Source: Pseudotamlana agarivorans (GTDB lineage Bacteria > Bacteroidota > Bacteroidia > Flavobacteriales > Flavobacteriaceae). Taken from it: 54,585 bases of DNA. Below the pieces are notes generated by a model, which saw nothing but the letters and a program-made list of their open reading frames with translations, was not told the origin of the DNA and searched no databases. The translations under genes and the position numbers were made by a program. Positions 1 through 54,585 of the stretch are shown here, one piece after another (position 1 is the first letter of the stretch; every line of letters starts with the position of its first letter). The stretch is from contig NZ_LXEI01000021.1 in assembly GCF_001642835.1 (NCBI RefSeq), forward strand, positions 1 to 54,585. The letters are read 5' to 3'.

Positions 1-65
1 TACACTACAAAGGATATTCATATTTCTAAATCTGTTATTAGTTTATTCATTAATTTTAAACATTG

Positions 66-3017
66 TTAAAGATTTACAATTAATTTTAATGTGTTTATAG
101 TGTTGTCTGATAAAAATACTTTCACGAAATAAATTCCATCGCTTAACTTACTCGTGTCATAAACTATGTTAGATAATTTCTTGTCAGACTCTTGATGAAG
201 CATTTTTCCAGACAAATCCCAAATTTCAAATTTTTCTATATTAGAGTTTGTCATTGATTCGATGGTTATAACATTTTCTGATGGATTTGGATAAATTCTA
301 ACGGTATTAAAATTGTTGTTTTTAATAGTCTCGTAGTTATTGTTACTTAAAGTTAAGGCATCAATTTCTGTAACATAAAGCTCTGTACCGCTAATATTAT
401 TTTTAGCACTAAAATATAAGTGGTTATCAGTAGCAGCCATTTCCTCTATTGCATTTTCATTTTCAAAATTTGGTCCATTTAGAATATTTATATCTAACTG
501 CAATGGTGTATTTAGTTGATCATTAGTTATCCAGATTTTCTGCGGTATTAATTCGGCTAAATAAAGGAGATTATCATTGTAACATGTAAGATTTCTTATA
601 GACAAAAAATCTGTGGTATCTGATCCAGTAATTTTTTCTGTGTTGGAGCCATCGGTTCTCCATAATTCCTGTTGGGAACTAGAGGAGTCATTTAAAAGAA
701 AATAAAAATGGTTTCCGCAAATCAAACCATTAACAATGTCTCCATACCTCATGGTTTCATGAGTGCTAGAATCAAATAACAGCGTAGTGCCTTCTAAAGT
801 TCCATCAGTTTTAACGAGTTTATTTTTGTTATCTGTCACAAAGTACACTTCGTTATTTGAGTTTGATTTAGTGCTTAGGTCAATTCCGTTAATTAAATCG
901 TATAGAAAAATGGTGTTTTCTTGTGTACCATCTGTAGCATATAAATCTTCATTATAATAAATAAGTAATTTGTTGTTGATTCCAGAAAAAATCCCGGCAT
1001 CGCGTAAAAAGGGGATTTCAATAATACCTTCTCGTGTTCCATCAGTTTTCCATACCCCTCTTTCATTTCCAGTTCCGAAACCACTATAGTAAATGTAACC
1101 ATCCATAAGTGTAAAATTATCTGGATTGCCATCACTGTTGTAATCTCCAACATATAAATCATGTAATAAGTATGTACCTGTCTCTGTTCCATCACTTCTC
1201 CATAACTCAAAGCCGTGCACGCCGTCATCGGCAGAAAAGTATAGTATATCATTGATTACAGTAAACTTCTGAGTGTAGTTAAAGTTCCGCATACTACTTC
1301 CTTTACCAGTTCTTATATCTTTAACCATATAAGTTCCGCTTTCTGATCCATCACTTCTCCAAAGTTCGAAGCCATGGGTACTATCATTTGCACTAAAATA
1401 TAAGACACCGTTTATTTCTCTAATGAATGTTCTGTCATCCATAAAATTATAGCCTGGAATAATGTTATTTATTAATTTCGTGCTATTAATTGTACCATCA
1501 CTTCTATATAATTCATTACCATTTTTATTACCACGAGCTCTAAAAACTAAAGAGCCATTTAAATTTGAAAATCTAGATGGATTACTGCTATACGAATAAT
1601 TCAAATCAGCAAAAAGGGAAGTGCCTTCAATTGTGCTGTCTGTTATCCATAATTCGTTGCCGTTAAGTTCATTTTTACCTGTAACTATCGTAGAATTATT
1701 GTACGTAATAAAGTTTGGTTCTAAATCAGAATTATTGCTGTCTTCAACGTTTGATAATTGAAATGTGCCACTTGGTGAACCGTCGCTAACCCATAATTTT
1801 TTATACGGCGAATTATCGCTGTTTATGAAAAATAGGAGTTTGTTATTTACCTTATCTAAATAAAATTTATTAACCTGTGAAGATAACGGTCCGATATTAA
1901 TATCTTTGAATAAAACCGTTCCAGCTTCAGTTCCATCTGTTTTCCATATTTCTGTTCCATGAATATCATCATTTGCTAAAAAGTAGACTTCATTGTTAAA
2001 TGTTATAAATGTGTTGTTGCTGTACGATAAACTAGGATAAATAGAATTATTAATATTTTTGATTAAAGTAGTGCCACTTTCAGTTCCGTCACTTTTCCAT
2101 ATTTCTGTCCCATTTGTTAAGTCGTTTGCTTCAAAAATTATATAATTGTTAGTTGTGCTGCCTTTTAGTGAATATGCGCTTGATCCATAACCTACTGTTA
2201 TATCTTTTACCATCGTTGTTCCAGCCTCAGTACCATCACTTTTCCATAATTCATATCCATTAATACCATTGTTTGCAAAGAAGTAAAAGAAACCTTTTAA
2301 AGTTAAAAACTGATTTCCATTATCTAATCCAGAATAATTTTTATTAATGTTCTTTACTATCGTTGTTCCAGCTTCAGTTCCATCGCTTTTCCATAGTTCA
2401 ATTCCATTTGTTCCATCATTTGCCGTGAAATAAATGTTATTATTAAAAATGAATAAATCATTTGGACTTCCATTACCGTTTGGGTTAATGTCTTTTATCA
2501 TTACTGTTCCAGCTTCAGTTCCGTCGCTTTTCCATAATTCGTCGCCGTCAACATCATTAGTAGCAGTAAAAATTAATGTGCCATTATAATTTATTAAATT
2601 AGTGAGACCGTTGTAAGAACTGTTGTCTGAACGAATATCTTTTACCATCACAGTTCCTCCTTTAGTTCCGTCACTTTTCCATAATTCTGAACCATGAACT
2701 CCATCGTCTGCGGAGAAATAAAGAGTACTACCAATAACGATTAAAGACTTCGGGTTGGATGAGTATTGTCCTTTATTTATATCTTTAAACATCATAGTGC
2801 CCTCAGGAGTTCCATTTGAATACCATAATTCTCTTCCAAAGTTTTGAAAAGAGCCATTAGTAGCAGTAAAATAAAAACCATTTTTAAAAGCAACTAAGTT
2901 TTGAGGGTCACTATCATCATGAAAATTTAATTCTATTAGTGTAGCATCTATAGTCGTCTGGGCTGTAATAAGTTTTATTGCGAAAAATAGAACTAAAAGA
3001 GTAATGCTGTATTTCAT
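66..3017 (-). CDS. Secreted ELWxSDGT-repeat protein with T9SS sorting domain
   Basis: 983 aa. A signal peptide (about residues 1-19, ending ITA-Q) is followed by some 16 copies of a 50-60 residue unit whose core reads E-[LI]-W-[KR]-S/T-D-G-T-x-x-G-T, each preceded by a 'YFSANDxxHGxELW' type strand. Such repeats are known from flavobacterial hyalin-like/ELWxxDGT proteins and probably fold as a beta-propeller-like or beta-rich surface structure; the ligand is unknown. The last ~75 residues (IYPNPSENVITIE ... GIYFVKV) are a type A T9SS C-terminal domain, so the protein should cross the outer membrane and be anchored or released. It is a single-gene unit with ATG start. Repeats 2-5 are nearly identical at the core, suggesting recent internal duplication. 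Confidence 0.9.
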   Translation of the reverse strand: MKYSITLLVLFFAIKLITAQTTIDATLIELNFHDDSDPQNLVAFKNGFYFTATNGSFQNFGRELWYSNGTPEGTMMFKDINKGQYSSNPKSLIVIGSTLYFSADDGVHGSELWKSDGTKGGTVMVKDIRSDNSSYNGLTNLINYNGTLIFTATNDVDGDELWKSDGTEAGTVMIKDINPNGNGSPNDLFIFNNNIYFTANDGTNGIELWKSDGTEAGTTIVKNINKNYSGLDNGNQFLTLKGFFYFFANNGINGYELWKSDGTEAGTTMVKDITVGYGSSAYSLKGSTTNNYIIFEANDLTNGTEIWKSDGTESGTTLIKNINNSIYPSLSYSNNTFITFNNEVYFLANDDIHGTEIWKTDGTEAGTVLFKDINIGPLSSQVNKFYLDKVNNKLLFFINSDNSPYKKLWVSDGSPSGTFQLSNVEDSNNSDLEPNFITYNNSTIVTGKNELNGNELWITDSTIEGTSLFADLNYSYSSNPSRFSNLNGSLVFRARGNKNGNELYRSDGTINSTKLINNIIPGYNFMDDRTFIREINGVLYFSANDSTHGFELWRSDGSESGTYMVKDIRTGKGSSMRNFNYTQKFTVINDILYFSADDGVHGFELWRSDGTETGTYLLHDLYVGDYNSDGNPDNFTLMDGYIYYSGFGTGNERGVWKTDGTREGIIEIPFLRDAGIFSGINNKLLIYYNEDLYATDGTQENTIFLYDLINGIDLSTKSNSNNEVYFVTDNKNKLVKTDGTLEGTTLLFDSSTHETMRYGDIVNGLICGNHFYFLLNDSSSSQQELWRTDGSNTEKITGSDTTDFLSIRNLTCYNDNLLYLAELIPQKIWITNDQLNTPLQLDINILNGPNFENENAIEEMAATDNHLYFSAKNNISGTELYVTEIDALTLSNNNYETIKNNNFNTVRIYPNPSENVITIESMTNSNIEKFEIWDLSGKMLHQESDKKLSNIVYDTSKLSDGIYFVKVFLSDNTINTLKLIVNL

Positions 3018-3066
3018 ATTTAGTTTGTTGTATTTTAATTTGTTGAGATGTTTTCAGCTTGTTTAA

Positions 3067-3723
3067 TTATATTTTGTACTCTAATCCCAAACTAATAACA
3101 GATGATTTAATGTTATAGTTTCGTTCAATTAATCCGAAAAAGTATCTTGTGTTTACACTAATTTTTTCTGAAAAATTATAACCAACTCCAAAGGTCAATC
3201 CGAAATCAAATTTGTCATAATCAAAATCGGCAGATTCTATTGGTGTTTCAGAATCATCCGGAATTGGGTTTTTGGTAATATGTTCCTTTCTGTTTACGAT
3301 GTACCCAAATTGCGGACCACCTTCAAGATAAAACTTGTTATTAATAAGGTATTGCGCAACAATAGGGAGGATAATTGTAGATTCATTAATATTTAATTCA
3401 AAGTCACCATATGTTGGAGGCGAGTATTCAGACTCCACAAATTCAAGATTTTTATTAGCAAATTTGGCGCCTTGCAAGGCAAAAATTAGTTCAGGTTGCA
3501 CCCTAAAATCATTAGATATTTCAAAATTCACAAGTCCACCAACATAAAAACCAACTTTCCTGGCGTAATGAATATCTTTAATATAAGGAAATATATATCT
3601 GGGTGTGTAAGACGAATAATTAGCTCCGGCTTTAAACCCGATGGTTATTTCGGTGTTTTGCGCTTTTGCATTATAGCTGAAGACTAAAAGAAGACATGTT
3701 ACTAAGAAGAGGTGTTTGTTCAT
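3067..3723 (-). CDS. Outer membrane beta-barrel protein, porin-like (PorT/OMP_b-brl type)
   Basis: 218 aa, with signal peptide at residues 1-21 (cleavage after AKA). The mature part starts with the strand 'EITIGFKAGANYSSY' and continues with alternating amphipathic strands and acidic loops, ending in a short terminal strand (VISLGLEYKI). This is typical of the small 8-stranded outer membrane beta-barrel families common in Bacteroidetes. No catalytic motif is seen and its ligand is unknown. It lies 49 bases downstream of the start of the neighbouring ELW-repeat gene on the same strand, so cotranscription is possible. Confidence 0.75.
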   Translation of the reverse strand: MNKHLFLVTCLLLVFSYNAKAQNTEITIGFKAGANYSSYTPRYIFPYIKDIHYARKVGFYVGGLVNFEISNDFRVQPELIFALQGAKFANKNLEFVESEYSPPTYGDFELNINESTIILPIVAQYLINNKFYLEGGPQFGYIVNRKEHITKNPIPDDSETPIESADFDYDKFDFGLTFGVGYNFSEKISVNTRYFFGLIERNYNIKSSVISLGLEYKI

Positions 3724-3891
3724 TGTATTGTTTGTTTATTGGGCACAATTTTATCGGCTATAACTAGTTGCGAGGTGTTGTAGTTCATTTAGTTATTATG
3801 TGCAAAATTGAAAATCCTCGAGAAATAGCAGTTTCATATAACCAATTTAAAATTGAAATTTGTTTAATCAATATATGTTCGTTAAAGCGTT

Positions 3892-5208
3892 TTAATGAGT
3901 AATTATTATCTTTTTAGTAATAGATTTTGAATTATTTCTCAGCCTCAAGAGGTATACTCCAGAATTCAGATTTTCTGTTTCGATAATAATATTATGTTGT
4001 CCACTAGAATAATATTGATTAGAAATAACTTGAATGAGGTTACCTATAGAATCAAATAGATTTATCATATAATTATCTTGCTCTTTACTATAAAGCCCTA
4101 TGGTAGCAATTTTATCTGCCGGATTAGGGAAAACTGAAACAGAAAAGTCTGTGTCTTTAATTAATTGGTTTTCTGTACTTAATGTGTTTGAAGCTTCACA
4201 AGTGGTTTGGAAGGAGCTAAAGTCAATTAACCCCAGTGAAGAGTCGTCTATCGCATGATAAATACCATCCTCAATTTCGCTTGAAACAGTTGTATGCCAA
4301 TAATTATTAGTCAAATTCAGTCCAATTTGGTTTTCATGTTTGATATTGTACTGCGTATTATTGTAAATGCAATTGTTGAAAAAGCTATTTACGGGACTAC
4401 CACTTTCTCCTTTTACTATAAATCCTATATTGTTATTGATTACAATATTATTCTTAACGATACTAGATGTGAATAATTTAATGTCAAGGGCAATGTTGTT
4501 ATTTTCGAATAAATTTCCATCAATATTCGCACTGAAGCTAAATAGAGCAGTCCCTGTATTGCCTCTAAAAATATTGTTATTAATATATGTGTCAAAAGCA
4601 TACCCAATTCCAATAGTGTTATTCTCAAAACTACAGTTTAACACTTCAGAATAATTAAGTGAATTAATTGCTGTGTCATTATTTTCGAAAATACAGTTAT
4701 AAAAATTGTTTTCCTCCGAAGAGTCTACATCAATAGCTATATTGTTTTTATAAAATTTTGAGTTGCTTATGCTCCAAACCGGATCGGAGCCATAAACAAT
4801 TGTTTCTTTAGTATCTACAGCTATCTTGGCATGTGAAATTTCTATAAATTCAAGTTTAGAGTTATCTAAGCTCGTACGATTAACAAATCTTAAACCTTTC
4901 CATATTCCAATAGTCGGATTCTGTGATGAAGATTTAAATATTATTTTATCCTTATTTGTACCAATAGCTTGCAAGTTTCCACCTCTTATTTCTAGTTCTT
5001 TTGAGTCATTAAATTCAACTAAAACACCAGGCTCAATAGTTAATTTGATGTTGTCAAAAAGTACTACGTTATCTGTTACCAAGTATGGACTTTTGTCTAT
5101 AGACCAAGTAGTATCTGTAAAGATTCCTCCACTAACGGAAGTTTGAGCGTATAGTTGGTTAAATAATAAGATTGATAGAATAATTTTAAAAAAAGTCTTT
5201 TTTTTCAT
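3892..5208 (-). CDS. Right-handed beta-helix repeat protein with T9SS sorting domain
   Basis: 438 aa. Signal peptide 1-21 (LLFNQLYA-Q). Residues ~40-110 hold the IEPGV-VEF entry seen in pectate-lyase-like folds, and ~110-320 carry short asparagine-rich turns (NNIFRGNTG, NLFENNNIA, NCIYNNTQ) repeated about every 22 residues, as expected for a parallel beta-helix. Residues ~355-438 form a type A T9SS tail (VFPNPADK ... GVYLLRLRN). Proteins of this build are often adhesins or polysaccharide-binding proteins; no lyase active site can be pointed to, so an enzyme role is not claimed. Confidence 0.85.
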   Translation of the reverse strand: MKKKTFFKIILSILLFNQLYAQTSVSGGIFTDTTWSIDKSPYLVTDNVVLFDNIKLTIEPGVLVEFNDSKELEIRGGNLQAIGTNKDKIIFKSSSQNPTIGIWKGLRFVNRTSLDNSKLEFIEISHAKIAVDTKETIVYGSDPVWSISNSKFYKNNIAIDVDSSEENNFYNCIFENNDTAINSLNYSEVLNCSFENNTIGIGYAFDTYINNNIFRGNTGTALFSFSANIDGNLFENNNIALDIKLFTSSIVKNNIVINNNIGFIVKGESGSPVNSFFNNCIYNNTQYNIKHENQIGLNLTNNYWHTTVSSEIEDGIYHAIDDSSLGLIDFSSFQTTCEASNTLSTENQLIKDTDFSVSVFPNPADKIATIGLYSKEQDNYMINLFDSIGNLIQVISNQYYSSGQHNIIIETENLNSGVYLLRLRNNSKSITKKIIITH

Positions 5209-5281
5209 GTTGATTTTATGCTTTTCGAATATTCAAGCGCAAAGCATATGCGCCTAAACACTAATAGGTTTAAATAAGATT

Positions 5282-6346
5282 TTATTTAGTAGAAATAGTA
5301 ATAAGCTTAGATTGATTCCAGTTCTCACCTTGAATTTTTAGAATGTAATTTCCGTTTGAAAGTGAAGAAACATCAAGCTTTATCTCTGAAGCCGTGTTCA
5401 AAGATTGCTCCAATACTTTTTTTCCATCCATAGTGAAAATCTGTAGCGTTTGGGCTTTTGGTGAGATTTGTTTTAAAAATAGGGTGTCATTCACCGGATT
5501 CGGATATATTATAAACCCATTTTCAGATGCGATATCGGTGTTGGATAGGGTTGAGGTTTCTTCAATACTAAAATTAGCATACAAAAGCGTTTCATCTCTA
5601 AGATCCGCTACGCTATTTAAACTTCTATAAATACCCCATTTCGGACGTACAAAAGAGGCTCCAGGTCTCCAGTTATTAATATTGTTATTGGTGTATGAAA
5701 ATAGAGTGCTGTTATCACTAACTTTTTTAATAATAATATCATAAGTTCCCGCCGTACCGTATTCAATGGTTTCTGTAACCTCTAACCAAGTGCCAACAAG
5801 AGGAGATAAAGCTGTTTTCTTTACCGTAGTTTGCGAGTTTGTTTCGGCATAGCGTAACTCCAGTTGATCTGGATTGCCTTTGCGTGTGGTTAAGGTATAC
5901 ATAGGCATACTCTCCAACGAACCACCAACAGATTTTAATTGATGAATATGAGTGAAACTCGATGAAGATTGAAAGCCTTGTTCAAGTTTAAATTTCCATT
6001 TATAGATTACGGTTTCGCCTTCAATACCTAATAAATTATCAGGCGATTGGTCGTAAGTTTTAATTTCATTGCGTTGTCTGTCGTAATTGATACAACGGTC
6101 ATTGTCTTCATTAGCATGAATATGAAAGCGAAACACGTAGCTGTTTAAAGTGTTATCAAAAACTTCATCTATATGATCGCCAAAGCTAGTATGACTGCAA
6201 TCTGGAGTTTCTATAGGATTGTAGCCAGGAGCTAAAACCGATGTTATAAGGGCGTAGGTGTCTCCTGGGCCATCGGCATCCAGTACGACTTGTGCTTGGC
6301 CAAAAAGGGGAAGCATAACTAAGCTTAAAGAAATAAGTAGTTTCAT
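5282..6346 (-). CDS. Secreted concanavalin A-like (polysaccharide-lyase-like) protein with T9SS tail
   Basis: 354 aa; signal peptide 1-18 (LPLFGQA-Q). Residues ~20-265 contain a jelly-roll-like sequence with 'VIYKWKFKLEQGF', 'FTHIHQLKS', 'GTWLEVTETIEYG' and 'RPKWGIYRSL' segments. This pattern is seen in heparin-lyase-I-like and related alginate/ulvan-type polysaccharide lyases, where the sequence 'W-K/R-F ... HIHQLK' lies in the carbohydrate groove. The exact PL family cannot be assigned by eye. Residues ~279-354 form a T9SS type A tail (IIYPNPVNDTLFL ... GNYILKI). With its beta-helix neighbour it suggests surface handling of marine polysaccharide. No SusC/SusD pair is present in the window. 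Confidence 0.7.
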   Translation of the reverse strand: MKLLISLSLVMLPLFGQAQVVLDADGPGDTYALITSVLAPGYNPIETPDCSHTSFGDHIDEVFDNTLNSYVFRFHIHANEDNDRCINYDRQRNEIKTYDQSPDNLLGIEGETVIYKWKFKLEQGFQSSSSFTHIHQLKSVGGSLESMPMYTLTTRKGNPDQLELRYAETNSQTTVKKTALSPLVGTWLEVTETIEYGTAGTYDIIIKKVSDNSTLFSYTNNNINNWRPGASFVRPKWGIYRSLNSVADLRDETLLYANFSIEETSTLSNTDIASENGFIIYPNPVNDTLFLKQISPKAQTLQIFTMDGKKVLEQSLNTASEIKLDVSSLSNGNYILKIQGENWNQSKLITISTK

Positions 6347-6493
6347 GGTGTCTTTATTTGGTTGGTTTATGGGCGGCTAAAAATAGTTTAAAATATTTTA
6401 TTCGACGTATTTTCTTATTAATCTTCAGTTAATTTTAATCATAATTTTACCTATTTCTTGTTTCTGTATAAAATGTGTTATTTTTATAGGGCT

Positions 6494-7624
6494 ATGAAAG
6501 ATAAAAAGACACTAAAAAAGGGTTTCATATTTAAAAGTTATGAAGCACCTTATCAGTCACCTTTTGATAAACTCTTTGAAATTTTCAAGGAGCTTATTAC
6601 ACATACTTCTGGTGATTTTGACGAAGCCATTGATTGGTTGAGGGAGTTAGATGTCGAATACAAACTAACAACACCCGATTATACCATAGATGATTTTATT
6701 GAAGACCTTAAAAAGAAAGGCTATATCCGTGAGGAAATTAAATCCGATGGTAAAGGCGGTACAGCCATTACAGCTAAAACCGAACGTGCCATTAGGCAGC
6801 AAGCGTTAAATCATATTTTCGGAAAAATAAAGCGTAGCGGACAAGGAAATCATAAAAGTAAAAGTTCGGGCGCTGGCGATGAACATACGGGCGATTTTAG
6901 AAACTATCAATTTGGAGATGCTCTAGATAAGGTGTCTATGACTGAAAGTTTGAAAAATGCTCAGATAAGTCATGGCATAGGTGATTTTACCCTGTCGGAA
7001 GACGATTTAGTAGTTGAAGAAACCATGCATAAGTCACAAATGAGTACCGTGCTTATGATTGATATAAGCCACAGTATGATTTTGTATGGTGAAGATCGTA
7101 TTACCCCAGCAAAAAGAGTAGCCATGGCTTTAGCAGAATTAATTACCACACGCTACCCGAAAGACACGCTCGATATTTTGGTTTTTGGAAACGATGCATG
7201 GCAAATTGAAATAAAAGACTTGCCGTATCTGAAAGTTGGACCGTACCATACCAACACTGTTGCAGGACTGCAATTGGCTATGGATTTACTCCGCAGAAAG
7301 CGAAACACCAACAAGCAAATTTTTATGATAACCGATGGGAAACCCAGTTGCTTAAGACTTCCCGATGGAGAATATTATAAAAACAGTATGGGATTAGATG
7401 CGCATATCGTTAATAAATGCTATGCCATGGCACAACAAGCCAGACGTTTGCATATTCCTATAACGACTTTCATGATTGCTAAAGATGCCTATTTAATGCA
7501 ATTTGTTCGTGAGTTTACTTATGCGAATCAAGGCAAAGCGTTTTACACGGGTATTAAAGGCTTGGGAGAAATGATTTTTGAAGATTACGAAACCAATAGG
7601 AAGAAAAGGATTAGGGGGAGTTGA
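6494..7624 (+). CDS. VWA domain protein, partner of the MoxR-type ATPase
   Basis: 376 aa from the ATG at 6494; an upstream in-frame TTG at 6458 would add 12 poor residues (MFLYKMCYFYRA) and is not preferred. The C-terminal half is a von Willebrand A domain with a MIDAS motif D190-I-S-H-S, and 'MITDGKPS' as the later metal-site aspartate segment. The N-terminal half is charged and helical. Such proteins pair with MoxR/ChlI-type AAA+ ATPases to act as metal-dependent adaptors in a chelatase- or chaperone-like machine; the client here is unknown. The ATPase follows after a 206-base spacer filled with low-complexity repeats. Confidence 0.85.
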   Translation: MKDKKTLKKGFIFKSYEAPYQSPFDKLFEIFKELITHTSGDFDEAIDWLRELDVEYKLTTPDYTIDDFIEDLKKKGYIREEIKSDGKGGTAITAKTERAIRQQALNHIFGKIKRSGQGNHKSKSSGAGDEHTGDFRNYQFGDALDKVSMTESLKNAQISHGIGDFTLSEDDLVVEETMHKSQMSTVLMIDISHSMILYGEDRITPAKRVAMALAELITTRYPKDTLDILVFGNDAWQIEIKDLPYLKVGPYHTNTVAGLQLAMDLLRRKRNTNKQIFMITDGKPSCLRLPDGEYYKNSMGLDAHIVNKCYAMAQQARRLHIPITTFMIAKDAYLMQFVREFTYANQGKAFYTGIKGLGEMIFEDYETNRKKRIRGS

Positions 7625-7830
7625 AAAATTAACAATGAAAAATTAAAAGTTAATAATGAAAAGTTGACAACAAACTTTATGCGGTGTGTTATTCAGCTTT
7701 GAAACTCTGATACTTTGTTTCTTTGATACTTTACATTTCTGAAACTCTAGCTTTAGATGATATGTCAACTACCAGTTACCAAAAATCAACAACCAGTAAT
7801 CAATAATAAATAGTCAATTTCAATTTTAGT
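7625..7830. other. Low-complexity spacer between VWA and MoxR genes
   Basis: No gene seen. The spacer opens with two imperfect copies of a TTAACAATGAAAA/TTAATAATGAAAA unit (7627-7665), then runs through degenerate 'TTTGAAACTCTGATACTTTG' words and 'CAACTACCAGTTACC / CAACAACCAGTAATC' words. These look like decayed short repeats of the kind that litter flavobacterial intergenic DNA. Related TTTCAAAG words occur at 14630-14785. Confidence 0.6.
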
Positions 7831-9288
7831 ATGAATATAAAAACACTAGGGGAGCTTAAAGCTTCTGGATATCAAAGTAAATCTATAAAAGACGAATTAA
7901 GAACGAATTTAATTCAGAAAATAAAAAATAAAGAAACCACATTTGAAGGAGTTCATGGTTATGAGCATACTGTAATTCCAGAGTTGGAACGTGCTATCTT
8001 ATCACGTCACAATATTAATTTGTTGGGTTTACGAGGACAAGCAAAAACACGATTGGCGCGTTTGATGCTAAATTTATTGGACGAGTATATACCATACGTT
8101 GAAGGTTCTGAGATTAACGACGATCCGTTGCAACCTATTTCGAGATTTGCTGTGGAACTTATTAAAGAAAAAGGAGACGATACGCCAATCGCTTGGTTAC
8201 ATCGAAGCGAACGATTTGCTGAAAAACTAGCAACACCAGATGTTACGGTAGCCGATATTATTGGTGACGTCGATCCTATTAAAGCGGCGAATTTAAAGTT
8301 AAGCTACGCCGACGATCGCGTGATTCACTACGGGATGATTCCTAGAGCCAATCGCTGTATTTTTGTAATTAACGAATTGCCCGATTTACAAGCGCGTATC
8401 CAAGTAGCACTTTTTAATATTTTGCAAGAGGGCGATATTCAAATTCGAGGTTTTAAATTACGATTACCCTTAGATATTCAGTTTTTGTTTACAGCAAATC
8501 CAGAAGATTACACCAATAGAGGTAGTATTGTAACCCCGTTAAAAGATCGAATAGGATCGCAAATTTTAACCCATTATCCAGTAAATATCGAAACGGCTAG
8601 GCAAATTACAGAGCAGGAAGCCAAGCTCGTAGAAGCTCAGAAATCTATGGTTTTAGTACCTGATTTGGCAAGAGATTTATTAGAACAAATCGTATTTGAA
8701 GCCCGTGAGAACGATTATATCGATGCTAAAAGTGGGGTAAGTGCCCGTTTAAGTATTACCGCTTTAGAAAATTTACTGAGTACGGCCGAGCGTCGAGCCT
8801 TATTAGCTGGCGACGACCAAACCATGGTACGCTTATCCGATTTTGTTGGTATCATCCCGTCTATTACAGGGAAAGTGGAGTTGGTTTACGAAGGGGAACA
8901 GGAAGGTGCAGCACTTGTAGCTTATAATTTAATAGGAGAGGCCGTTAAAAGTTTGTTTGTCGAGTATTTTCCTAAAATTGAAAAACTTAAAAAGCAAGAT
9001 GATGAAAGCGATTATGATGATATTGTCTCTTGGTTTTTCAACCAAAAGGAAGGTTTTGAGCTGTTAGACGATGCTAAGGATAAAGAATATCAACGATTAC
9101 TGGGCGCTATCACACCTTTAGACGATCTGCTAGCAAAGCATCAACCTAATTTAGCACAAGAAGACAGTTATTTTGTAAAGGAGTTTGTACTGTGGGCGCT
9201 TGTAGAATTTAAAGAACTAAGTAAACACCGCTTTACGGAAGGGATTCAATTTAAGGATCCTTATGGCAGTTTTATAAGTGGAATCTAA
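7831..9288 (+). CDS. MoxR/magnesium-chelatase-type AAA+ ATPase
   Basis: 485 aa. The Walker A loop is G66-L-R-G-Q-A-K-T (GxxGxAKT form); a later 'RCIFVINELPDLQARIQVALFNILQEG' segment is the Walker B with the helix-2 insert typical of the ChlI/MoxR clade, and 'FLFTANPEDYTNRG' is sensor 1 with 'PLKDRIGSQI' as the arginine finger region. Residues ~380-485 form a helical lid/C-terminal extension. Together with the VWA gene upstream it makes a MoxR-VWA pair, thought to remodel or metallate a protein substrate with ATP. The substrate cannot be inferred here. Confidence 0.88.
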   Translation: MNIKTLGELKASGYQSKSIKDELRTNLIQKIKNKETTFEGVHGYEHTVIPELERAILSRHNINLLGLRGQAKTRLARLMLNLLDEYIPYVEGSEINDDPLQPISRFAVELIKEKGDDTPIAWLHRSERFAEKLATPDVTVADIIGDVDPIKAANLKLSYADDRVIHYGMIPRANRCIFVINELPDLQARIQVALFNILQEGDIQIRGFKLRLPLDIQFLFTANPEDYTNRGSIVTPLKDRIGSQILTHYPVNIETARQITEQEAKLVEAQKSMVLVPDLARDLLEQIVFEARENDYIDAKSGVSARLSITALENLLSTAERRALLAGDDQTMVRLSDFVGIIPSITGKVELVYEGEQEGAALVAYNLIGEAVKSLFVEYFPKIEKLKKQDDESDYDDIVSWFFNQKEGFELLDDAKDKEYQRLLGAITPLDDLLAKHQPNLAQEDSYFVKEFVLWALVEFKELSKHRFTEGIQFKDPYGSFISGI

Positions 9289-9411
9289 GGTTTTTCTGGG
9301 CTATTTTCATATTCATGGAATAAATAGCATATATTTTTAAATATTTATTTTGAGGTATGTAATATTTTTATTTCAGTAAAAATAAAATGGACAGTTCATA
9401 TCCAATTCGAT

Positions 9412-9515
9412 AAAGGACGGTTTAGTGGCTTTTTTTGCGTAAATTAAGCCAATAACCATGTTTTTTTGCTTGTTTTTAGTAAAATTCAATCGAAAATTCA
9501 CAAAAACCGTCTTTT
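9412..9515 (+). promoter_or_regulatory. Structured leader with alternative hairpins before the disaccharide operon
   Basis: Two pairings compete. Pairing 1: 9419-9422 GGTT and 9426-9431 TGGCTT pair with 9446-9451 AAGCCA and 9454-9457 AACC. Pairing 2: 9412-9423 (AAAGGACGGTTT) pairs over 12 bp, one of them G-U, with 9504-9515 (AAACCGTCTTTT), followed by more T and ending 6 bases before the ATG at 9522. Both use 9419-9422, so they are mutually exclusive. Pairing 2 either hides the start codon or acts as a terminator-like stem. An overlapping small ORF (9458-9541, 27 codons) begins inside. No known riboswitch class was recognised. Confidence 0.4.
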
Positions 9516-9521
9516 TAAAAT

Positions 9522-11609
9522 ATGGATACAAACCCTGTTGAAAAGAGCCCCATTAAGCTCTTGTCTTTTGATATTGACAATACGTTAATAGATTTTCATA
9601 CCTACAAAAGTAACTTTCGTAAAATTTGGAAAAAACACAAGCCCTCTAACGAGGTTTTACTTACCTACAATACCGGTCGCCTTATCGACGATGTTTTAAA
9701 TCTTATTAAAACTAAGGTTTTACCAGAACCCGATTATATCATTTCTGGCGTTGGAACACACATTTACAACTATAATACAAAAAGTGTCGTTAAAGAATTT
9801 AATGATATTCTAGATGATGGCTGGAACTTAGATGCTGTAGAAAAAGTCATAAAAGGGATCACACAGCCCATTAGCGATCAGCCTTCTAAATTTCAACATG
9901 CCTATAAACGAAGTTACTTCTTTCACGATGCCACCCCAGCGCTTATAGAAAGTATTGAGCAGGATTTTGTAAATGCGAATATGGATATTAATGTGGTATA
10001 TTCTGGTGAAAGATATTTAGATATTCTACCAAAATGGGCCAATAAAGGCAATGCCTTGCAATGGTTATTACGAAATTTAAGCATTGACCCGTGCGACGTT
10101 ATTGTTGCTGGTGATAGTGGTAACGATTCCGCCATGTTCGACTTAAAAGATATTAAAGGAATTGTGGTTGCTAATGCTCATGAAGAGTTATACACGTATA
10201 CCAAACATCGTAAAGTGTATCATTCCGAAAAGGAACAAGGCGATGGTATTATTGAAGGATTGATCTTTTATGGAGTCCTGCCAGAGAAAGCAAATGCCGA
10301 TATGAATATTGATCATTCCGATGATTTTTTTATTCAACAGGAGTTAAATCAAATCGCTGCGGAAGATGAAAATGAGAAGATAGCCCTAATCAAAGAAGGC
10401 TATGATAAAGCTGTTGAAGCCTTAAAGAAAAACATCACACCTTTAGGTTTTTCTGCTTGCTCGATTGTTGATAATGTTGCCCATGGTACCGACGAGAATT
10501 ATTATAGTGTTTGGGCTCGTGATGGGGCTATAACCGTGATTGGTTCGCTGCCTTTAATACACGATGAAGAGATCCATAATTGTCAGAGACAAACCCTTCT
10601 AACTTTATTTGAACATATTTCTAGAAATGGACAAATTCCTTCCAATGTACGTATCAAAGATAATGTGCCGGATTACTCAGGCGTAGGCGGCATTTGCTCT
10701 ATCGATTCTGGTATTTGGGTGATTATTGCGTTTTATGAATACGTAAATGTGACTAAGGATATCGAATTTCTTAGAACGCATATTGAAGATATTAAAAGAA
10801 CCATGATTTGGTTGGGCGCGCATGATAGTAATAATGATGCGCTTCTAGAAATTCCTGAAGCTGGCGACTGGACCGATCTTTTTGGTAGAAGTTATAACAT
10901 CCTTTACGATGAAATTCTGTGGTATCGTGCCAATGTTTGTTTTGGTCGTATGTTAGAAATGTTAGGTGATTCCGAACAAGCAGGGGAGTACATCCGCTGG
11001 TCGCAGGTCATAAAAAAGGAAATCGTTCAAAATTTCTGGCCTTCAACAAAACAGCAAATGTTTAATTCGGTGTCTTTTGCCGAAAAGCAATTTACCCTTG
11101 GAGATACCTCTTATCTTATTGCACAAACAACGCCGTTCGATTTTAGCTGGCGCTGTGATACGCTCGGAAATATTTTAGCCTTTTTACACGGTACCGTCGA
11201 TGCTGAAAAAGCCCATCAAACCTTCCGTTTTATGCTAGGAGTAGGGGTAAACGATCCTTTTCCTGTGGCTAATGTGTATCCCGTTGTGATGCCAGGCGAT
11301 CCGGATTGGCGTCCTTACTACACTGTTAATTTATTGAATTTACCTAACCATTATCACAATGGTGGTATTTGGCCTTTTGTAGGCGGATTTTGGGTGAAGT
11401 TTGTTAATAAACTCGGTCAGCGTGAAGTTGCAATTTCCGAATTGCACAAACTCGCTTTAATCAATAAAGAAGGCATTAATAACGAATGGGAATTTACCGA
11501 ATGGGCACACGGTACCACAGGGCAACCTATGGGGAAAGCCTATCAAGCTTGGTCGGCAGCGCAGTACATTTCTGCTTGCCATGATTTAAAAATAATATCA
11601 AATAACTAA
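9522..11609 (+). CDS. HAD sugar-phosphatase fused to GH100-like glycosidase
   Basis: 695 aa, two enzymes in one chain. Residues ~10-260: HAD-IIB (Cof/sucrose-phosphatase-like) domain with the nucleophile motif S-F-D17-I-D19-N-T and the magnesium motif G197-D198-S-G-N-D. Residues ~285-690: an (alpha/alpha)6 glycosidase resembling GH100 neutral/alkaline invertases: 'VWARD334GA' matches the catalytic-Asp segment, 'NHYHNGGIWPF' and 'DTLGNILAF' are shared landmarks, and E660 in 'EFTEW' sits where the second acid would lie. The first domain would dephosphorylate a disaccharide phosphate and the second would hydrolyse a disaccharide. A GT4 synthase and a PfkB kinase follow 11 and 68 bases later. Annotation pipelines may call the second half amylo-alpha-1,6-glucosidase. 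The fusion of a synthetic and a degradative activity is unusual. Confidence 0.82.
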   Translation: MDTNPVEKSPIKLLSFDIDNTLIDFHTYKSNFRKIWKKHKPSNEVLLTYNTGRLIDDVLNLIKTKVLPEPDYIISGVGTHIYNYNTKSVVKEFNDILDDGWNLDAVEKVIKGITQPISDQPSKFQHAYKRSYFFHDATPALIESIEQDFVNANMDINVVYSGERYLDILPKWANKGNALQWLLRNLSIDPCDVIVAGDSGNDSAMFDLKDIKGIVVANAHEELYTYTKHRKVYHSEKEQGDGIIEGLIFYGVLPEKANADMNIDHSDDFFIQQELNQIAAEDENEKIALIKEGYDKAVEALKKNITPLGFSACSIVDNVAHGTDENYYSVWARDGAITVIGSLPLIHDEEIHNCQRQTLLTLFEHISRNGQIPSNVRIKDNVPDYSGVGGICSIDSGIWVIIAFYEYVNVTKDIEFLRTHIEDIKRTMIWLGAHDSNNDALLEIPEAGDWTDLFGRSYNILYDEILWYRANVCFGRMLEMLGDSEQAGEYIRWSQVIKKEIVQNFWPSTKQQMFNSVSFAEKQFTLGDTSYLIAQTTPFDFSWRCDTLGNILAFLHGTVDAEKAHQTFRFMLGVGVNDPFPVANVYPVVMPGDPDWRPYYTVNLLNLPNHYHNGGIWPFVGGFWVKFVNKLGQREVAISELHKLALINKEGINNEWEFTEWAHGTTGQPMGKAYQAWSAAQYISACHDLKIISNN

Positions 11610-11620
11610 ATATAAATACG

Positions 11621-12895
11621 ATGAAGTCAATATTAATGATCTCGCTGCACGGTTATGTAGCAGCAAACCCAGAATTAGGAAAACCAGATACAGGCGGACA
11701 AGTAGTTTATGTTTTAGAACTCGCTGATCGTTTTAGTAGACTAGGAAGGACCGTGGATTTAGTTACCCGTCAATTTGAAGACCAACCAGAATACGACCAT
11801 GTAGATGATAATTTTAGCGTTTGGCGTATCCCTTTCGGTGGAAAAAAATTCATTAGAAAGGAAGATATGCACGATCACCTCAAAAAGTTTGTTACCAATA
11901 CTTTGGCGGCGATACAAAAGGAACGTAAAAAGTATGATATTGTATACTCACATTATTGGGATGCTGGATGGGCAGGACAAAAAATTGCTGAAGAACTAGG
12001 TATTTCACACGTGCACACACCACACTCATTAGGGTGGTGGAAACAACACACTATGGGTAGTGATATGGATGAAAAGGAGATGGAGAAAACCTACCGTTTC
12101 AAAGAGCGTATTCGTAAGGAATATTTTGTATATCAAATGTGTAATTATGTGATTGCAACTACCTTACCTCAGGTAGATTTACTAACACAGCAATACGATG
12201 TGTTACCTCGAAATTGTGGTATGATTCCTCCTGGTATAGATGAAAATCGTTTTTACCCGGTGCCTACCAAGGAAAATGATAAAATTCGATTAAAATATGA
12301 TATCCATCCCACGGATATTTTAGCCCTAGGAAGAATGGCACACAATAAAGGGTACGATTTACTTATTCAGGCCTTGCCAACTGTTTTTGAACTCTGTCCG
12401 GAAGCCCGATTGGTAGCTGCCGTTGGTGGTGATTCGGAGCAGGATAAGCTAGGTGTTGAAAAACTTCAAAAATTAGCAAATGAGCTAGGGGTTGCCGATA
12501 AAATTAAATGGAAAAACTATATCGCCGATGAAGATTTAGCGAATGTATATCGTTCGGCAAATATTTTTGCTATGCCTTCACGATACGAGCCTTTTGGTAT
12601 GGTGGCTATTGAAGCTATGGCCTGCGGAACGCCAAGTGTTGTAACAGTTCACGGTGGTTTATATGATTTAATCGATTTTGGTAACCAAGCCCTTTTTGCC
12701 GATCCGCACCGCCCTATAGAATTTGGAGCCATGTTGTCTATGCCGTTATTGTATCCGAATTTAAGAAACGAGTTGTCGGTAGAAGGTGCACGATTTGCAC
12801 GTCGTAATTTTGGGTGGACAGGTATTGCCAAGCGTATTTTAGAGATATTTAAAAACTCTATAAATCAGCGTACTATGGAGTCTAATATTTATTAA
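11621..12895 (+). CDS. GT4 glycosyltransferase, sucrose-/mannosylfructose-phosphate synthase type
   Basis: 424 aa, GT-B fold. The N-terminal loop 'SLHGYVAANPELGKPDTGGQ' and 'YSHYWDAGWAGQ ... HVHTPHSLGWWK' are hallmarks of the sucrose-phosphate synthase family, and the short single-domain length resembles bacterial mannosylfructose-phosphate synthase (known from Agrobacterium) more than plant enzymes. The C-terminal half has the retaining GT4 E-x7-E motif in 'YEPFGMVAIEAMACG'. The expected reaction is transfer of glucose or mannose from a nucleotide sugar to fructose 6-phosphate, giving a disaccharide phosphate for the HAD domain encoded just upstream. Donor specificity (UDP-Glc versus GDP-Man) cannot be read from sequence. 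Confidence 0.85.
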   Translation: MKSILMISLHGYVAANPELGKPDTGGQVVYVLELADRFSRLGRTVDLVTRQFEDQPEYDHVDDNFSVWRIPFGGKKFIRKEDMHDHLKKFVTNTLAAIQKERKKYDIVYSHYWDAGWAGQKIAEELGISHVHTPHSLGWWKQHTMGSDMDEKEMEKTYRFKERIRKEYFVYQMCNYVIATTLPQVDLLTQQYDVLPRNCGMIPPGIDENRFYPVPTKENDKIRLKYDIHPTDILALGRMAHNKGYDLLIQALPTVFELCPEARLVAAVGGDSEQDKLGVEKLQKLANELGVADKIKWKNYIADEDLANVYRSANIFAMPSRYEPFGMVAIEAMACGTPSVVTVHGGLYDLIDFGNQALFADPHRPIEFGAMLSMPLLYPNLRNELSVEGARFARRNFGWTGIAKRILEIFKNSINQRTMESNIY

Positions 12896-12963
12896 GATTT
12901 TTATAAGTTAGTTTTAGTTTGAAATAAAATAATTCATGAAATTTAATTCTAAAAAAATATAAT

Positions 12964-13854
12964 ATGGCTCATATTGTTTGTTTTGGAGAGGTGCTTTGGG
13001 ATGTTTTTCCTGAGCATAAAAAAATAGGCGGAGCACCTTTAAATGTGGCCTTACGTTTGGCCTCGTTTAATCATGATGTGAATATGATTAGTGCTGTTGG
13101 TCAAGACGAATTGGGTGCTTTGATATTGAATTATTTAGAAGAACATCACATCAATAAAAATCATGTACAAGCTCTAGAAGATTATAAAACAGGAGAGGTT
13201 CAGGTAGTTTTGAATGCAAAAGGATCGGCGAGTTACACGATTGAACATCCGCGTGCCTGGGATAAAATTAGTTTGACACAAGCGGCTAAATTAGCGGTGC
13301 AAGATGCTGATGCTTTTGTGTTTGGTAGTCTGGCCGCTCGCGATGCCGTATCTAAACAAACCCTTTTTAATTTACTTGAAGTAGAAGAGACGTATAAAAT
13401 ATTCGATCTTAATTTAAGACCTCCTTTTTATAACAAAGAGCTCTTAGTTTATTTAATGCATAAAGCCGATTTTATCAAATTTAATGATGATGAGCTTTTT
13501 GAAGTGGCTGCTTTTATGGGATCTAAATTCAATGGTTTAGAGCAAAATTTACACTTTATAGCCGAAAACACCAAAACCAAGCATATTTGTGTCACAAAGG
13601 GATCTCATGGCGCGGTGTTGCTTTACGATGACGACTTATATTATAATAGTGGTTACCAAATAAAGGTGGCTGATACCGTTGGGGCCGGCGATTCTTTTTT
13701 AGCGTCTTTGATAAGTCAGTTATTAAACGGAATAACGCCTCAAATAGCCATTAATTTTGCAAGTGCCGTTGGCGCCTTAGTAGCTCAGCGTGAAGGGGCA
13801 AATCCTAAATTATCAACTTTTGACATTGAAACGTTTATAAACCCAAAAGGGTAG
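12964..13854 (+). CDS. PfkB-family sugar kinase, probable fructokinase
   Basis: 296 aa. It starts 'CFGEVLWDVFP' with the 'GGAPLNVALRLASF' substrate loop (PfkB signature 1 region) and ends with 'DTVGAGDSFLASLI', signature 2, holding the catalytic Asp and anion hole. Length and motifs fit fructokinase/ribokinase family members. As third gene of the operon it would phosphorylate the fructose released by the GH100-like domain to fructose 6-phosphate, closing a synthesis-breakdown cycle with the GT4 enzyme. Substrate choice is inferred from context. Confidence 0.82.
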   Translation: MAHIVCFGEVLWDVFPEHKKIGGAPLNVALRLASFNHDVNMISAVGQDELGALILNYLEEHHINKNHVQALEDYKTGEVQVVLNAKGSASYTIEHPRAWDKISLTQAAKLAVQDADAFVFGSLAARDAVSKQTLFNLLEVEETYKIFDLNLRPPFYNKELLVYLMHKADFIKFNDDELFEVAAFMGSKFNGLEQNLHFIAENTKTKHICVTKGSHGAVLLYDDDLYYNSGYQIKVADTVGAGDSFLASLISQLLNGITPQIAINFASAVGALVAQREGANPKLSTFDIETFINPKG

Positions 13855-13932
13855 CTGAGGTTTTGGTTTAGTTACTTGTATTTGTTAGGTTGAGCCTATC
13901 GAAAACCTAATTATAAAAGCTGTTCTCGCATC

Positions 13933-13953
13933 AACCTGAATTTATTTCAGGTT
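13933..13953. repeat. Short hairpin repeat (AACCTGAA/TTCAGGTT)
   Basis: 8-bp perfect stem with TTTAT loop followed by TCTCG. A sister hairpin with different stem ends (ATTCTGAA/TTCAGAAT, followed by TCTCA) is at 26589-26609. The flanks (13855-14040) also carry TTCGA-AGCTC words in both orientations (13890-13912, 13995-14012). No gene is seen between the kinase and the FKBP terminator. Confidence 0.6.
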
Positions 13954-14047
13954 CTCGTTATCATCATTATAGAGTTTCAAAGTATCGAGATATTTCGACC
14001 AGCTCCATACAACATAGATTTTTAAATCACATTATAGCACAAAGTAA

Positions 14048-14074
14048 AAAGCCCAGAACTAAGTTCTGGGCTTT
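14048..14074 (-). terminator. Rho-independent terminator of the FKBP gene
   Basis: A 12-bp perfect stem (AAAGCCCAGAAC/GTTCTGGGCTTT) with a 3-base loop lies 30 bases past the minus-strand stop codon of the FKBP gene. On the minus strand it continues into TTTTAC, and it may also stop readthrough from the kinase operon on the other strand. Confidence 0.8.
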
Positions 14075-14103
14075 CAAATATATGTTTAACTCGTTATCGT
14101 TAA

Positions 14104-14532
14104 TTACTTGATTTCAACAAGCTCTAAATCGAAAGTTAAATCTTGACCAGCTAATGGGTGATTGGCATCAACAACGATGTAATCATCATGAACTTCGGCA
14201 ACTCTAAATTGTACTTCGCGTCCTTCAGGATCCTTAGAGGCTAATCCCATACCAACTTCAGGAGCCATTTCTGGTGGTAATTGCTCTTTTTTAACATCGT
14301 AAAACAACTCTTGTCTCACCTCACCATAAGCTTCAGCAACAGGAATATTAATTGTTTTTTTCTCGTTTACTTTCATGTCAATCATACCTTTTTCAAAACC
14401 AGGAATAAGCATCCCTTGACCTAGAGTAATTTCTAGAGGCTCTCTTTCTAAAGAACTGTCAAAAACTTGACCATTTCCTAATTTTCCTGTGTAATGAACT
14501 TTTACGGTATCATTTTCTTTTACTTGACTCAT
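14104..14532 (-). CDS. FKBP-type peptidyl-prolyl cis-trans isomerase (SlyD-like)
   Basis: 142 aa cytosolic protein with no signal peptide. 'VKVHYTGKLGNGQVFDSS' and 'LIPGFEKGMIDMKVNEKK' are FKBP core motifs; the stretch between ~70 and 125 is the insert-in-flap chaperone domain of the SlyD/FkpB group, and 'HPLAGQDLTFDLELVEI' closes the fold. The metal-binding His-rich tail of E. coli SlyD is absent. Expected role: proline isomerisation and folding help. Monocistronic, with its own terminator. Confidence 0.93.
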   Translation of the reverse strand: MSQVKENDTVKVHYTGKLGNGQVFDSSLEREPLEITLGQGMLIPGFEKGMIDMKVNEKKTINIPVAEAYGEVRQELFYDVKKEQLPPEMAPEVGMGLASKDPEGREVQFRVAEVHDDYIVVDANHPLAGQDLTFDLELVEIK

Positions 14533-14947
14533 AAATATTAATGTTTACTGTTTTAATAAATCGAAAGGCAAAACTACAATTTATGAATTTAAACTTATGG
14601 TTTTATACGTTAAATACTGTTAATTTAGAGAGGTTTCAAAGTTGCAGAGTTATAAAGTTAGAAGTTAGAAAGTAAAAAAGTCACATAAAGGCATAGTTCC
14701 AAAGACGGAGTTACCTGTAGCTTACAGCTTATTGCTTAAGGTTTTAGAGTTTCAAAGCTCCAAAGTTTCAAAGATGGAATTACGTATAGCCAAGTGTCTA
14801 TTTCTTCTGTGTGTATTCTATTGGAGTTTAGTTGTTAGGATGGTTTGTTGTGTAATACGATTCGTGATTATTTGAGCAATCTGTATCTTTTTTATGATTT
14901 TTATTTCCAGTTTCAAGACGAAGTACAACTTACCAAAAACCATAAAC
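14533..14947. other. Gene-free stretch with decayed repeats
   Basis: 415 bases without a supportable gene. Positions 14630-14680 and 14745-14785 consist of TTTCAAAG/TTAGAAAGT words (GTTTCAAAGTTGCAGAG, AGTTTCAAAGCTCCAAAG) that read like degenerated short direct repeats, similar in wording to the reverse complement of 7700-7750. The FKBP promoter should lie near 14535-14600, but no clear TAnnTTTG was picked. Confidence 0.5.
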
Positions 14948-15451
14948 CTACCTCGGATGACGCACCGGAAATTCAATCACTTCAAGATTTTCAATTTTTC
15001 TTCCATCAATAGTAAATCGTAACATGGTTCGAACTTTGTGAAAACCGTGTTTCCCAACGGCACCAGGATTCATATGAATTAAATGACGTTTTTTGTCAGG
15101 CATCACTTTTAAAATATGCGAATGCCCGCAGATGAAAATTCGTGGCGGATTTTCATTAATACCATCAATAACACGGCTATTGTATTTGGGAGGGTAGCCT
15201 CCAATATGGGTGATCCAGACATCCACATCTTCACACATAAAACGGTTGTGTTCTGGGAATTCCACACGTACTTCGGCATCGTCAATATTACCATAAACCC
15301 CGCGTAAAGGCTTAATCTTTTTTATAGCATCGGTTACTTTTAAACTGCCTATGTCACCCGCATGCCAGACTTCATCAACTTGTTTTACATATTTTAAAAT
15401 ATCATCGTCAATGTAGCCATGGGTATCGGAAAGCAGTAGGATTTTAGTCAT
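14948..15451 (-). CDS. Calcineurin-like phosphodiesterase (YfcE/MJ0936 type)
   Basis: 167 aa. All five metallophosphoesterase motifs are visible: 'LLSDTHG' (D-x-H), 'HAGDIGS' (GD), 'YGNID' (GNxD; the usual GNCD/H), 'THIGG' and 'CGHSH' (GHxH), followed by 'NPGAVGK'. The short length is that of the YfcE/MJ0936 group of manganese-dependent phosphodiesterases with broad in vitro activity and no settled physiological substrate. It is divergent from truA. Confidence 0.92.
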   Translation of the reverse strand: MTKILLLSDTHGYIDDDILKYVKQVDEVWHAGDIGSLKVTDAIKKIKPLRGVYGNIDDAEVRVEFPEHNRFMCEDVDVWITHIGGYPPKYNSRVIDGINENPPRIFICGHSHILKVMPDKKRHLIHMNPGAVGKHGFHKVRTMLRFTIDGRKIENLEVIEFPVRHPR

Positions 15452-15507
15452 GAAAATCTTTTAATGTAGAATTAGGACGCATACTTCTTAAGAAGCATAA
15501 AACTGCC

Positions 15508-15515
15508 TATCTTTG
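15508..15515 (+). promoter_or_regulatory. Probable -7 box of truA promoter
   Basis: TATCTTTG matches the Bacteroidetes TAnnTTTG -7 consensus and would start transcription near 15521, 18 bases before the TTG start of truA. A TTCTTAAGAA palindrome (15485-15494) takes the place of a clear -33 TTTG. Confidence 0.4.
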
Positions 15516-15538
15516 TTGTTTGAACAAATGTATTAAAA

Positions 15539-16282
15539 TTGAGATATTTTTTAGAACTTTCTTATAACGGAAAACCTTATCATGGTTGGCAAAATCAGCC
15601 CAATGCGATTTCAGTGCAAGAGGTTATAGAAAAGGCCTTAACAACCATTTTGGGAGAGAAAGTCTCCATTATGGGCGCCGGACGTACCGATGCTGGGGTA
15701 CATGCCTCACAGATGTTTGCGCATTTTGATTCCCAAATGGCTTTCGAAAAAGGAAAGTTTCTTTATAAACTCAATTCTTATTTGCCATTGGATATCGCTA
15801 TTCATGATATTTTTAGAGTTCATGATGAAGCGCACACACGTTTTGATGCGCTAAGCAGACAGTATTTATACCGTATTACGACCAAAAAAAATGTGTTTCA
15901 ATTTGAGCAGAGTTATTTTGTAAAAAAACCTCTAGATGTAGATAAAATGAATGCCGCTTCAAGGATATTGTTCGACTATGAAGATTTTCAATGTTTTTCA
16001 AAAAGCAACACCGATGTGAAAACCTATAATTGTGAGATTATGAAAGCAGAGTGGTTTTACAAAGATGATGAACTTCATTTTGTTATTAAAGCGAATAGGT
16101 TTTTAAGAAATATGGTACGCGCTATTGTTGGAACCATGGTGAATATCGGTTTAGGGAAAATAGCGGTGGAAGAGATGCATAGCATCATCCAATCGAAAAG
16201 CAGGAGTGAAGCTGGATTCTCTGTGCCTGCCCATGCTTTATTTTTAACACATATTGAGTATCCTGAAGATATAAAGAAATAA
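15539..16282 (+). CDS. truA: tRNA pseudouridine(38-40) synthase TruA
   Basis: 247 aa, normal TruA length. 'GAGRTDAGVHA' contains the catalytic Asp, and 'RFLRNMVRAIVG' is the family's C-terminal motif. It modifies U38-U40 in the anticodon arm of many tRNAs. The start is TTG: the protein begins exactly where TruA proteins do (MRYFLELSYNG), the only nearby ATG (15529) is out of frame and stops after two codons, and the predicted transcription start is just upstream. The stop codon abuts the ATG of the ABC transporter (no spacer), so the two are cotranscribed. Confidence 0.95.
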   Translation: MRYFLELSYNGKPYHGWQNQPNAISVQEVIEKALTTILGEKVSIMGAGRTDAGVHASQMFAHFDSQMAFEKGKFLYKLNSYLPLDIAIHDIFRVHDEAHTRFDALSRQYLYRITTKKNVFQFEQSYFVKKPLDVDKMNAASRILFDYEDFQCFSKSNTDVKTYNCEIMKAEWFYKDDELHFVIKANRFLRNMVRAIVGTMVNIGLGKIAVEEMHSIIQSKSRSEAGFSVPAHALFLTHIEYPEDIKK

Positions 16283-18052
16283 ATGAGTAAACCAAAAGAA
16301 AATATTTTCGACTTCGCACTTTTTAAGCGGCTTTTTGATTATATAAAGCCTTATAAATTGGTGTTTTATAGTCTTGTTGTTTTAGTGATTTTATTGGCTG
16401 CTTTTAGTGCTGCTACGCCATATTTAACCAAATACGCTATAGATAATAGCATCACCACTAGAGAGGAAAAGGACTTTCTGTTCTATATCGTGATTATGCT
16501 TGGTATTCTTGTGGTGTCTACGGTTTTTCAGTTGCTTTTTATTTATTATGCGACTTGGTTGGGACAAAATTTGGTGGTCGATGTGCGTATTAAGTTGTTC
16601 AATCACTTGCTGCGTTTTAAAATGAAGTATTACGATAATTCTTCGGTAGGGGTTTTAATTACAAGAGCTGTAACCGATATGGAACGTATTGCCGATATAT
16701 TTGGTCAAGGGCTTTTTATGATTGTTCGCGACCTCCTTACCATGGCCGTGGTTTTTGGTGTCATGGTCTATTTGAATTTAAAATTGAGTTTGATTGTTTT
16801 TGCGATGCTACCGCTTTTACTATATGCAACCCGCCTTTTTCAGAAATACATGAAAAAAGCTTTCGAAGAGGTGCGTACCGAAGTGTCGAACCTAAATTCT
16901 TTTGTTCAGGAGCGTTTAACAGGGATGAAAATTCTTCAATTATTCACCAGAGAAAATATTGAATACGATAATTTTAAAGCCATTAATGAGCGTCATAAAA
17001 AGGGATGGCTTAAAACCGTTTGGTATAACTCCATTTTCTTTCCGATTGCAGATTTGTCTGCTTCGATAACCATTGGTTTAGTCGCTTGGTATGGCGGTTT
17101 AAATGTGGTTTTAAATGAAGGCGGTGTTTCTCAAGGTGATCTGGTAGCTTTTATCATGTTTATCCCGATGCTTTTTAGACCCTTGCGTCAGATTGCAGAT
17201 AAGTTTAACACCCTGCAAATGGGAATGGTTGCTGCAAATAGAGTGTTTAAAGTGATAGATACCACGTCTCAAATTGATGACCATGGTACTTACATTGCTG
17301 AAAATTTTGAAGGAGCCATTTCTTTTGATAAGGTTTACTTTAATTATGTTGAGGATGAAACCGTTTTAAAAGGCATTTCCTTTGATGTTGAAGCAGGGGA
17401 AACCATAGCCATTGTTGGTGCTACCGGAGCAGGGAAATCTACCATTATAAATTTACTAAGTCGTTTTTATGAAATTAAGTCAGGTAAGATTACGGTAGAC
17501 GGCATTGATATTAAAGATGTGACTTTAGCCTCTTTACGTACCCAAATAGCGGTGGTTTTACAAGATGTGTTTTTGTTTGCCGATACGATCATGAATAACA
17601 TCACACTAAATCATCCTGAGATTACCGAAGCGCAAGTCTATCAGGCAGCTAAAGATATAGGGATTCACGATTTTATTATGTCCTTGCCAAACGGCTACCA
17701 ATATAATGTGAAAGAAAGAGGAGTGATGCTTTCTTCCGGACAACGGCAATTAATTTCATTTTTAAGAGCTTACGTTACGAACCCGAGTATTTTGGTTCTG
17801 GATGAAGCAACTTCTTCGGTAGATTCTTATTCAGAACAACTTATTCAAAATGCCACTGATAAAATTACCAAAGGGCGTACGTCTATTGTGATTGCACACC
17901 GATTAGCAACCATTCAAAAGGCCGATCAGATTATTGTGATGGACGCTGGCGAAATTGTAGAAAAAGGCACACACGACGAACTTCTTAAAAAGGAAAATGG
18001 CTACTATAAAAACTTGTATGAAGTACAATTTTTAAAGGAGCATGTGGCTTAG
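16283..18052 (+). CDS. ABC exporter half-transporter (MsbA/BmrA-like)
   Basis: 589 aa. Residues ~20-310 contain six transmembrane segments of a type I ABC exporter; residues ~345-580 are the nucleotide-binding domain with Walker A 'GATGAGKST', Q-loop 'VLQDVFLF', signature 'LSSGQRQL' and Walker B 'ILVLDEATSS'. The signature is LSSGQ rather than LSGGQ, a common variant. Probably a homodimer exporting lipid or hydrophobic compounds; specificity unknown. Directly coupled to truA. Confidence 0.9.
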   Translation: MSKPKENIFDFALFKRLFDYIKPYKLVFYSLVVLVILLAAFSAATPYLTKYAIDNSITTREEKDFLFYIVIMLGILVVSTVFQLLFIYYATWLGQNLVVDVRIKLFNHLLRFKMKYYDNSSVGVLITRAVTDMERIADIFGQGLFMIVRDLLTMAVVFGVMVYLNLKLSLIVFAMLPLLLYATRLFQKYMKKAFEEVRTEVSNLNSFVQERLTGMKILQLFTRENIEYDNFKAINERHKKGWLKTVWYNSIFFPIADLSASITIGLVAWYGGLNVVLNEGGVSQGDLVAFIMFIPMLFRPLRQIADKFNTLQMGMVAANRVFKVIDTTSQIDDHGTYIAENFEGAISFDKVYFNYVEDETVLKGISFDVEAGETIAIVGATGAGKSTIINLLSRFYEIKSGKITVDGIDIKDVTLASLRTQIAVVLQDVFLFADTIMNNITLNHPEITEAQVYQAAKDIGIHDFIMSLPNGYQYNVKERGVMLSSGQRQLISFLRAYVTNPSILVLDEATSSVDSYSEQLIQNATDKITKGRTSIVIAHRLATIQKADQIIVMDAGEIVEKGTHDELLKKENGYYKNLYEVQFLKEHVA

Positions 18053-18117
18053 AGGTGTCGATGAGACTTGGGATTCAGCAGACAAGTACTTGTAGTTGAA
18101 AAAATATGTCCTTGCTT

Positions 18118-18339
18118 TTACTTCTCCTCCAATTTTAATTTCAATTCTTGAATTTCAGCATCTTTGTCTTTAACAGACATTTGAAAATATTTTAAACTGG
18201 TAATTAAATAAACAAGGACTAATAAGTTCCTGATTTCAGGGGATTGATACGCTGTTAAGAAATCGAATTGGCTTGCTAATCATAAAAATCCAAATAATAA
18301 GATTGAAACAGTAGAGGTGATTTTAAGTGCTTTTTTCAT
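18118..18339 (-). pseudogene. Small membrane protein gene broken by one in-frame TGA
   Basis: From the ATG at 18339 the minus strand reads 19 residues (MKKALKITSTVSILLFGFL), then TGA (18282-18280), then continues open for 53 more codons (LASQFDFLTAYQSPEIRNLL ... KDKDAEIQELKLKLEEK) to TAA at 18118. The joined product would be a 73-residue protein with a hydrophobic N-terminus, a second hydrophobic stretch (LLVLVYLITSL) and a charged coiled-coil tail. TGA is most simply a TGG or GGA codon lost by one substitution. A sequencing error or a genuinely short peptide cannot be excluded. Confidence 0.6.
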
Positions 18340-18431
18340 TTTTAGGGGTTTTTGGTATATTTTACAATGGTTTTTTGTTTGACTTGTGGGTTGGTTTCTG
18401 GTCTAAAGTTAACAAATAAATCACAGGTTGA

Positions 18432-18447
18432 AAGTCCGTGAGGACTT
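18432..18447. other. 6-bp hairpin with GTGA tetraloop
   Basis: AAGTCC-GTGA-GGACTT: as RNA from the plus strand the loop is a GNRA tetraloop. It sits between the sulfatase stop codon and the broken small gene, with no T-run on either side, so it is not a standard terminator. Confidence 0.35.
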
Positions 18448-18497
18448 ACACAATTAGGCTATAACGAGCAATGAATTATTTACCATGTTGTCAATAG

Positions 18498-19784
18498 TTA
18501 TTTTCTTATCCTTGCCAATTCGATTTCTAATGCTTCTTTATATTTTTTTTCAGTAGTGCTTAGTGTCGAATTCAGTATATTGTTTTTTTCGTATGGATCA
18601 TTAATTAAGTTGTACATTTCCTCCTTTTCATTAGTAAACACTAATAATTTGTATGTACCATTGCTAATTGTCCAAGCATCATTTTTTTCATTCTTCATTT
18701 CAGAATACTGATACTTTCTTATTAATTTATTTTCGGACAAAAGTGACTTAAAGCTTTTACTATCATTTATTTCATCAATTTCTACACCTGCTATTTCGGC
18801 TATTGTTGCAAATAGATCGGTACTGGTTATTAAATTGTTGTCTATCCCTTTTCTTTCAACTCCCTTACCAGATACAAATAAAGGCATATTAATTCCGCCT
18901 TGATATATACTTCTTTTTACTTGATTTTTATTGTATGGATCCTGAGTCACTATTGGTTCTGTGCCGTTATCACCCATAAAAATAATAATAGTATTTTCCC
19001 TGTCTTCTTTTGACAGGACATTTAAAAGTTTTCCTATTTGAAAATCCATTGCTTCAATAGACGCCATAAAATAAGGGGTTGGATCTACATCTTTCGTATA
19101 AGCCGGTAAATTTCCCTGACTGTGCATTTTTAAAGGAGGAGTATGAAAAGGAGTATGTGGAGCATTATATGCTAACCACATAAACCAAGGTTTTTCTTGT
19201 TTTTTAATCCAATTGAACGCTAAATCTGTAAATTTTTTGGTAGTATATTCTGTGGATATTGTTGGTTTTCCTTTTTCTGATAATGGCCAATTATAATAAT
19301 CTTTTACAGAACCTTTAAATATTCCTGCATAATAGTCAATGCCAAAGGTTTCAGGATTAATAGTTGTATCGTAACCCGATAAATGCCATTTGCCAACTAC
19401 AGCGGTGGCATATGAATTATTAGTGTTTTTGTTAATGTATTTTTGTAATAAAATTTCATTTTCACTCAATTTTTGATTCGCCCATCTTACGTTTGTTCGA
19501 TAGCCATATTTACCCGTAATCATTGATGCTCTTGTAGGTGAGCAAGTTGGATATGTCCAGAAATTATTAAAACTTAAACCAGCTTTTCTAATAGCATCTA
19601 AATTTGGTGTATGAGGTTTTATAGTTCCTTCCGTATATCCAGATAATGCGTCTTTCCCCATATCATCTGCTATTATAAATAATATGTTTGGTGCTTTATC
19701 AGGTGTTTTTTTATGATTTATTTTACAACTAAAGAATAAAATGGATAATAAAATGGATAATAAAATGTAGAATGTTTTTTGCAT
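18498..19784 (-). CDS. Type I sulfatase, lipoprotein
   Basis: 428 aa. N-terminal lipoprotein signal with Cys20 (LFFSC). The formylglycine motif is C81-S-P-T-R, matching C-x-P-x-R; 'IIADDMG' supplies the calcium-binding aspartates near residues 40-41, 'GKWHLSG' and 'FMGDNGT' are other S1-family landmarks. It would hydrolyse sulfate esters, probably on algal polysaccharide or host glycans, after Cys81 is oxidised by an anaerobic-type or FGE maturase that is not in this window. The signal region DNA contains a tandem ATGGATAATAAA duplication. Cell-surface or periplasmic placement is inferred from the lipobox. Confidence 0.92.
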   Translation of the reverse strand: MQKTFYILLSILLSILFFSCKINHKKTPDKAPNILFIIADDMGKDALSGYTEGTIKPHTPNLDAIRKAGLSFNNFWTYPTCSPTRASMITGKYGYRTNVRWANQKLSENEILLQKYINKNTNNSYATAVVGKWHLSGYDTTINPETFGIDYYAGIFKGSVKDYYNWPLSEKGKPTISTEYTTKKFTDLAFNWIKKQEKPWFMWLAYNAPHTPFHTPPLKMHSQGNLPAYTKDVDPTPYFMASIEAMDFQIGKLLNVLSKEDRENTIIIFMGDNGTEPIVTQDPYNKNQVKRSIYQGGINMPLFVSGKGVERKGIDNNLITSTDLFATIAEIAGVEIDEINDSKSFKSLLSENKLIRKYQYSEMKNEKNDAWTISNGTYKLLVFTNEKEEMYNLINDPYEKNNILNSTLSTTEKKYKEALEIELARIRK

Positions 19785-19896
19785 TAATGTATGGGGTGAA
19801 TTAGAATTTTTGCCAACGTTCTCTGGATCAACAATTAAAACAGGTGTAACTTGTTGTTTTGTAGGTGTTTATTGTTTTGGGGTCCCAAAATCGTTT

Positions 19897-20682
19897 CTAA
19901 ACCAAATCACTTTTAATAATTTGTTTTAGTTCATTCAGATCACTGTAAACCACAAATTCTCCATCTTTAAAACAAGAGATGTGTCCGGTTTCTTCACTAA
20001 CAACAAGGGCTAGAGCGTCGGTTTTTTCAGAAACTCCGATACCAGCTCTGTGACGTAAACCAAAACGTTTCGGGATGTTTTTTTCGTTATTTACAGGAAG
20101 GATAACACGGGTGGCTTTTACCGTGTTGTGGTTTATGATTATCGCGCCATCGTGCAGGGGACTATTCTTAAAGAAAATACTTTCTATAATGGGTTGAGTG
20201 ACTTTAATATTCATTTCGTCACCCGATTCCGATAAAAAATCTAGGTTGTTGTTACGTTCAAAAACAATTAAAGCACCGGTTTTAGATTGTGCCATTTTAT
20301 TACATGCCGAAATGATGGCATCCACATCGGTTTCGTTGCTATTTTCTGTTTTAAGAAAATTGAGTTGCTTAAATAATTTACCACGGCGACCAAAATTGGT
20401 TGAGCCGACCATGAGTAGGAACTTCCTAATTTCAGGTTGAAAAACAACAATTAATGCAATAATACCCACCTTCATAAAACCTCCAAAAATGCTAGAAAGG
20501 AGTTCCATGTTTAGGAAATCGGTTAATCGCCACGCCCCATAAATAATAATAATTCCAATGAAAATATTAATGGCTACGGTACCTTTTACTAAACGGTATA
20601 AGTAGTAAAGGAGTAAAGCCACAAGAATAACATCGATAATATCAACTACCGTAAAATTTAAAATGTCTTTAAAAATTTCCAA
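19897..20682 (-). CDS. cdaA: Diadenylate cyclase CdaA
   Basis: 261 aa. Three N-terminal transmembrane helices (~12-80) precede a DAC (DisA_N) domain with the catalytic 'DGAIII' and 'RHRAGIG' motifs. It makes c-di-AMP from two ATP. The chosen start is TTG: no in-frame ATG lies upstream before the intergenic region, and MEIFKDILNF aligns with the usual short lead before the first helix. It is third in the folP-lipoprotein-cdaA unit; folP next to cdaA is common in Bacteroidetes. Confidence 0.93.
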   Translation of the reverse strand: MEIFKDILNFTVVDIIDVILVALLLYYLYRLVKGTVAINIFIGIIIIYGAWRLTDFLNMELLSSIFGGFMKVGIIALIVVFQPEIRKFLLMVGSTNFGRRGKLFKQLNFLKTENSNETDVDAIISACNKMAQSKTGALIVFERNNNLDFLSESGDEMNIKVTQPIIESIFFKNSPLHDGAIIINHNTVKATRVILPVNNEKNIPKRFGLRHRAGIGVSEKTDALALVVSEETGHISCFKDGEFVVYSDLNELKQIIKSDLV

Positions 20683-20720
20683 TGATTGTTGGGGTTTTTG
20701 GTAAATGTAATGAAATATGA

Positions 20721-21380
20721 TTAATTGTAAAGAAACTCTTTTTTCGAGAATTTTAGAGGTGTAGTTTTTTTGTTTTGAAACAAGGTTTTGTAATCAATAT
20801 AGTCCTGAAAACTTAAATCTTCATGAAAACCTAAGGTTATGGTGCTGCCGGTCGTATAAATTTTATTCAAGTCCGAAAATAGGTTGTCTGCATTAGTATT
20901 GATAGTTGGAACGTCTTTGTCTTTTTGATCAAGCGTTATTTTGTCGTTGTTGTCAAACCGCACTATAATTGGATGCTTTGTAGTATTTGAAATGCTATCT
21001 TCATTTGTATAAACCACGTCTGTAAAGTCGATAAATCCTAAGTTTTTTCTACTTAAATCATGACAAGTATAATAGTTTCTGGCGTTTTCGTTTTTATGAC
21101 TAGAATTGTTTTTTTTATCCTGAAGGAATTTAATCTTCGGAATAACCTGTTTTAAGCTTAATCGTTTGTCGACATTAATAAGCCAGTTGGTTGATACAAT
21201 TAAGTTTTTTCTATTTAGTTCTATACTATCCGTTTGGGTTTCATCGTAAAACAAATAGCCGGGTGATACATCATTAATTTCAGAAATTTCAGAATGATTT
21301 ATCTCTGGTAATTCTAGTACTTTTTCATTTCCGCAGGAACATAAAACCAACAGACAAAGGAATACAAAATTCAGTTTCAT
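20721..21380 (-). CDS. Hypothetical lipoprotein between folP and cdaA
   Basis: 219 aa. A type II signal ends at Cys16 (LVLCSCG). The mature protein is polar, with 'NARNYYTCHDLSRKNLGFIDFTD', an acidic DxDKDxP stretch, and 'DLNKIYTTGSTITLGFHED' toward the end; no family is recognised. It lies 6 bases after folP and 38 before cdaA on the same strand, so it is cotranscribed with a membrane c-di-AMP cyclase. Envelope location and gene position allow, but do not show, a link to c-di-AMP signalling. Confidence 0.75.
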   Translation of the reverse strand: MKLNFVFLCLLVLCSCGNEKVLELPEINHSEISEINDVSPGYLFYDETQTDSIELNRKNLIVSTNWLINVDKRLSLKQVIPKIKFLQDKKNNSSHKNENARNYYTCHDLSRKNLGFIDFTDVVYTNEDSISNTTKHPIIVRFDNNDKITLDQKDKDVPTINTNADNLFSDLNKIYTTGSTITLGFHEDLSFQDYIDYKTLFQNKKTTPLKFSKKEFLYN

Positions 21381-21386
21381 GGTTTA

Positions 21387-22211
21387 TTATGAATTTAGGG
21401 CATCAACCAATGTTATACATTCTACAGCTTCTCTAACATCGTGAACTCTTAAAATAGAAGCACCTTTTTGTAAGGCTATTGTGTTTAATACCGAAGTGCC
21501 GTTTAGAGCATTTTGGGCATCAGTTTGAAGTTTTTTGTAAATCATGGATTTTCTTGAGAGTCCGATAAGCATCGGTTTATCAGTCATTTTTAGAAGTTCC
21601 AGTTTGTTGAGAAGTTCATAATTCTGCTCTAAATTTTTAGCAAATCCGAAGCCAGGATCTACAATCACATCAATAATCCCAAGCGCTTTAGCAGCGGCTA
21701 AACGTTCTGAAAAATAGAATAAAACATCTTTTGTAATATCGTTATAATCGGTTTGCTGTTGCATGGTTTTTGGTGTGCCTCGCATATGCATCATAATGTA
21801 GGGTACTTTTAATTTAGCAACAGTATCTAACATATTACTATCTAATTTTCCAGCTGAAATATCGTTAATCAGGGCAGCTCCAGCGTGTGTACATTGCTTA
21901 GCAACCTCACTTCTAAAGGTATCTATGGAAAGTAGTATATCAGGAAAGTTTTTTACAAGCGATTTTACAATTGGGACAATACGATTCAATTCTTCAGTTT
22001 CGCTCACATCATCAGCGTTGGGGCGGGAGCTATAAGCACCAACATCGATAAAAGTAGCACCTTCTTTCAGCATTTTGTCTACGGCTAAAAGTACTTCTTT
22101 TTCATTTTTATGAGCACCACCATCATAAAATGAGTCTGGTGTTACATTCAATATCCCCATGACTTTTGGGGTAGATAAATCGATGAGTTGTCCTTTGCAA
22201 TTTATAGTCAT
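21387..22211 (-). CDS. folP: Dihydropteroate synthase
   Basis: 274 aa. 'MGILNVTPDSFYDGG' (DHPS signature 1), 'FIDVGAYSSRPNA' (signature 2, GGxSTRP variant), 'INDISAG', 'DPGFGFAKN' and 'IGLSRKSM' together define the TIM-barrel DHPS. It joins p-aminobenzoate to 7,8-dihydropterin pyrophosphate in folate synthesis. First gene of the folP-lipoprotein-cdaA unit, divergent from the DUF1599 gene. Confidence 0.95.
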   Translation of the reverse strand: MTINCKGQLIDLSTPKVMGILNVTPDSFYDGGAHKNEKEVLLAVDKMLKEGATFIDVGAYSSRPNADDVSETEELNRIVPIVKSLVKNFPDILLSIDTFRSEVAKQCTHAGAALINDISAGKLDSNMLDTVAKLKVPYIMMHMRGTPKTMQQQTDYNDITKDVLFYFSERLAAAKALGIIDVIVDPGFGFAKNLEQNYELLNKLELLKMTDKPMLIGLSRKSMIYKKLQTDAQNALNGTSVLNTIALQKGASILRVHDVREAVECITLVDALNS

Positions 22212-22315
22212 TGATGTGGTTTTGTGAGGTCTAGGAATATAAATCGAAGATTAAGCCTTAAACCTTTGAACATTCTAATAATTTATGCGAAATTTACGCA
22301 AAATTCAATTTATTT

Positions 22316-22861
22316 ATGCAAGATACTTCAAAACAATACGACGCTGTCATAGATATCTGTAAAAGTTTATTCACAAAGAAAATGAGCGATTATGGCTGTG
22401 CCTGGAGAATCTTGAGACTACCATCATTAACCGATCAAATTTTTATTAAAGCCCAACGTATTCGTGGCTTACAAGAAAATGACGTTCAAAAAGTAAATGA
22501 GGGTCAAGAAAGTGAGTTTATAGGGATTATAAACTATAGTATTATGGCATTAATTCAGATAGAAAAGGGCGTTGTAGAACAACCCGATTTGTCGCATGAT
22601 GAAGCTATAGATCTATACACAAAAATGGCCGCTGCAACTAAAAAACTGATGGAGGACAAAAATCACGATTATGGCGAAGCTTGGCGTGATATGCGGGTGA
22701 GTAGCTTAACCGATTTAATATTGCAAAAGTTACTACGCGTGAAACAAATTGAAGATAATCAAGGAAAAACTATTGTAAGTGAAGGTATTGATGCGAATTA
22801 TCAAGATATGATTAATTACGCGATTTTCGCTATGATTCACTTAAATGCAGGTAAAAAATAG
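22316..22861 (+). CDS. DUF1599 protein with two tandem repeats
   Basis: 181 aa. It consists of two homologous halves: 'KMSDYGCAWRILRLPSLTDQI ... FIGIINYSIMALIQIE' and 'KNHDYGEAWRDMRVSSLTDLI ... YQDMINYAIFAMIHL'. The D-Y-G-x-A-W-R and I-N-Y motifs are the family hallmark; Pfam relates DUF1599 to nucleotide-modification-associated proteins, but no activity is established. No signal peptide. Its stop codon abuts the start of the BT_3928-family gene, so they form one operon. Confidence 0.85.
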   Translation: MQDTSKQYDAVIDICKSLFTKKMSDYGCAWRILRLPSLTDQIFIKAQRIRGLQENDVQKVNEGQESEFIGIINYSIMALIQIEKGVVEQPDLSHDEAIDLYTKMAAATKKLMEDKNHDYGEAWRDMRVSSLTDLILQKLLRVKQIEDNQGKTIVSEGIDANYQDMINYAIFAMIHLNAGKK

Positions 22862-23956
22862 ATGAGAGTATTAGTAGCCATTTCTAGAATTTTTGTAGGT
22901 GTATTATTTATAATTTCAGGTTTAATTAAGCTGAACGACCCCTTAGGATTTTCTTATAAATTACAAGAATATTTTAGTGCCGATGTACTAAATATGGAAT
23001 TTCTAATCCCATATGCTTTAGGGATTTCTGTGCTAGTAGTGGTTTTCGAAGTTGTATTGGGCGTATTCTTATTAATAGGGTATAAGCCTAAATTTACGGT
23101 TTGGAGCTTGCTGTTAATGATTGTGTTTTTTACTTTTTTAACTTTCTATTCGGCTTATTTCGATAAAGTAAAGGATTGTGGCTGCTTCGGCGATGCCCTT
23201 AAACTAACCCCATGGGAAAGCTTCACCAAGGATGTTATACTTCTGGTTTTTATATTAATATTATTTGTAGGCGTAAAATACATTCACCCTGTTTTTGGAA
23301 AACTACAAACCACCATTTTCGCTTTATTGAGTTTTATTTTAAGCTTATGGTTTGGTTTTCATGTTTTAGAACATTTACCTGCCGTCGATTTTAGAGCCTA
23401 TAAAATTGGAGCCAATATTTCAGAAGGGATGTCTGTTCCAGAAGACGCACCTAAACCAATACAAGAATACAGCTGGACCTTTAATGTAAATGGCGAGGAA
23501 AAAACGATAAAAACAAATGGTTCTTATCCGTCGGTAGATGGCGATTTTGTTGGTGTTGAAACTAAGGTGATTCAGGAAGGATACCAACCACCCATTTACG
23601 ATTTCTCTATCGAAAGTGAGGAAGAAGATCTCACAGCACAATTTTTAGCTGAGGAAAAACTCATTGTAGTAGTTTCTTATAGCTTGGAGAATATTGAAAA
23701 AAATGGAGCATTGAAGTTAAAAGGTCTTCAAGATGAAGCCCGAAAAAAAGGCTATAAAATTATTGGGTTAACCGCTTCTGGAGAAGACGCTAAACAACGC
23801 ATTAAAGAAACATATAATATCGATTTTGAGTTTTATTTATGTGATGAAAAAGCTTTAAAAACGGTGGTTCGTTCTAATCCAGGGGTGTTAGAACTCGATA
23901 AGGGTACCGTGATGCAAAAAGTACATTGGAATGACATCGAAGAATTAAAGCTTTAA
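22862..23956 (+). CDS. BT_3928-family membrane protein (DoxX/MauE-like)
   Basis: 364 aa. Four transmembrane helices in residues ~1-165 resemble DoxX/MauE ('FVGVLFIISGLIKLNDPLGFS' at the start, 'KDCGCFGDALKLTPWESF' between helices, with a conserved CGCFGD). Residues ~230-364 form a soluble domain with a thioredoxin-like flavour ('LIVVVSYSLENIEKNGALKL', 'RSNPGVLELDKGTV') but without a CxxC. The family is restricted to Bacteroidetes and uncharacterised; a thiol or redox role is suggested by MauE kinship and by the TlpA gene downstream. Confidence 0.82.
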   Translation: MRVLVAISRIFVGVLFIISGLIKLNDPLGFSYKLQEYFSADVLNMEFLIPYALGISVLVVVFEVVLGVFLLIGYKPKFTVWSLLLMIVFFTFLTFYSAYFDKVKDCGCFGDALKLTPWESFTKDVILLVFILILFVGVKYIHPVFGKLQTTIFALLSFILSLWFGFHVLEHLPAVDFRAYKIGANISEGMSVPEDAPKPIQEYSWTFNVNGEEKTIKTNGSYPSVDGDFVGVETKVIQEGYQPPIYDFSIESEEEDLTAQFLAEEKLIVVVSYSLENIEKNGALKLKGLQDEARKKGYKIIGLTASGEDAKQRIKETYNIDFEFYLCDEKALKTVVRSNPGVLELDKGTVMQKVHWNDIEELKL

Positions 23957-23997
23957 ATCTGAAGAGATGATCATTAAAAAAATAAATTGATAACTGC

Positions 23998-25074
23998 TTG
24001 ATAGGATATTTGTTAAATAAAATAGGATATGCTTTACTCACACTCTTTGGGGTGGTTACGGTCATATTCTTTTTATTTAATGTGCTTCCTGGTGATCCTG
24101 CTCAAATGATGTTGGGGCAAAATGAAGACAGCGAGCAACTCCAATTAATAAAGCAGAAATATGGCTTCGATAAATCGACCACAACACAATACCTATATTA
24201 TTTAAACGATTTATCTCCCATTTCCATACACTCCAATTCGGAGGACGATTACACCTATTTAAAGCCAGGGAAATATCATGAAAACCGTTTGTTTTCTTTA
24301 GGAAACAAAACCGTTGTTTTAAAACTACCCTATTTACGAGAGTCTTTTACCAAACAAGGGAAATTGGTGAGTCAGGTGCTAAGCGAAACTTTACCTAATA
24401 CCTTCGTTTTAGCCATTACGGCTATTGTTATTGCCATGCTTTTAGGGGTGTTTTTAGGCGTTGTTTCTGCTTTAAACAAAGATACTTGGCTCGACAAATG
24501 CATTCAAATTATAAGTACTTTTGGGATGAGTGTCCCTTCATTTTTTAGCGCCATTTTGTTTGCTTGGTTATTCGGATTTGTATTACATGAGTATACCCAT
24601 TTAGAAATGACGGGGAGCTTGTACGAGTTAGACGATTTTGGCGAAGGCATGCATATCAGATGGAAAAACTTAATTCTTCCAGCCATCGTTTTAGGGATAA
24701 GACCTTTGGCAGTGGTTATTCAGCTTATGCGTAATTCCTTATTGGAAGTTTTTAATCAGGATTATATCAGAACCGCGAGAGCGAAAGGTTTAAGTGAGTT
24801 TCAAATTATAAGAAAACATGCCATAAAAAACGCTTTAAATCCTGTAGTTACTGCCATTTCGGGATGGTTTGCTTCCATGCTGGCAGGAGCGGTTTTTGTA
24901 GAATACATTTTTGGTTGGAACGGCTTAGGGAAAGAAATCGTGAATGCCTTAAATACTTTAGATTTACCCGTTATCATGGGGGCGGTACTTATCATTGCTT
25001 TACTTTTTATCATTATTAATATTTTTGTAGATCTTATTTATGTTTGGTTAGATCCTAAAGTAAAGCTAGAATAA
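23998..25074 (+). CDS. Orphan DppB/OppB-type ABC permease
   Basis: 358 aa with six predicted transmembrane helices. 'PGDPAQMMLGQ' and the EAA-loop 'RTARAKGLSEFQIIRKHAIKNALNPV' are diagnostic of the peptide/nickel permease B family. The likely start is TTG (23998); the ATG at 23967 is out of frame and ends after a few codons, and the protein begins as homologues do. No DppC, ATPase or binding protein is nearby, so it must partner with components encoded elsewhere. Confidence 0.88.
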   Translation: MIGYLLNKIGYALLTLFGVVTVIFFLFNVLPGDPAQMMLGQNEDSEQLQLIKQKYGFDKSTTTQYLYYLNDLSPISIHSNSEDDYTYLKPGKYHENRLFSLGNKTVVLKLPYLRESFTKQGKLVSQVLSETLPNTFVLAITAIVIAMLLGVFLGVVSALNKDTWLDKCIQIISTFGMSVPSFFSAILFAWLFGFVLHEYTHLEMTGSLYELDDFGEGMHIRWKNLILPAIVLGIRPLAVVIQLMRNSLLEVFNQDYIRTARAKGLSEFQIIRKHAIKNALNPVVTAISGWFASMLAGAVFVEYIFGWNGLGKEIVNALNTLDLPVIMGAVLIIALLFIIINIFVDLIYVWLDPKVKLE

Positions 25075-25147
25075 TAAAGCGCATTCTTAATGTTAGGTTG
25101 ATGCCAAAAGCGAGACCGATTCATTTAACAAATAACATACTTCAATA

Positions 25148-25639
25148 ATGAAAAAAATAATCACTTTACTTGTCGTTTTAATCAGTATAACCTCTTGCAA
25201 CTCACAAACCCCAACAAAATTTTCAGAAGACGCCTTAAATGATGTATTTTTAGGCTTGAATGGCGAGAAAACGGTTTTTAAAGACATATTAAGTGCTCAT
25301 AAAGGCAAAGATATCGTTATAGACGTTTGGGCATCATGGTGTAGCGATTGTATTAAAGGCATGCCTAAAGTGAAAGCATTGCAGGAAAACCACCCCGATG
25401 TGGCCTATGTATTTTTATCTTTAGATAGGAAGATTGATGCATGGAAACATGGCATTAAAAAATATGAAGTCGAGGGGGAGCACTACTACCTGGAAAATGG
25501 AAAGAAAAGTCCGTTTGGAGATTTTGTAAATATCGATTGGATACCACGATATATGGTGGTTGATGCCGAAGGAAATATTAAGTTATTCAAGGCAGTTGAA
25601 GCCGACGATAAAAGGATTGAACACATATTAAATAACTAA
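25148..25639 (+). CDS. TlpA-family thiol-disulfide lipoprotein
   Basis: 163 aa. Lipoprotein signal with Cys17 (ISITSC). The thioredoxin fold shows 'VIDVWASWCSDCIKGMPK' with the redox pair C65-x-x-C68 and the cis-proline segment 'DWIPRYMVVD'. It should act as a periplasm-facing reductant or oxidase. Its neighbours are the BT_3928-family MauE-like protein upstream and tpiA 34 bases downstream. Confidence 0.9.
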   Translation: MKKIITLLVVLISITSCNSQTPTKFSEDALNDVFLGLNGEKTVFKDILSAHKGKDIVIDVWASWCSDCIKGMPKVKALQENHPDVAYVFLSLDRKIDAWKHGIKKYEVEGEHYYLENGKKSPFGDFVNIDWIPRYMVVDAEGNIKLFKAVEADDKRIEHILNN

Positions 25640-25673
25640 ATAAAAACCTTGAAAAAACAAGGGACATACTACC

Positions 25674-26423
25674 ATGAGAAAACAAATTGTAGCAGGAAAC
25701 TGGAAAATGAACAACGATTTAGCGCAAACCGAAACGCTAATAACAAGCTTATCTAAACAGGCGAAAACTACCGATGCCGAAGTTATGATTGCACCAGCAG
25801 CAACCAATTTATGGCATGCTTATAACAGTACTAAAGGTACAGGTATAGAAGTTGTAGCTCAAAACATGCATTTCGCTGAAAACGGTGCCTATACAGGCGA
25901 AGTTAGTGCAAGCATGCTAAAAAGTATCGGCATCAATACCGTGATATTAGGCCATAGTGAGCGTCGTGAGTACTTTAATGAAACCGATGAAACCTTAGCC
26001 AAAAAGGTAGATATGGCCCTTTCTAAAGGTATGCGTATCATTTTTTGTTTCGGTGAAGAGTTAGCTGATAGAAAAGCAGGAAAAGAAGAGGCCGTAGTTG
26101 GCAGTCAAATTAAGAATGCTTTATTCCACCTTACTGCAGCCGATTTTCAGAATATTGTTTTAGCCTATGAGCCAGTTTGGGCCATAGGAACAGGAGAAAC
26201 GGCTACTGCCGAACAAGCACAAGACATGCATGCCTTCATAAGAAAAACATTATCGGATCAATATGGGAATGATGTTGCAGAAATGGTTTCCATACTTTAT
26301 GGTGGTAGTGTAAAACCAAACAACGCTGAGGAGATTTTCTCTAAGCCAGATGTAGATGGTGGTTTAATTGGGGGTGCTTCACTTAATGCCGAAGATTTTT
26401 TCGCCATCGTTAATGCGTTTTAA
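25674..26423 (+). CDS. tpiA: Triosephosphate isomerase
   Basis: 249 aa, standard length. 'AGNWKMNN' (Lys-binding N-K pair), 'ILGHSERREYF' with catalytic His, 'LAYEPVWAIGTG' with catalytic Glu and loop 6, and 'YGGSVKP' phosphate loop are all present. It interconverts DHAP and glyceraldehyde 3-phosphate. It follows the TlpA gene closely and is followed by a repeat-rich gap and an inserted toxin-antitoxin pair. Confidence 0.97.
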   Translation: MRKQIVAGNWKMNNDLAQTETLITSLSKQAKTTDAEVMIAPAATNLWHAYNSTKGTGIEVVAQNMHFAENGAYTGEVSASMLKSIGINTVILGHSERREYFNETDETLAKKVDMALSKGMRIIFCFGEELADRKAGKEEAVVGSQIKNALFHLTAADFQNIVLAYEPVWAIGTGETATAEQAQDMHAFIRKTLSDQYGNDVAEMVSILYGGSVKPNNAEEIFSKPDVDGGLIGGASLNAEDFFAIVNAF

Positions 26424-26476
26424 TTCCTAACAACTTAGATCATTTTCGTTAATTCGGAAATAGCTTTTAATATTTT

Positions 26477-26568
26477 GGGCGTTACCCCGATGAAAAATCG
26501 GGGTCGCGCTTTACGTTATATCTTTTTTTCCTAAGGTCAAAAAAGGATGCCACTTCAATCGCTAACGC
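26477..26568. repeat. Intergenic palindromic repeat, copy A
   Basis: Bounded by GGGCGTTA and GCTAACGC (outer inverted ends GCGTTA/TAACGC). Inside is a perfect 8-bp hairpin (ACCCCGAT/ATCGGGGT, 26484-26504), then TATATCTT, a second T-run/A-run stem, and AAAAGGATGCC. The same order of parts with different stem sequences recurs at 52603-52713. From memory, elements of this wording are scattered through many flavobacterial genomes. Confidence 0.7.
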
Positions 26569-26588
26569 AGTACCACGTGTATTTCGTC

Positions 26589-26609
26589 ATTCTGAACTTG
26601 ATTCAGAAT
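26589..26609. repeat. Short hairpin repeat (ATTCTGAA/TTCAGAAT)
   Basis: 8-bp stem with CTTGA loop followed by CTCA. Sister of the hairpin at 13933-13953 with paired changes at the stem base. The rest of 26424-26748 holds no supportable gene. Confidence 0.6.
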
Positions 26610-26748
26610 CTCATCTTAGATATAACTTGTGGAAAAATGTTGCAAGACTGAGTAATGTGAATGGAACGGCTAATAAAATTAAGTAACGTAGTTGGTATCG
26701 AGTGTAGACGTGAACCAGAATTTACTTATGGGTATTACTGGCGTTTCG

Positions 26749-27099
26749 TTATTTATTATCCGTAATAAGTTTATCTATATCAGATTTTAATTTTGGAAGG
26801 TGATTTATAAGAATGGACCAAATATTTTCATCAGATATGTTGTCGTAGGCGTGAATCACTTGGTTTCTTAATCCAATAATAGCTTTAGCATTGGAGATGG
26901 TATTTATAAAGGAAGCATCTCTTTTAATAATCCGGTTAACAGCTTCTCCTATAATCTCTAAATCACGCTCAACAGCTCTTTTAAGCATGGTGTTCTTTCG
27001 GTATTCATCGAAATCTTTATCTGTCTTTTCGAAATAAAGGTCAATCTCTTCGATTGCCATTTTTATATCAAAAAGCCATTTTAAAACCCTTTCATCCAT
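26749..27099 (-). CDS. hepT: HepT-like HEPN toxin (DUF86)
   Basis: 116 aa. The HEPN RNase motif R-x4-H-x-Y is intact as R78-N-Q-V-I-H83-A-Y85; the rest is helical as expected for HepT (DUF86). In the HepT/MntA family the toxin cleaves RNA and is silenced by AMPylation of the tyrosine in this motif by MntA. It overlaps the upstream mntA gene by 8 bases, giving translational coupling. It stands on the strand opposite to the surrounding tpiA and prmA genes. Confidence 0.92.
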   Translation of the reverse strand: MDERVLKWLFDIKMAIEEIDLYFEKTDKDFDEYRKNTMLKRAVERDLEIIGEAVNRIIKRDASFINTISNAKAIIGLRNQVIHAYDNISDENIWSILINHLPKLKSDIDKLITDNK

Positions 27100-27391
27100 A
27101 TACTAATTCTTTGTTTTTTTCTATGGATTTTATAAGGATAGGGTTTTTAAGAGTCTGTTCTTCAATGAGGTCAACTTCTCTTTGGAAAATTTTTTTAAGT
27201 TTTTCTTTTAGTGATAGATAGTTATCAAAATATTTTTCTAAATCGATTTTTTGAAACTTTACTAAAAAATCTATGTCACTATTTTTTGAGAAATGATTTC
27301 CAGTAGCTGAACCAAATAAATAAAGCTTTTCTACGAGATGCGCTTCGCAGATTGAATTTATTAAATTCTTATTTTGTTCAGTTATAATCAT
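27092..27391 (-). CDS. mntA: MntA-like nucleotidyltransferase antitoxin
   Basis: 99 aa minimal nucleotidyltransferase. G27-S28-x10-D39-x-D41 is the family's catalytic motif and D74 in 'EVDLIE' is the third carboxylate, so the enzyme looks active. It should AMPylate and thereby neutralise HepT. First gene of the pair. Confidence 0.92.
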   Translation of the reverse strand: MIITEQNKNLINSICEAHLVEKLYLFGSATGNHFSKNSDIDFLVKFQKIDLEKYFDNYLSLKEKLKKIFQREVDLIEEQTLKNPILIKSIEKNKELVYG

Positions 27392-27395
27392 ATCT

Positions 27396-27427
27396 CAAAT
27401 TTAAGCCATTTAATTTTAAGTTCACAA
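27396..27427 (-). promoter_or_regulatory. Promoter of mntA-hepT
   Basis: On the minus strand TTG (27427-27425), 21 bases, TAAATTTG (27403-27396), a good Bacteroidetes match. The predicted start point (~27390) falls on the mntA ATG, suggesting a leaderless or nearly leaderless message. Confidence 0.5.
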
Positions 27428-27529
27428 TTTTTGTCAATATGAAAGTCATCGAAACAATATCAAATTAAACTTCCGTTAAGTTTAAGAACTCTTTATGAGA
27501 ACAATTCGTATAATTTCGACATTTACTTC

Positions 27530-27537
27530 TATCTTTG
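27530..27537 (+). promoter_or_regulatory. Probable -7 box of prmA promoter
   Basis: TATCTTTG matches TAnnTTTG, 19 bases before the prmA ATG. No good -33 TTTG is seen. A separate promoter is needed here, because the inserted TA pair separates prmA from tpiA. Confidence 0.4.
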
Positions 27538-27556
27538 TAGTCCGAAAAAAATAACT

Positions 27557-28393
27557 ATGTCGAATATCATTTATATCGGGTACGAATTTAAGGTAACCCC
27601 TTTACAACCAGGTGTTGAGATTTTAATTGCAGAATTGGGCTATGCTGGTTTTGAAAGTTTTGTAGAAACCGAGCAAGGGACTACAGCCTACATTCAAAAG
27701 GAAGAATGGCATGCCAATATTTTAGATGATATTCAGATTTTGAAATCCGATGAATTTGAAATTTCATACGAATTCAACGAAATAGAGCAAACCAATTGGA
27801 ATGCCGAATGGGAAAAGAATTTCAATCCTATTGTAGTTGATGATGTTTGTGCGGTACGAGCGCCTTTTCATGAGAAATTCGATACCGAATACGATATTGT
27901 TATCGAACCTAAAATGAGTTTCGGAACCGGACATCATGAAACGACCCACATGATGATTCAGCATATTTTAAAAAATGATTTTTCAGGTAAATCGGTTTTA
28001 GATATGGGCTGCGGAACTGGAGTTTTGGCAATTCTCGCCGAGATGAAAGGGGCTCAACCTATTGATGCTGTCGATTATGACAACTGGTGTTATTTGAATA
28101 GTTTGGAGAATGTAGAGCGTAATAATTGCGAACATATCACCGTTATTGAAGGAGATGCTTCCGTGCTTGAGGGAAAAAATTACGACGTTATTATTGCCAA
28201 CATCAACCGAAATATCTTATTACAAGACATGAAAACCTATGTGTCTTGCCTAAATGTTAACGGTACCTTGTTTTTAAGCGGTTTCTATAATGATGATATT
28301 CCGGTTATTCAAGAAGCTTGTGAAGCCCTTCAGTTAAAATTTCAAGAGAAATTAGAGAGAAACAATTGGGTCGCTTTAAAATTTATAAATTAG
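27557..28393 (+). CDS. prmA: Ribosomal protein L11 methyltransferase
   Basis: 278 aa. 'MSFGTGHHETT' and 'VLDMGCGTGVLAILA' (SAM-binding motif I) followed by 'DVIIANINRNILL' (motif IV) are diagnostic of PrmA, which trimethylates L11. The N-terminal ~100 residues correspond to the L11-binding domain. It is cotranscribed with clpS 13 bases downstream. Confidence 0.95.
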   Translation: MSNIIYIGYEFKVTPLQPGVEILIAELGYAGFESFVETEQGTTAYIQKEEWHANILDDIQILKSDEFEISYEFNEIEQTNWNAEWEKNFNPIVVDDVCAVRAPFHEKFDTEYDIVIEPKMSFGTGHHETTHMMIQHILKNDFSGKSVLDMGCGTGVLAILAEMKGAQPIDAVDYDNWCYLNSLENVERNNCEHITVIEGDASVLEGKNYDVIIANINRNILLQDMKTYVSCLNVNGTLFLSGFYNDDIPVIQEACEALQLKFQEKLERNNWVALKFIN

Positions 28394-28406
28394 TAATAAA
28401 AAAAAG

Positions 28407-28682
28407 ATGAGTATTAAAGAAAAAACATCCGAAGAGGTACTGCTCGAGGAAGCGGTTTCAACTCAAAATGAAATAGTAGTGTATAATGATGATGTAAATA
28501 CCTTCGATCATGTTATAGAAACGCTAATCTACGCCTGTGATCATACGGCAGAGCAAGCAGAACAATGTTCCTTAATAGTGCATTATAACGGAAAATGTAC
28601 CGTAAAAACAGGTGATTACGACGATTTAAAACCTCGCTGTACCATGCTTTTAGAAGCTGGTTTAAGTGCTGAAATCGTGTAG
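28407..28682 (+). CDS. clpS: ATP-dependent Clp protease adaptor ClpS
   Basis: 91 aa. 'VVYNDDVNTFDHVIETLI' is the N-end-rule-binding ClpS core and 'AEQCSLIVHYNGKCTVKTG' completes the fold. It delivers N-degron substrates to ClpAP-type proteases. The gene follows prmA and ends at a strong bidirectional terminator. Confidence 0.95.
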   Translation: MSIKEKTSEEVLLEEAVSTQNEIVVYNDDVNTFDHVIETLIYACDHTAEQAEQCSLIVHYNGKCTVKTGDYDDLKPRCTMLLEAGLSAEIV

Positions 28683-28742
28683 TTTTCAGTAACACGAATT
28701 AAAATTTATTCAGTAGGATATCTCTGAGAAATAGAATGAAAT

Positions 28743-28784
28743 AAAAAAGCCAAGATTTGACAACGGTTAAATCTTGGCTTTTTT
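28743..28784. terminator. Bidirectional terminator between clpS and the MBL-rhodanese gene
   Basis: A 16-bp perfect stem (28743-28758 with 28769-28784; core AAGCCAAGATTT) with a 10-base loop is flanked by A-run and T-run, so it can end transcripts from both converging units. Confidence 0.88.
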
Positions 28785-28809
28785 TATTTAAAGTATCGTG
28801 TTATTCACA

Positions 28810-30222
28810 TTATAAAGTTGACGGACAAACAAAATTAGTTGTTGGTAAATCGGAGTTTTTGATGGCTCCAAAACCACCAGCAATATCAATTAATTTGTTA
28901 AAACCTCTAGCTTTTAAAATAGATGCTGCGATTACCGAGCGGTAACCACCGGCACAATGCACGTAGTATTCTTGGTTTTTATCAATAGCCGACATATTAT
29001 CATTAATATAATCTAAAGGAAAATGTTTAATATTATTACCTTCTAAGTGTTGCGATTTATATTCACCATCTTTACGAACATCTAAAACCTGAATAGAGTC
29101 ACTTTTAAATCGACTCGAAAATTCATCCACGTTTATTGATGTGATCGATTCAACATCTTTTCCTGCTTGTTTCCAAGCTTCAATGCCGCCTTCTAAATAC
29201 CCTAAAGTATGGTCGTAACCAACGCGCGATAAACGCGTCACGGTTTCTTCTTCTTTACCTTCTGGGGTAATTAATAAAATAGGTTGCTTTAAATCGGTTA
29301 TCAAAGCGCCAACCCAAGGGGCAAATCCGCCATGAATACCAATAAATATAGAATTCGGAATGTGTGCCTTTACAAATTCAGTTTCATGCCTTACATCTAA
29401 AACCAAAGCGCCTTCTTCGTTTGCTAAATGTTCAAATGCTTCTGGTGTTAAAGGGGTGTTTCCTCTTTCTAAAACCGTTTCAAATTCATGGTATCCCGAT
29501 TTATTCATCATGGCATTTTTTGCAAAATACTGTGGTGGCGGAGCAATCCCGTCTAACACTTCTTTTACAAATTCAGCTTTAGTCATATCGGCTCTTAAGG
29601 CATAGTTTGTCTTTTTTTGTTCGCCTAAAACACCTACGGTTTCTTTACTTAGATTTTTTCCACATGCCGAACCAGCGCCATGAGCAGGGTAAACAATGGT
29701 GTCATCTGGTAATGTCATAATTTTGTTTCTTAAAGAATCAAAAAGCATCCCAGCTAAATCTTCTTTAGTTAAATCCGATTTAATCGCTAAATCAGGTCGG
29801 CCTACATCACCCAAAAATAAGGTGTCTCCCGAGAAAATAGCGTGTTCTTTACCGTTTTCATCTAATAGTAAAAAGGTTGAAGACTCTAAGGTGTGTCCCG
29901 GGGTGTGTAGTACTTTTATGGAAATATTTCCAAGCTTAAAAACTTCATTGTCTTTTGCTGCATAGATGTCGTAATCGGTTTTAGCACCAGGACCAAAAAC
30001 GATGGTTGCGCCTGTTTTTTTAGCCAAATCGATATGTCCGGATACAAAATCGGCGTGAAAATGCGTTTCAAAAATATACTTAATGGTGGCATTTTCGGCT
30101 TCAGCTTTATCCACATACTGCTGGGTTTCACGTAGCGGATCGATTATGGCTACTTCACCTTCAGATTCGATATAATACGCGCCTTGCGCTAAACAACCGG
30201 TATATATTTGTTCAATTTTCAT
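28810..30222 (-). CDS. MBL-fold/double rhodanese protein (CstB-like persulfide dioxygenase)
   Basis: 470 aa. Residues ~1-240: metallo-beta-lactamase fold of the ETHE1/persulfide dioxygenase type with T-H54-F-H56-A-D58, 'HTPGHTLES', 'SGDTLFLGDVGRPDLA' and 'YPAHGAGS'. Residues ~265-355: a rhodanese domain without active-site Cys (ILLITPEG). Residues ~370-465: a second rhodanese with Cys in 'VHCAGGYRS' (about 422). This order matches CstB of staphylococci, which oxidises persulfide sulfur to thiosulfate. It is the last gene of the sulfur operon. Confidence 0.9.
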   Translation of the reverse strand: MKIEQIYTGCLAQGAYYIESEGEVAIIDPLRETQQYVDKAEAENATIKYIFETHFHADFVSGHIDLAKKTGATIVFGPGAKTDYDIYAAKDNEVFKLGNISIKVLHTPGHTLESSTFLLLDENGKEHAIFSGDTLFLGDVGRPDLAIKSDLTKEDLAGMLFDSLRNKIMTLPDDTIVYPAHGAGSACGKNLSKETVGVLGEQKKTNYALRADMTKAEFVKEVLDGIAPPPQYFAKNAMMNKSGYHEFETVLERGNTPLTPEAFEHLANEEGALVLDVRHETEFVKAHIPNSIFIGIHGGFAPWVGALITDLKQPILLITPEGKEEETVTRLSRVGYDHTLGYLEGGIEAWKQAGKDVESITSINVDEFSSRFKSDSIQVLDVRKDGEYKSQHLEGNNIKHFPLDYINDNMSAIDKNQEYYVHCAGGYRSVIAASILKARGFNKLIDIAGGFGAIKNSDLPTTNFVCPSTL

Positions 30223-30311
30223 AATCTTATATTTTTTTATTTCCTTGAAAAAGGAAACCTTATTGTTTTATTTATTCAAAAGTATAAACCCCTTGACGAT
30301 TACTTTGTAAC

Positions 30312-31118
30312 TTATATAACATGAAGTTCCAATAGTTCTCTATATATAATAAATGTTGCCATAATCAATACAAAAACACCAAAGCTTTGTTTTAACTTTT
30401 TAGCGCTTACGTATTTTGAAAAAGCTCCACCTACTAAAATACCTAACACAGAAATGGCTGTAAAGGTTAAAAGGAAAACCCATTCAATGTCTAATGTTTG
30501 AATATCTCCTAAAAAACCTATTAATGAATTAATCGTTACAATAATTAATGAGGTGCCTACGGCTTTTTTCATAGGAATATTGGCCCAAAGTACTAAAGCG
30601 GGAACGTATAAAAATCCGCCACCAGCACCAATTAAGCCTGTAATCACGCCTATAGTGATGCCCTGAATAAAGGTTTTGTAATAGGCTTGCTTTCCTGTTG
30701 TAGGTGTTACATTCTTCTTCTTTTTTATCATGGAAATTGCGGCAAAAAGCATGATGAAAGCGAAAAAGACCATGATGGTTATGTCTTTAGTAAGCTGCAA
30801 ACTACCAACGGTTAAAAGGATGTCTGGAATGCTAGGAACTAAAAAGCGTCTAGAGAGATAAACCGCCATAAATGATGGAAATGAAAAGGCTAAACCTATT
30901 TCAAAATCTACCAATCCTTTTTTGTATTTATGATAGGTACCAACTAACGATGAAATTCCAACAACAAAAAGCGAATAGGCCGTAGCCACAACCGGGTTAT
31001 ACCCAAGAAGGTAAACAAGTAATGGTACCGTAAGTATGGAACCTCCACCACCAATTAAACCCAAAACAAGACCTACAATTAGAGCGCCAAAATAACCTAT
31101 AATGTGGATGCTGTCCAT
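30312..31118 (-). CDS. TauE/SafE-family sulfite/organosulfur exporter
   Basis: 268 aa integral membrane protein with about eight helices in two homologous halves: 'GALIVGLVLGLIGGGGSILTVPLLV' and 'ITIGVITGLIGAGGGFLYVPALV', the G-rich TauE/SafE (DUF81) signature. It probably moves sulfite or a related sulfur anion out of the cell. It starts 2 bases after the DUF6691 gene. Confidence 0.92.
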   Translation of the reverse strand: MDSIHIIGYFGALIVGLVLGLIGGGGSILTVPLLVYLLGYNPVVATAYSLFVVGISSLVGTYHKYKKGLVDFEIGLAFSFPSFMAVYLSRRFLVPSIPDILLTVGSLQLTKDITIMVFFAFIMLFAAISMIKKKKNVTPTTGKQAYYKTFIQGITIGVITGLIGAGGGFLYVPALVLWANIPMKKAVGTSLIIVTINSLIGFLGDIQTLDIEWVFLLTFTAISVLGILVGGAFSKYVSAKKLKQSFGVFVLIMATFIIYRELLELHVI

Positions 31119-31120
31119 AT

Positions 31121-31534
31121 TTAATGCGGCAGTTTATTTTTTAATAAACCATAGATGAATGTCCCTAAAAGAGCGGCTGCAATAACAATAAGCATACTCC
31201 AAACCCCCGTACCTAAAAGAATGTACATCGGACCAGGACAAGCACCTATAAGGGCCCAGCCAAGTCCGAAAATAGTACCGCCGATGATGTATCGGGCAAA
31301 ACCATTTTCCTTTTTTGGAACATATAAGTCGGCCCCTTGCATGGTTTTAATATGGCCACGTTTTGATATTTGTAAAAACAATACACCAACAGCAATAGCT
31401 GTTCCTATAATGCCATACATGTGAAAGGATTGAAAACGGAACATTTCGTAAATGCGGTACCAAGAAACTGCTTCCGATTTAACTAAAACAATACCAAAGA
31501 AGATACCTACGAGTAAGAATTTTATAAATTTCAT
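31121..31534 (-). CDS. YeeE/YedE half-transporter (DUF6691/PmpB-like)
   Basis: 137 aa with four helices. 'LGWALIGACPGPMYILLGTG' carries the Cys-containing motif of the YeeE/YedE family, whose full-length member TsuA imports thiosulfate through cysteine relays. The short form usually pairs with a second short protein, here encoded by the gene upstream. Confidence 0.88.
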   Translation of the reverse strand: MKFIKFLLVGIFFGIVLVKSEAVSWYRIYEMFRFQSFHMYGIIGTAIAVGVLFLQISKRGHIKTMQGADLYVPKKENGFARYIIGGTIFGLGWALIGACPGPMYILLGTGVWSMLIVIAAALLGTFIYGLLKNKLPH

Positions 31535-31549
31535 GTGTTTCGTTTAATT

Positions 31550-32107
31550 TTAAAATAAGAGTGGTAAAATGAGATTAGCCATAATAAGGCCACCGATAAA
31601 GAAACCAATCACAGCAATTAGTGAAGGCTTTTGTAAGCTACTTAAGCCTGTAATAGCATGGCCAGAAGTACAACCACCGGCATAGCGTGTTCCAAAACCT
31701 ACTAAAAGGCCACCAACAATTAAAAGAATAATGTTTTTTGGAGTAGCCAGAGCCTCTAAACTAAATATTTCATTAGGTACTAATGTGTTTCCAGGAGTTT
31801 CAAAACCCATATGTTGAAGTTCTACAACTGTAGTGGGATTTAATGCTGTTCCGCTATCATTAGATAAATAAGTAACGGCGATGTAGCCACCAATTATGGC
31901 ACCAAGTACAACCGTGAGGTTCCACAGTTGGTCTTTCCATTTAAAATTGAAAAAATCTGAGAATTTACCTGCTCCACCAATGGCACACATGGTTCTTAAG
32001 TTCGAAGACATACCAAATGTTTTACCGAAGTAGAGTAGTAGCGCCATAACGATGGCGATAAGTGGGCCAGAAATATACCAAGGCCACGGGTTTAAAATAT
32101 GTTCCAT
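31550..32107 (-). CDS. YeeE/YedE half-transporter (PmpA-like)
   Basis: 185 aa with about five helices. 'FGTRYAGGCTSGHAITGLSS' holds the conserved GGC-T-SGH thiosulfate-relay motif. With the 137-aa partner it forms the two halves equivalent to a full YeeE/YedE transporter of sulfur-containing ions. First structural gene of the operon, with a candidate Crp-type site and -7 box directly upstream. Confidence 0.88.
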   Translation of the reverse strand: MEHILNPWPWYISGPLIAIVMALLLYFGKTFGMSSNLRTMCAIGGAGKFSDFFNFKWKDQLWNLTVVLGAIIGGYIAVTYLSNDSGTALNPTTVVELQHMGFETPGNTLVPNEIFSLEALATPKNIILLIVGGLLVGFGTRYAGGCTSGHAITGLSSLQKPSLIAVIGFFIGGLIMANLILPLLF

Positions 32108-32123
32108 GCTATTAATTTTACCA

Positions 32124-32168
32124 CAAAAGTATGGTGCAGATCATACAAACTTTGTGATAAATGTTACC
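32124..32168 (-). promoter_or_regulatory. Activator-type promoter of the sulfur operon
   Basis: On the minus strand -7 box TACTTTTG (32131-32124) gives a start near 32118. No -33 TTTG lies at normal spacing. Instead a Crp-like half-palindrome TGTGA-N6-TTACC (32153-32168, plus-strand reading) is centred about 42 bases upstream of the start, the class II activator position. Confidence 0.45.
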
Positions 32169-32195
32169 TAAGCAGGGACGGGGGCCTATGAAAAA

Positions 32196-32825
32196 TTATA
32201 GGATTTCAATTTTGTTTCGGCTTAGTACAATTTTGTTTTCGTTTTCTAATTGTTTTAAAAGCCTCGAAACCACCACACGCGAGGTGTGTAAATCTTCTGC
32301 GATATCTTGATGTTTAATAATGATATTTTTCGATTCATGGAGCACGGTTTTATTAACGAGATATTTATATAAACGCTCGTCCATTTTCATAAAGGCTAGA
32401 TTGTCAATAGCTTCTAACATTTCATCAAAACGATTTTGATAACTTTCTAAAATAAAGTTGCGCCAGCTTTCATTATTCTGAAACCACTTTTGCATGTATG
32501 AAACAGGAATCATGATAAGGCTAGAGTCGCTTTCGGCAACGGCGCGTATTTTACTTTTTGCGGTGCCAATACAGCAGGTTAACGACATGGTGCAAGTTTC
32601 CCCAGCTTCTAAGAAATAAATAAGTAATTCGTTGCCATCTTGATCTTCTCTCAAAATTTTAATATTTCCACTTAATAAAAGAGGGATAAATTTGAGCGTT
32701 TGATTTACATCAATGATAATTTCATCCTTTTTAAAAGTTTTATTTATACCTATCTCAAAAATTTCGTCAATAAGTGCTTGGTCTAAGATATTATGGTATA
32801 GTTTTCTTAAAAGATTCTCTTTCAT
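32196..32825 (-). CDS. Crp/Fnr-family regulator of the sulfur operon
   Basis: 209 aa from the ATG at 32825. A longer GTG start at 32858 would add 11 residues, but that stretch overlaps the operator palindrome and is not preferred. Residues ~1-120 are a cyclic-nucleotide-binding-like beta-roll with two cysteines in 'CTMSLTCCIG'; residues ~140-205 are a winged helix with recognition helix 'TSRVVVSRLLKQLE'. The Cys cluster suggests persulfide or redox sensing, an inference. It stands 88 bases upstream of the YeeE genes on the same strand. Confidence 0.85.
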   Translation of the reverse strand: MKENLLRKLYHNILDQALIDEIFEIGINKTFKKDEIIIDVNQTLKFIPLLLSGNIKILREDQDGNELLIYFLEAGETCTMSLTCCIGTAKSKIRAVAESDSSLIMIPVSYMQKWFQNNESWRNFILESYQNRFDEMLEAIDNLAFMKMDERLYKYLVNKTVLHESKNIIIKHQDIAEDLHTSRVVVSRLLKQLENENKIVLSRNKIEIL

Positions 32826-32844
32826 GAGGTTATATTTGTTTTTG

Positions 32845-32859
32845 TGTGATTTAGTCACA
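32845..32859. promoter_or_regulatory. TGTGA-N5-TCACA operator
   Basis: Perfect Crp-type palindrome TGTGATTTAGTCACA lying from about +13 to +27 of the regulator's predicted transcript. That position fits autorepression. Confidence 0.55.
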
Positions 32860-32877
32860 TCTAAATCAATTAAATTA

Positions 32878-32911
32878 CAAAATTAAATGGATGCTCAGAT
32901 ATTTTTTCAAA
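32878..32911 (-). promoter_or_regulatory. Promoter of the Crp-type regulator
   Basis: Minus strand: TTTG (32911-32908), 22 bases, TAATTTTG (32885-32878), a full Bacteroidetes sigma-A promoter; predicted start ~32872. Confidence 0.6.
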
Positions 32912-32939
32912 AGTAATGATTAGAAAATTGATAAAAATG

Positions 32940-32972
32940 TTTGCATATGTTTTAAATAAAAATGTATATTTG
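32940..32972 (+). promoter_or_regulatory. Promoter of tRNA-Arg
   Basis: TTTG (32940-32943), 21 bases, TATATTTG (32965-32972): both boxes match the Bacteroidetes consensus, 15 bases before the tRNA. Confidence 0.75.
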
Positions 32973-32986
32973 CACCCACAAAATAA

Positions 32987-33060
32987 GGCCGCGTGGCGCA
33001 ACTGAATAGCGCACTTGATTACGGCTCAAGAGGTTCCAGGTTTGAATCCTGGCGCGGTCA
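32987..33060 (+). tRNA. tRNA-Arg (anticodon ACG)
   Basis: A 74-nt cloverleaf folds fully: acceptor GGCCGCG with CGCGGTC (one G-U) and discriminator A; D stem GCGC/GCGC; anticodon stem CTTGA/TCAAG with loop TTACGGC giving ACG; T stem CCAGG/CCTGG with loop TTTGAAT. CCA is not encoded. Its 3' end is followed 216 bases later by an integrase, so it is a candidate integration site. Confidence 0.96.
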
Positions 33061-33084
33061 CTAATAGAAGTATTAGATAAGTAT

Positions 33085-33118
33085 AAATCCTTGCAAATCA
33101 TATGATTAGCAGGGATTT
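33085..33118 (+). terminator. Terminator downstream of tRNA-Arg
   Basis: A 15-bp stem (33085-33099 with 33104-33118) with one G-U and one mismatch, ATAT loop, then GTTGTTTTT. Confidence 0.65.
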
Positions 33119-33275
33119 GTTGTTTTTGGGAATTCATATAATTTGAACTAATTTGAATTAAAATGTTCGCTATTCGGTTAGCTGTTTTTGGCTATCGGTT
33201 AGTGTTAATCTTTTAAGTAGGAATTGAACTATAATTGATTTGGCCTTCGTCTTACGGAATGTTTAACTATTAAAG

Positions 33276-34562
33276 ATGACAATTATGAGTGCAAAATCCA
33301 CGTTTTCAATTTTGTTTTGGATTTACAACAAAGATGAGGTAAATAATCAAGGGATTGTTTATGCCAGAATTACCGTAGACGGTAAACGTTCTAATATTAG
33401 CCTGAAACGAAAGGTTGATATTTTAAGATGGGATAAAAAATTACAAAGACTAAATGGAACTACAGAAGAGGTAAAATCTTTTAACCAGTTTTTGAGCAGT
33501 ATTTATACCCAAATATTTCAAATTTATCAGGACTTAAGATTAAAAGGAGAATTAATTACTACAGAACTTATTAAAGCTCATTATTTAGGTGAAACTGATG
33601 AACAGAAAACACTTCGAGGTCTATTAAATTATCATAATGCCAAAATTGAGGTTACTCTGAGCAAGGGTACGATTAAAAATTTCCATGTAACGGAGAAATA
33701 TATTGGATATTATTTAAGAGATATTCATAAGACTTCAGATGTCTATTTGAAACAGTTAAATTATAGGTTCCTTATGGAATTTGAACAATATTTACATAAT
33801 TTCTGGCCTAAAGGACATCCTAAATCTATGTCTCATAACACCGTTATGAAACATATTCAAAGGTTTAGAAAGATTGCAACATTGGGATATCATATGGAAT
33901 GGATGAGTAAGGATCCATTTATTAGGTGGAAACCCAAATGGGAGAGACGTGAACGAGAATTTTTGTCCCCAGATGAATTGGCTAGACTAGAAAGTAAGAA
34001 GCTTTATTTAGAACGTTTGGATAGAGTTCGTGACTTATTTGTCTTTAGTTGCTACACAGGAATTAGTTATGTGGATGTTATGCAACTGAATTCAAAGAGT
34101 ATTGGTAAGGGTGTAGATAATGAGGATTGGATACTAATTAAAAGACAGAAAACAGATATCCCTGTTAAAGTGCCGTTGTTAGATAAGGCTCTTGAGATTA
34201 TTAAAAAGTACAGAGGACATCCAATAATACAGGTGTCTGGAACACTTCTCCCCGTCATCACAAATGAGAAGTTAAATTTGTATCTCAAGGAGGTCGCTGA
34301 GCTTTGTGAAATTGATAAAAATTTGACATTCCACATGGCAAGGCATACGTTTGCAACTACCGTGACTTTAAGTAATGGTGTTCCAATAGAGACTGTTTCG
34401 AAACTACTGGGGCATAACAAAATTTCAACAACACAGATTTATTCAAGAGTAGTGGAAACTAAAATTAGTCAAGATATGGATGAATTGAAGAATGTTTTGA
34501 ACATTAAGGCTAACCAAAAAGCTCATAAAAATAGTCGAGAATTCGGTATGCGAATAGTTTAA
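33276..34562 (+). CDS. Tyrosine recombinase/integrase (Bacteroidetes type)
   Basis: 428 aa. N-terminal arm-binding domain (~1-110), SAM-like core-binding domain (~115-215), catalytic domain from ~225. The catalytic set shows Lys in 'RQKTDIPVKVPL', 'HMARHTFA' (H-x-x-R), 'LGHNKISTTQIYSRV' (H and nucleophile Tyr). The first arginine is replaced: 'TGISYVDVMQL' has Ser, as in the IntDOT group of Bacteroides conjugative transposons. It probably integrated the downstream accessory DNA, with tRNA-Arg as one candidate target. Confidence 0.92.
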   Translation: MTIMSAKSTFSILFWIYNKDEVNNQGIVYARITVDGKRSNISLKRKVDILRWDKKLQRLNGTTEEVKSFNQFLSSIYTQIFQIYQDLRLKGELITTELIKAHYLGETDEQKTLRGLLNYHNAKIEVTLSKGTIKNFHVTEKYIGYYLRDIHKTSDVYLKQLNYRFLMEFEQYLHNFWPKGHPKSMSHNTVMKHIQRFRKIATLGYHMEWMSKDPFIRWKPKWERREREFLSPDELARLESKKLYLERLDRVRDLFVFSCYTGISYVDVMQLNSKSIGKGVDNEDWILIKRQKTDIPVKVPLLDKALEIIKKYRGHPIIQVSGTLLPVITNEKLNLYLKEVAELCEIDKNLTFHMARHTFATTVTLSNGVPIETVSKLLGHNKISTTQIYSRVVETKISQDMDELKNVLNIKANQKAHKNSREFGMRIV

Positions 34563-35228
34563 TAACATAAGAGAAATGAAATATTATTTCTGTTAGTCTT
34601 ATAAGCAGACGTTCATAGTTTCGAACCCTGTCATCTCGACAAAATTGAAATATTGAAAATCAAATAAATGTTAAATAAATTATTTTCAGTGTTTAGGTGT
34701 TTTTTTGTTTTGTTTGAATTCGTTTGAAATCGATTATGAGGGTGTCCTATTTTAATAGAAAATATAAATATGATATATTTTCCTATTTCAATCCATTATA
34801 GGTTTTAAAAAAGAATATTTGGTGGTCTAAACGGATTATTACCAATAAGAAAATTTCCCCAACTCACATAAGGTTGTAAAAGAATTTAAGGAAAACAGTT
34901 TGAATTAGGATTGAATTATTTGAAATTTTCGTATAAAAATCTCAGTAAGTCTTAAGGGTTTTATATTTGTTTCCAAAGTACGTTCCTCAGGAATATGTGT
35001 CTTTTATAATGGCAAAAGGAATATTTGAGAATAACTGCACTTATTTGAACAATGATAGCTTTAATAGCCATTATAATGTAAATTTGGGCAACAAGCTTTT
35101 AGGATGCATTGATGCATTATTGTTTAAAAGAGATACTGTCTATAGGTCTTGTTAACTATGGTTTAATAGGTTCTAAAATGTTTGCTGTTCAACAATTTCA
35201 TTATCTTTAAACAAGCAAACAATTCAGC
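34563..35228. other. Gene-poor stretch with a tRNA/tmRNA-like 3' fragment
   Basis: 666 bases without a convincing gene; the one ORF of 62 codons (34967-35155) has no family look. At 34620-34640 the words TTCGAACCCTGTCATCTCG resemble the T-loop, 3' T-stem and acceptor strand of a tRNA or tmRNA, but the 5' side (CATAG) does not pair, so it is only a 3' fragment. Such fragments mark attachment sites. Confidence 0.4.
35181..35209 (+). promoter_or_regulatory. Promoter of the SRAP gene, flanked by inverted repeats
   Basis: TTTG (35181-35184), 17 bases, TATCTTTA (35202-35209). The inverted arms TGTTTGC (35179-35185) and GCAAACA (35215-35221) bracket it, a possible operator for a damage-response repressor. 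Confidence 0.4.
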
Positions 35229-35960
35229 ATGTGTTTTCATACATCGACCATTACAAAAACAAAAAAGCTAGAACAGCATTTTAAAGTGAGATTAAGTAGC
35301 GAAGACATTCGCACCATTTTCGACAAACCACAATATCACTTAAACGGATTTTCACATCCTAACATGCTCGTAATTCCGCAGCAAAAGAGTGAAGTTTTAG
35401 CACCAGGAATTTGGGGCATTGTGCCAGATCATAAAACCCCCGAACACATTTTGTCCTACTACAAAGAAGCGGTGAAATATGGCGGCGGACTCAATGCGCG
35501 CTCTGAAAAGTTGTTTGATCATTTCATATACAAAAAAGCGATACACGAACAGCGGTGTATCATTCCTGTATCAGGTTTTTACGAACCGCACGAACATCAA
35601 AAAAAGAAATACCCGTTTTTTATTCAAAATAAAGAGCAGAAACCCTTGGCTCTAGCAGGTATTTATTCTGTAATAGGAAGTTATATTACGTTTTCTATTA
35701 TTACTAAAAACGCTTCGCCATTTTTCGCTAAAGTACATAATGTTAAAAAACGACAGCCTTTAATTTTAGATGCAGAGCATGCAAAATCTTGGCTAGCTCC
35801 AAATCTTACCACAACACAAATTACCGATATCACAAACTTCTTTTATCCAGAAAGTCATTTACAAACGCACACGGTTAGTAAAGATCTTTTTTCTCCAAAG
35901 ACGGATAGTAACATAGCGCGTATTTTAGATCCCGTAGAATATGATGGTGTAAAAATTTAA
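35229..35960 (+). CDS. SOS response-associated peptidase (SRAP/YedK/HMCES)
   Basis: 243 aa. The start gives Met-Cys2, the residue that (after Met removal) crosslinks to abasic sites in single-stranded DNA. 'NARSEKLFDHFIYKKAIHEQRCIIPVSGFYEPHEH' contains the conserved Asn and Glu, and 'FAKVHNVKKRQPLIL' the family's His segment (normally H-x-R-M-P). It shields abasic sites during replication. It is the first gene of a damage-tolerance cassette with DinB and DnaE. Confidence 0.93.
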   Translation: MCFHTSTITKTKKLEQHFKVRLSSEDIRTIFDKPQYHLNGFSHPNMLVIPQQKSEVLAPGIWGIVPDHKTPEHILSYYKEAVKYGGGLNARSEKLFDHFIYKKAIHEQRCIIPVSGFYEPHEHQKKKYPFFIQNKEQKPLALAGIYSVIGSYITFSIITKNASPFFAKVHNVKKRQPLILDAEHAKSWLAPNLTTTQITDITNFFYPESHLQTHTVSKDLFSPKTDSNIARILDPVEYDGVKI

Positions 35961-36197
35961 AGCGGTTAATTTAGGCATATCTACATTGTGTTCTTCGGTG
36001 AAGTCGTTCCGCAAAAAAATAATATTCATCAGCACTTTAAAATAAATCTATACCGTGATTAAAACGTGATGGTAGGTAACGAGGGTCCTTCCTCATAACA
36101 AATCGTTTATCTCAATATGAAACGTTTTGGATGTTAAAAAACTGCATTACTACAAATGTTAGCAATAAAAGATTGTAAATGTAGCTAATTTTGCAGT

Positions 36198-37412
36198 ATG
36201 AATAAAAATATACTCCATATGGATCTCGACACTTTTTTTGTGTCCTGCGAACGCCTTATAGATAGCCGTTTACAAAAGCGCCCTATTCTTGTTGGTGGTA
36301 CAGGCGATCGTGGTGTGGTGTCTGCCTGTAGTTACGAGACCAGAAAATTTGGAGTGCATTCGGGCATGTCCATGAAAGTCGCTAGACGCCTTTGTCCCGA
36401 AGCGGTAGTGATTCGTGGCAATGCTTCGGTATATTCTAAATACTCACATCAGGTAACCGATATTATTAAAGAAAAAGTACCTGTATTTGAAAAGGCTAGC
36501 ATCGATGAGTTTTATGCCGATTTAACCGGTATGGACCATTTTTTTGGTTCCTATAAATACGCATCAGAATTACGAACCACCATTATTAAGGAAACAGGTT
36601 TACCCATTTCATTCGGACTATCAGCAAATAAAATAGTATCTAAAGTGGCTACTGGCGAAGCCAAACCCAATAACAAATTACGTATTGACCAAGGTTTTGA
36701 AAAGGCCTTTTTAGCACCGCTATCCATTAAAAAGATTCCGTCTGTAGGTAATAAAACGTATCAGATCTTGCGCAACCTAGGTATCGATAAAATTAGTGTT
36801 ATTCAGCAAATGCCTGTTGAAATGCTCACCAGTGTGTTAGGTGTTAACGGACGCACCATTTGGAAACGCGCTTTGGGGATTGATAATCCGCCACTCATTC
36901 CGTTTCACGAACGCAAATCCATTTCTATGGAACGCACTTTTGGGAAAGACACGATTGATATGCATAAGCTCCGAACCACCATTTTTGCTATGGCAGAAAG
37001 TTTGACGTATCAACTCCGAAAGGGTAATAAATTAGCGGCCTGTGTGAGCGTTAAAATTCGTTATTCCGATTTCAATACCTATTCCAAACAGATACAAATC
37101 CCGTATTCCAGTGCCGACCATGTGATTATCCCTAGAGTATTGGAGCTATTCGAAAAACTCTACCAACGCCGCTTGTTAATCCGTTTGGTAGGGGTAAAGC
37201 TGAGTAACCTGATAACCGGAAACTACCAAATTAATTTGTTCGACGATACCGAAGAGATGCTTAGTCTTTACAATGCCATGGATAAAATTAAAAATCGTTT
37301 TGGTGAACACAGCATCCAAAAAGCATCAGCCTTAGGCGCAAAAACTATTGGAGGCACTCAGAATCCGTTTAATGGCGAACCGCCAATTGTTTTGGCGCAT
37401 CGTACGCAGTAA
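36198..37412 (+). CDS. dinB: Y-family DNA polymerase IV
   Basis: 404 aa. 'HMDLDTFFVSCERL' (first catalytic Asp), 'YSKYSHQV', and 'KASIDEFYADLTG' (Asp-Glu pair) define an active Y-family polymerase; a helix-hairpin-helix (KKIPSVGNKTYQILRNLGI) and little-finger domain follow. It copies past damaged bases. The -7-like TAATTTTG at 36186-36193 is very close to the ATG. Direct words AAATGTTAGC/AAATGTAGC (36154 and 36177) precede it and may bind a regulator. Confidence 0.95.
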   Translation: MNKNILHMDLDTFFVSCERLIDSRLQKRPILVGGTGDRGVVSACSYETRKFGVHSGMSMKVARRLCPEAVVIRGNASVYSKYSHQVTDIIKEKVPVFEKASIDEFYADLTGMDHFFGSYKYASELRTTIIKETGLPISFGLSANKIVSKVATGEAKPNNKLRIDQGFEKAFLAPLSIKKIPSVGNKTYQILRNLGIDKISVIQQMPVEMLTSVLGVNGRTIWKRALGIDNPPLIPFHERKSISMERTFGKDTIDMHKLRTTIFAMAESLTYQLRKGNKLAACVSVKIRYSDFNTYSKQIQIPYSSADHVIIPRVLELFEKLYQRRLLIRLVGVKLSNLITGNYQINLFDDTEEMLSLYNAMDKIKNRFGEHSIQKASALGAKTIGGTQNPFNGEPPIVLAHRTQ

Positions 37413-37468
37413 ATCAGTGATATTTTTCGCCACCCTTGAATTAAAAATTCAAAATAAACCCAACAGCA

Positions 37469-40423
37469 ATGTACCTCAATTGCCACACATACTATTCGCT
37501 TCGCTTCGGAACCTTTTCTGAAATAGAACTTTTAGAGCTTGCCCAAATGCATGGTGTGCCATCTTTGGTATTAACCGATATCAATAATACTTCAGCTTGT
37601 TTGAATTTCATCAGAAAAGCTTCAGATTATAATATCAAACCCATTGTTGGTATCGATTTTAGAAATGGTGCCACCCAGCAGTTTGTGGGGATTGCCAAAA
37701 ATAATTCGGGGTTTCAGGAATTGAATTTGGTATTATCAAGCTTCAGTCATAACAAACAAGTCATTCCAAACGAAGCCCCAGAGTTAAAGAACGCTTATGT
37801 TATTTACCCTTTTGAAGCCGTTTTAGAACAGGATAAAACCGATTTTAAAGCCTATGAGTTTATAGGTGTTTCGGTAGCAGAACTTCGGAAACTCCCGTTT
37901 TCTAAATACGTTCAGTATACCCATAAATTAGTCATTCAGCAGCAAGTAACTGTTCGCAATAAACGTGATTTTAATGCGCATCGTTTGCTCAGGGCTATCG
38001 ATAATAATACCCTGTTAAGCAAGCTTCAGAAAATTGAAGAATGTCATCCAGACGATAGCATGTTGCCGCTTTCCGAATTAGAACAAGCATTTGAAATGTT
38101 TCCTTTCATTATCGAAAATACCAAACAACTTCTGGAGCAATGCCACATCCATTTTACTTTTGGAGCAAATCGTATTTCCCAAAATCAGCAAACCTATTTA
38201 GAGTCAAATGCTGCCGATTACGAATATCTAGAAAAACTCTGTTACGAGAAGCTTTCCAAACGCTACAGCCAACCTAGCACCAAAGTGAAATCCCGATTAC
38301 AAACCGAACTTCAAACCATAAAGGCCATGGATTTTGTATCGTATTTTCTTATTAATTACGACATCATCAGCTATGCTAAATCCCAAGGTTATATTCATGT
38401 AGGGCGGGGGAGCGGCGCCAATAGTATTGTGGCTTATATTATTGGCATAACTGATGTAGATCCTATCGAACTCGATTTGTACTTCGAACGTTTTATCAAT
38501 CCCTATCGGGCATCGCCACCAGATTTTGATATCGATTTTTCGTGGAAAGATCGCGAAGATATTACCCAGTATATTTTCAAACGTTTCAAGAATGTGGCTT
38601 TATTAGCCACTTACAACACTTTTAAATATCGGGCTGTCGTACGTGAATTGGGTAAAGTATTCGGTTTGCCCAAAGAGGAAATCGATAAACTGGCAGCCGA
38701 TAAACACCAAACACAAGCTTTGGACGAAATGTCTAGTTTGGTGATAAAATACAGCAAACTCATTCAAGGATTTCCCAATCATTTAAGTGTACATTCCTGT
38801 GGTATCCTCATTTTACAAGAGCCCATTCATTATTATTCGGCAACCGATTTACCACCGAAAGGCTTCCCAACGGTACAATTTGATATGATTATTGCTGAAG
38901 ATACTGGCATCTTTAAATTCGATATTCTCGGACAACGTGGCCTTGCGAAAATCAAGGAAGCCATTGAAATTATTCAGTACAATCGCCCTGAAGCACCGCC
39001 TATTGATATTACCCAAGTAGAACAATTTAAAAAAGACCCCAATATCAATGAGCTCTTAAAAAGCGGACGAGCCATTGGAGCGTATTATGTCGAATCGCCT
39101 GCCATGCGCGGCCTCATGCAAAAACTGCAAACGCAGGATTATATCGGACTTGTAGCAGCGAGTTCCATTATACGTCCTGGGGTTTCCAGTTCGGGGATGA
39201 AACAGGAATACATTAAACGCCAGCGTTATCCCGAAACCCGAAAACAAGCCAATCCGAAACTGTTGGAAATTATGCCAGAAACCTATGGTATTATGGTCTA
39301 TCAGGAAGATGTGCTCAAAGTTGCTAACCAGTTTGCCGACTTAACTTTGGGTGAAGCCGATGTGCTCCGCCGTGGTATGAGTGGTAAGTTTCGCTCCCGA
39401 GCCGAGTTTGCCGCTGTAGAAGAAAAATTTATCAATAATTGCAAAGCTAAAGGCTATCCAGATGATCTCACCATCACGGTTTGGAACCAGATTAAAAGCT
39501 TTGCGGGCTATGCCTTTGCCAAAGGGCATTCGGCATCCTATGCAGTGGAGAGTTACCAAAGCCTGTATTTAAAATGTTACTATCCTTTAGAGTTTATGGT
39601 AGCGGTACTCAATAACGGTGGCGGGTTTTACAGTGCCGAGCATTATATTCATGAAGCTAAAATGTGGGGCGCTGAGGTACAAGCACCTTGCATTAATACT
39701 AGCGAACATTACAACATCATTAAAGGAAAAACCATTTACTTGGGTTTAGGCTACCTGAAAAGTTTGGAAACCTTGGAGGTAAAACGCCTGCTTACCGAAC
39801 GGAATTTTAATGGGCCATTCACATCTTTAGCCGATGTGATAGATCGTGTTACTATTAGTATCGAACAACTCACTATTCTTATCCGCATCGATGCCTTAAG
39901 GTTTACAGGACAACCCAAAACCGAACTACTTTGGCAGGCCATTTTTAAGTGTAATGCCAACAAATCAAAAACAGCACAGGGCAAATTGTTTAAACCGCAA
40001 CAGAAGACGTTTGTGTTGCCTAGCTTACAGACTTCGGCTATTGAGGATGCTTACGACCAAATGGAACTGCTGGGTTTTCCTCTGTGTTCATATTTCAACC
40101 TCATTAATGAAAACTTGCAACCTCATATTAAGGCTAAAAACCTAAAACACCACATCAATAAACGTGTATTGTTATATGGGCTGTTGGTTAATACCCGATT
40201 TCATAAAACAGCACAGGGCAAACGCATCCGTTTTTGCACCTTTACCGATCAGGAAGGGCATTATTTTGATACGGTACATTTCACCAAAGTTGTAAACCAA
40301 TATCCAATCCATGGTATTGGCGTGTATGCTTGTTACGGTACGGTAACTGCCGATTTTGATTTTTGTAGTCTAGATATTATTTGGAGTAGGAAACTGGAAG
40401 TGATTACAGATCCTAGGGGGTAG
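37469..40423 (+). CDS. DNA polymerase III alpha subunit, DnaE2-like
   Basis: 984 aa, shorter than a replicative DnaE. The C-family polymerase core has 'HVGRGSGANSIVAYI' and 'PPDFDIDFSW' (catalytic aspartates), and 'GYAFAKGHSASYAVESYQSLYLK' in the fingers. The N-terminal PHP domain is eroded: the usual HxH is 'NCHTYYS' and 'LTDINNTS' lacks the TDH histidine, so it is probably not a working proofreader. The C-terminus has an OB domain but no tau-binding extension that I can see. It follows dinB by 56 bases and probably cooperates in translesion synthesis. Confidence 0.9.
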   Translation: MYLNCHTYYSLRFGTFSEIELLELAQMHGVPSLVLTDINNTSACLNFIRKASDYNIKPIVGIDFRNGATQQFVGIAKNNSGFQELNLVLSSFSHNKQVIPNEAPELKNAYVIYPFEAVLEQDKTDFKAYEFIGVSVAELRKLPFSKYVQYTHKLVIQQQVTVRNKRDFNAHRLLRAIDNNTLLSKLQKIEECHPDDSMLPLSELEQAFEMFPFIIENTKQLLEQCHIHFTFGANRISQNQQTYLESNAADYEYLEKLCYEKLSKRYSQPSTKVKSRLQTELQTIKAMDFVSYFLINYDIISYAKSQGYIHVGRGSGANSIVAYIIGITDVDPIELDLYFERFINPYRASPPDFDIDFSWKDREDITQYIFKRFKNVALLATYNTFKYRAVVRELGKVFGLPKEEIDKLAADKHQTQALDEMSSLVIKYSKLIQGFPNHLSVHSCGILILQEPIHYYSATDLPPKGFPTVQFDMIIAEDTGIFKFDILGQRGLAKIKEAIEIIQYNRPEAPPIDITQVEQFKKDPNINELLKSGRAIGAYYVESPAMRGLMQKLQTQDYIGLVAASSIIRPGVSSSGMKQEYIKRQRYPETRKQANPKLLEIMPETYGIMVYQEDVLKVANQFADLTLGEADVLRRGMSGKFRSRAEFAAVEEKFINNCKAKGYPDDLTITVWNQIKSFAGYAFAKGHSASYAVESYQSLYLKCYYPLEFMVAVLNNGGGFYSAEHYIHEAKMWGAEVQAPCINTSEHYNIIKGKTIYLGLGYLKSLETLEVKRLLTERNFNGPFTSLADVIDRVTISIEQLTILIRIDALRFTGQPKTELLWQAIFKCNANKSKTAQGKLFKPQQKTFVLPSLQTSAIEDAYDQMELLGFPLCSYFNLINENLQPHIKAKNLKHHINKRVLLYGLLVNTRFHKTAQGKRIRFCTFTDQEGHYFDTVHFTKVVNQYPIHGIGVYACYGTVTADFDFCSLDIIWSRKLEVITDPRG

Positions 40424-40447
40424 TGCGTTAAATTAAATTTTATTGCA

Positions 40448-41188
40448 CTATACAATTTTTAATTCTTTAATATGGTCATCAAATTCCAGTTTCAATTTAT
40501 CGAGTAAGATTTTAAGGGATTTAGAGGAACCTTCTATGTTTTTTAAAAACTCTTCGTTTTTTACACGATTTCCCATGCTAATATGAATCATGTTCCTTCC
40601 ATCAGAATGACTTAAATTTGTGCGTGAATCATTCTCATTCTTAGGGAATTTGTGTGTGAAATGGTTCCTGTATTCTCTAGTGTTTTTAATACTGGAATTA
40701 AATTCATTTAGAAGATCTTTTATGTCGTCATTATGTATTTTATTAAGTAACTCTTCTTTAAAACCTATTTTATGTTCTTTAAATTTTAAATTATAAAAAC
40801 AATTTAAAATATGTGCTAAAATATCCAGACAAGAAAAGTAAAAATAGTAATAGATTTCAACAAAATATTGAAATTGAATCCCGTCTACTAATTCCTTTTC
40901 GTTACTTTTTATAATATTATCCTGAATTCCTCTTTCAAAATGTACTCTTAAAAATAATTCGGTTTCATGTAATTTAAATAGTTTGTTTGTTAATACACGA
41001 TTCCAATTGTCAAGGTTGTTTCTTCGATTTACTTCATCGGTTTCCAAGTCACCGTTTAAAACACTGGTAATACTATTAATTCTTTTAAACAGAAAACACT
41101 CATAGTTTGGTATGAATTTGGTCTGATTTAGACCTTCTTCTAAGCTTGGATATTTGTAAAATTTATTTTTAATTGTTTTAGAACTCAT
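40448..41188 (-). CDS. HEPN-domain protein at the end of the type I restriction operon
   Basis: 246 aa, helical and soluble. The segment 'NTREYRNHFTHKF' gives the HEPN RNase motif R174-x4-H179; the overall length and the aromatic 'YFVEIYYYFYFSCLDIL' helix resemble Cthe_2314-type HEPN proteins. It is 31 bases after hsdR on the same strand, so it belongs to the operon. HEPN proteins in such positions often act as abortive-infection RNases. Activity here is inferred. Confidence 0.7.
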   Translation of the reverse strand: MSSKTIKNKFYKYPSLEEGLNQTKFIPNYECFLFKRINSITSVLNGDLETDEVNRRNNLDNWNRVLTNKLFKLHETELFLRVHFERGIQDNIIKSNEKELVDGIQFQYFVEIYYYFYFSCLDILAHILNCFYNLKFKEHKIGFKEELLNKIHNDDIKDLLNEFNSSIKNTREYRNHFTHKFPKNENDSRTNLSHSDGRNMIHISMGNRVKNEEFLKNIEGSSKSLKILLDKLKLEFDDHIKELKIV

Positions 41189-41219
41189 TTTTAAGATTTA
41201 TCCTGCAAGTTTAACATGG

Positions 41220-44200
41220 TTACGCACTCCAGTCACTAAATTGACCTTCTGCTTGTTGCATAATTTCCTGAAGGATTTCATTTAGTTTAGTAATAGATAC
41301 CTTGCCACGAAGTTCTTTTTTTACGGCCAACCGTATTGCGGCTTTTGCATTTTCTTTTTTTGTCCAGTCTAATTGTAAATTAGCTTTTACAGCTTTTACT
41401 ACGGCATGGACGATATCTTGAATGGGACCTTCCTCTTTAATTATTTCCTTTTTAGCAGCAAGAATATCATAAAAAGCTAATTCTTCTTCGCTTAATCCTA
41501 ACTCGTCTGTACGTTTAGCTTCATCCTGCAAAGATTTAGCACGGTCTATAAGCTCTACAATTGTTGCGTAGCTATCAAGAGCATTATTATGATATTTATC
41601 TATAACCTTTTCTAACTCTTCTTTTAGAGAAGTGTATTTTTTTATGTTTTTGTGAAGGCGAAGTTTAATTTCGTCTTTTAAAATATTCTTTATCAACTCA
41701 ATCTTCAAGGCATTGCCATCCTTTTGTTTTTTTGCACCCAGTAAAAACGTTTCATCCAGAATGGAAATATCTGGTTTTTCAATACCCGACATAGCAAATA
41801 CATCTACGATGTCTTCGGAGTCTATACTTTGACTAATGAGTTCTTTAACTTTTTCCTTTTGTTCGCTTCTAGTTGATTTTACAGACTTGGCATTTCGAAT
41901 AGCCTTAGATACATGCTGTATAAAAAGCACATCGACTATTGCCTCTTGAATGGCTGGCTGACTTTTAACGATAGACAATAAGCCAGAAAGCTTTTTTTCT
42001 CCAAGCATAAAGTCGTTAGCTTCTTCATCGTATTTTATGATGTGGTTTACTGCTCGTTTTACTAGCAGAACTTTATCAGCATCTCTGAGTCTTTTCCATT
42101 CGTAGTATTCAATATTCTCAGGTATAAAGCTTTTACAAATTTCTATCTGATTAAAGAACAGTTCCAAAGCCTGCTCCATGTCCAGAGTAGGTTTGCCTTT
42201 TCCACCACCTTTCGTGTATTTATCTGTAGCAGATTTTAAATTATCACCAATACCAATATAATCGACAATAACACCGTTTCGTTTGTCTTTAAACACCCTG
42301 TTGGTTCGGGTAATGGCCTGCATTAAATTGTGACCTTTCATTATTTTATCTACATACATGGTATGTACACAAGGGGCATCAAAACCAGTTAACCACATAT
42401 CGCGAACAATAACAATTTTTAAAGGGTCGTTGTTTTTTCTAAAACGCTTTTTCAGCGCTTCGGTAGCATCTTTGGTTCTAATATGTTTATTCCACTCAAC
42501 GGGGTCTTTAGAAATGTTTCCTGTCATAACAACAGCAATTTCAGGGCAATCTTCGAGTGACGTTAATGCATTATACATTTTTACACAATTTCTGCGACTC
42601 ATACATACAATCATCGCTTTACCATCCAGAGAAGAAATTCTATTGGTAAAGTGATTCAGGATGTCATTAGCAATTTTAGTTACCCGATCTTCACTACCCG
42701 CAGCATCTTCAACAGCAGCCCATTTTAAATTGCTGTTATCTTCAATGTCCTGAGTGATTTCGTCTACCTCATTATCAATGCTTTCATTCCAGAGATGTAA
42801 TTTGGCTAATCGTGGTTCGTAGAAAATATTAACTGTGGCATTATCGTCTACTGCCTGTTTAATATCGTAAGTATGTATCACCTCCCCAAAAACTTCTTCG
42901 GTATCTGCATCTTTACTGTCAACAGGTGTTCCTGTGAATCCAATAAACGAAGCCTTAGGTAAGGCTTTACGAAGGTTAGATGCAAAGCCATCCAGAAGCC
43001 CATATTGTGTGCGATGCGCTTCATCGGCCATGACAATAATGTTTTCTCGTTCGGATAATACAGGGTGTTCCAGTTCACCTAAAACCTCATCGGAACCTGA
43101 TTTCAAGCGAAACTTTTCTATGGTTGTAAAAATGACACCTCCTGCGCCTGCACTTAAAAGCTTTCGTAAATCTTCAGTCGAATCGGCATGTTGCACATCT
43201 CCAACCAAATCTTTTGCCAGTACAAAGTTTTCATATAACTGCATGTCCAGATCACTACGGTCTACCTGAACAACAATAGTTGGGTTTTTCAATTCTGGGA
43301 GACTTCTTAAAACTCCCGTATAAATGGCCATGGAAATGCTTTTACCTGAACCCTGGGTATGCCAGATTACTCCAATACGTCCGTCACCAAATGGACGAAC
43401 CGATTTTTTAGCGGCTTCTACGGCAAAATTAACGCCGAAAAACTGATGATACTTGGCACCCTTTTTAATTAGGGAACCGTTATGGTCTTCGTGAAATATG
43501 AAGTTCTTGATATAGTTTAGTAAGCGCTCTTTAGGAAATAAGCCAAAGAGCAAGGTGTGCATCTGGAAATCATCTTCCGTTACCGTGTCTTTACCGTTAA
43601 TGCTTTTCCAGGGCGCAAACCATTCCATGTCTGAAGAAAACATGCCGTGCTGCGCTTCGTTACCGTCGCTGATAATGGTTAATGCATTGTATTCAAACAA
43701 TACAGGAATATCCTTTTTATAATGCTGTATCTGATTGTGAGCTTCTTTTATGTTGGTGTTTTCGTCGTACCAGTTCTTCAGTTCGAATACGATTAAAGGC
43801 AGACCATTAATGTAAATGATGATATCTGGCCGACGCTTATTTTTACCTGTTATACTAAACTGATTAACTACCAGAAAGGAATTGTTGTCTTTGCCTGACA
43901 CTGTAAAATCAATAGGGTAGATGTGCACCGCTTTCTCGTTACCCTGAGCATCTTCGTAATTAAAATCGATGCCCTTGGTACATTTTAAATGAAAGTTCCG
44001 GTTACGGTGTTCCAAATCGGCACCCACATTATTTGTGAATTCGGCAACAGCCAATAGCTGAACCTCATTCGGAAGCTGCGGGTATTGTTTTTTTATAAAA
44101 GCCAATAACTGATCTTTTAATACAACTTCTTTATTATTCTGGGGCAGTTCGGTTCCCAGGGTATAATTGTATTTGAGATCTTTTAACCAGTCTATGGTGG

Positions 44201-44228
44201 CGTTTTCTATATTGGCTTCTGTGGTCAT
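41220..44228 (-). CDS. hsdR: Type I restriction enzyme R subunit
   Basis: 1002 aa. PD-(D/E)xK nuclease near residue 145-150 ('GLPLIVFELKNW'), Walker A 'HTQGSGKS' near 290, DEAH-box 'MADEAHRTQYG' near 400, 'FIGFTGTPV' and 'GFDAPCVHTMYVDK' as later SF2 translocase motifs, and a helical C-terminal region for complex assembly. It moves DNA and cuts away from the recognition site with HsdM/HsdS. It follows hsdS by 10 bases. Confidence 0.95.
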   Translation of the reverse strand: MTTEANIENATIDWLKDLKYNYTLGTELPQNNKEVVLKDQLLAFIKKQYPQLPNEVQLLAVAEFTNNVGADLEHRNRNFHLKCTKGIDFNYEDAQGNEKAVHIYPIDFTVSGKDNNSFLVVNQFSITGKNKRRPDIIIYINGLPLIVFELKNWYDENTNIKEAHNQIQHYKKDIPVLFEYNALTIISDGNEAQHGMFSSDMEWFAPWKSINGKDTVTEDDFQMHTLLFGLFPKERLLNYIKNFIFHEDHNGSLIKKGAKYHQFFGVNFAVEAAKKSVRPFGDGRIGVIWHTQGSGKSISMAIYTGVLRSLPELKNPTIVVQVDRSDLDMQLYENFVLAKDLVGDVQHADSTEDLRKLLSAGAGGVIFTTIEKFRLKSGSDEVLGELEHPVLSERENIIVMADEAHRTQYGLLDGFASNLRKALPKASFIGFTGTPVDSKDADTEEVFGEVIHTYDIKQAVDDNATVNIFYEPRLAKLHLWNESIDNEVDEITQDIEDNSNLKWAAVEDAAGSEDRVTKIANDILNHFTNRISSLDGKAMIVCMSRRNCVKMYNALTSLEDCPEIAVVMTGNISKDPVEWNKHIRTKDATEALKKRFRKNNDPLKIVIVRDMWLTGFDAPCVHTMYVDKIMKGHNLMQAITRTNRVFKDKRNGVIVDYIGIGDNLKSATDKYTKGGGKGKPTLDMEQALELFFNQIEICKSFIPENIEYYEWKRLRDADKVLLVKRAVNHIIKYDEEANDFMLGEKKLSGLLSIVKSQPAIQEAIVDVLFIQHVSKAIRNAKSVKSTRSEQKEKVKELISQSIDSEDIVDVFAMSGIEKPDISILDETFLLGAKKQKDGNALKIELIKNILKDEIKLRLHKNIKKYTSLKEELEKVIDKYHNNALDSYATIVELIDRAKSLQDEAKRTDELGLSEEELAFYDILAAKKEIIKEEGPIQDIVHAVVKAVKANLQLDWTKKENAKAAIRLAVKKELRGKVSITKLNEILQEIMQQAEGQFSDWSA

Positions 44229-44238
44229 AGGCTTTTAC

Positions 44239-45381
44239 TTAGAGAGCATTTTCGACTTGTTGTCTAAATGCTTTTAATTGAATATCTCCACTTATTAATT
44301 TTGGTAATAAGGTGTCTCGTAATTGAATAAGGGTTTGGTTTTCCAATTCATTTGATATTACCATCATTGAGTAAGAATGAAATTTATCCAACAACTCGTC
44401 AATAAGTGAAACATTTTTTGGAAATGGTATGCCAATTGAAAGAAGGTTCTGCTTATTTAGTTTTGGTTGAACCGCACCAGTTAGAAATTGGTTCATATCT
44501 AATTGGGCAATATGAGATATTATCAGTTTGTTGATACCTCTCATCTTTCCCTGTACAATATGAGCGTGATTATTAACCCAAAATTTTCCAAATGCATTAA
44601 AAGCAATTGGTGTTTTTCTTGAACGCAGATTTTCACCATCTTCAGAAATAATCACGTATTCACCCTCAAATAAGTAATCATCAATAAAATCAATTATTCC
44701 CGAAGCTCCATAGTATGGAAACTTACCTTTCCTAGTACTACGCTCCCTTGAACTTAATGGAATTCTTTTTGAATTTAAAATATTAGCTAAATCATCTAAC
44801 CGTTTAACCTCCCAACCTTTAGGAATCTGTCCAAGTTCGCTTTCTACAAACTCACCATTCTGAAATGGGCCAAAATCTACAAACCAATGTTTGTATAAGG
44901 CCATGGCCATGTCTTCTAAGGTTTTGTTAATAGCTAGGTTGTTCTCTATTTTGTCGTCTATAGCAGAGAGGATGGATGCTATGGCTTTTTGTTCAGAGAG
45001 GGGTGGGATTGTTACGTCTATTTTATGAACATCATTCCTATTTAAAGTAGGAACACTAGTACCAGAATTGAATTCCTCAAATTTTAATGTTTTTAAAAAA
45101 TAATAGATGAATTTTGGTTCATTTCCATGAAAATCCTTTACCCAAAGTGAGGTGTTAAGAGGCCAAAAGTCGTTTTTTTCATAATAAACTTGACCAAGAG
45201 TTCCTGAACGACCAGTTGTAACTCCTGGTCCTTTTACTTTGAATTCATTATGCCATGAACTAAATCCTGAAGCCGCAATGACCGGATATGACCCCATTTT
45301 TCTTTTTGAATTAGGTAGGTCATAGCCTCTTTGAAGCGTTACAACTTTACCAAGTTTGTATGTTTTCCAGTTGTGTGGCAT
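44239..45381 (-). CDS. hsdS: Type I restriction specificity subunit S
   Basis: 380 aa with two target-recognition domains (~1-130 and ~190-330) joined by conserved coiled-coil segments: 'PPLSEQKAIASILSAIDDKIENNLAINKTLEDMA' in the centre and 'NQTLIQLRDTLLPKLISGDIQL' at the end. The bipartite target cannot be read. No second partial hsdS or inversion repeat is seen, so no shuffling locus here. Confidence 0.93.
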   Translation of the reverse strand: MPHNWKTYKLGKVVTLQRGYDLPNSKRKMGSYPVIAASGFSSWHNEFKVKGPGVTTGRSGTLGQVYYEKNDFWPLNTSLWVKDFHGNEPKFIYYFLKTLKFEEFNSGTSVPTLNRNDVHKIDVTIPPLSEQKAIASILSAIDDKIENNLAINKTLEDMAMALYKHWFVDFGPFQNGEFVESELGQIPKGWEVKRLDDLANILNSKRIPLSSRERSTRKGKFPYYGASGIIDFIDDYLFEGEYVIISEDGENLRSRKTPIAFNAFGKFWVNNHAHIVQGKMRGINKLIISHIAQLDMNQFLTGAVQPKLNKQNLLSIGIPFPKNVSLIDELLDKFHSYSMMVISNELENQTLIQLRDTLLPKLISGDIQLKAFRQQVENAL

Positions 45382-45385
45382 TTAG

Positions 45386-47380
45386 TTAATTATAAAATTG
45401 AATAATATCTTGTATCCAAAGAGGACTTGATTCCGGATCTAACTTTAAATATTCTTGACAAATTTCATCTTTTTTTGAATCGAAAAACTCATGTATAGAT
45501 TCAGTATCCCGATTGAAATTTCTATTAAGACTAGCTAGCTTCAATATTGAATTGGTACCACGGATAAAACTAAAGATTGATTCTTCTTCATAAGCATAAT
45601 TAGAAAATATTTGTTGCACTGTTTCAGAAGAATTATTTGAAGAAATTACGGTTGGGTTATTATTTATTACAATTTCTAACGCAGAATAAAATCTTCTTGG
45701 GTTTAAAACTTCTTCAAATTCTGTTTCTGTGTTCAAAGTATCTCCAATTCTAACTAGTTTAATACTATTTGTATCATGATCGAGTTGTATCCTTCTAAAG
45801 CAGAGTTTTTTATTTTTTGTTTCCGAATTTACTTCTAGTTTAATTCCTCTTCGGTCTGTATCTATTAAACAATATATCTTTCCTTGTAAATCTTTAGCTT
45901 CTTCATTTGCTTGAATTGGTAAATAAAGATATTCGTATATTTTTTTTACTATAGTACAACCACCGACAGGTAATATTTTAACATCTAGATTGTCAGGTAA
46001 ATAATGACTTAAATAATCTTTGTCTGTTTTTCCTTCTACGATTAACCAATTTGTAGATTTACTTCTTACTGCACTAATTATAGAAGATGTTAAATCGTAA
46101 AAGCTTTTTAGATTTACATCATTTGGATGAGTCCCTCTTTCTTCAAAATAATTTGCCAATTCAAAAACTTCAATGTTCACATTTGTAGTAGGAGATTTTT
46201 GAACATGATAAAGACGCCCTTTATTTAATACCGGTAATCCTCCATACCAATGAGTAGTGACAAATAACTGGGTGTTAAATTTGTTAGCTATTTCTTCTAT
46301 CCGTTCATATTGTTCATAGCACATTGAAATATGTAAAGAGGTTTCAGGTTCATCTATGCCGATAATCACCTCATGGTCCGTCTCGTGTTCTTGAGAAATA
46401 AAAGCATAGGTAATATCAATTAATGCCTTTTTACGTTCTCCAGCACTTAAGTCTTGTATGTCTTTTTCATCCTTTTGAAGTCTCCTTTTTGAGAAATAAA
46501 CATCTATAATTACCTCTGTAAAGTCTTTAACATTTACTTTTTTGGTTCTTTGTTCTCTATTAAAATGATAACTTGAGTCAATGGTTTGAACTGCTGCCTC
46601 AACTTCTTCTACGTATTCCTGAATTTTTTCGTTGATATAGTTAATGATAGCGACATTTCTAGTAGTTCTTCTTTGCGCACCTAAACCTGGTAATTCCAGA
46701 GTTTTATTAAGAGTACTTTTAATATCATCCTTAAGTTCTTTATTGGTTAAAGACTGAATGCCATTTTCTTCAATTCTCAAGAAATCGCTAATCGACATAT
46801 CAACGGGGATATAAATAAAACGATAGTAATCTTTTATTTGTCCACATAAGGAATTGTGTTTTGATATAAAAGCACTTTCATCTATGGCTAATTCAGTTGT
46901 TATATGATTTTGAATTTTAGATTTAATCGTTCCTTGAACCGTTTCTTTATTATTAGGATTACTACTAAAAACAAATAAAAAATATTCATCTGATGAAAAA
47001 TTGTTTTTCAAATTTTCTCTAAGAGAAATAAATTTTTCAAGCTCTGGGGTGCTTGCATAGAGTGAGGTAAAGTCTAAATTCCAAATTGCTAAACTCAAAC
47101 TGTTTGCAAATTCAAATTTATCACCAGTAAACTCTGTAAATAGTTTTGATTTTTTAATCAAAAAAACAGGAGCAACACTAGAGTCTCTAATCCTTGCCCC
47201 CGAATGTATAATGAAATCTCTATCATTAAAAAATGAATCTAGCCCTTCTAAAATAGAACTTTTACCTGAGCCGTTATTGCCTATAAATAAGTTTAGTTTG
47301 TTGTCTTCTTTTTCTAAAAAGGGTATAAAATTAATACCATTATAAATTTTAAAATTCCTAAGAAATAATCCTGCTACCAT
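45386..47380 (-). CDS. OLD-like AAA/TOPRIM protein inserted in the restriction operon
   Basis: 664 aa. ABC-type ATPase: Walker A 'IGNNGSGKSS' near residue 35, signature-like 'LSAGERKK' near 311, Walker B 'IGIDEPETSLH' near 340, 'VTTHWYG' switch His after it. From ~445 a TOPRIM-like fold: 'IVEGKTDKDYL' (Glu), 'LPVGGC', 'LIDTDRRG' (D-x-D). This combination defines OLD-family nucleases. It starts 1 base after hsdM and ends 4 bases before hsdS, a restriction-linked (Rlo-type) position known from Campylobacter loci. It may act as a second defence layer. Confidence 0.82.
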   Translation of the reverse strand: MVAGLFLRNFKIYNGINFIPFLEKEDNKLNLFIGNNGSGKSSILEGLDSFFNDRDFIIHSGARIRDSSVAPVFLIKKSKLFTEFTGDKFEFANSLSLAIWNLDFTSLYASTPELEKFISLRENLKNNFSSDEYFLFVFSSNPNNKETVQGTIKSKIQNHITTELAIDESAFISKHNSLCGQIKDYYRFIYIPVDMSISDFLRIEENGIQSLTNKELKDDIKSTLNKTLELPGLGAQRRTTRNVAIINYINEKIQEYVEEVEAAVQTIDSSYHFNREQRTKKVNVKDFTEVIIDVYFSKRRLQKDEKDIQDLSAGERKKALIDITYAFISQEHETDHEVIIGIDEPETSLHISMCYEQYERIEEIANKFNTQLFVTTHWYGGLPVLNKGRLYHVQKSPTTNVNIEVFELANYFEERGTHPNDVNLKSFYDLTSSIISAVRSKSTNWLIVEGKTDKDYLSHYLPDNLDVKILPVGGCTIVKKIYEYLYLPIQANEEAKDLQGKIYCLIDTDRRGIKLEVNSETKNKKLCFRRIQLDHDTNSIKLVRIGDTLNTETEFEEVLNPRRFYSALEIVINNNPTVISSNNSSETVQQIFSNYAYEEESIFSFIRGTNSILKLASLNRNFNRDTESIHEFFDSKKDEICQEYLKLDPESSPLWIQDIIQFYN

Positions 47381-47381
47381 T

Positions 47382-48992
47382 TTAAAATTTTTTAAAATTC
47401 TCTAAAATTTGTACTTGTAACTTATTGCCATTTTCAAACTGCCCTTGCAACTGAGTTTTTAAGGCTTCCATTTTTTCTTCAAAGGGGATACCGTTGTCTT
47501 CAATGGCTTCACTACCAACGTAAATACCAGGAGTCAGTTTGTAATCTTGTTTTTTAACTTCATCCAAAGTACCTGCATAGCAGTAGCCATCTATGTTTTC
47601 ATAGCTAACAGATTGCGCTGTCTCCTTAGAAGGAACATTGCGCCAAGCATGATAGGTTTCGGCAACTTTGTTAACATCTTCATCGGTTAATACGCGCAGC
47701 TTACGGCTTTCCATGGTGCCCATCTTAGAAGTATCTATAAACAGAATTTCATTGCTACGCTCTCTGTGTATGCCATCTTTACCATCTCTGTTTTTACTTA
47801 AAATAAAAATACAGGCTGGAATACCAGTTGTTAAGAACAACTTGTCTGGGAGGCGCACTATACAATCTACCATGCTGTTGTCTACCATATATTGGCGTAC
47901 ATTTTTTTCGCCTTTATTGTTCGATGTCATGGCACCATTTGCCATAACCACACTTGCTGTACCTTTGTCGCTTAAATGGCTCCAAAACGTTTGCATCCAC
48001 ATATAATTGGCATTACCATCGGTAGTGAACTCTTCTCTAGGACCAAATAATCGTGGGTCATTTTCAGGTAAATCTTCGGGATGCCACTGGCTTACATTAA
48101 ACGGCGGATTCACTATAATGAAATCAGCTTTTAGGTCCGGGAACTTATCTTGCAGTAAAGAGTCTCCCAAACGGACATCGAAAGATAAATCACGTAAAGC
48201 AAGATTCATTTTACATAAACGAAGTGTACCATCATAGCGTTCCTGTCCGTAGATTGAAATATTCTTTTTGTCTCCATTATGAGCCTTCAGGAATTTTAAG
48301 GACTGAACAAACATTCCTCCCGAACCACAGGCGGCATCAAATATTTTGCCTTCGTAAGGCTCTATCATTTCGACTAACAAGCGTACTATACTCCCTGGAG
48401 TAAAGAATTGCCCCGCACCAGAACCCTCGGCGATGGCAAACTTACCAATGTAGTATTCGTACACCCGACCTAAAATATCACTGTCTGGGTTTTCCTTTTC
48501 TGAAAGTTTGGGATTAGCCAATAAGTTTATTAAACCAGCAACCTGCTTCGCTGTTAGCTGGCTTTTAACAAATATTCTTGGGAGAATCCCTTTTAAGTCT
48601 GGCCTGTATGTTGCTAGAGTATCATCTAATAATTGGAAGGCATCGTCAACCAGAACTTTAATATTGTCCTGCTCAGCATTATCCTGTAGAAATTGCCAGG
48701 TTGCTTTTTTAGGAATGATGTAGGTGTTCTTAGAAAGGTATTCGTCTGAGTCTTCTAAAACATAGCGTTGTTCGTCAGTATCTTGAGTGTAGTAATCCGA
48801 TTTAGGATCATTAAGCATCAAAGTTAACGTGTCACGTCTTAATTCATAGCGCTCAGAGATATGCTTTAGGAATATAAGTGGTAAAATGAAATCTTTGTAC
48901 TGGTTTTCAGCAACGGCTCCGCGTAGTTCATTTGCAGCCTTCCATAATTCCTGTTCGAAATTTATATCGGCTTTCGTTGTTTTTTTAGTCAT
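47382..48992 (-). CDS. hsdM: Type I DNA methyltransferase M subunit
   Basis: 536 aa from the ATG at 48992; an in-frame TTG at 49019 would add nine residues (MGRNRHYLK) and is not preferred. N-terminal HsdM_N helical domain ('FEQELWKAANELRGAVAENQYKDFILPL'), SAM motif 'FDAACGSGGMF' near 220, and the adenine N6 motif 'NPPF' near 295. First gene of the operon. Confidence 0.95.
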   Translation of the reverse strand: MTKKTTKADINFEQELWKAANELRGAVAENQYKDFILPLIFLKHISERYELRRDTLTLMLNDPKSDYYTQDTDEQRYVLEDSDEYLSKNTYIIPKKATWQFLQDNAEQDNIKVLVDDAFQLLDDTLATYRPDLKGILPRIFVKSQLTAKQVAGLINLLANPKLSEKENPDSDILGRVYEYYIGKFAIAEGSGAGQFFTPGSIVRLLVEMIEPYEGKIFDAACGSGGMFVQSLKFLKAHNGDKKNISIYGQERYDGTLRLCKMNLALRDLSFDVRLGDSLLQDKFPDLKADFIIVNPPFNVSQWHPEDLPENDPRLFGPREEFTTDGNANYMWMQTFWSHLSDKGTASVVMANGAMTSNNKGEKNVRQYMVDNSMVDCIVRLPDKLFLTTGIPACIFILSKNRDGKDGIHRERSNEILFIDTSKMGTMESRKLRVLTDEDVNKVAETYHAWRNVPSKETAQSVSYENIDGYCYAGTLDEVKKQDYKLTPGIYVGSEAIEDNGIPFEEKMEALKTQLQGQFENGNKLQVQILENFKKF

Positions 48993-49033
48993 TTTGAGGT
49001 AATGTCTGTTTCTTCCCAATAAGGGGGTATTTT

Positions 49034-49048
49034 AGTTTTCTGAAAACT
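49034..49048. promoter_or_regulatory. 15-base palindrome in the hsdM upstream region
   Basis: AGTTTTC-T-GAAAACT, 7+1+7 perfect, 42-56 bases before the hsdM ATG. It could be an operator or a small leader hairpin. The stretch on to 49410 shows no gene or clear promoter. Confidence 0.4.
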
Positions 49049-49410
49049 TTAGTGGCTTAATCTTAAAGAAAGCTTAAAATTAAAAAAGTAAATGAAAGTA
49101 GTACTACAATGAATAGTAATTCTTATGATGAAAATTTGAATATGGCTTTATTCCTTTAAGTTTATCTGTTTTTGAAAATCTATAATTCAAAATACCTTTT
49201 AGCCATCCATCCAGAACATAGGAATAACATTAAACTCAAGAAATGGCAATTTCCTATATATGTTTTTTCTACTTTGTTAGATAAAATGGGGATAAAGCAA
49301 ATTTTGAACGAAAACTTAGGTATGTCATAAGTCTTCCAAAAATATACTTTTTGGGATATAGAAGTAAAAATTTTAAGGAAGTATGTATTGTTGGAGAAAA
49401 TTAACCTTAA
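49049..49410. other. Gene-free AT-rich stretch upstream of hsdM
   Basis: 362 bases, no ORF above about 20 codons worth reporting and no strong hairpin. It must hold the promoter of the restriction operon, but no unambiguous TTTG/TAnnTTTG pair was picked. Confidence 0.4.
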
Positions 49411-49542
49411 TCATTCTTTTTTAGGAGGAGGATCTGGTGGAGACTGATAGCGTGGCATACTATTATTACTTTTGGGATTGGGAGTGCTGTTCGGATTGTT
49501 TGTTGGTTTTCCTTGAGGTGTATTATTTGATTGTTTAGCCAT
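49411..49542 (-). CDS. 43-aa Pro/Asn-rich protein, third gene of the SLATT cluster
   Basis: ATG at 49542 to TGA at 49411. The product begins MAKQSNNTPQGKPTNNPN, ends SPPDPPPKKE, and is disordered in composition. It starts 4 bases after the stop of the two-TM protein gene. Its 'NNTPQGKPTN' wording resembles 'NKNTPGNTPS' in the first protein of the cluster, also 43 aa when its second Met is used. The tight spacing is the main argument that it is real. Confidence 0.55.
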   Translation of the reverse strand: MAKQSNNTPQGKPTNNPNSTPNPKSNNSMPRYQSPPDPPPKKE

Positions 49543-49546
49543 AATT

Positions 49547-50038
49547 TTAGATGTTAAATACTTGTTCAAAGTATTCGTCTGTATTTTTTTTACATTTTTT
49601 TACAATTCTTTTGGGTTTACTTCTGATTGTTTCTGCTATAATGGGATTAATATTGGTTTCAAGTTTTTTTAGTTTAAAGAAAATGTTTGTTGCTTGCTCC
49701 TCTGTTACTCTATTTGATTCGAAGTCATACCATAATTTTTCAATTTTGTTGTAATATTCGGTATAAAATTTATGAATGTCGTCTAAGTTTTTTAATTGTT
49801 TTTCATTCATAATTAAATGAGGTTGTAATAACCTTAATAATGAGACTCCGGTAATTAAAATACAAGCAATTAAAGGTAGGTTTTCCCATATTTTCCACCC
49901 CATTATTCCTGCTGATGAAAAAGCAAGAATTCCAATATTGAAAATCCTTAAAATAAACCTTTGTCGGTCAGAATATTTAGAAGCAAATTCTATATTATGT
50001 TTAGATTGAGTTAATTCTGCCCAAATTCTGTTTCTCAT
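49547..50038 (-). CDS. SLATT-like two-transmembrane protein
   Basis: 163 aa. An N-terminal helix (WAELTQSKHNIEFASKYSDRQRF) leads into two hydrophobic segments (FNIGILAFSSAGIMGW and LPLIACILITGVSLLRLL), followed by a long charged helical tail rich in Lys. This is the layout of SLATT-domain proteins, which are predicted pore-forming effectors of nucleotide-signalling (SMODS) or reverse-transcriptase defence systems. No SMODS or SLOG partner is adjacent. Small genes lie 9 bases before and 4 bases after it. Confidence 0.65.
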   Translation of the reverse strand: MRNRIWAELTQSKHNIEFASKYSDRQRFILRIFNIGILAFSSAGIMGWKIWENLPLIACILITGVSLLRLLQPHLIMNEKQLKNLDDIHKFYTEYYNKIEKLWYDFESNRVTEEQATNIFFKLKKLETNINPIIAETIRSKPKRIVKKCKKNTDEYFEQVFNI

Positions 50039-50047
50039 CTTTTCTGG

Positions 50048-50263
50048 TTAGTCTCCCTTTTTATGTTTATGTGGTTTCAAGGACGGTGTATTACCAGGAG
50101 TGTTTTTATTATCTCTTTGACGTCTGTCTGGTTTTCCTGTTGATTTTGCTGTTCTTTTTGGTCCAGGTTTTATTCCCATATTTTTAATATTTTGGTGGTT
50201 ATAAAAATGATTTATTGCAATTTCGTTAATTTTGGTGATATTTAGGTTTAAACTTTTTAACAT
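50048..50263 (-). CDS. Small basic protein, first gene of the SLATT cluster
   Basis: 71 aa from 50263, or 43 aa from the internal ATG at 50179, which I favour because the conserved-looking part begins there (MGIKPGPKRTAKSTGKPDRR). The shorter product is very basic and ends KPHKHKKGD. It could bind nucleic acid or the cytosolic tail of the next protein; no family is recognised. Confidence 0.55.
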   Translation of the reverse strand: MLKSLNLNITKINEIAINHFYNHQNIKNMGIKPGPKRTAKSTGKPDRRQRDNKNTPGNTPSLKPHKHKKGD

Positions 50264-50372
50264 ATTGATTTGTAGATATTAATAAGTTTTATTGACTTTG
50301 GTCTAATATCAAATAGTCGATATTCTATTATGTTGGCTAGCCTAAATATAGATTTTAAGACAAAGGATGGAT

Positions 50373-50409
50373 TTTGAGATTACATGTACATATTAGATTA
50401 TTATGTTTG
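50373..50409 (+). promoter_or_regulatory. Candidate promoter of the H1-like gene
   Basis: TTTG (50373-50376), a long 25-base spacer, TATGTTTG (50402-50409); start predicted ~50415, 44 bases before the ATG. Confidence 0.4.
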
Positions 50410-50458
50410 TTTTATTATATTTTAGCGACTTTTTATTAATTAAAACCATGAATTTATT

Positions 50459-50635
50459 ATGAAAGAACTTGTAGAACAAATCAATGCCCAATTCGAGGCA
50501 TTCGCTAAAGACGCTAATGCTCAGTTAGAAAGTGGAAATAAAGCTGCGGGAACCAGAGCTCGTAAAGCCACTTTAGAAATGACTAAGCTTATGAAAGAAT
50601 TTCGTAAGGTATCTTTAGAGGAGTCCAAAAAATAA
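50459..50635 (+). CDS. Histone H1-like DNA-binding protein (Bacteroidetes Hc1-type)
   Basis: 58 aa: starts MKELVEQINAQFEAFAKDAN, then 'NKAAGTRARKATLEMTKLMKEFRKVS'. This is the small histone H1-like family of Bacteroidetes, mostly helical with a basic centre, thought to compact or coat DNA. ATG at 50459; an overlapping ATG at 50449 stops after four codons. It ends at a clear terminator. Confidence 0.9.
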   Translation: MKELVEQINAQFEAFAKDANAQLESGNKAAGTRARKATLEMTKLMKEFRKVSLEESKK

Positions 50636-50662
50636 GGATTTTGTATATTAAAGAATTATAGC

Positions 50663-50690
50663 ATCCCTTCAAGTTATTGAGGGGATTTTT
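50663..50690 (+). terminator. Terminator of the H1-like gene
   Basis: 10-bp stem ATCCCTTCAA/TTGAGGGGAT (one G-U) with a GTTA loop, followed by TTTTATTT. Confidence 0.8.
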
Positions 50691-50718
50691 ATTTGGGAGT
50701 GACGCCACTTGCATTTTT
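50691..50718. repeat. Partial repeat copy C
   Basis: 28 bases from ATTTGGG to CATTTTT match 24 of 28 positions of 52599-52626 (the start of repeat copy B). Only the 5' part is kept; the paired arm that would follow is degenerate (GGGGTAGC). The two stretches flank the Kelch gene. The rest of 50719-50949 contains no gene. Confidence 0.55.
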
Positions 50719-50949
50719 GTTGGGGTAGCAAGAATATTAATTTTTTAAACAAAAGAAATAATTGGTAAGAATAACTTGAGTAAATTTAGAACAAAACTAG
50801 ACATAATTTATTCTTTGAAGTAAAAAGAGAATTGTTAAAAATTTAGAATTGAGAATTTGAGTAATATAGTTAATTGTTTTTTTCTCAATATTGACGGCTT
50901 GGAAATTTGGCGCTCTGGGTATGTATGGTAATAACTGAATTAATTTTTT

Positions 50950-52305
50950 ATGAAAATAGTTTTATTTCTTGTTTGTCTTACAAGTTGGAGCCAACTTTTT
51001 TCTCAAACTGTAAGTGGGAAAATAGTTGATCAAAACAATGAACCTTTAGAGAATGTAAATGTTTATTTTAAAAAATATCATACCGGTACGGTTTCAGATA
51101 GGAATGGTTTTTTTTCCTTAAAAACACATGAATTATTAAAGGAGAATGATACAATCCATTTTTCATTATTAGGATATTCTACAACAAGTATTGCTTTGTT
51201 AGATTTTAATTTTAGAGAAAATTTCGTTGTCCTTACCGAAAAAACAGAAGCGTTAAATGAAGTTATAATAGAGCGATACGGTAAATTAAAAGACAAATTA
51301 AAATTCACAAAACTTACAAGTATGCACCATGCTGTTTTTGGATTTGGGTCTATTATTAAAAATAACAAAGTTTATATTCTGGGAGGGAATGAATTAGTTC
51401 AAACAGATGTAGGGAAAAAAGCAGTTATAATGTCCAATGGTTTAATAAGCGGTTTGCAAGATTTCGCAAAATTAACAAAAAGATATGCTGAAAAATCAAC
51501 CCATGGATTTAGTGATAAATTGCAAGTTTATGATTTTAAAACTGAAAGATGGTTAGAAAATAAGATAGAATTGAATAATCGTGCTTATCATAATTTGAAT
51601 TATTATGACGGGAGTTTATATGCCATAGGAGGTAAACAAATGTCAACCAATGGTATATTTGAGTCTCTTAATAATAAGGTTGAATCTATAAATATAGATT
51701 CTTTGGTTGTTAGAATCGATAAAACAAACCCACATCAATCAGTAAATTTTACTTCAGCTGTGTATAATAATTATCTAATTGTGTTAGGTGGTTCTTATAA
51801 AAAGAATGCTACTGCTCCTATTAGCTATATAGATAAAGTTCATATTTATAATTTTAAAACAGGACTTTGGTATGAATTAACAGAAATGCTTAACCCAAAA
51901 GAGGTTAGTGGGACTCTGTTAGGAGATAAAATTTACTTATTTGGAGGATATAAAGACAAAGTACTTTCAGATATTGAAGTATTCAATTTGATTGATGGCT
52001 CATGGAAAACTATAGGCAATTTACCAATACCCATGAAACGACCAGCACTTGCGGTAAAAGGAAATGACGTCTACATTTATGAGAGAGGTAATATGTTAGT
52101 TTTTGATACTAGAACAAAAGATATATCTAAATTTCATATCAATTTACAGCTAAAAGAGGCCAGTTTGCATTTTTATAATGATGCACTTTATATCGTAGGT
52201 GGTTATGAAGAAACCATTTATTCAAAAAAAGCATCCCCCAATATTTATGAAATAAAGTTGAGTGATTTTTTTAAAACAAAGTATACAGTTCAAAAGTTGG
52301 ATTAA
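50950..52305 (+). CDS. Secreted Kelch-repeat protein with carboxypeptidase-regulatory-like domain
   Basis: 451 aa. Signal peptide ~1-18 (SWSQLFS-Q). Residues ~20-110: CarboxypepD_reg-like domain ('VSGKIVDQNNEPLENVNVYF ... GTVSDRNGFFSL') with 'ALNEVIIE' at its end, as before TonB-dependent plugs. Residues ~125-440: at least five Kelch blades ('VYILGGNEL', 'LYAIGGKQM', 'LIVLGGSYKK', 'IYLFGGYKDK', 'LYIVGGYEE'), a beta-propeller. No T9SS tail. Probably periplasmic or surface protein binding; partner unknown. Confidence 0.85.
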   Translation: MKIVLFLVCLTSWSQLFSQTVSGKIVDQNNEPLENVNVYFKKYHTGTVSDRNGFFSLKTHELLKENDTIHFSLLGYSTTSIALLDFNFRENFVVLTEKTEALNEVIIERYGKLKDKLKFTKLTSMHHAVFGFGSIIKNNKVYILGGNELVQTDVGKKAVIMSNGLISGLQDFAKLTKRYAEKSTHGFSDKLQVYDFKTERWLENKIELNNRAYHNLNYYDGSLYAIGGKQMSTNGIFESLNNKVESINIDSLVVRIDKTNPHQSVNFTSAVYNNYLIVLGGSYKKNATAPISYIDKVHIYNFKTGLWYELTEMLNPKEVSGTLLGDKIYLFGGYKDKVLSDIEVFNLIDGSWKTIGNLPIPMKRPALAVKGNDVYIYERGNMLVFDTRTKDISKFHINLQLKEASLHFYNDALYIVGGYEETIYSKKASPNIYEIKLSDFFKTKYTVQKLD

Positions 52306-52602
52306 TAACCTTGTGATTTTTTTAAAGATTTTATGCAAAAGCCTTTTACTTAGTGTATAAAATCATAATAGTAATTTTGAATAGGGTGTATCATTCTAGT
52401 GCTATATTATTTTTAGAAGGAGTATTTTTTAAGAAAGATAAGGCTTTTCATAAAGTAAATCTTATGGGGTTTAAATGGCTATTAAGTGAAGTATTAGTTT
52501 GAATTATTTATGCATAGGAGAACGCTTAGGTTTGTTAAGTAAAATTTGTCGTTATTAAAAATGAGTCATGAATAATTATTATATAGAGCATTTGTTACAT
52601 TT

Positions 52603-52713
52603 GGGCATGACACCACTTACATTTTTAAATGTAAAATGTAAGTGGGTCGGGTCATCCACTATATCTTATGTGATTTTTATGAATCACAAAAGGATGCCGC
52701 TGCTACCCCTTAT
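52603..52713. repeat. Intergenic palindromic repeat, copy B
   Basis: Begins GGGCATGACA, then a perfect 13-bp hairpin (52612-52624 CCACTTACATTTT with 52632-52644 AAAATGTAAGTGG), then GTCGGG, TATATCTTA, a perfect 7-bp hairpin TGTGATT/AATCACA, AAAAGGATGCC, and ends CTTATGC. The order of parts equals copy A at 26477. The 118-codon ORF across it (52568-52924) is considered spurious. The rest of 52306-52974 shows no gene; a TTTCGACAAGCTCC repeat word lies at 52757. Confidence 0.7.
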
Positions 52714-52974
52714 GCAAGGTATTATTAATAGTTCATTTCAGGACATTTCCCTGCATTTCGACAAGCTCCATTTCGGAAAAAGCACTTCAAGATACCCTCT
52801 TGGACACAGACTTAAAACCAAAAAAGCGATAATATTCCTAAGTTTTTTTGATTTTAAACCAGAGTCCGCTGCCACTACATCATCCACTTTAAAACTCACA
52901 AAAGAAGAAGATATTATATTTTGATTTTATCTAATAAGAAAGCCAGAAATACTATTTTCTTAACGGTCATTTCG

Positions 52975-53311
52975 GCAAAGTCTTCTCGGGACTTTGCACG
53001 CTCCGTCCTAAAAATACCATCTCTGTCAAGCATTTTAAGGGGTTTATAATGTTTGAGGCCTTTATTGGTTTTTGGTACAGCAAAAACCAGGCATAGCCAA
53101 AGGCACTTCTAATATGAATTCCCATAACACTGCAGGTTTAACTTCCTGTACACCTACGCCGTTATGGTTTTCATAAGAAGGCCTAAGGCTATAGTGGAAC
53201 TTGTAAAGACCAAGTAAATTTTATCAAAACTTAAGGTTTCTACTTCCTTGAAAATCCAAGGATTTTACCACGTCGCAGACACTCCTGAACTTTTGATAAA
53301 AGTCTTTACAA
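52975..53311. other. Densely base-paired noncoding element upstream of ssb
   Basis: Consecutive stems: GCAAAGTC/GACTTTGC (52975-52997); CCTAAAAAT/ATTTTAAGG with one mismatch (53007-53040); GGTTTTTG/CAAAAACC (53067-53088); an interrupted 27-bp hairpin 53093-53192 built of ATAGCC/GGCTAT, GGC/GCC, CTTCT/AGAAG, TATGAA/TTCATA and CCATAAC/GTTATGG; and an outer stem TTGTAAAGAC plus TTTTATCAAAA (53201-53229) with TTTTGATAAAAGTCTTTACAA (53291-53311, right arm contiguous), enclosing CCTTG/CAAGG. No ORF uses it. It may be a structured RNA or a single-strand DNA element of the mobile unit. Confidence 0.55.
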
Positions 53312-53358
53312 AACCCACCTCAAACATGGTACTCTTTTAGAGAGAAGTATACAAAGCA

Positions 53359-53398
53359 CCCCTTAAAATTCAAGTTTAATTAAAGCCAAAATAAGGGG
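53359..53398 (+). promoter_or_regulatory. Hairpin in the ssb leader
   Basis: CCCCTTA (53359-53365) pairs with TAAGGGG (53392-53398); the loop contains the palindrome TTTAATTAAA. It ends 29 bases before the ssb ATG. Confidence 0.45.
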
Positions 53399-53427
53399 CA
53401 TTTATTAACCTTTTAAATTTTTTAATC

Positions 53428-53760
53428 ATGAGTACAATTAAAAACAAAGTACAGTTAATTGGTAACGTAGGGCAAGAGCCAACGATGACCATTTTAGAAG
53501 ACGGAAAAAAGTTAGCCCGTATTTCATTGGCTACGAATGAGTATTACAACAATGCCCAAGGCGAAAAACAAAACAATACCAGTTGGCACAATTTAGTAGC
53601 CTGGGGTAAAAAGGCGGATATCGTAGAAAAGTACGTGACTAAAGGCAAAGAAATTGCCATCGAAGGAAAACTAACCTCAAGAAGTTATGAGGATAAAGGC
53701 GGCGTTAAACGCTATATGACCGAAATTACAATTAGTGAAATTTTGCTACTTAGTAAATAG
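53428..53760 (+). CDS. ssb: Single-stranded DNA-binding protein, tail-less
   Basis: 110 aa. The OB fold is complete: 'NKVQLIGNVGQEP', 'ARISLATNEYY', 'TSWHNLVAWGKKADIVEKYVTKGKEIAIEGKLTSRSYEDK'. It ends at LLLSK directly after the last strand, without the Gly/Pro-rich linker and acidic DDxPF tip of chromosomal SSBs, which recruits repair proteins. Short SSBs of this kind are typical of mobile elements. A strong terminator follows. Confidence 0.93.
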   Translation: MSTIKNKVQLIGNVGQEPTMTILEDGKKLARISLATNEYYNNAQGEKQNNTSWHNLVAWGKKADIVEKYVTKGKEIAIEGKLTSRSYEDKGGVKRYMTEITISEILLLSK

Positions 53761-53772
53761 ATGTAAAAAATA

Positions 53773-53804
53773 AGAGGGTGCTCCCTTTTAACTCAGCACC
53801 CTCT
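53773..53804 (+). terminator. Terminator of ssb
   Basis: Perfect 10-bp stem AGAGGGTGCT/AGCACCCTCT with a 12-base loop, followed by ATTTATTTT; 12 bases after the stop. Confidence 0.88.
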
Positions 53805-53835
53805 ATTTATTTTAAAACTTCAAAAATTGAAGCTT

Positions 53836-54279
53836 ATGAAAAGCAAAGTTAATGAAATACAGATATCTTATAAGGAGCAATTAAAAACTTCGGTGGTCAT
53901 AACCAGTTCAAAAATGGCAAATGAGGTGATTTACGAACATTGGGATAAGAATACGATTGCCGTTTATGAGTCTTTTAAAGTCGTGTTACTGAATAATGCC
54001 AATAAGGTTAAAGGTATTTATCAACTGTCTACAGGTGGTATGACTGGAACTTTAGTTGATATTCGATTGTTGTTCGCCATTGCATTAAAAACACTTGCAA
54101 CCGGCTTGATTTTATGTCATAATCACCCGAGTTCAAAGCTTAAACCCAGTGAAATGGATAAACAAATTACTGAGAAGATTATAAAAGCTTCAAAGTTATT
54201 AGATATTAAGGTGCTGGATCACCTCATTATTACGCCAGATGGTGACTTTTTTAGTTTCGCGGACAATGGACTAATTTAA
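53836..54279 (+). CDS. JAB/RadC-family protein
   Basis: 147 aa from the ATG at 53836 (a TTG three codons upstream is not preferred). 'LATGLILCHNHPSSKLKPSEMDKQIT' supplies the JAMM metal site (H-x-H and downstream Asp) and 'VLDHLIITPDGDFFSFAD' closes the fold. The N-terminal helix-hairpin-helix of full RadC is missing, as in copies carried by Bacteroidetes mobile elements. Function unsettled. Confidence 0.9.
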   Translation: MKSKVNEIQISYKEQLKTSVVITSSKMANEVIYEHWDKNTIAVYESFKVVLLNNANKVKGIYQLSTGGMTGTLVDIRLLFAIALKTLATGLILCHNHPSSKLKPSEMDKQITEKIIKASKLLDIKVLDHLIITPDGDFFSFADNGLI

Positions 54280-54289
54280 ATTTAAAGTG

Positions 54290-54487
54290 ATGATTTATTT
54301 GAATTATTCCAATTTAGATGCTGAAACCCAAGAACGATTGCTGAAAACCTCAAAAGTAGATGTTGAGCGCCAATTTGGAAACTCCTTAAAAGCTTATGCA
54401 CTAAAACACCATTTGAATTATCAAACTGTTTTAGAAGAAGAAGCCATCCGACACCTTAATAGTTATACCTATGTGTTTAATATTTGA
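54290..54487 (+). CDS. Small conserved-looking protein next to RadC
   Basis: 65 aa from the ATG at 54290 (GTG 54287 directly before it). Charged and helical (NLDAETQERLLKTSKVDVERQ), ending NSYTYVFNI. I recall similar small proteins beside JAB genes in flavobacterial mobile elements, but no function. It begins 10 bases after the JAB stop and ends before a terminator. Confidence 0.7.
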   Translation: MIYLNYSNLDAETQERLLKTSKVDVERQFGNSLKAYALKHHLNYQTVLEEEAIRHLNSYTYVFNI

Positions 54488-54511
54488 TTATTAATTTTTA
54501 ATACCATGCAG

Positions 54512-54541
54512 AAAGACCTCAAATTTGGGGTCTTTTTTCTT
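54512..54541 (+). terminator. Terminator of the JAB-small protein unit
   Basis: Inverted repeat AAAGACCTCAAA/TTTGGGGTCTTT (one G-T pair, central bases form the loop), then TTTTTCTTTTC. Confidence 0.78.
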
Positions 54542-54585
54542 TTCAATGGTTGAAGGTGGTTTTAGGAAAATTGATGTTCTAAATT

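Follow-up and report, generated by a model that had tools for sequence, protein, structure and literature searches.

A conserved folded element on the strand opposite ssb in Flavobacteriaceae mobilizable elements, a candidate single-stranded DNA promoter

The window analyzed here is a 54,585-nucleotide stretch of Pseudotamlana agarivorans DNA. Strong evidence indicates that its bottom strand bears a conserved folded element before a leading ssb gene. The folded structure is real, spans about 480 noncoding bases, and is larger than was first described from the letters alone (hereafter the sequence-only reading). The best explanation, which we regard as probable, is a single-stranded DNA (ssDNA) promoter similar to Frpo, located in the leading region of an integrative mobilizable element of Flavobacteriaceae. 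The structure, its covariation and preferred strand, its linkage to ssb and mobilization (mob) genes, the order of these genes, and a conserved oriT-like repeat are established. The features of the window are as follows, the top strand (+) being that of ssb.

52946-53426, bottom strand (best-folding, complementary to ssb mRNA): type 1 folded element, 41 aligned copies, 152 pairs
52947-53022, bottom strand: 5' domain including the hairpin at 52975-52997 (helices 15 and 16), changes on both sides in 20 of 27 pairs
53032-53043, bottom strand: left arm of the 12-bp closing stem (helix 1), almost invariant
53043-53048, bottom strand: TATAAA (helix 2), seen in 29 of 41 copies and proposed as the non-template -10 box
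53049-53057, bottom strand: left arm of a 9-bp helix, half of the proposed spacer, paired with 53319-53327 (helix 4)
53058-53093, bottom strand: side hairpin GGTTTTTGG...CAAAAACC (helices 13 and 14)
53094-53192, bottom strand: 100-nt side hairpin (helices 9-12), changes on both sides in 28 of 35 pairs
53194-53318, bottom strand: main helix (helices 5-8), which holds bottom-strand G.T pairs
53251-53266, bottom strand: apical hairpin AAAATCC/GGATTTT, which covaries
53305-53310, top strand: TTTACA (TTGACA in most copies), proposed -35 box
53358-53369, bottom strand: right arm of the closing stem (helix 1)
53428-53760, top strand: ssb (Pfam SSB, 1.6e-31)
53836-54279, top strand: radC-like gene with an inner ATG start (Pfam RadC in a relative similar to the window copy)
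54290-54487, top strand: small gene of 65-66 aa, conserved in relatives
33276-34562, top strand: presumed tyrosine integrase, named from its translation, adjoining a tRNA gene at 32987-33060

The integrase and the tRNA gene are probably the left end of an island, from which its presumptive extent is taken. The contig ends at 54585, short of the oriT-like repeat and the mob genes. In a related locus (L014), an integrase is also found upstream of the element. Near the integrase of the window are genes that we take, from their translations, to be SRAP-like, Y-family polymerase, and dnaE2-like genes (35229-40423) and a type I restriction-modification set (41220-49019). A Flavo-1 RNA above the gathering score lies at 26498-26571 on the bottom strand. 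A sub-threshold Flavo-1 match (36.9 bits, cut-off 42) at 52641-52720, also on the bottom strand, is just upstream of the element and outside it. The following ~230 bp (52720-52945) are conserved in many relatives, and windows there are folded, on average without bottom-strand bias.

The top strand of 52960-53410 folds at -133.5 kcal/mol, compared to -91.7 +/- 4.9 for 100 dinucleotide shuffles (z -8.5), and none of the 100 shuffles folded as well. This is the excess of folding energy that the sequence-only reading had proposed to look for. The hairpins it described at 52975-52997, 53067-53088, and 53093-53192, and its outer stem (53201-53229 with 53291-53311), all appear in the computed top-strand fold. 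It missed the paired 5' domain and the perfect closing stem (53032-53043/53358-53369), which joins the separate hairpins into one branched domain. The leader hairpin described at 53359-53398 competes with the closing stem, since its left arm doubles as the stem's right arm. A switch between CCTTG/CAAGG and AAAATCC/GGATTTT had also been suggested and is not supported, because CCTTG/CAAGG, which the top-strand fold takes, is broken in some relatives (L004, L005), while AAAATCC/GGATTTT, which the bottom-strand fold takes, has inner pairs that covary (helix 8, changes on both sides in 4 of 4 pairs). A riboswitch-like function was rejected on the same observations. In some copies (e.g., L014, L059, L064, L070, and L074), the apical hairpin has small, partly palindromic inserts. 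Neither strand of the window copy has a coding frame of note, the longest stop-free stretches being 49 codons on the top strand and 56 on the bottom strand. Frames of 62 aa inside the element of L006 and L011 were considered as a coding function and rejected, as they are closed in the window (at most 49 codons on that strand). Within the element, no Rfam family (release 15) was found at the gathering score, a search that the sequence-only reading had also proposed.

Covariation among the copies exceeds that of the controls. From 63 near-full copies, 41 that were less than 95% alike were kept. Their consensus has 152 pairs, with 91.9% of cells paired, and 87 of the pairs have changes on both sides, including 7 of the 9 pairs in helix 4. 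For this structure, which was derived from the same 41 sequences, 509 cells were changed on both sides, whereas shuffled controls had 148 and slid controls 90-177.

The preferred strand is the bottom one. In the window copy, the z-scores with RNA energies are equal on both strands (-8.53 and -8.52), but the energy is lower on the bottom strand, and the strand difference against shuffles has a z of 1.5; with DNA energies the values are -81.6 (z -8.5) for the bottom strand and -74.8 (z -8.3) for the top strand. Among the 41 copies, 40 have the more stable fold on the bottom strand with RNA energies (the exception is L074), and 40 also do so with DNA energies. The strand difference averages 29 kcal, of which base composition accounts for ~17; when each copy was compared with 30 of its dinucleotide shuffles, 39 of the 41 still showed a positive difference (mean z +2.0). 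The mean z over the 41 copies is -6.3 for the bottom strand and -4.5 for the top strand, with the bottom strand more extreme in 34. The consensus fold is -221 on the bottom strand versus -172 on the top strand. Predicted pairs comprise 122 common to both strands, 29 found only on the bottom strand, and 8 found only on the top strand; the bottom-only pairs contain 357 G.T cells, as read on the bottom strand, versus 45 in the top-only pairs, as read on the top strand. The pair 53314/53198 is a bottom-strand G.T in all 41 copies and 53312/53200 in 40 of 41, and on the top strand these two pairs would be conserved C.A mismatches. A point against the bottom strand is that, in the 122 common pairs, top-strand A.C cells (210 against 368 expected) show no excess over other mismatches (318 against 577). 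Overall, selection for pairing acts on the bottom strand, the complement of ssb mRNA.

The element is tied to ssb. A DNA search of 99 genomes gave a match in nine, including the genome of origin; among these matches, those in G016 and G035 are partial, and that in G028 is a 22-base chance stretch. Of 397 sampled genomes of the family, 62 matched at E<=0.001 (57 strong matches at E<1e-13 and five weak ones). Searching the window and 69 fetched loci of 15-20 kb with a profile gave 75 matches, from which three opposite-strand self-matches (<30 bits) were removed. For 65 of the 72 copies kept, the start of an ssb match lies less than 200 nt downstream in the same orientation, although ssb is incomplete in a few (e.g., L063, L079, and L081). 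The linkage to a mobile-element ssb that had been read from the window is confirmed and strong, as is that to mobilizable elements. The remaining seven are copies without ssb nearby (L055, L020, L083, and L080), a copy directly before radC (L070), and second copies or fragments (L084 and L072). Locus L084 has tandem copies at 8809-9223 and 10122-10590 (in the element's direction), of which only the second adjoins ssb. Locus L020 (G016:C20, near 639178-639457) has the 5' part of the element, with an integrase-like fragment nearby.

An exact 20-base pattern scan of named genomes yielded at least 117 stretches; the matches listed (80 titles) come almost entirely from Flavobacteriaceae or Flavobacteriales, besides one Listeria and one Saprospirales record. 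Plasmid and phage collections had no match to one type 1 copy in a distant-mode search, and a 17-base pattern is present in 20 viral-contig stretches. Loose-match literature searches, in which few subscription journals were covered, found no earlier description of the element.

Downstream of the element, the gene order is ssb, a radC or DUF6876 gene, the 65-66 aa gene, a mobA-like gene, a DUF5712 gene, and a gene for a TrwB/TraG-type coupling protein. The mobA-like gene has no Pfam match and is presumably BfmA-like. The DUF5712 gene, with its HxH motif, appears to be relaxase-like. Upstream, ParB genes (25 of 69 loci) and DUF932 genes (24 of 69) are found, all in the direction of ssb. DUF5712 was detected in 109 of the 397 family genomes, comprising 55 of the 57 with a strong element match (it was absent from G016 and the genome of origin) versus 54 of the other 340. 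The assembly from which the window comes has no DUF5712 match and lacks the mob genes. Its contig C13 ends at 54585, and ~3.2 kb that carry the mob genes in a relative probably fall in an assembly gap between C13 and C15, because the start of C15 is 96% identical to the end of that relative's coupling-protein region.

The interval separating the small gene from mobA holds a conserved block, AGCAAGAGGGTAAC, and after it an inverted repeat. With <=3 mismatches allowed, this oriT-like repeat is present, oriented as ssb, in 35 of 39 type 1 loci and in all 15 loci of a second type described below; the four loci without it are L063, L074, L071, and L081. It is mostly ~1.3 kb downstream (range 0.65-2.5 kb). 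Read along the bottom strand, the inverted repeat comes first and the conserved core second. Origins of the RP4 type are cut on the 3' side of the repeat as read on the nicked strand, so a bottom-strand nick is predicted, and from this the leading region would consist of the small gene, radC, ssb, and the element. This is good but indirect evidence, by analogy with RP4, that the bottom strand is transferred and that ssb is leading. The strand indicated by gene order and oriT layout is the same as that indicated by folding. In a scan of 14 loci, consistent bottom-strand bias was located at the element, and no other position, including the stretches before DUF932 and ParB genes, was consistently folded and bottom-biased. 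Single outlier windows occurred elsewhere (e.g., L110 near -3065 and L056 near -4261). In the oriT region, both strands fold alike on average, with single bottom-biased windows in L064 and L088.

A second type of element was found at other DUF5712 loci. Twenty such loci without a nearby type 1 match were chosen by eye, and 450 nt before ssb were folded; two were left out (L160, no ssb match; L148, ssb incomplete). All 18 remaining loci have a bottom-strand z below -3 (mean -8.1), and 15 have a top-strand z below -3 (mean -5.4); 16 are bottom-biased and two are not (mean strand difference +2.7), with L142 and L151 identical and L156 nearly so. Ten ssb coding controls had means of -0.3 for the bottom strand, -0.2 for the top strand, and +0.1 for the difference, with one of the ten itself folded. 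One locus (L145) turned out to be type 1. The other 17 share type 2, one long imperfect hairpin of ~300 nt with no detectable similarity to type 1. Its consensus (15 loci) folds at -155 on the bottom strand versus -112 on the top strand, with 34 bottom-only and 16 top-only pairs. Type 2 sequence is present in 97 of the 397 family genomes (73 at E<1e-13), irrespective of its position relative to ssb. In a relaxase tree of 45 loci (30 type 1, 15 type 2), well-supported branches require at least three changes of type, and the best tree has seven. Outside the family, DUF5712 was found in 24 of 345 genomes of the class, three of which are same-family, and among 20 loci from other families the ssb module was present only in L328 (G771), with type 2.

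Several features of type 1 can be read as parts of a promoter. The right arm carries TTGACA in 34 of 41 copies and TTTACA in the window. The spacing from TTGACA to the helix junction is 17 nt in 36 of 37 copies measured (53311-53327 in the window), and at the junction the left arm of the same strand carries TATAAA in 29 of 41 copies, the box not being located in four. The two boxes lie across the helix junction, and the -10 box is paired elsewhere: it pairs weakly (one G.T pair) with 53351-53354, and template-strand positions 53328-53350 are looped out as a hairpin at the proposed -10 box. The assignment of these boxes was made post hoc, and they are E. coli-like, whereas Bacteroidota promoters are reported as TTTG/TAnnTTTG. 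A Bacteroidota promoter pattern had no power here: it occurs in type 1 copies in 0 of 41 on the top strand and 1 of 41 on the bottom strand, and in type 2 copies in 0 of 15 on either strand, but it is also rare in controls (5 of 294 genes, and 24 of 294 antisense). In type 2, the box layout is absent by eye. Together, we consider the evidence for promoter function moderate.

Since the best fold is on the strand that probably enters the recipient first, it may act as an ssDNA promoter. In the proposed sequence of events, the relaxase would nick at the downstream oriT-like repeat, and the bottom strand would enter the recipient 5' end first, bringing in the small gene and radC, followed by ssb and, after it, the element. 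This strand would fold into a double-strand-like branched structure, to which RNA polymerase would bind and from which it would transcribe rightwards on a single-stranded template. SSB and the products of the following genes would thus be made before second-strand synthesis. The short RNA may also prime second-strand synthesis, and conversion to double strand would end both the fold and its activity. The nick position, the transferred strand, polymerase binding, the two boxes, and the timing are predictions.

An alternative that we consider unlikely is that leftward transcription yields a structured bottom-strand noncoding RNA, antisense to the ssb leader, that regulates ssb or transfer. Conservation of bottom-strand wobble pairs suits RNA as well as DNA, and large bacterial noncoding RNAs are similar in size and branching. 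However, two folds unrelated in sequence, mostly of the same polarity, interchange before the same gene, which suits a function at the level of the strand better than one at the level of RNA sequence. No conserved bottom-strand promoter was seen with the Bacteroidota pattern, itself a weak one (5 of 294 control genes), and the element has no Rfam family.

Another explanation, to which we give a rather low probability, is a single-strand origin or primase loading site (sso- or ssi-like) on the transferred strand, which would start complementary-strand synthesis and would not drive ssb. The strand and place of the element are as expected for such a site, and sso1 of ICEBs1 is a precedent (PMC4595007). 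However, priming does not require a fixed site directly before ssb, which is where 65 of 72 copies lie, and promoter-like boxes are present. Promoter and priming functions may coexist here, as they reportedly do in Frpo, judging by the title of a 1997 paper by Masai and Arai.

A structured 5' leader of ssb mRNA, controlling translation or termination from the top strand, is very improbable. In its favor, the element is directly before ssb, and folding is strong on the top strand too (z -8.5 in the window; mean -4.5, n=41). However, in the 122 pairs common to both strands, top-strand G.U is specially depleted (63 of 223 expected, 28%) relative to A.C (210 of 368) and other mismatches (318 of 577), which are both at 55-57% of expectation. 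The excess of bottom-only over top-only pairs (29 versus 8), the weaker top-strand consensus fold (-172 versus -221), and the bottom-strand preference of the covarying apical helix also argue against it. A cis-regulatory leader RNA was rejected because mRNA-strand pairing with G.U is not conserved, and a leader is probably not the function because the opposite strand is under selection for pairing.

There is hardly any likelihood that the element is part of a transfer origin or relaxosome; it sits in the mobilization module, but the inverted repeat and nick core beside the relaxase operon that mark an oriT are found not in it but in the separate conserved repeat downstream beside mobA (50 of 54 loci of both types), a better candidate, so the folded element itself is probably not the origin. 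Among the roles offered by the sequence-only reading, an ssb control element is thus favored, while a structured leader RNA and the transfer origin itself are probably not correct.

Beyond the Frpo-like promoter proposed for the window, we tentatively raise a broader hypothesis, which is possible but has less than an even chance of being right. Flavobacteriaceae mobilizable elements may have at least two unrelated ssDNA promoters, swapped as modules before ssb. Type 1 would be a branched DNA in which helices stack, with side hairpins interrupting both strands, to form a -35 box, a spacer of 17 bp, and a -10 box that is weakly paired, its strands drawn from far-apart segments of one transferred strand. 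If this is true, expression from incoming single strands also occurs in Bacteroidota integrative elements, and ssDNA promoters arose in unrelated sequences. They could then be found by a signature of strand-resolved folding and covariation instead of by similarity, and type 1 would offer a test bed for RNA polymerase reading branched single-stranded DNA.

Among known systems, GOLLD, ROOL, and similar large noncoding RNAs are hundreds of nucleotides long, highly branched, and covarying, and they are often carried on mobile elements. The element resembles them in size, branching, covariation, and mobile-element setting. It differs in having no Rfam match, in being fixed before ssb on the opposite strand, and in being swapped for an unrelated fold in sibling mobilizable elements. 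The single-strand element sso1 belongs to ICEBs1, an integrative and conjugative element, and is comparable in kind, as are other single-strand origins; it is a replication origin, unlike an element before a leading ssb (PMC4595007).

F and ColIb-P9 are among the plasmids with described ssDNA promoters; for the 300 most prevalent leading-region families, the transferred strand alone is reported to encode the anti-defence and SSB genes, and Frpo-like sequences are reported to precede SSB genes (PMC11541004). Wider searches for ssDNA promoters used similarity to Frpo/ssi or E. coli-type boxes in predicted folds; in the main text of that source, the stem "Bacteroid" is absent (PMC11541004). In plasmid F, Frpo1 and Frpo2 are both reported to be needed for early expression in recipients, and folding of the strand reportedly re-forms -10 and -35 boxes (PMC9849209).

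We took 450 nt before ssbF and before the gene beside DUF932 as Frpo2 and Frpo1, respectively. Their bottom-strand z-scores are -7.9 and -8.3, their top-strand z-scores -5.2 and -4.9, and their strand differences +2.1 and +3.5. Control stretches of F (ssbF coding, ParB coding, and another upstream stretch) have strand differences of 0.4, 0.9, and -0.5, the ParB coding stretch being itself folded (z -4.7), and 250-nt windows adjoining the genes show no bias (-0.3 and -0.7). The type 1 profile has no match at E<=1 in the F stretch holding Frpo1 and Frpo2, and the type 2 profile has one marginal match in F (E 0.008), far from Frpo. Type 1 is a ~480-nt branched domain and type 2 one long hairpin, unlike Frpo, and the flavobacterial host belongs to Bacteroidota, with an integrated mobilizable element that carries a DUF5712 gene. 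ParB and DUF932 leading genes are oriented as ssb both in F (50000-66000, L348) and in many flavobacterial loci, but in the latter the element separates them from oriT, and they are not placed between ssb and oriT. Like Frpo, the element is noncoding and directly before an ssb that is leading if the candidate oriT is correct, and its template strand, which is predicted to be the transferred strand, is stably folded. The element thus appears to work like Frpo while not being a member by sequence, and it shares with the Frpo regions of F a noncoding place in the leading region, directly before ssb in the case of Frpo2, and the same strand-bias signature.
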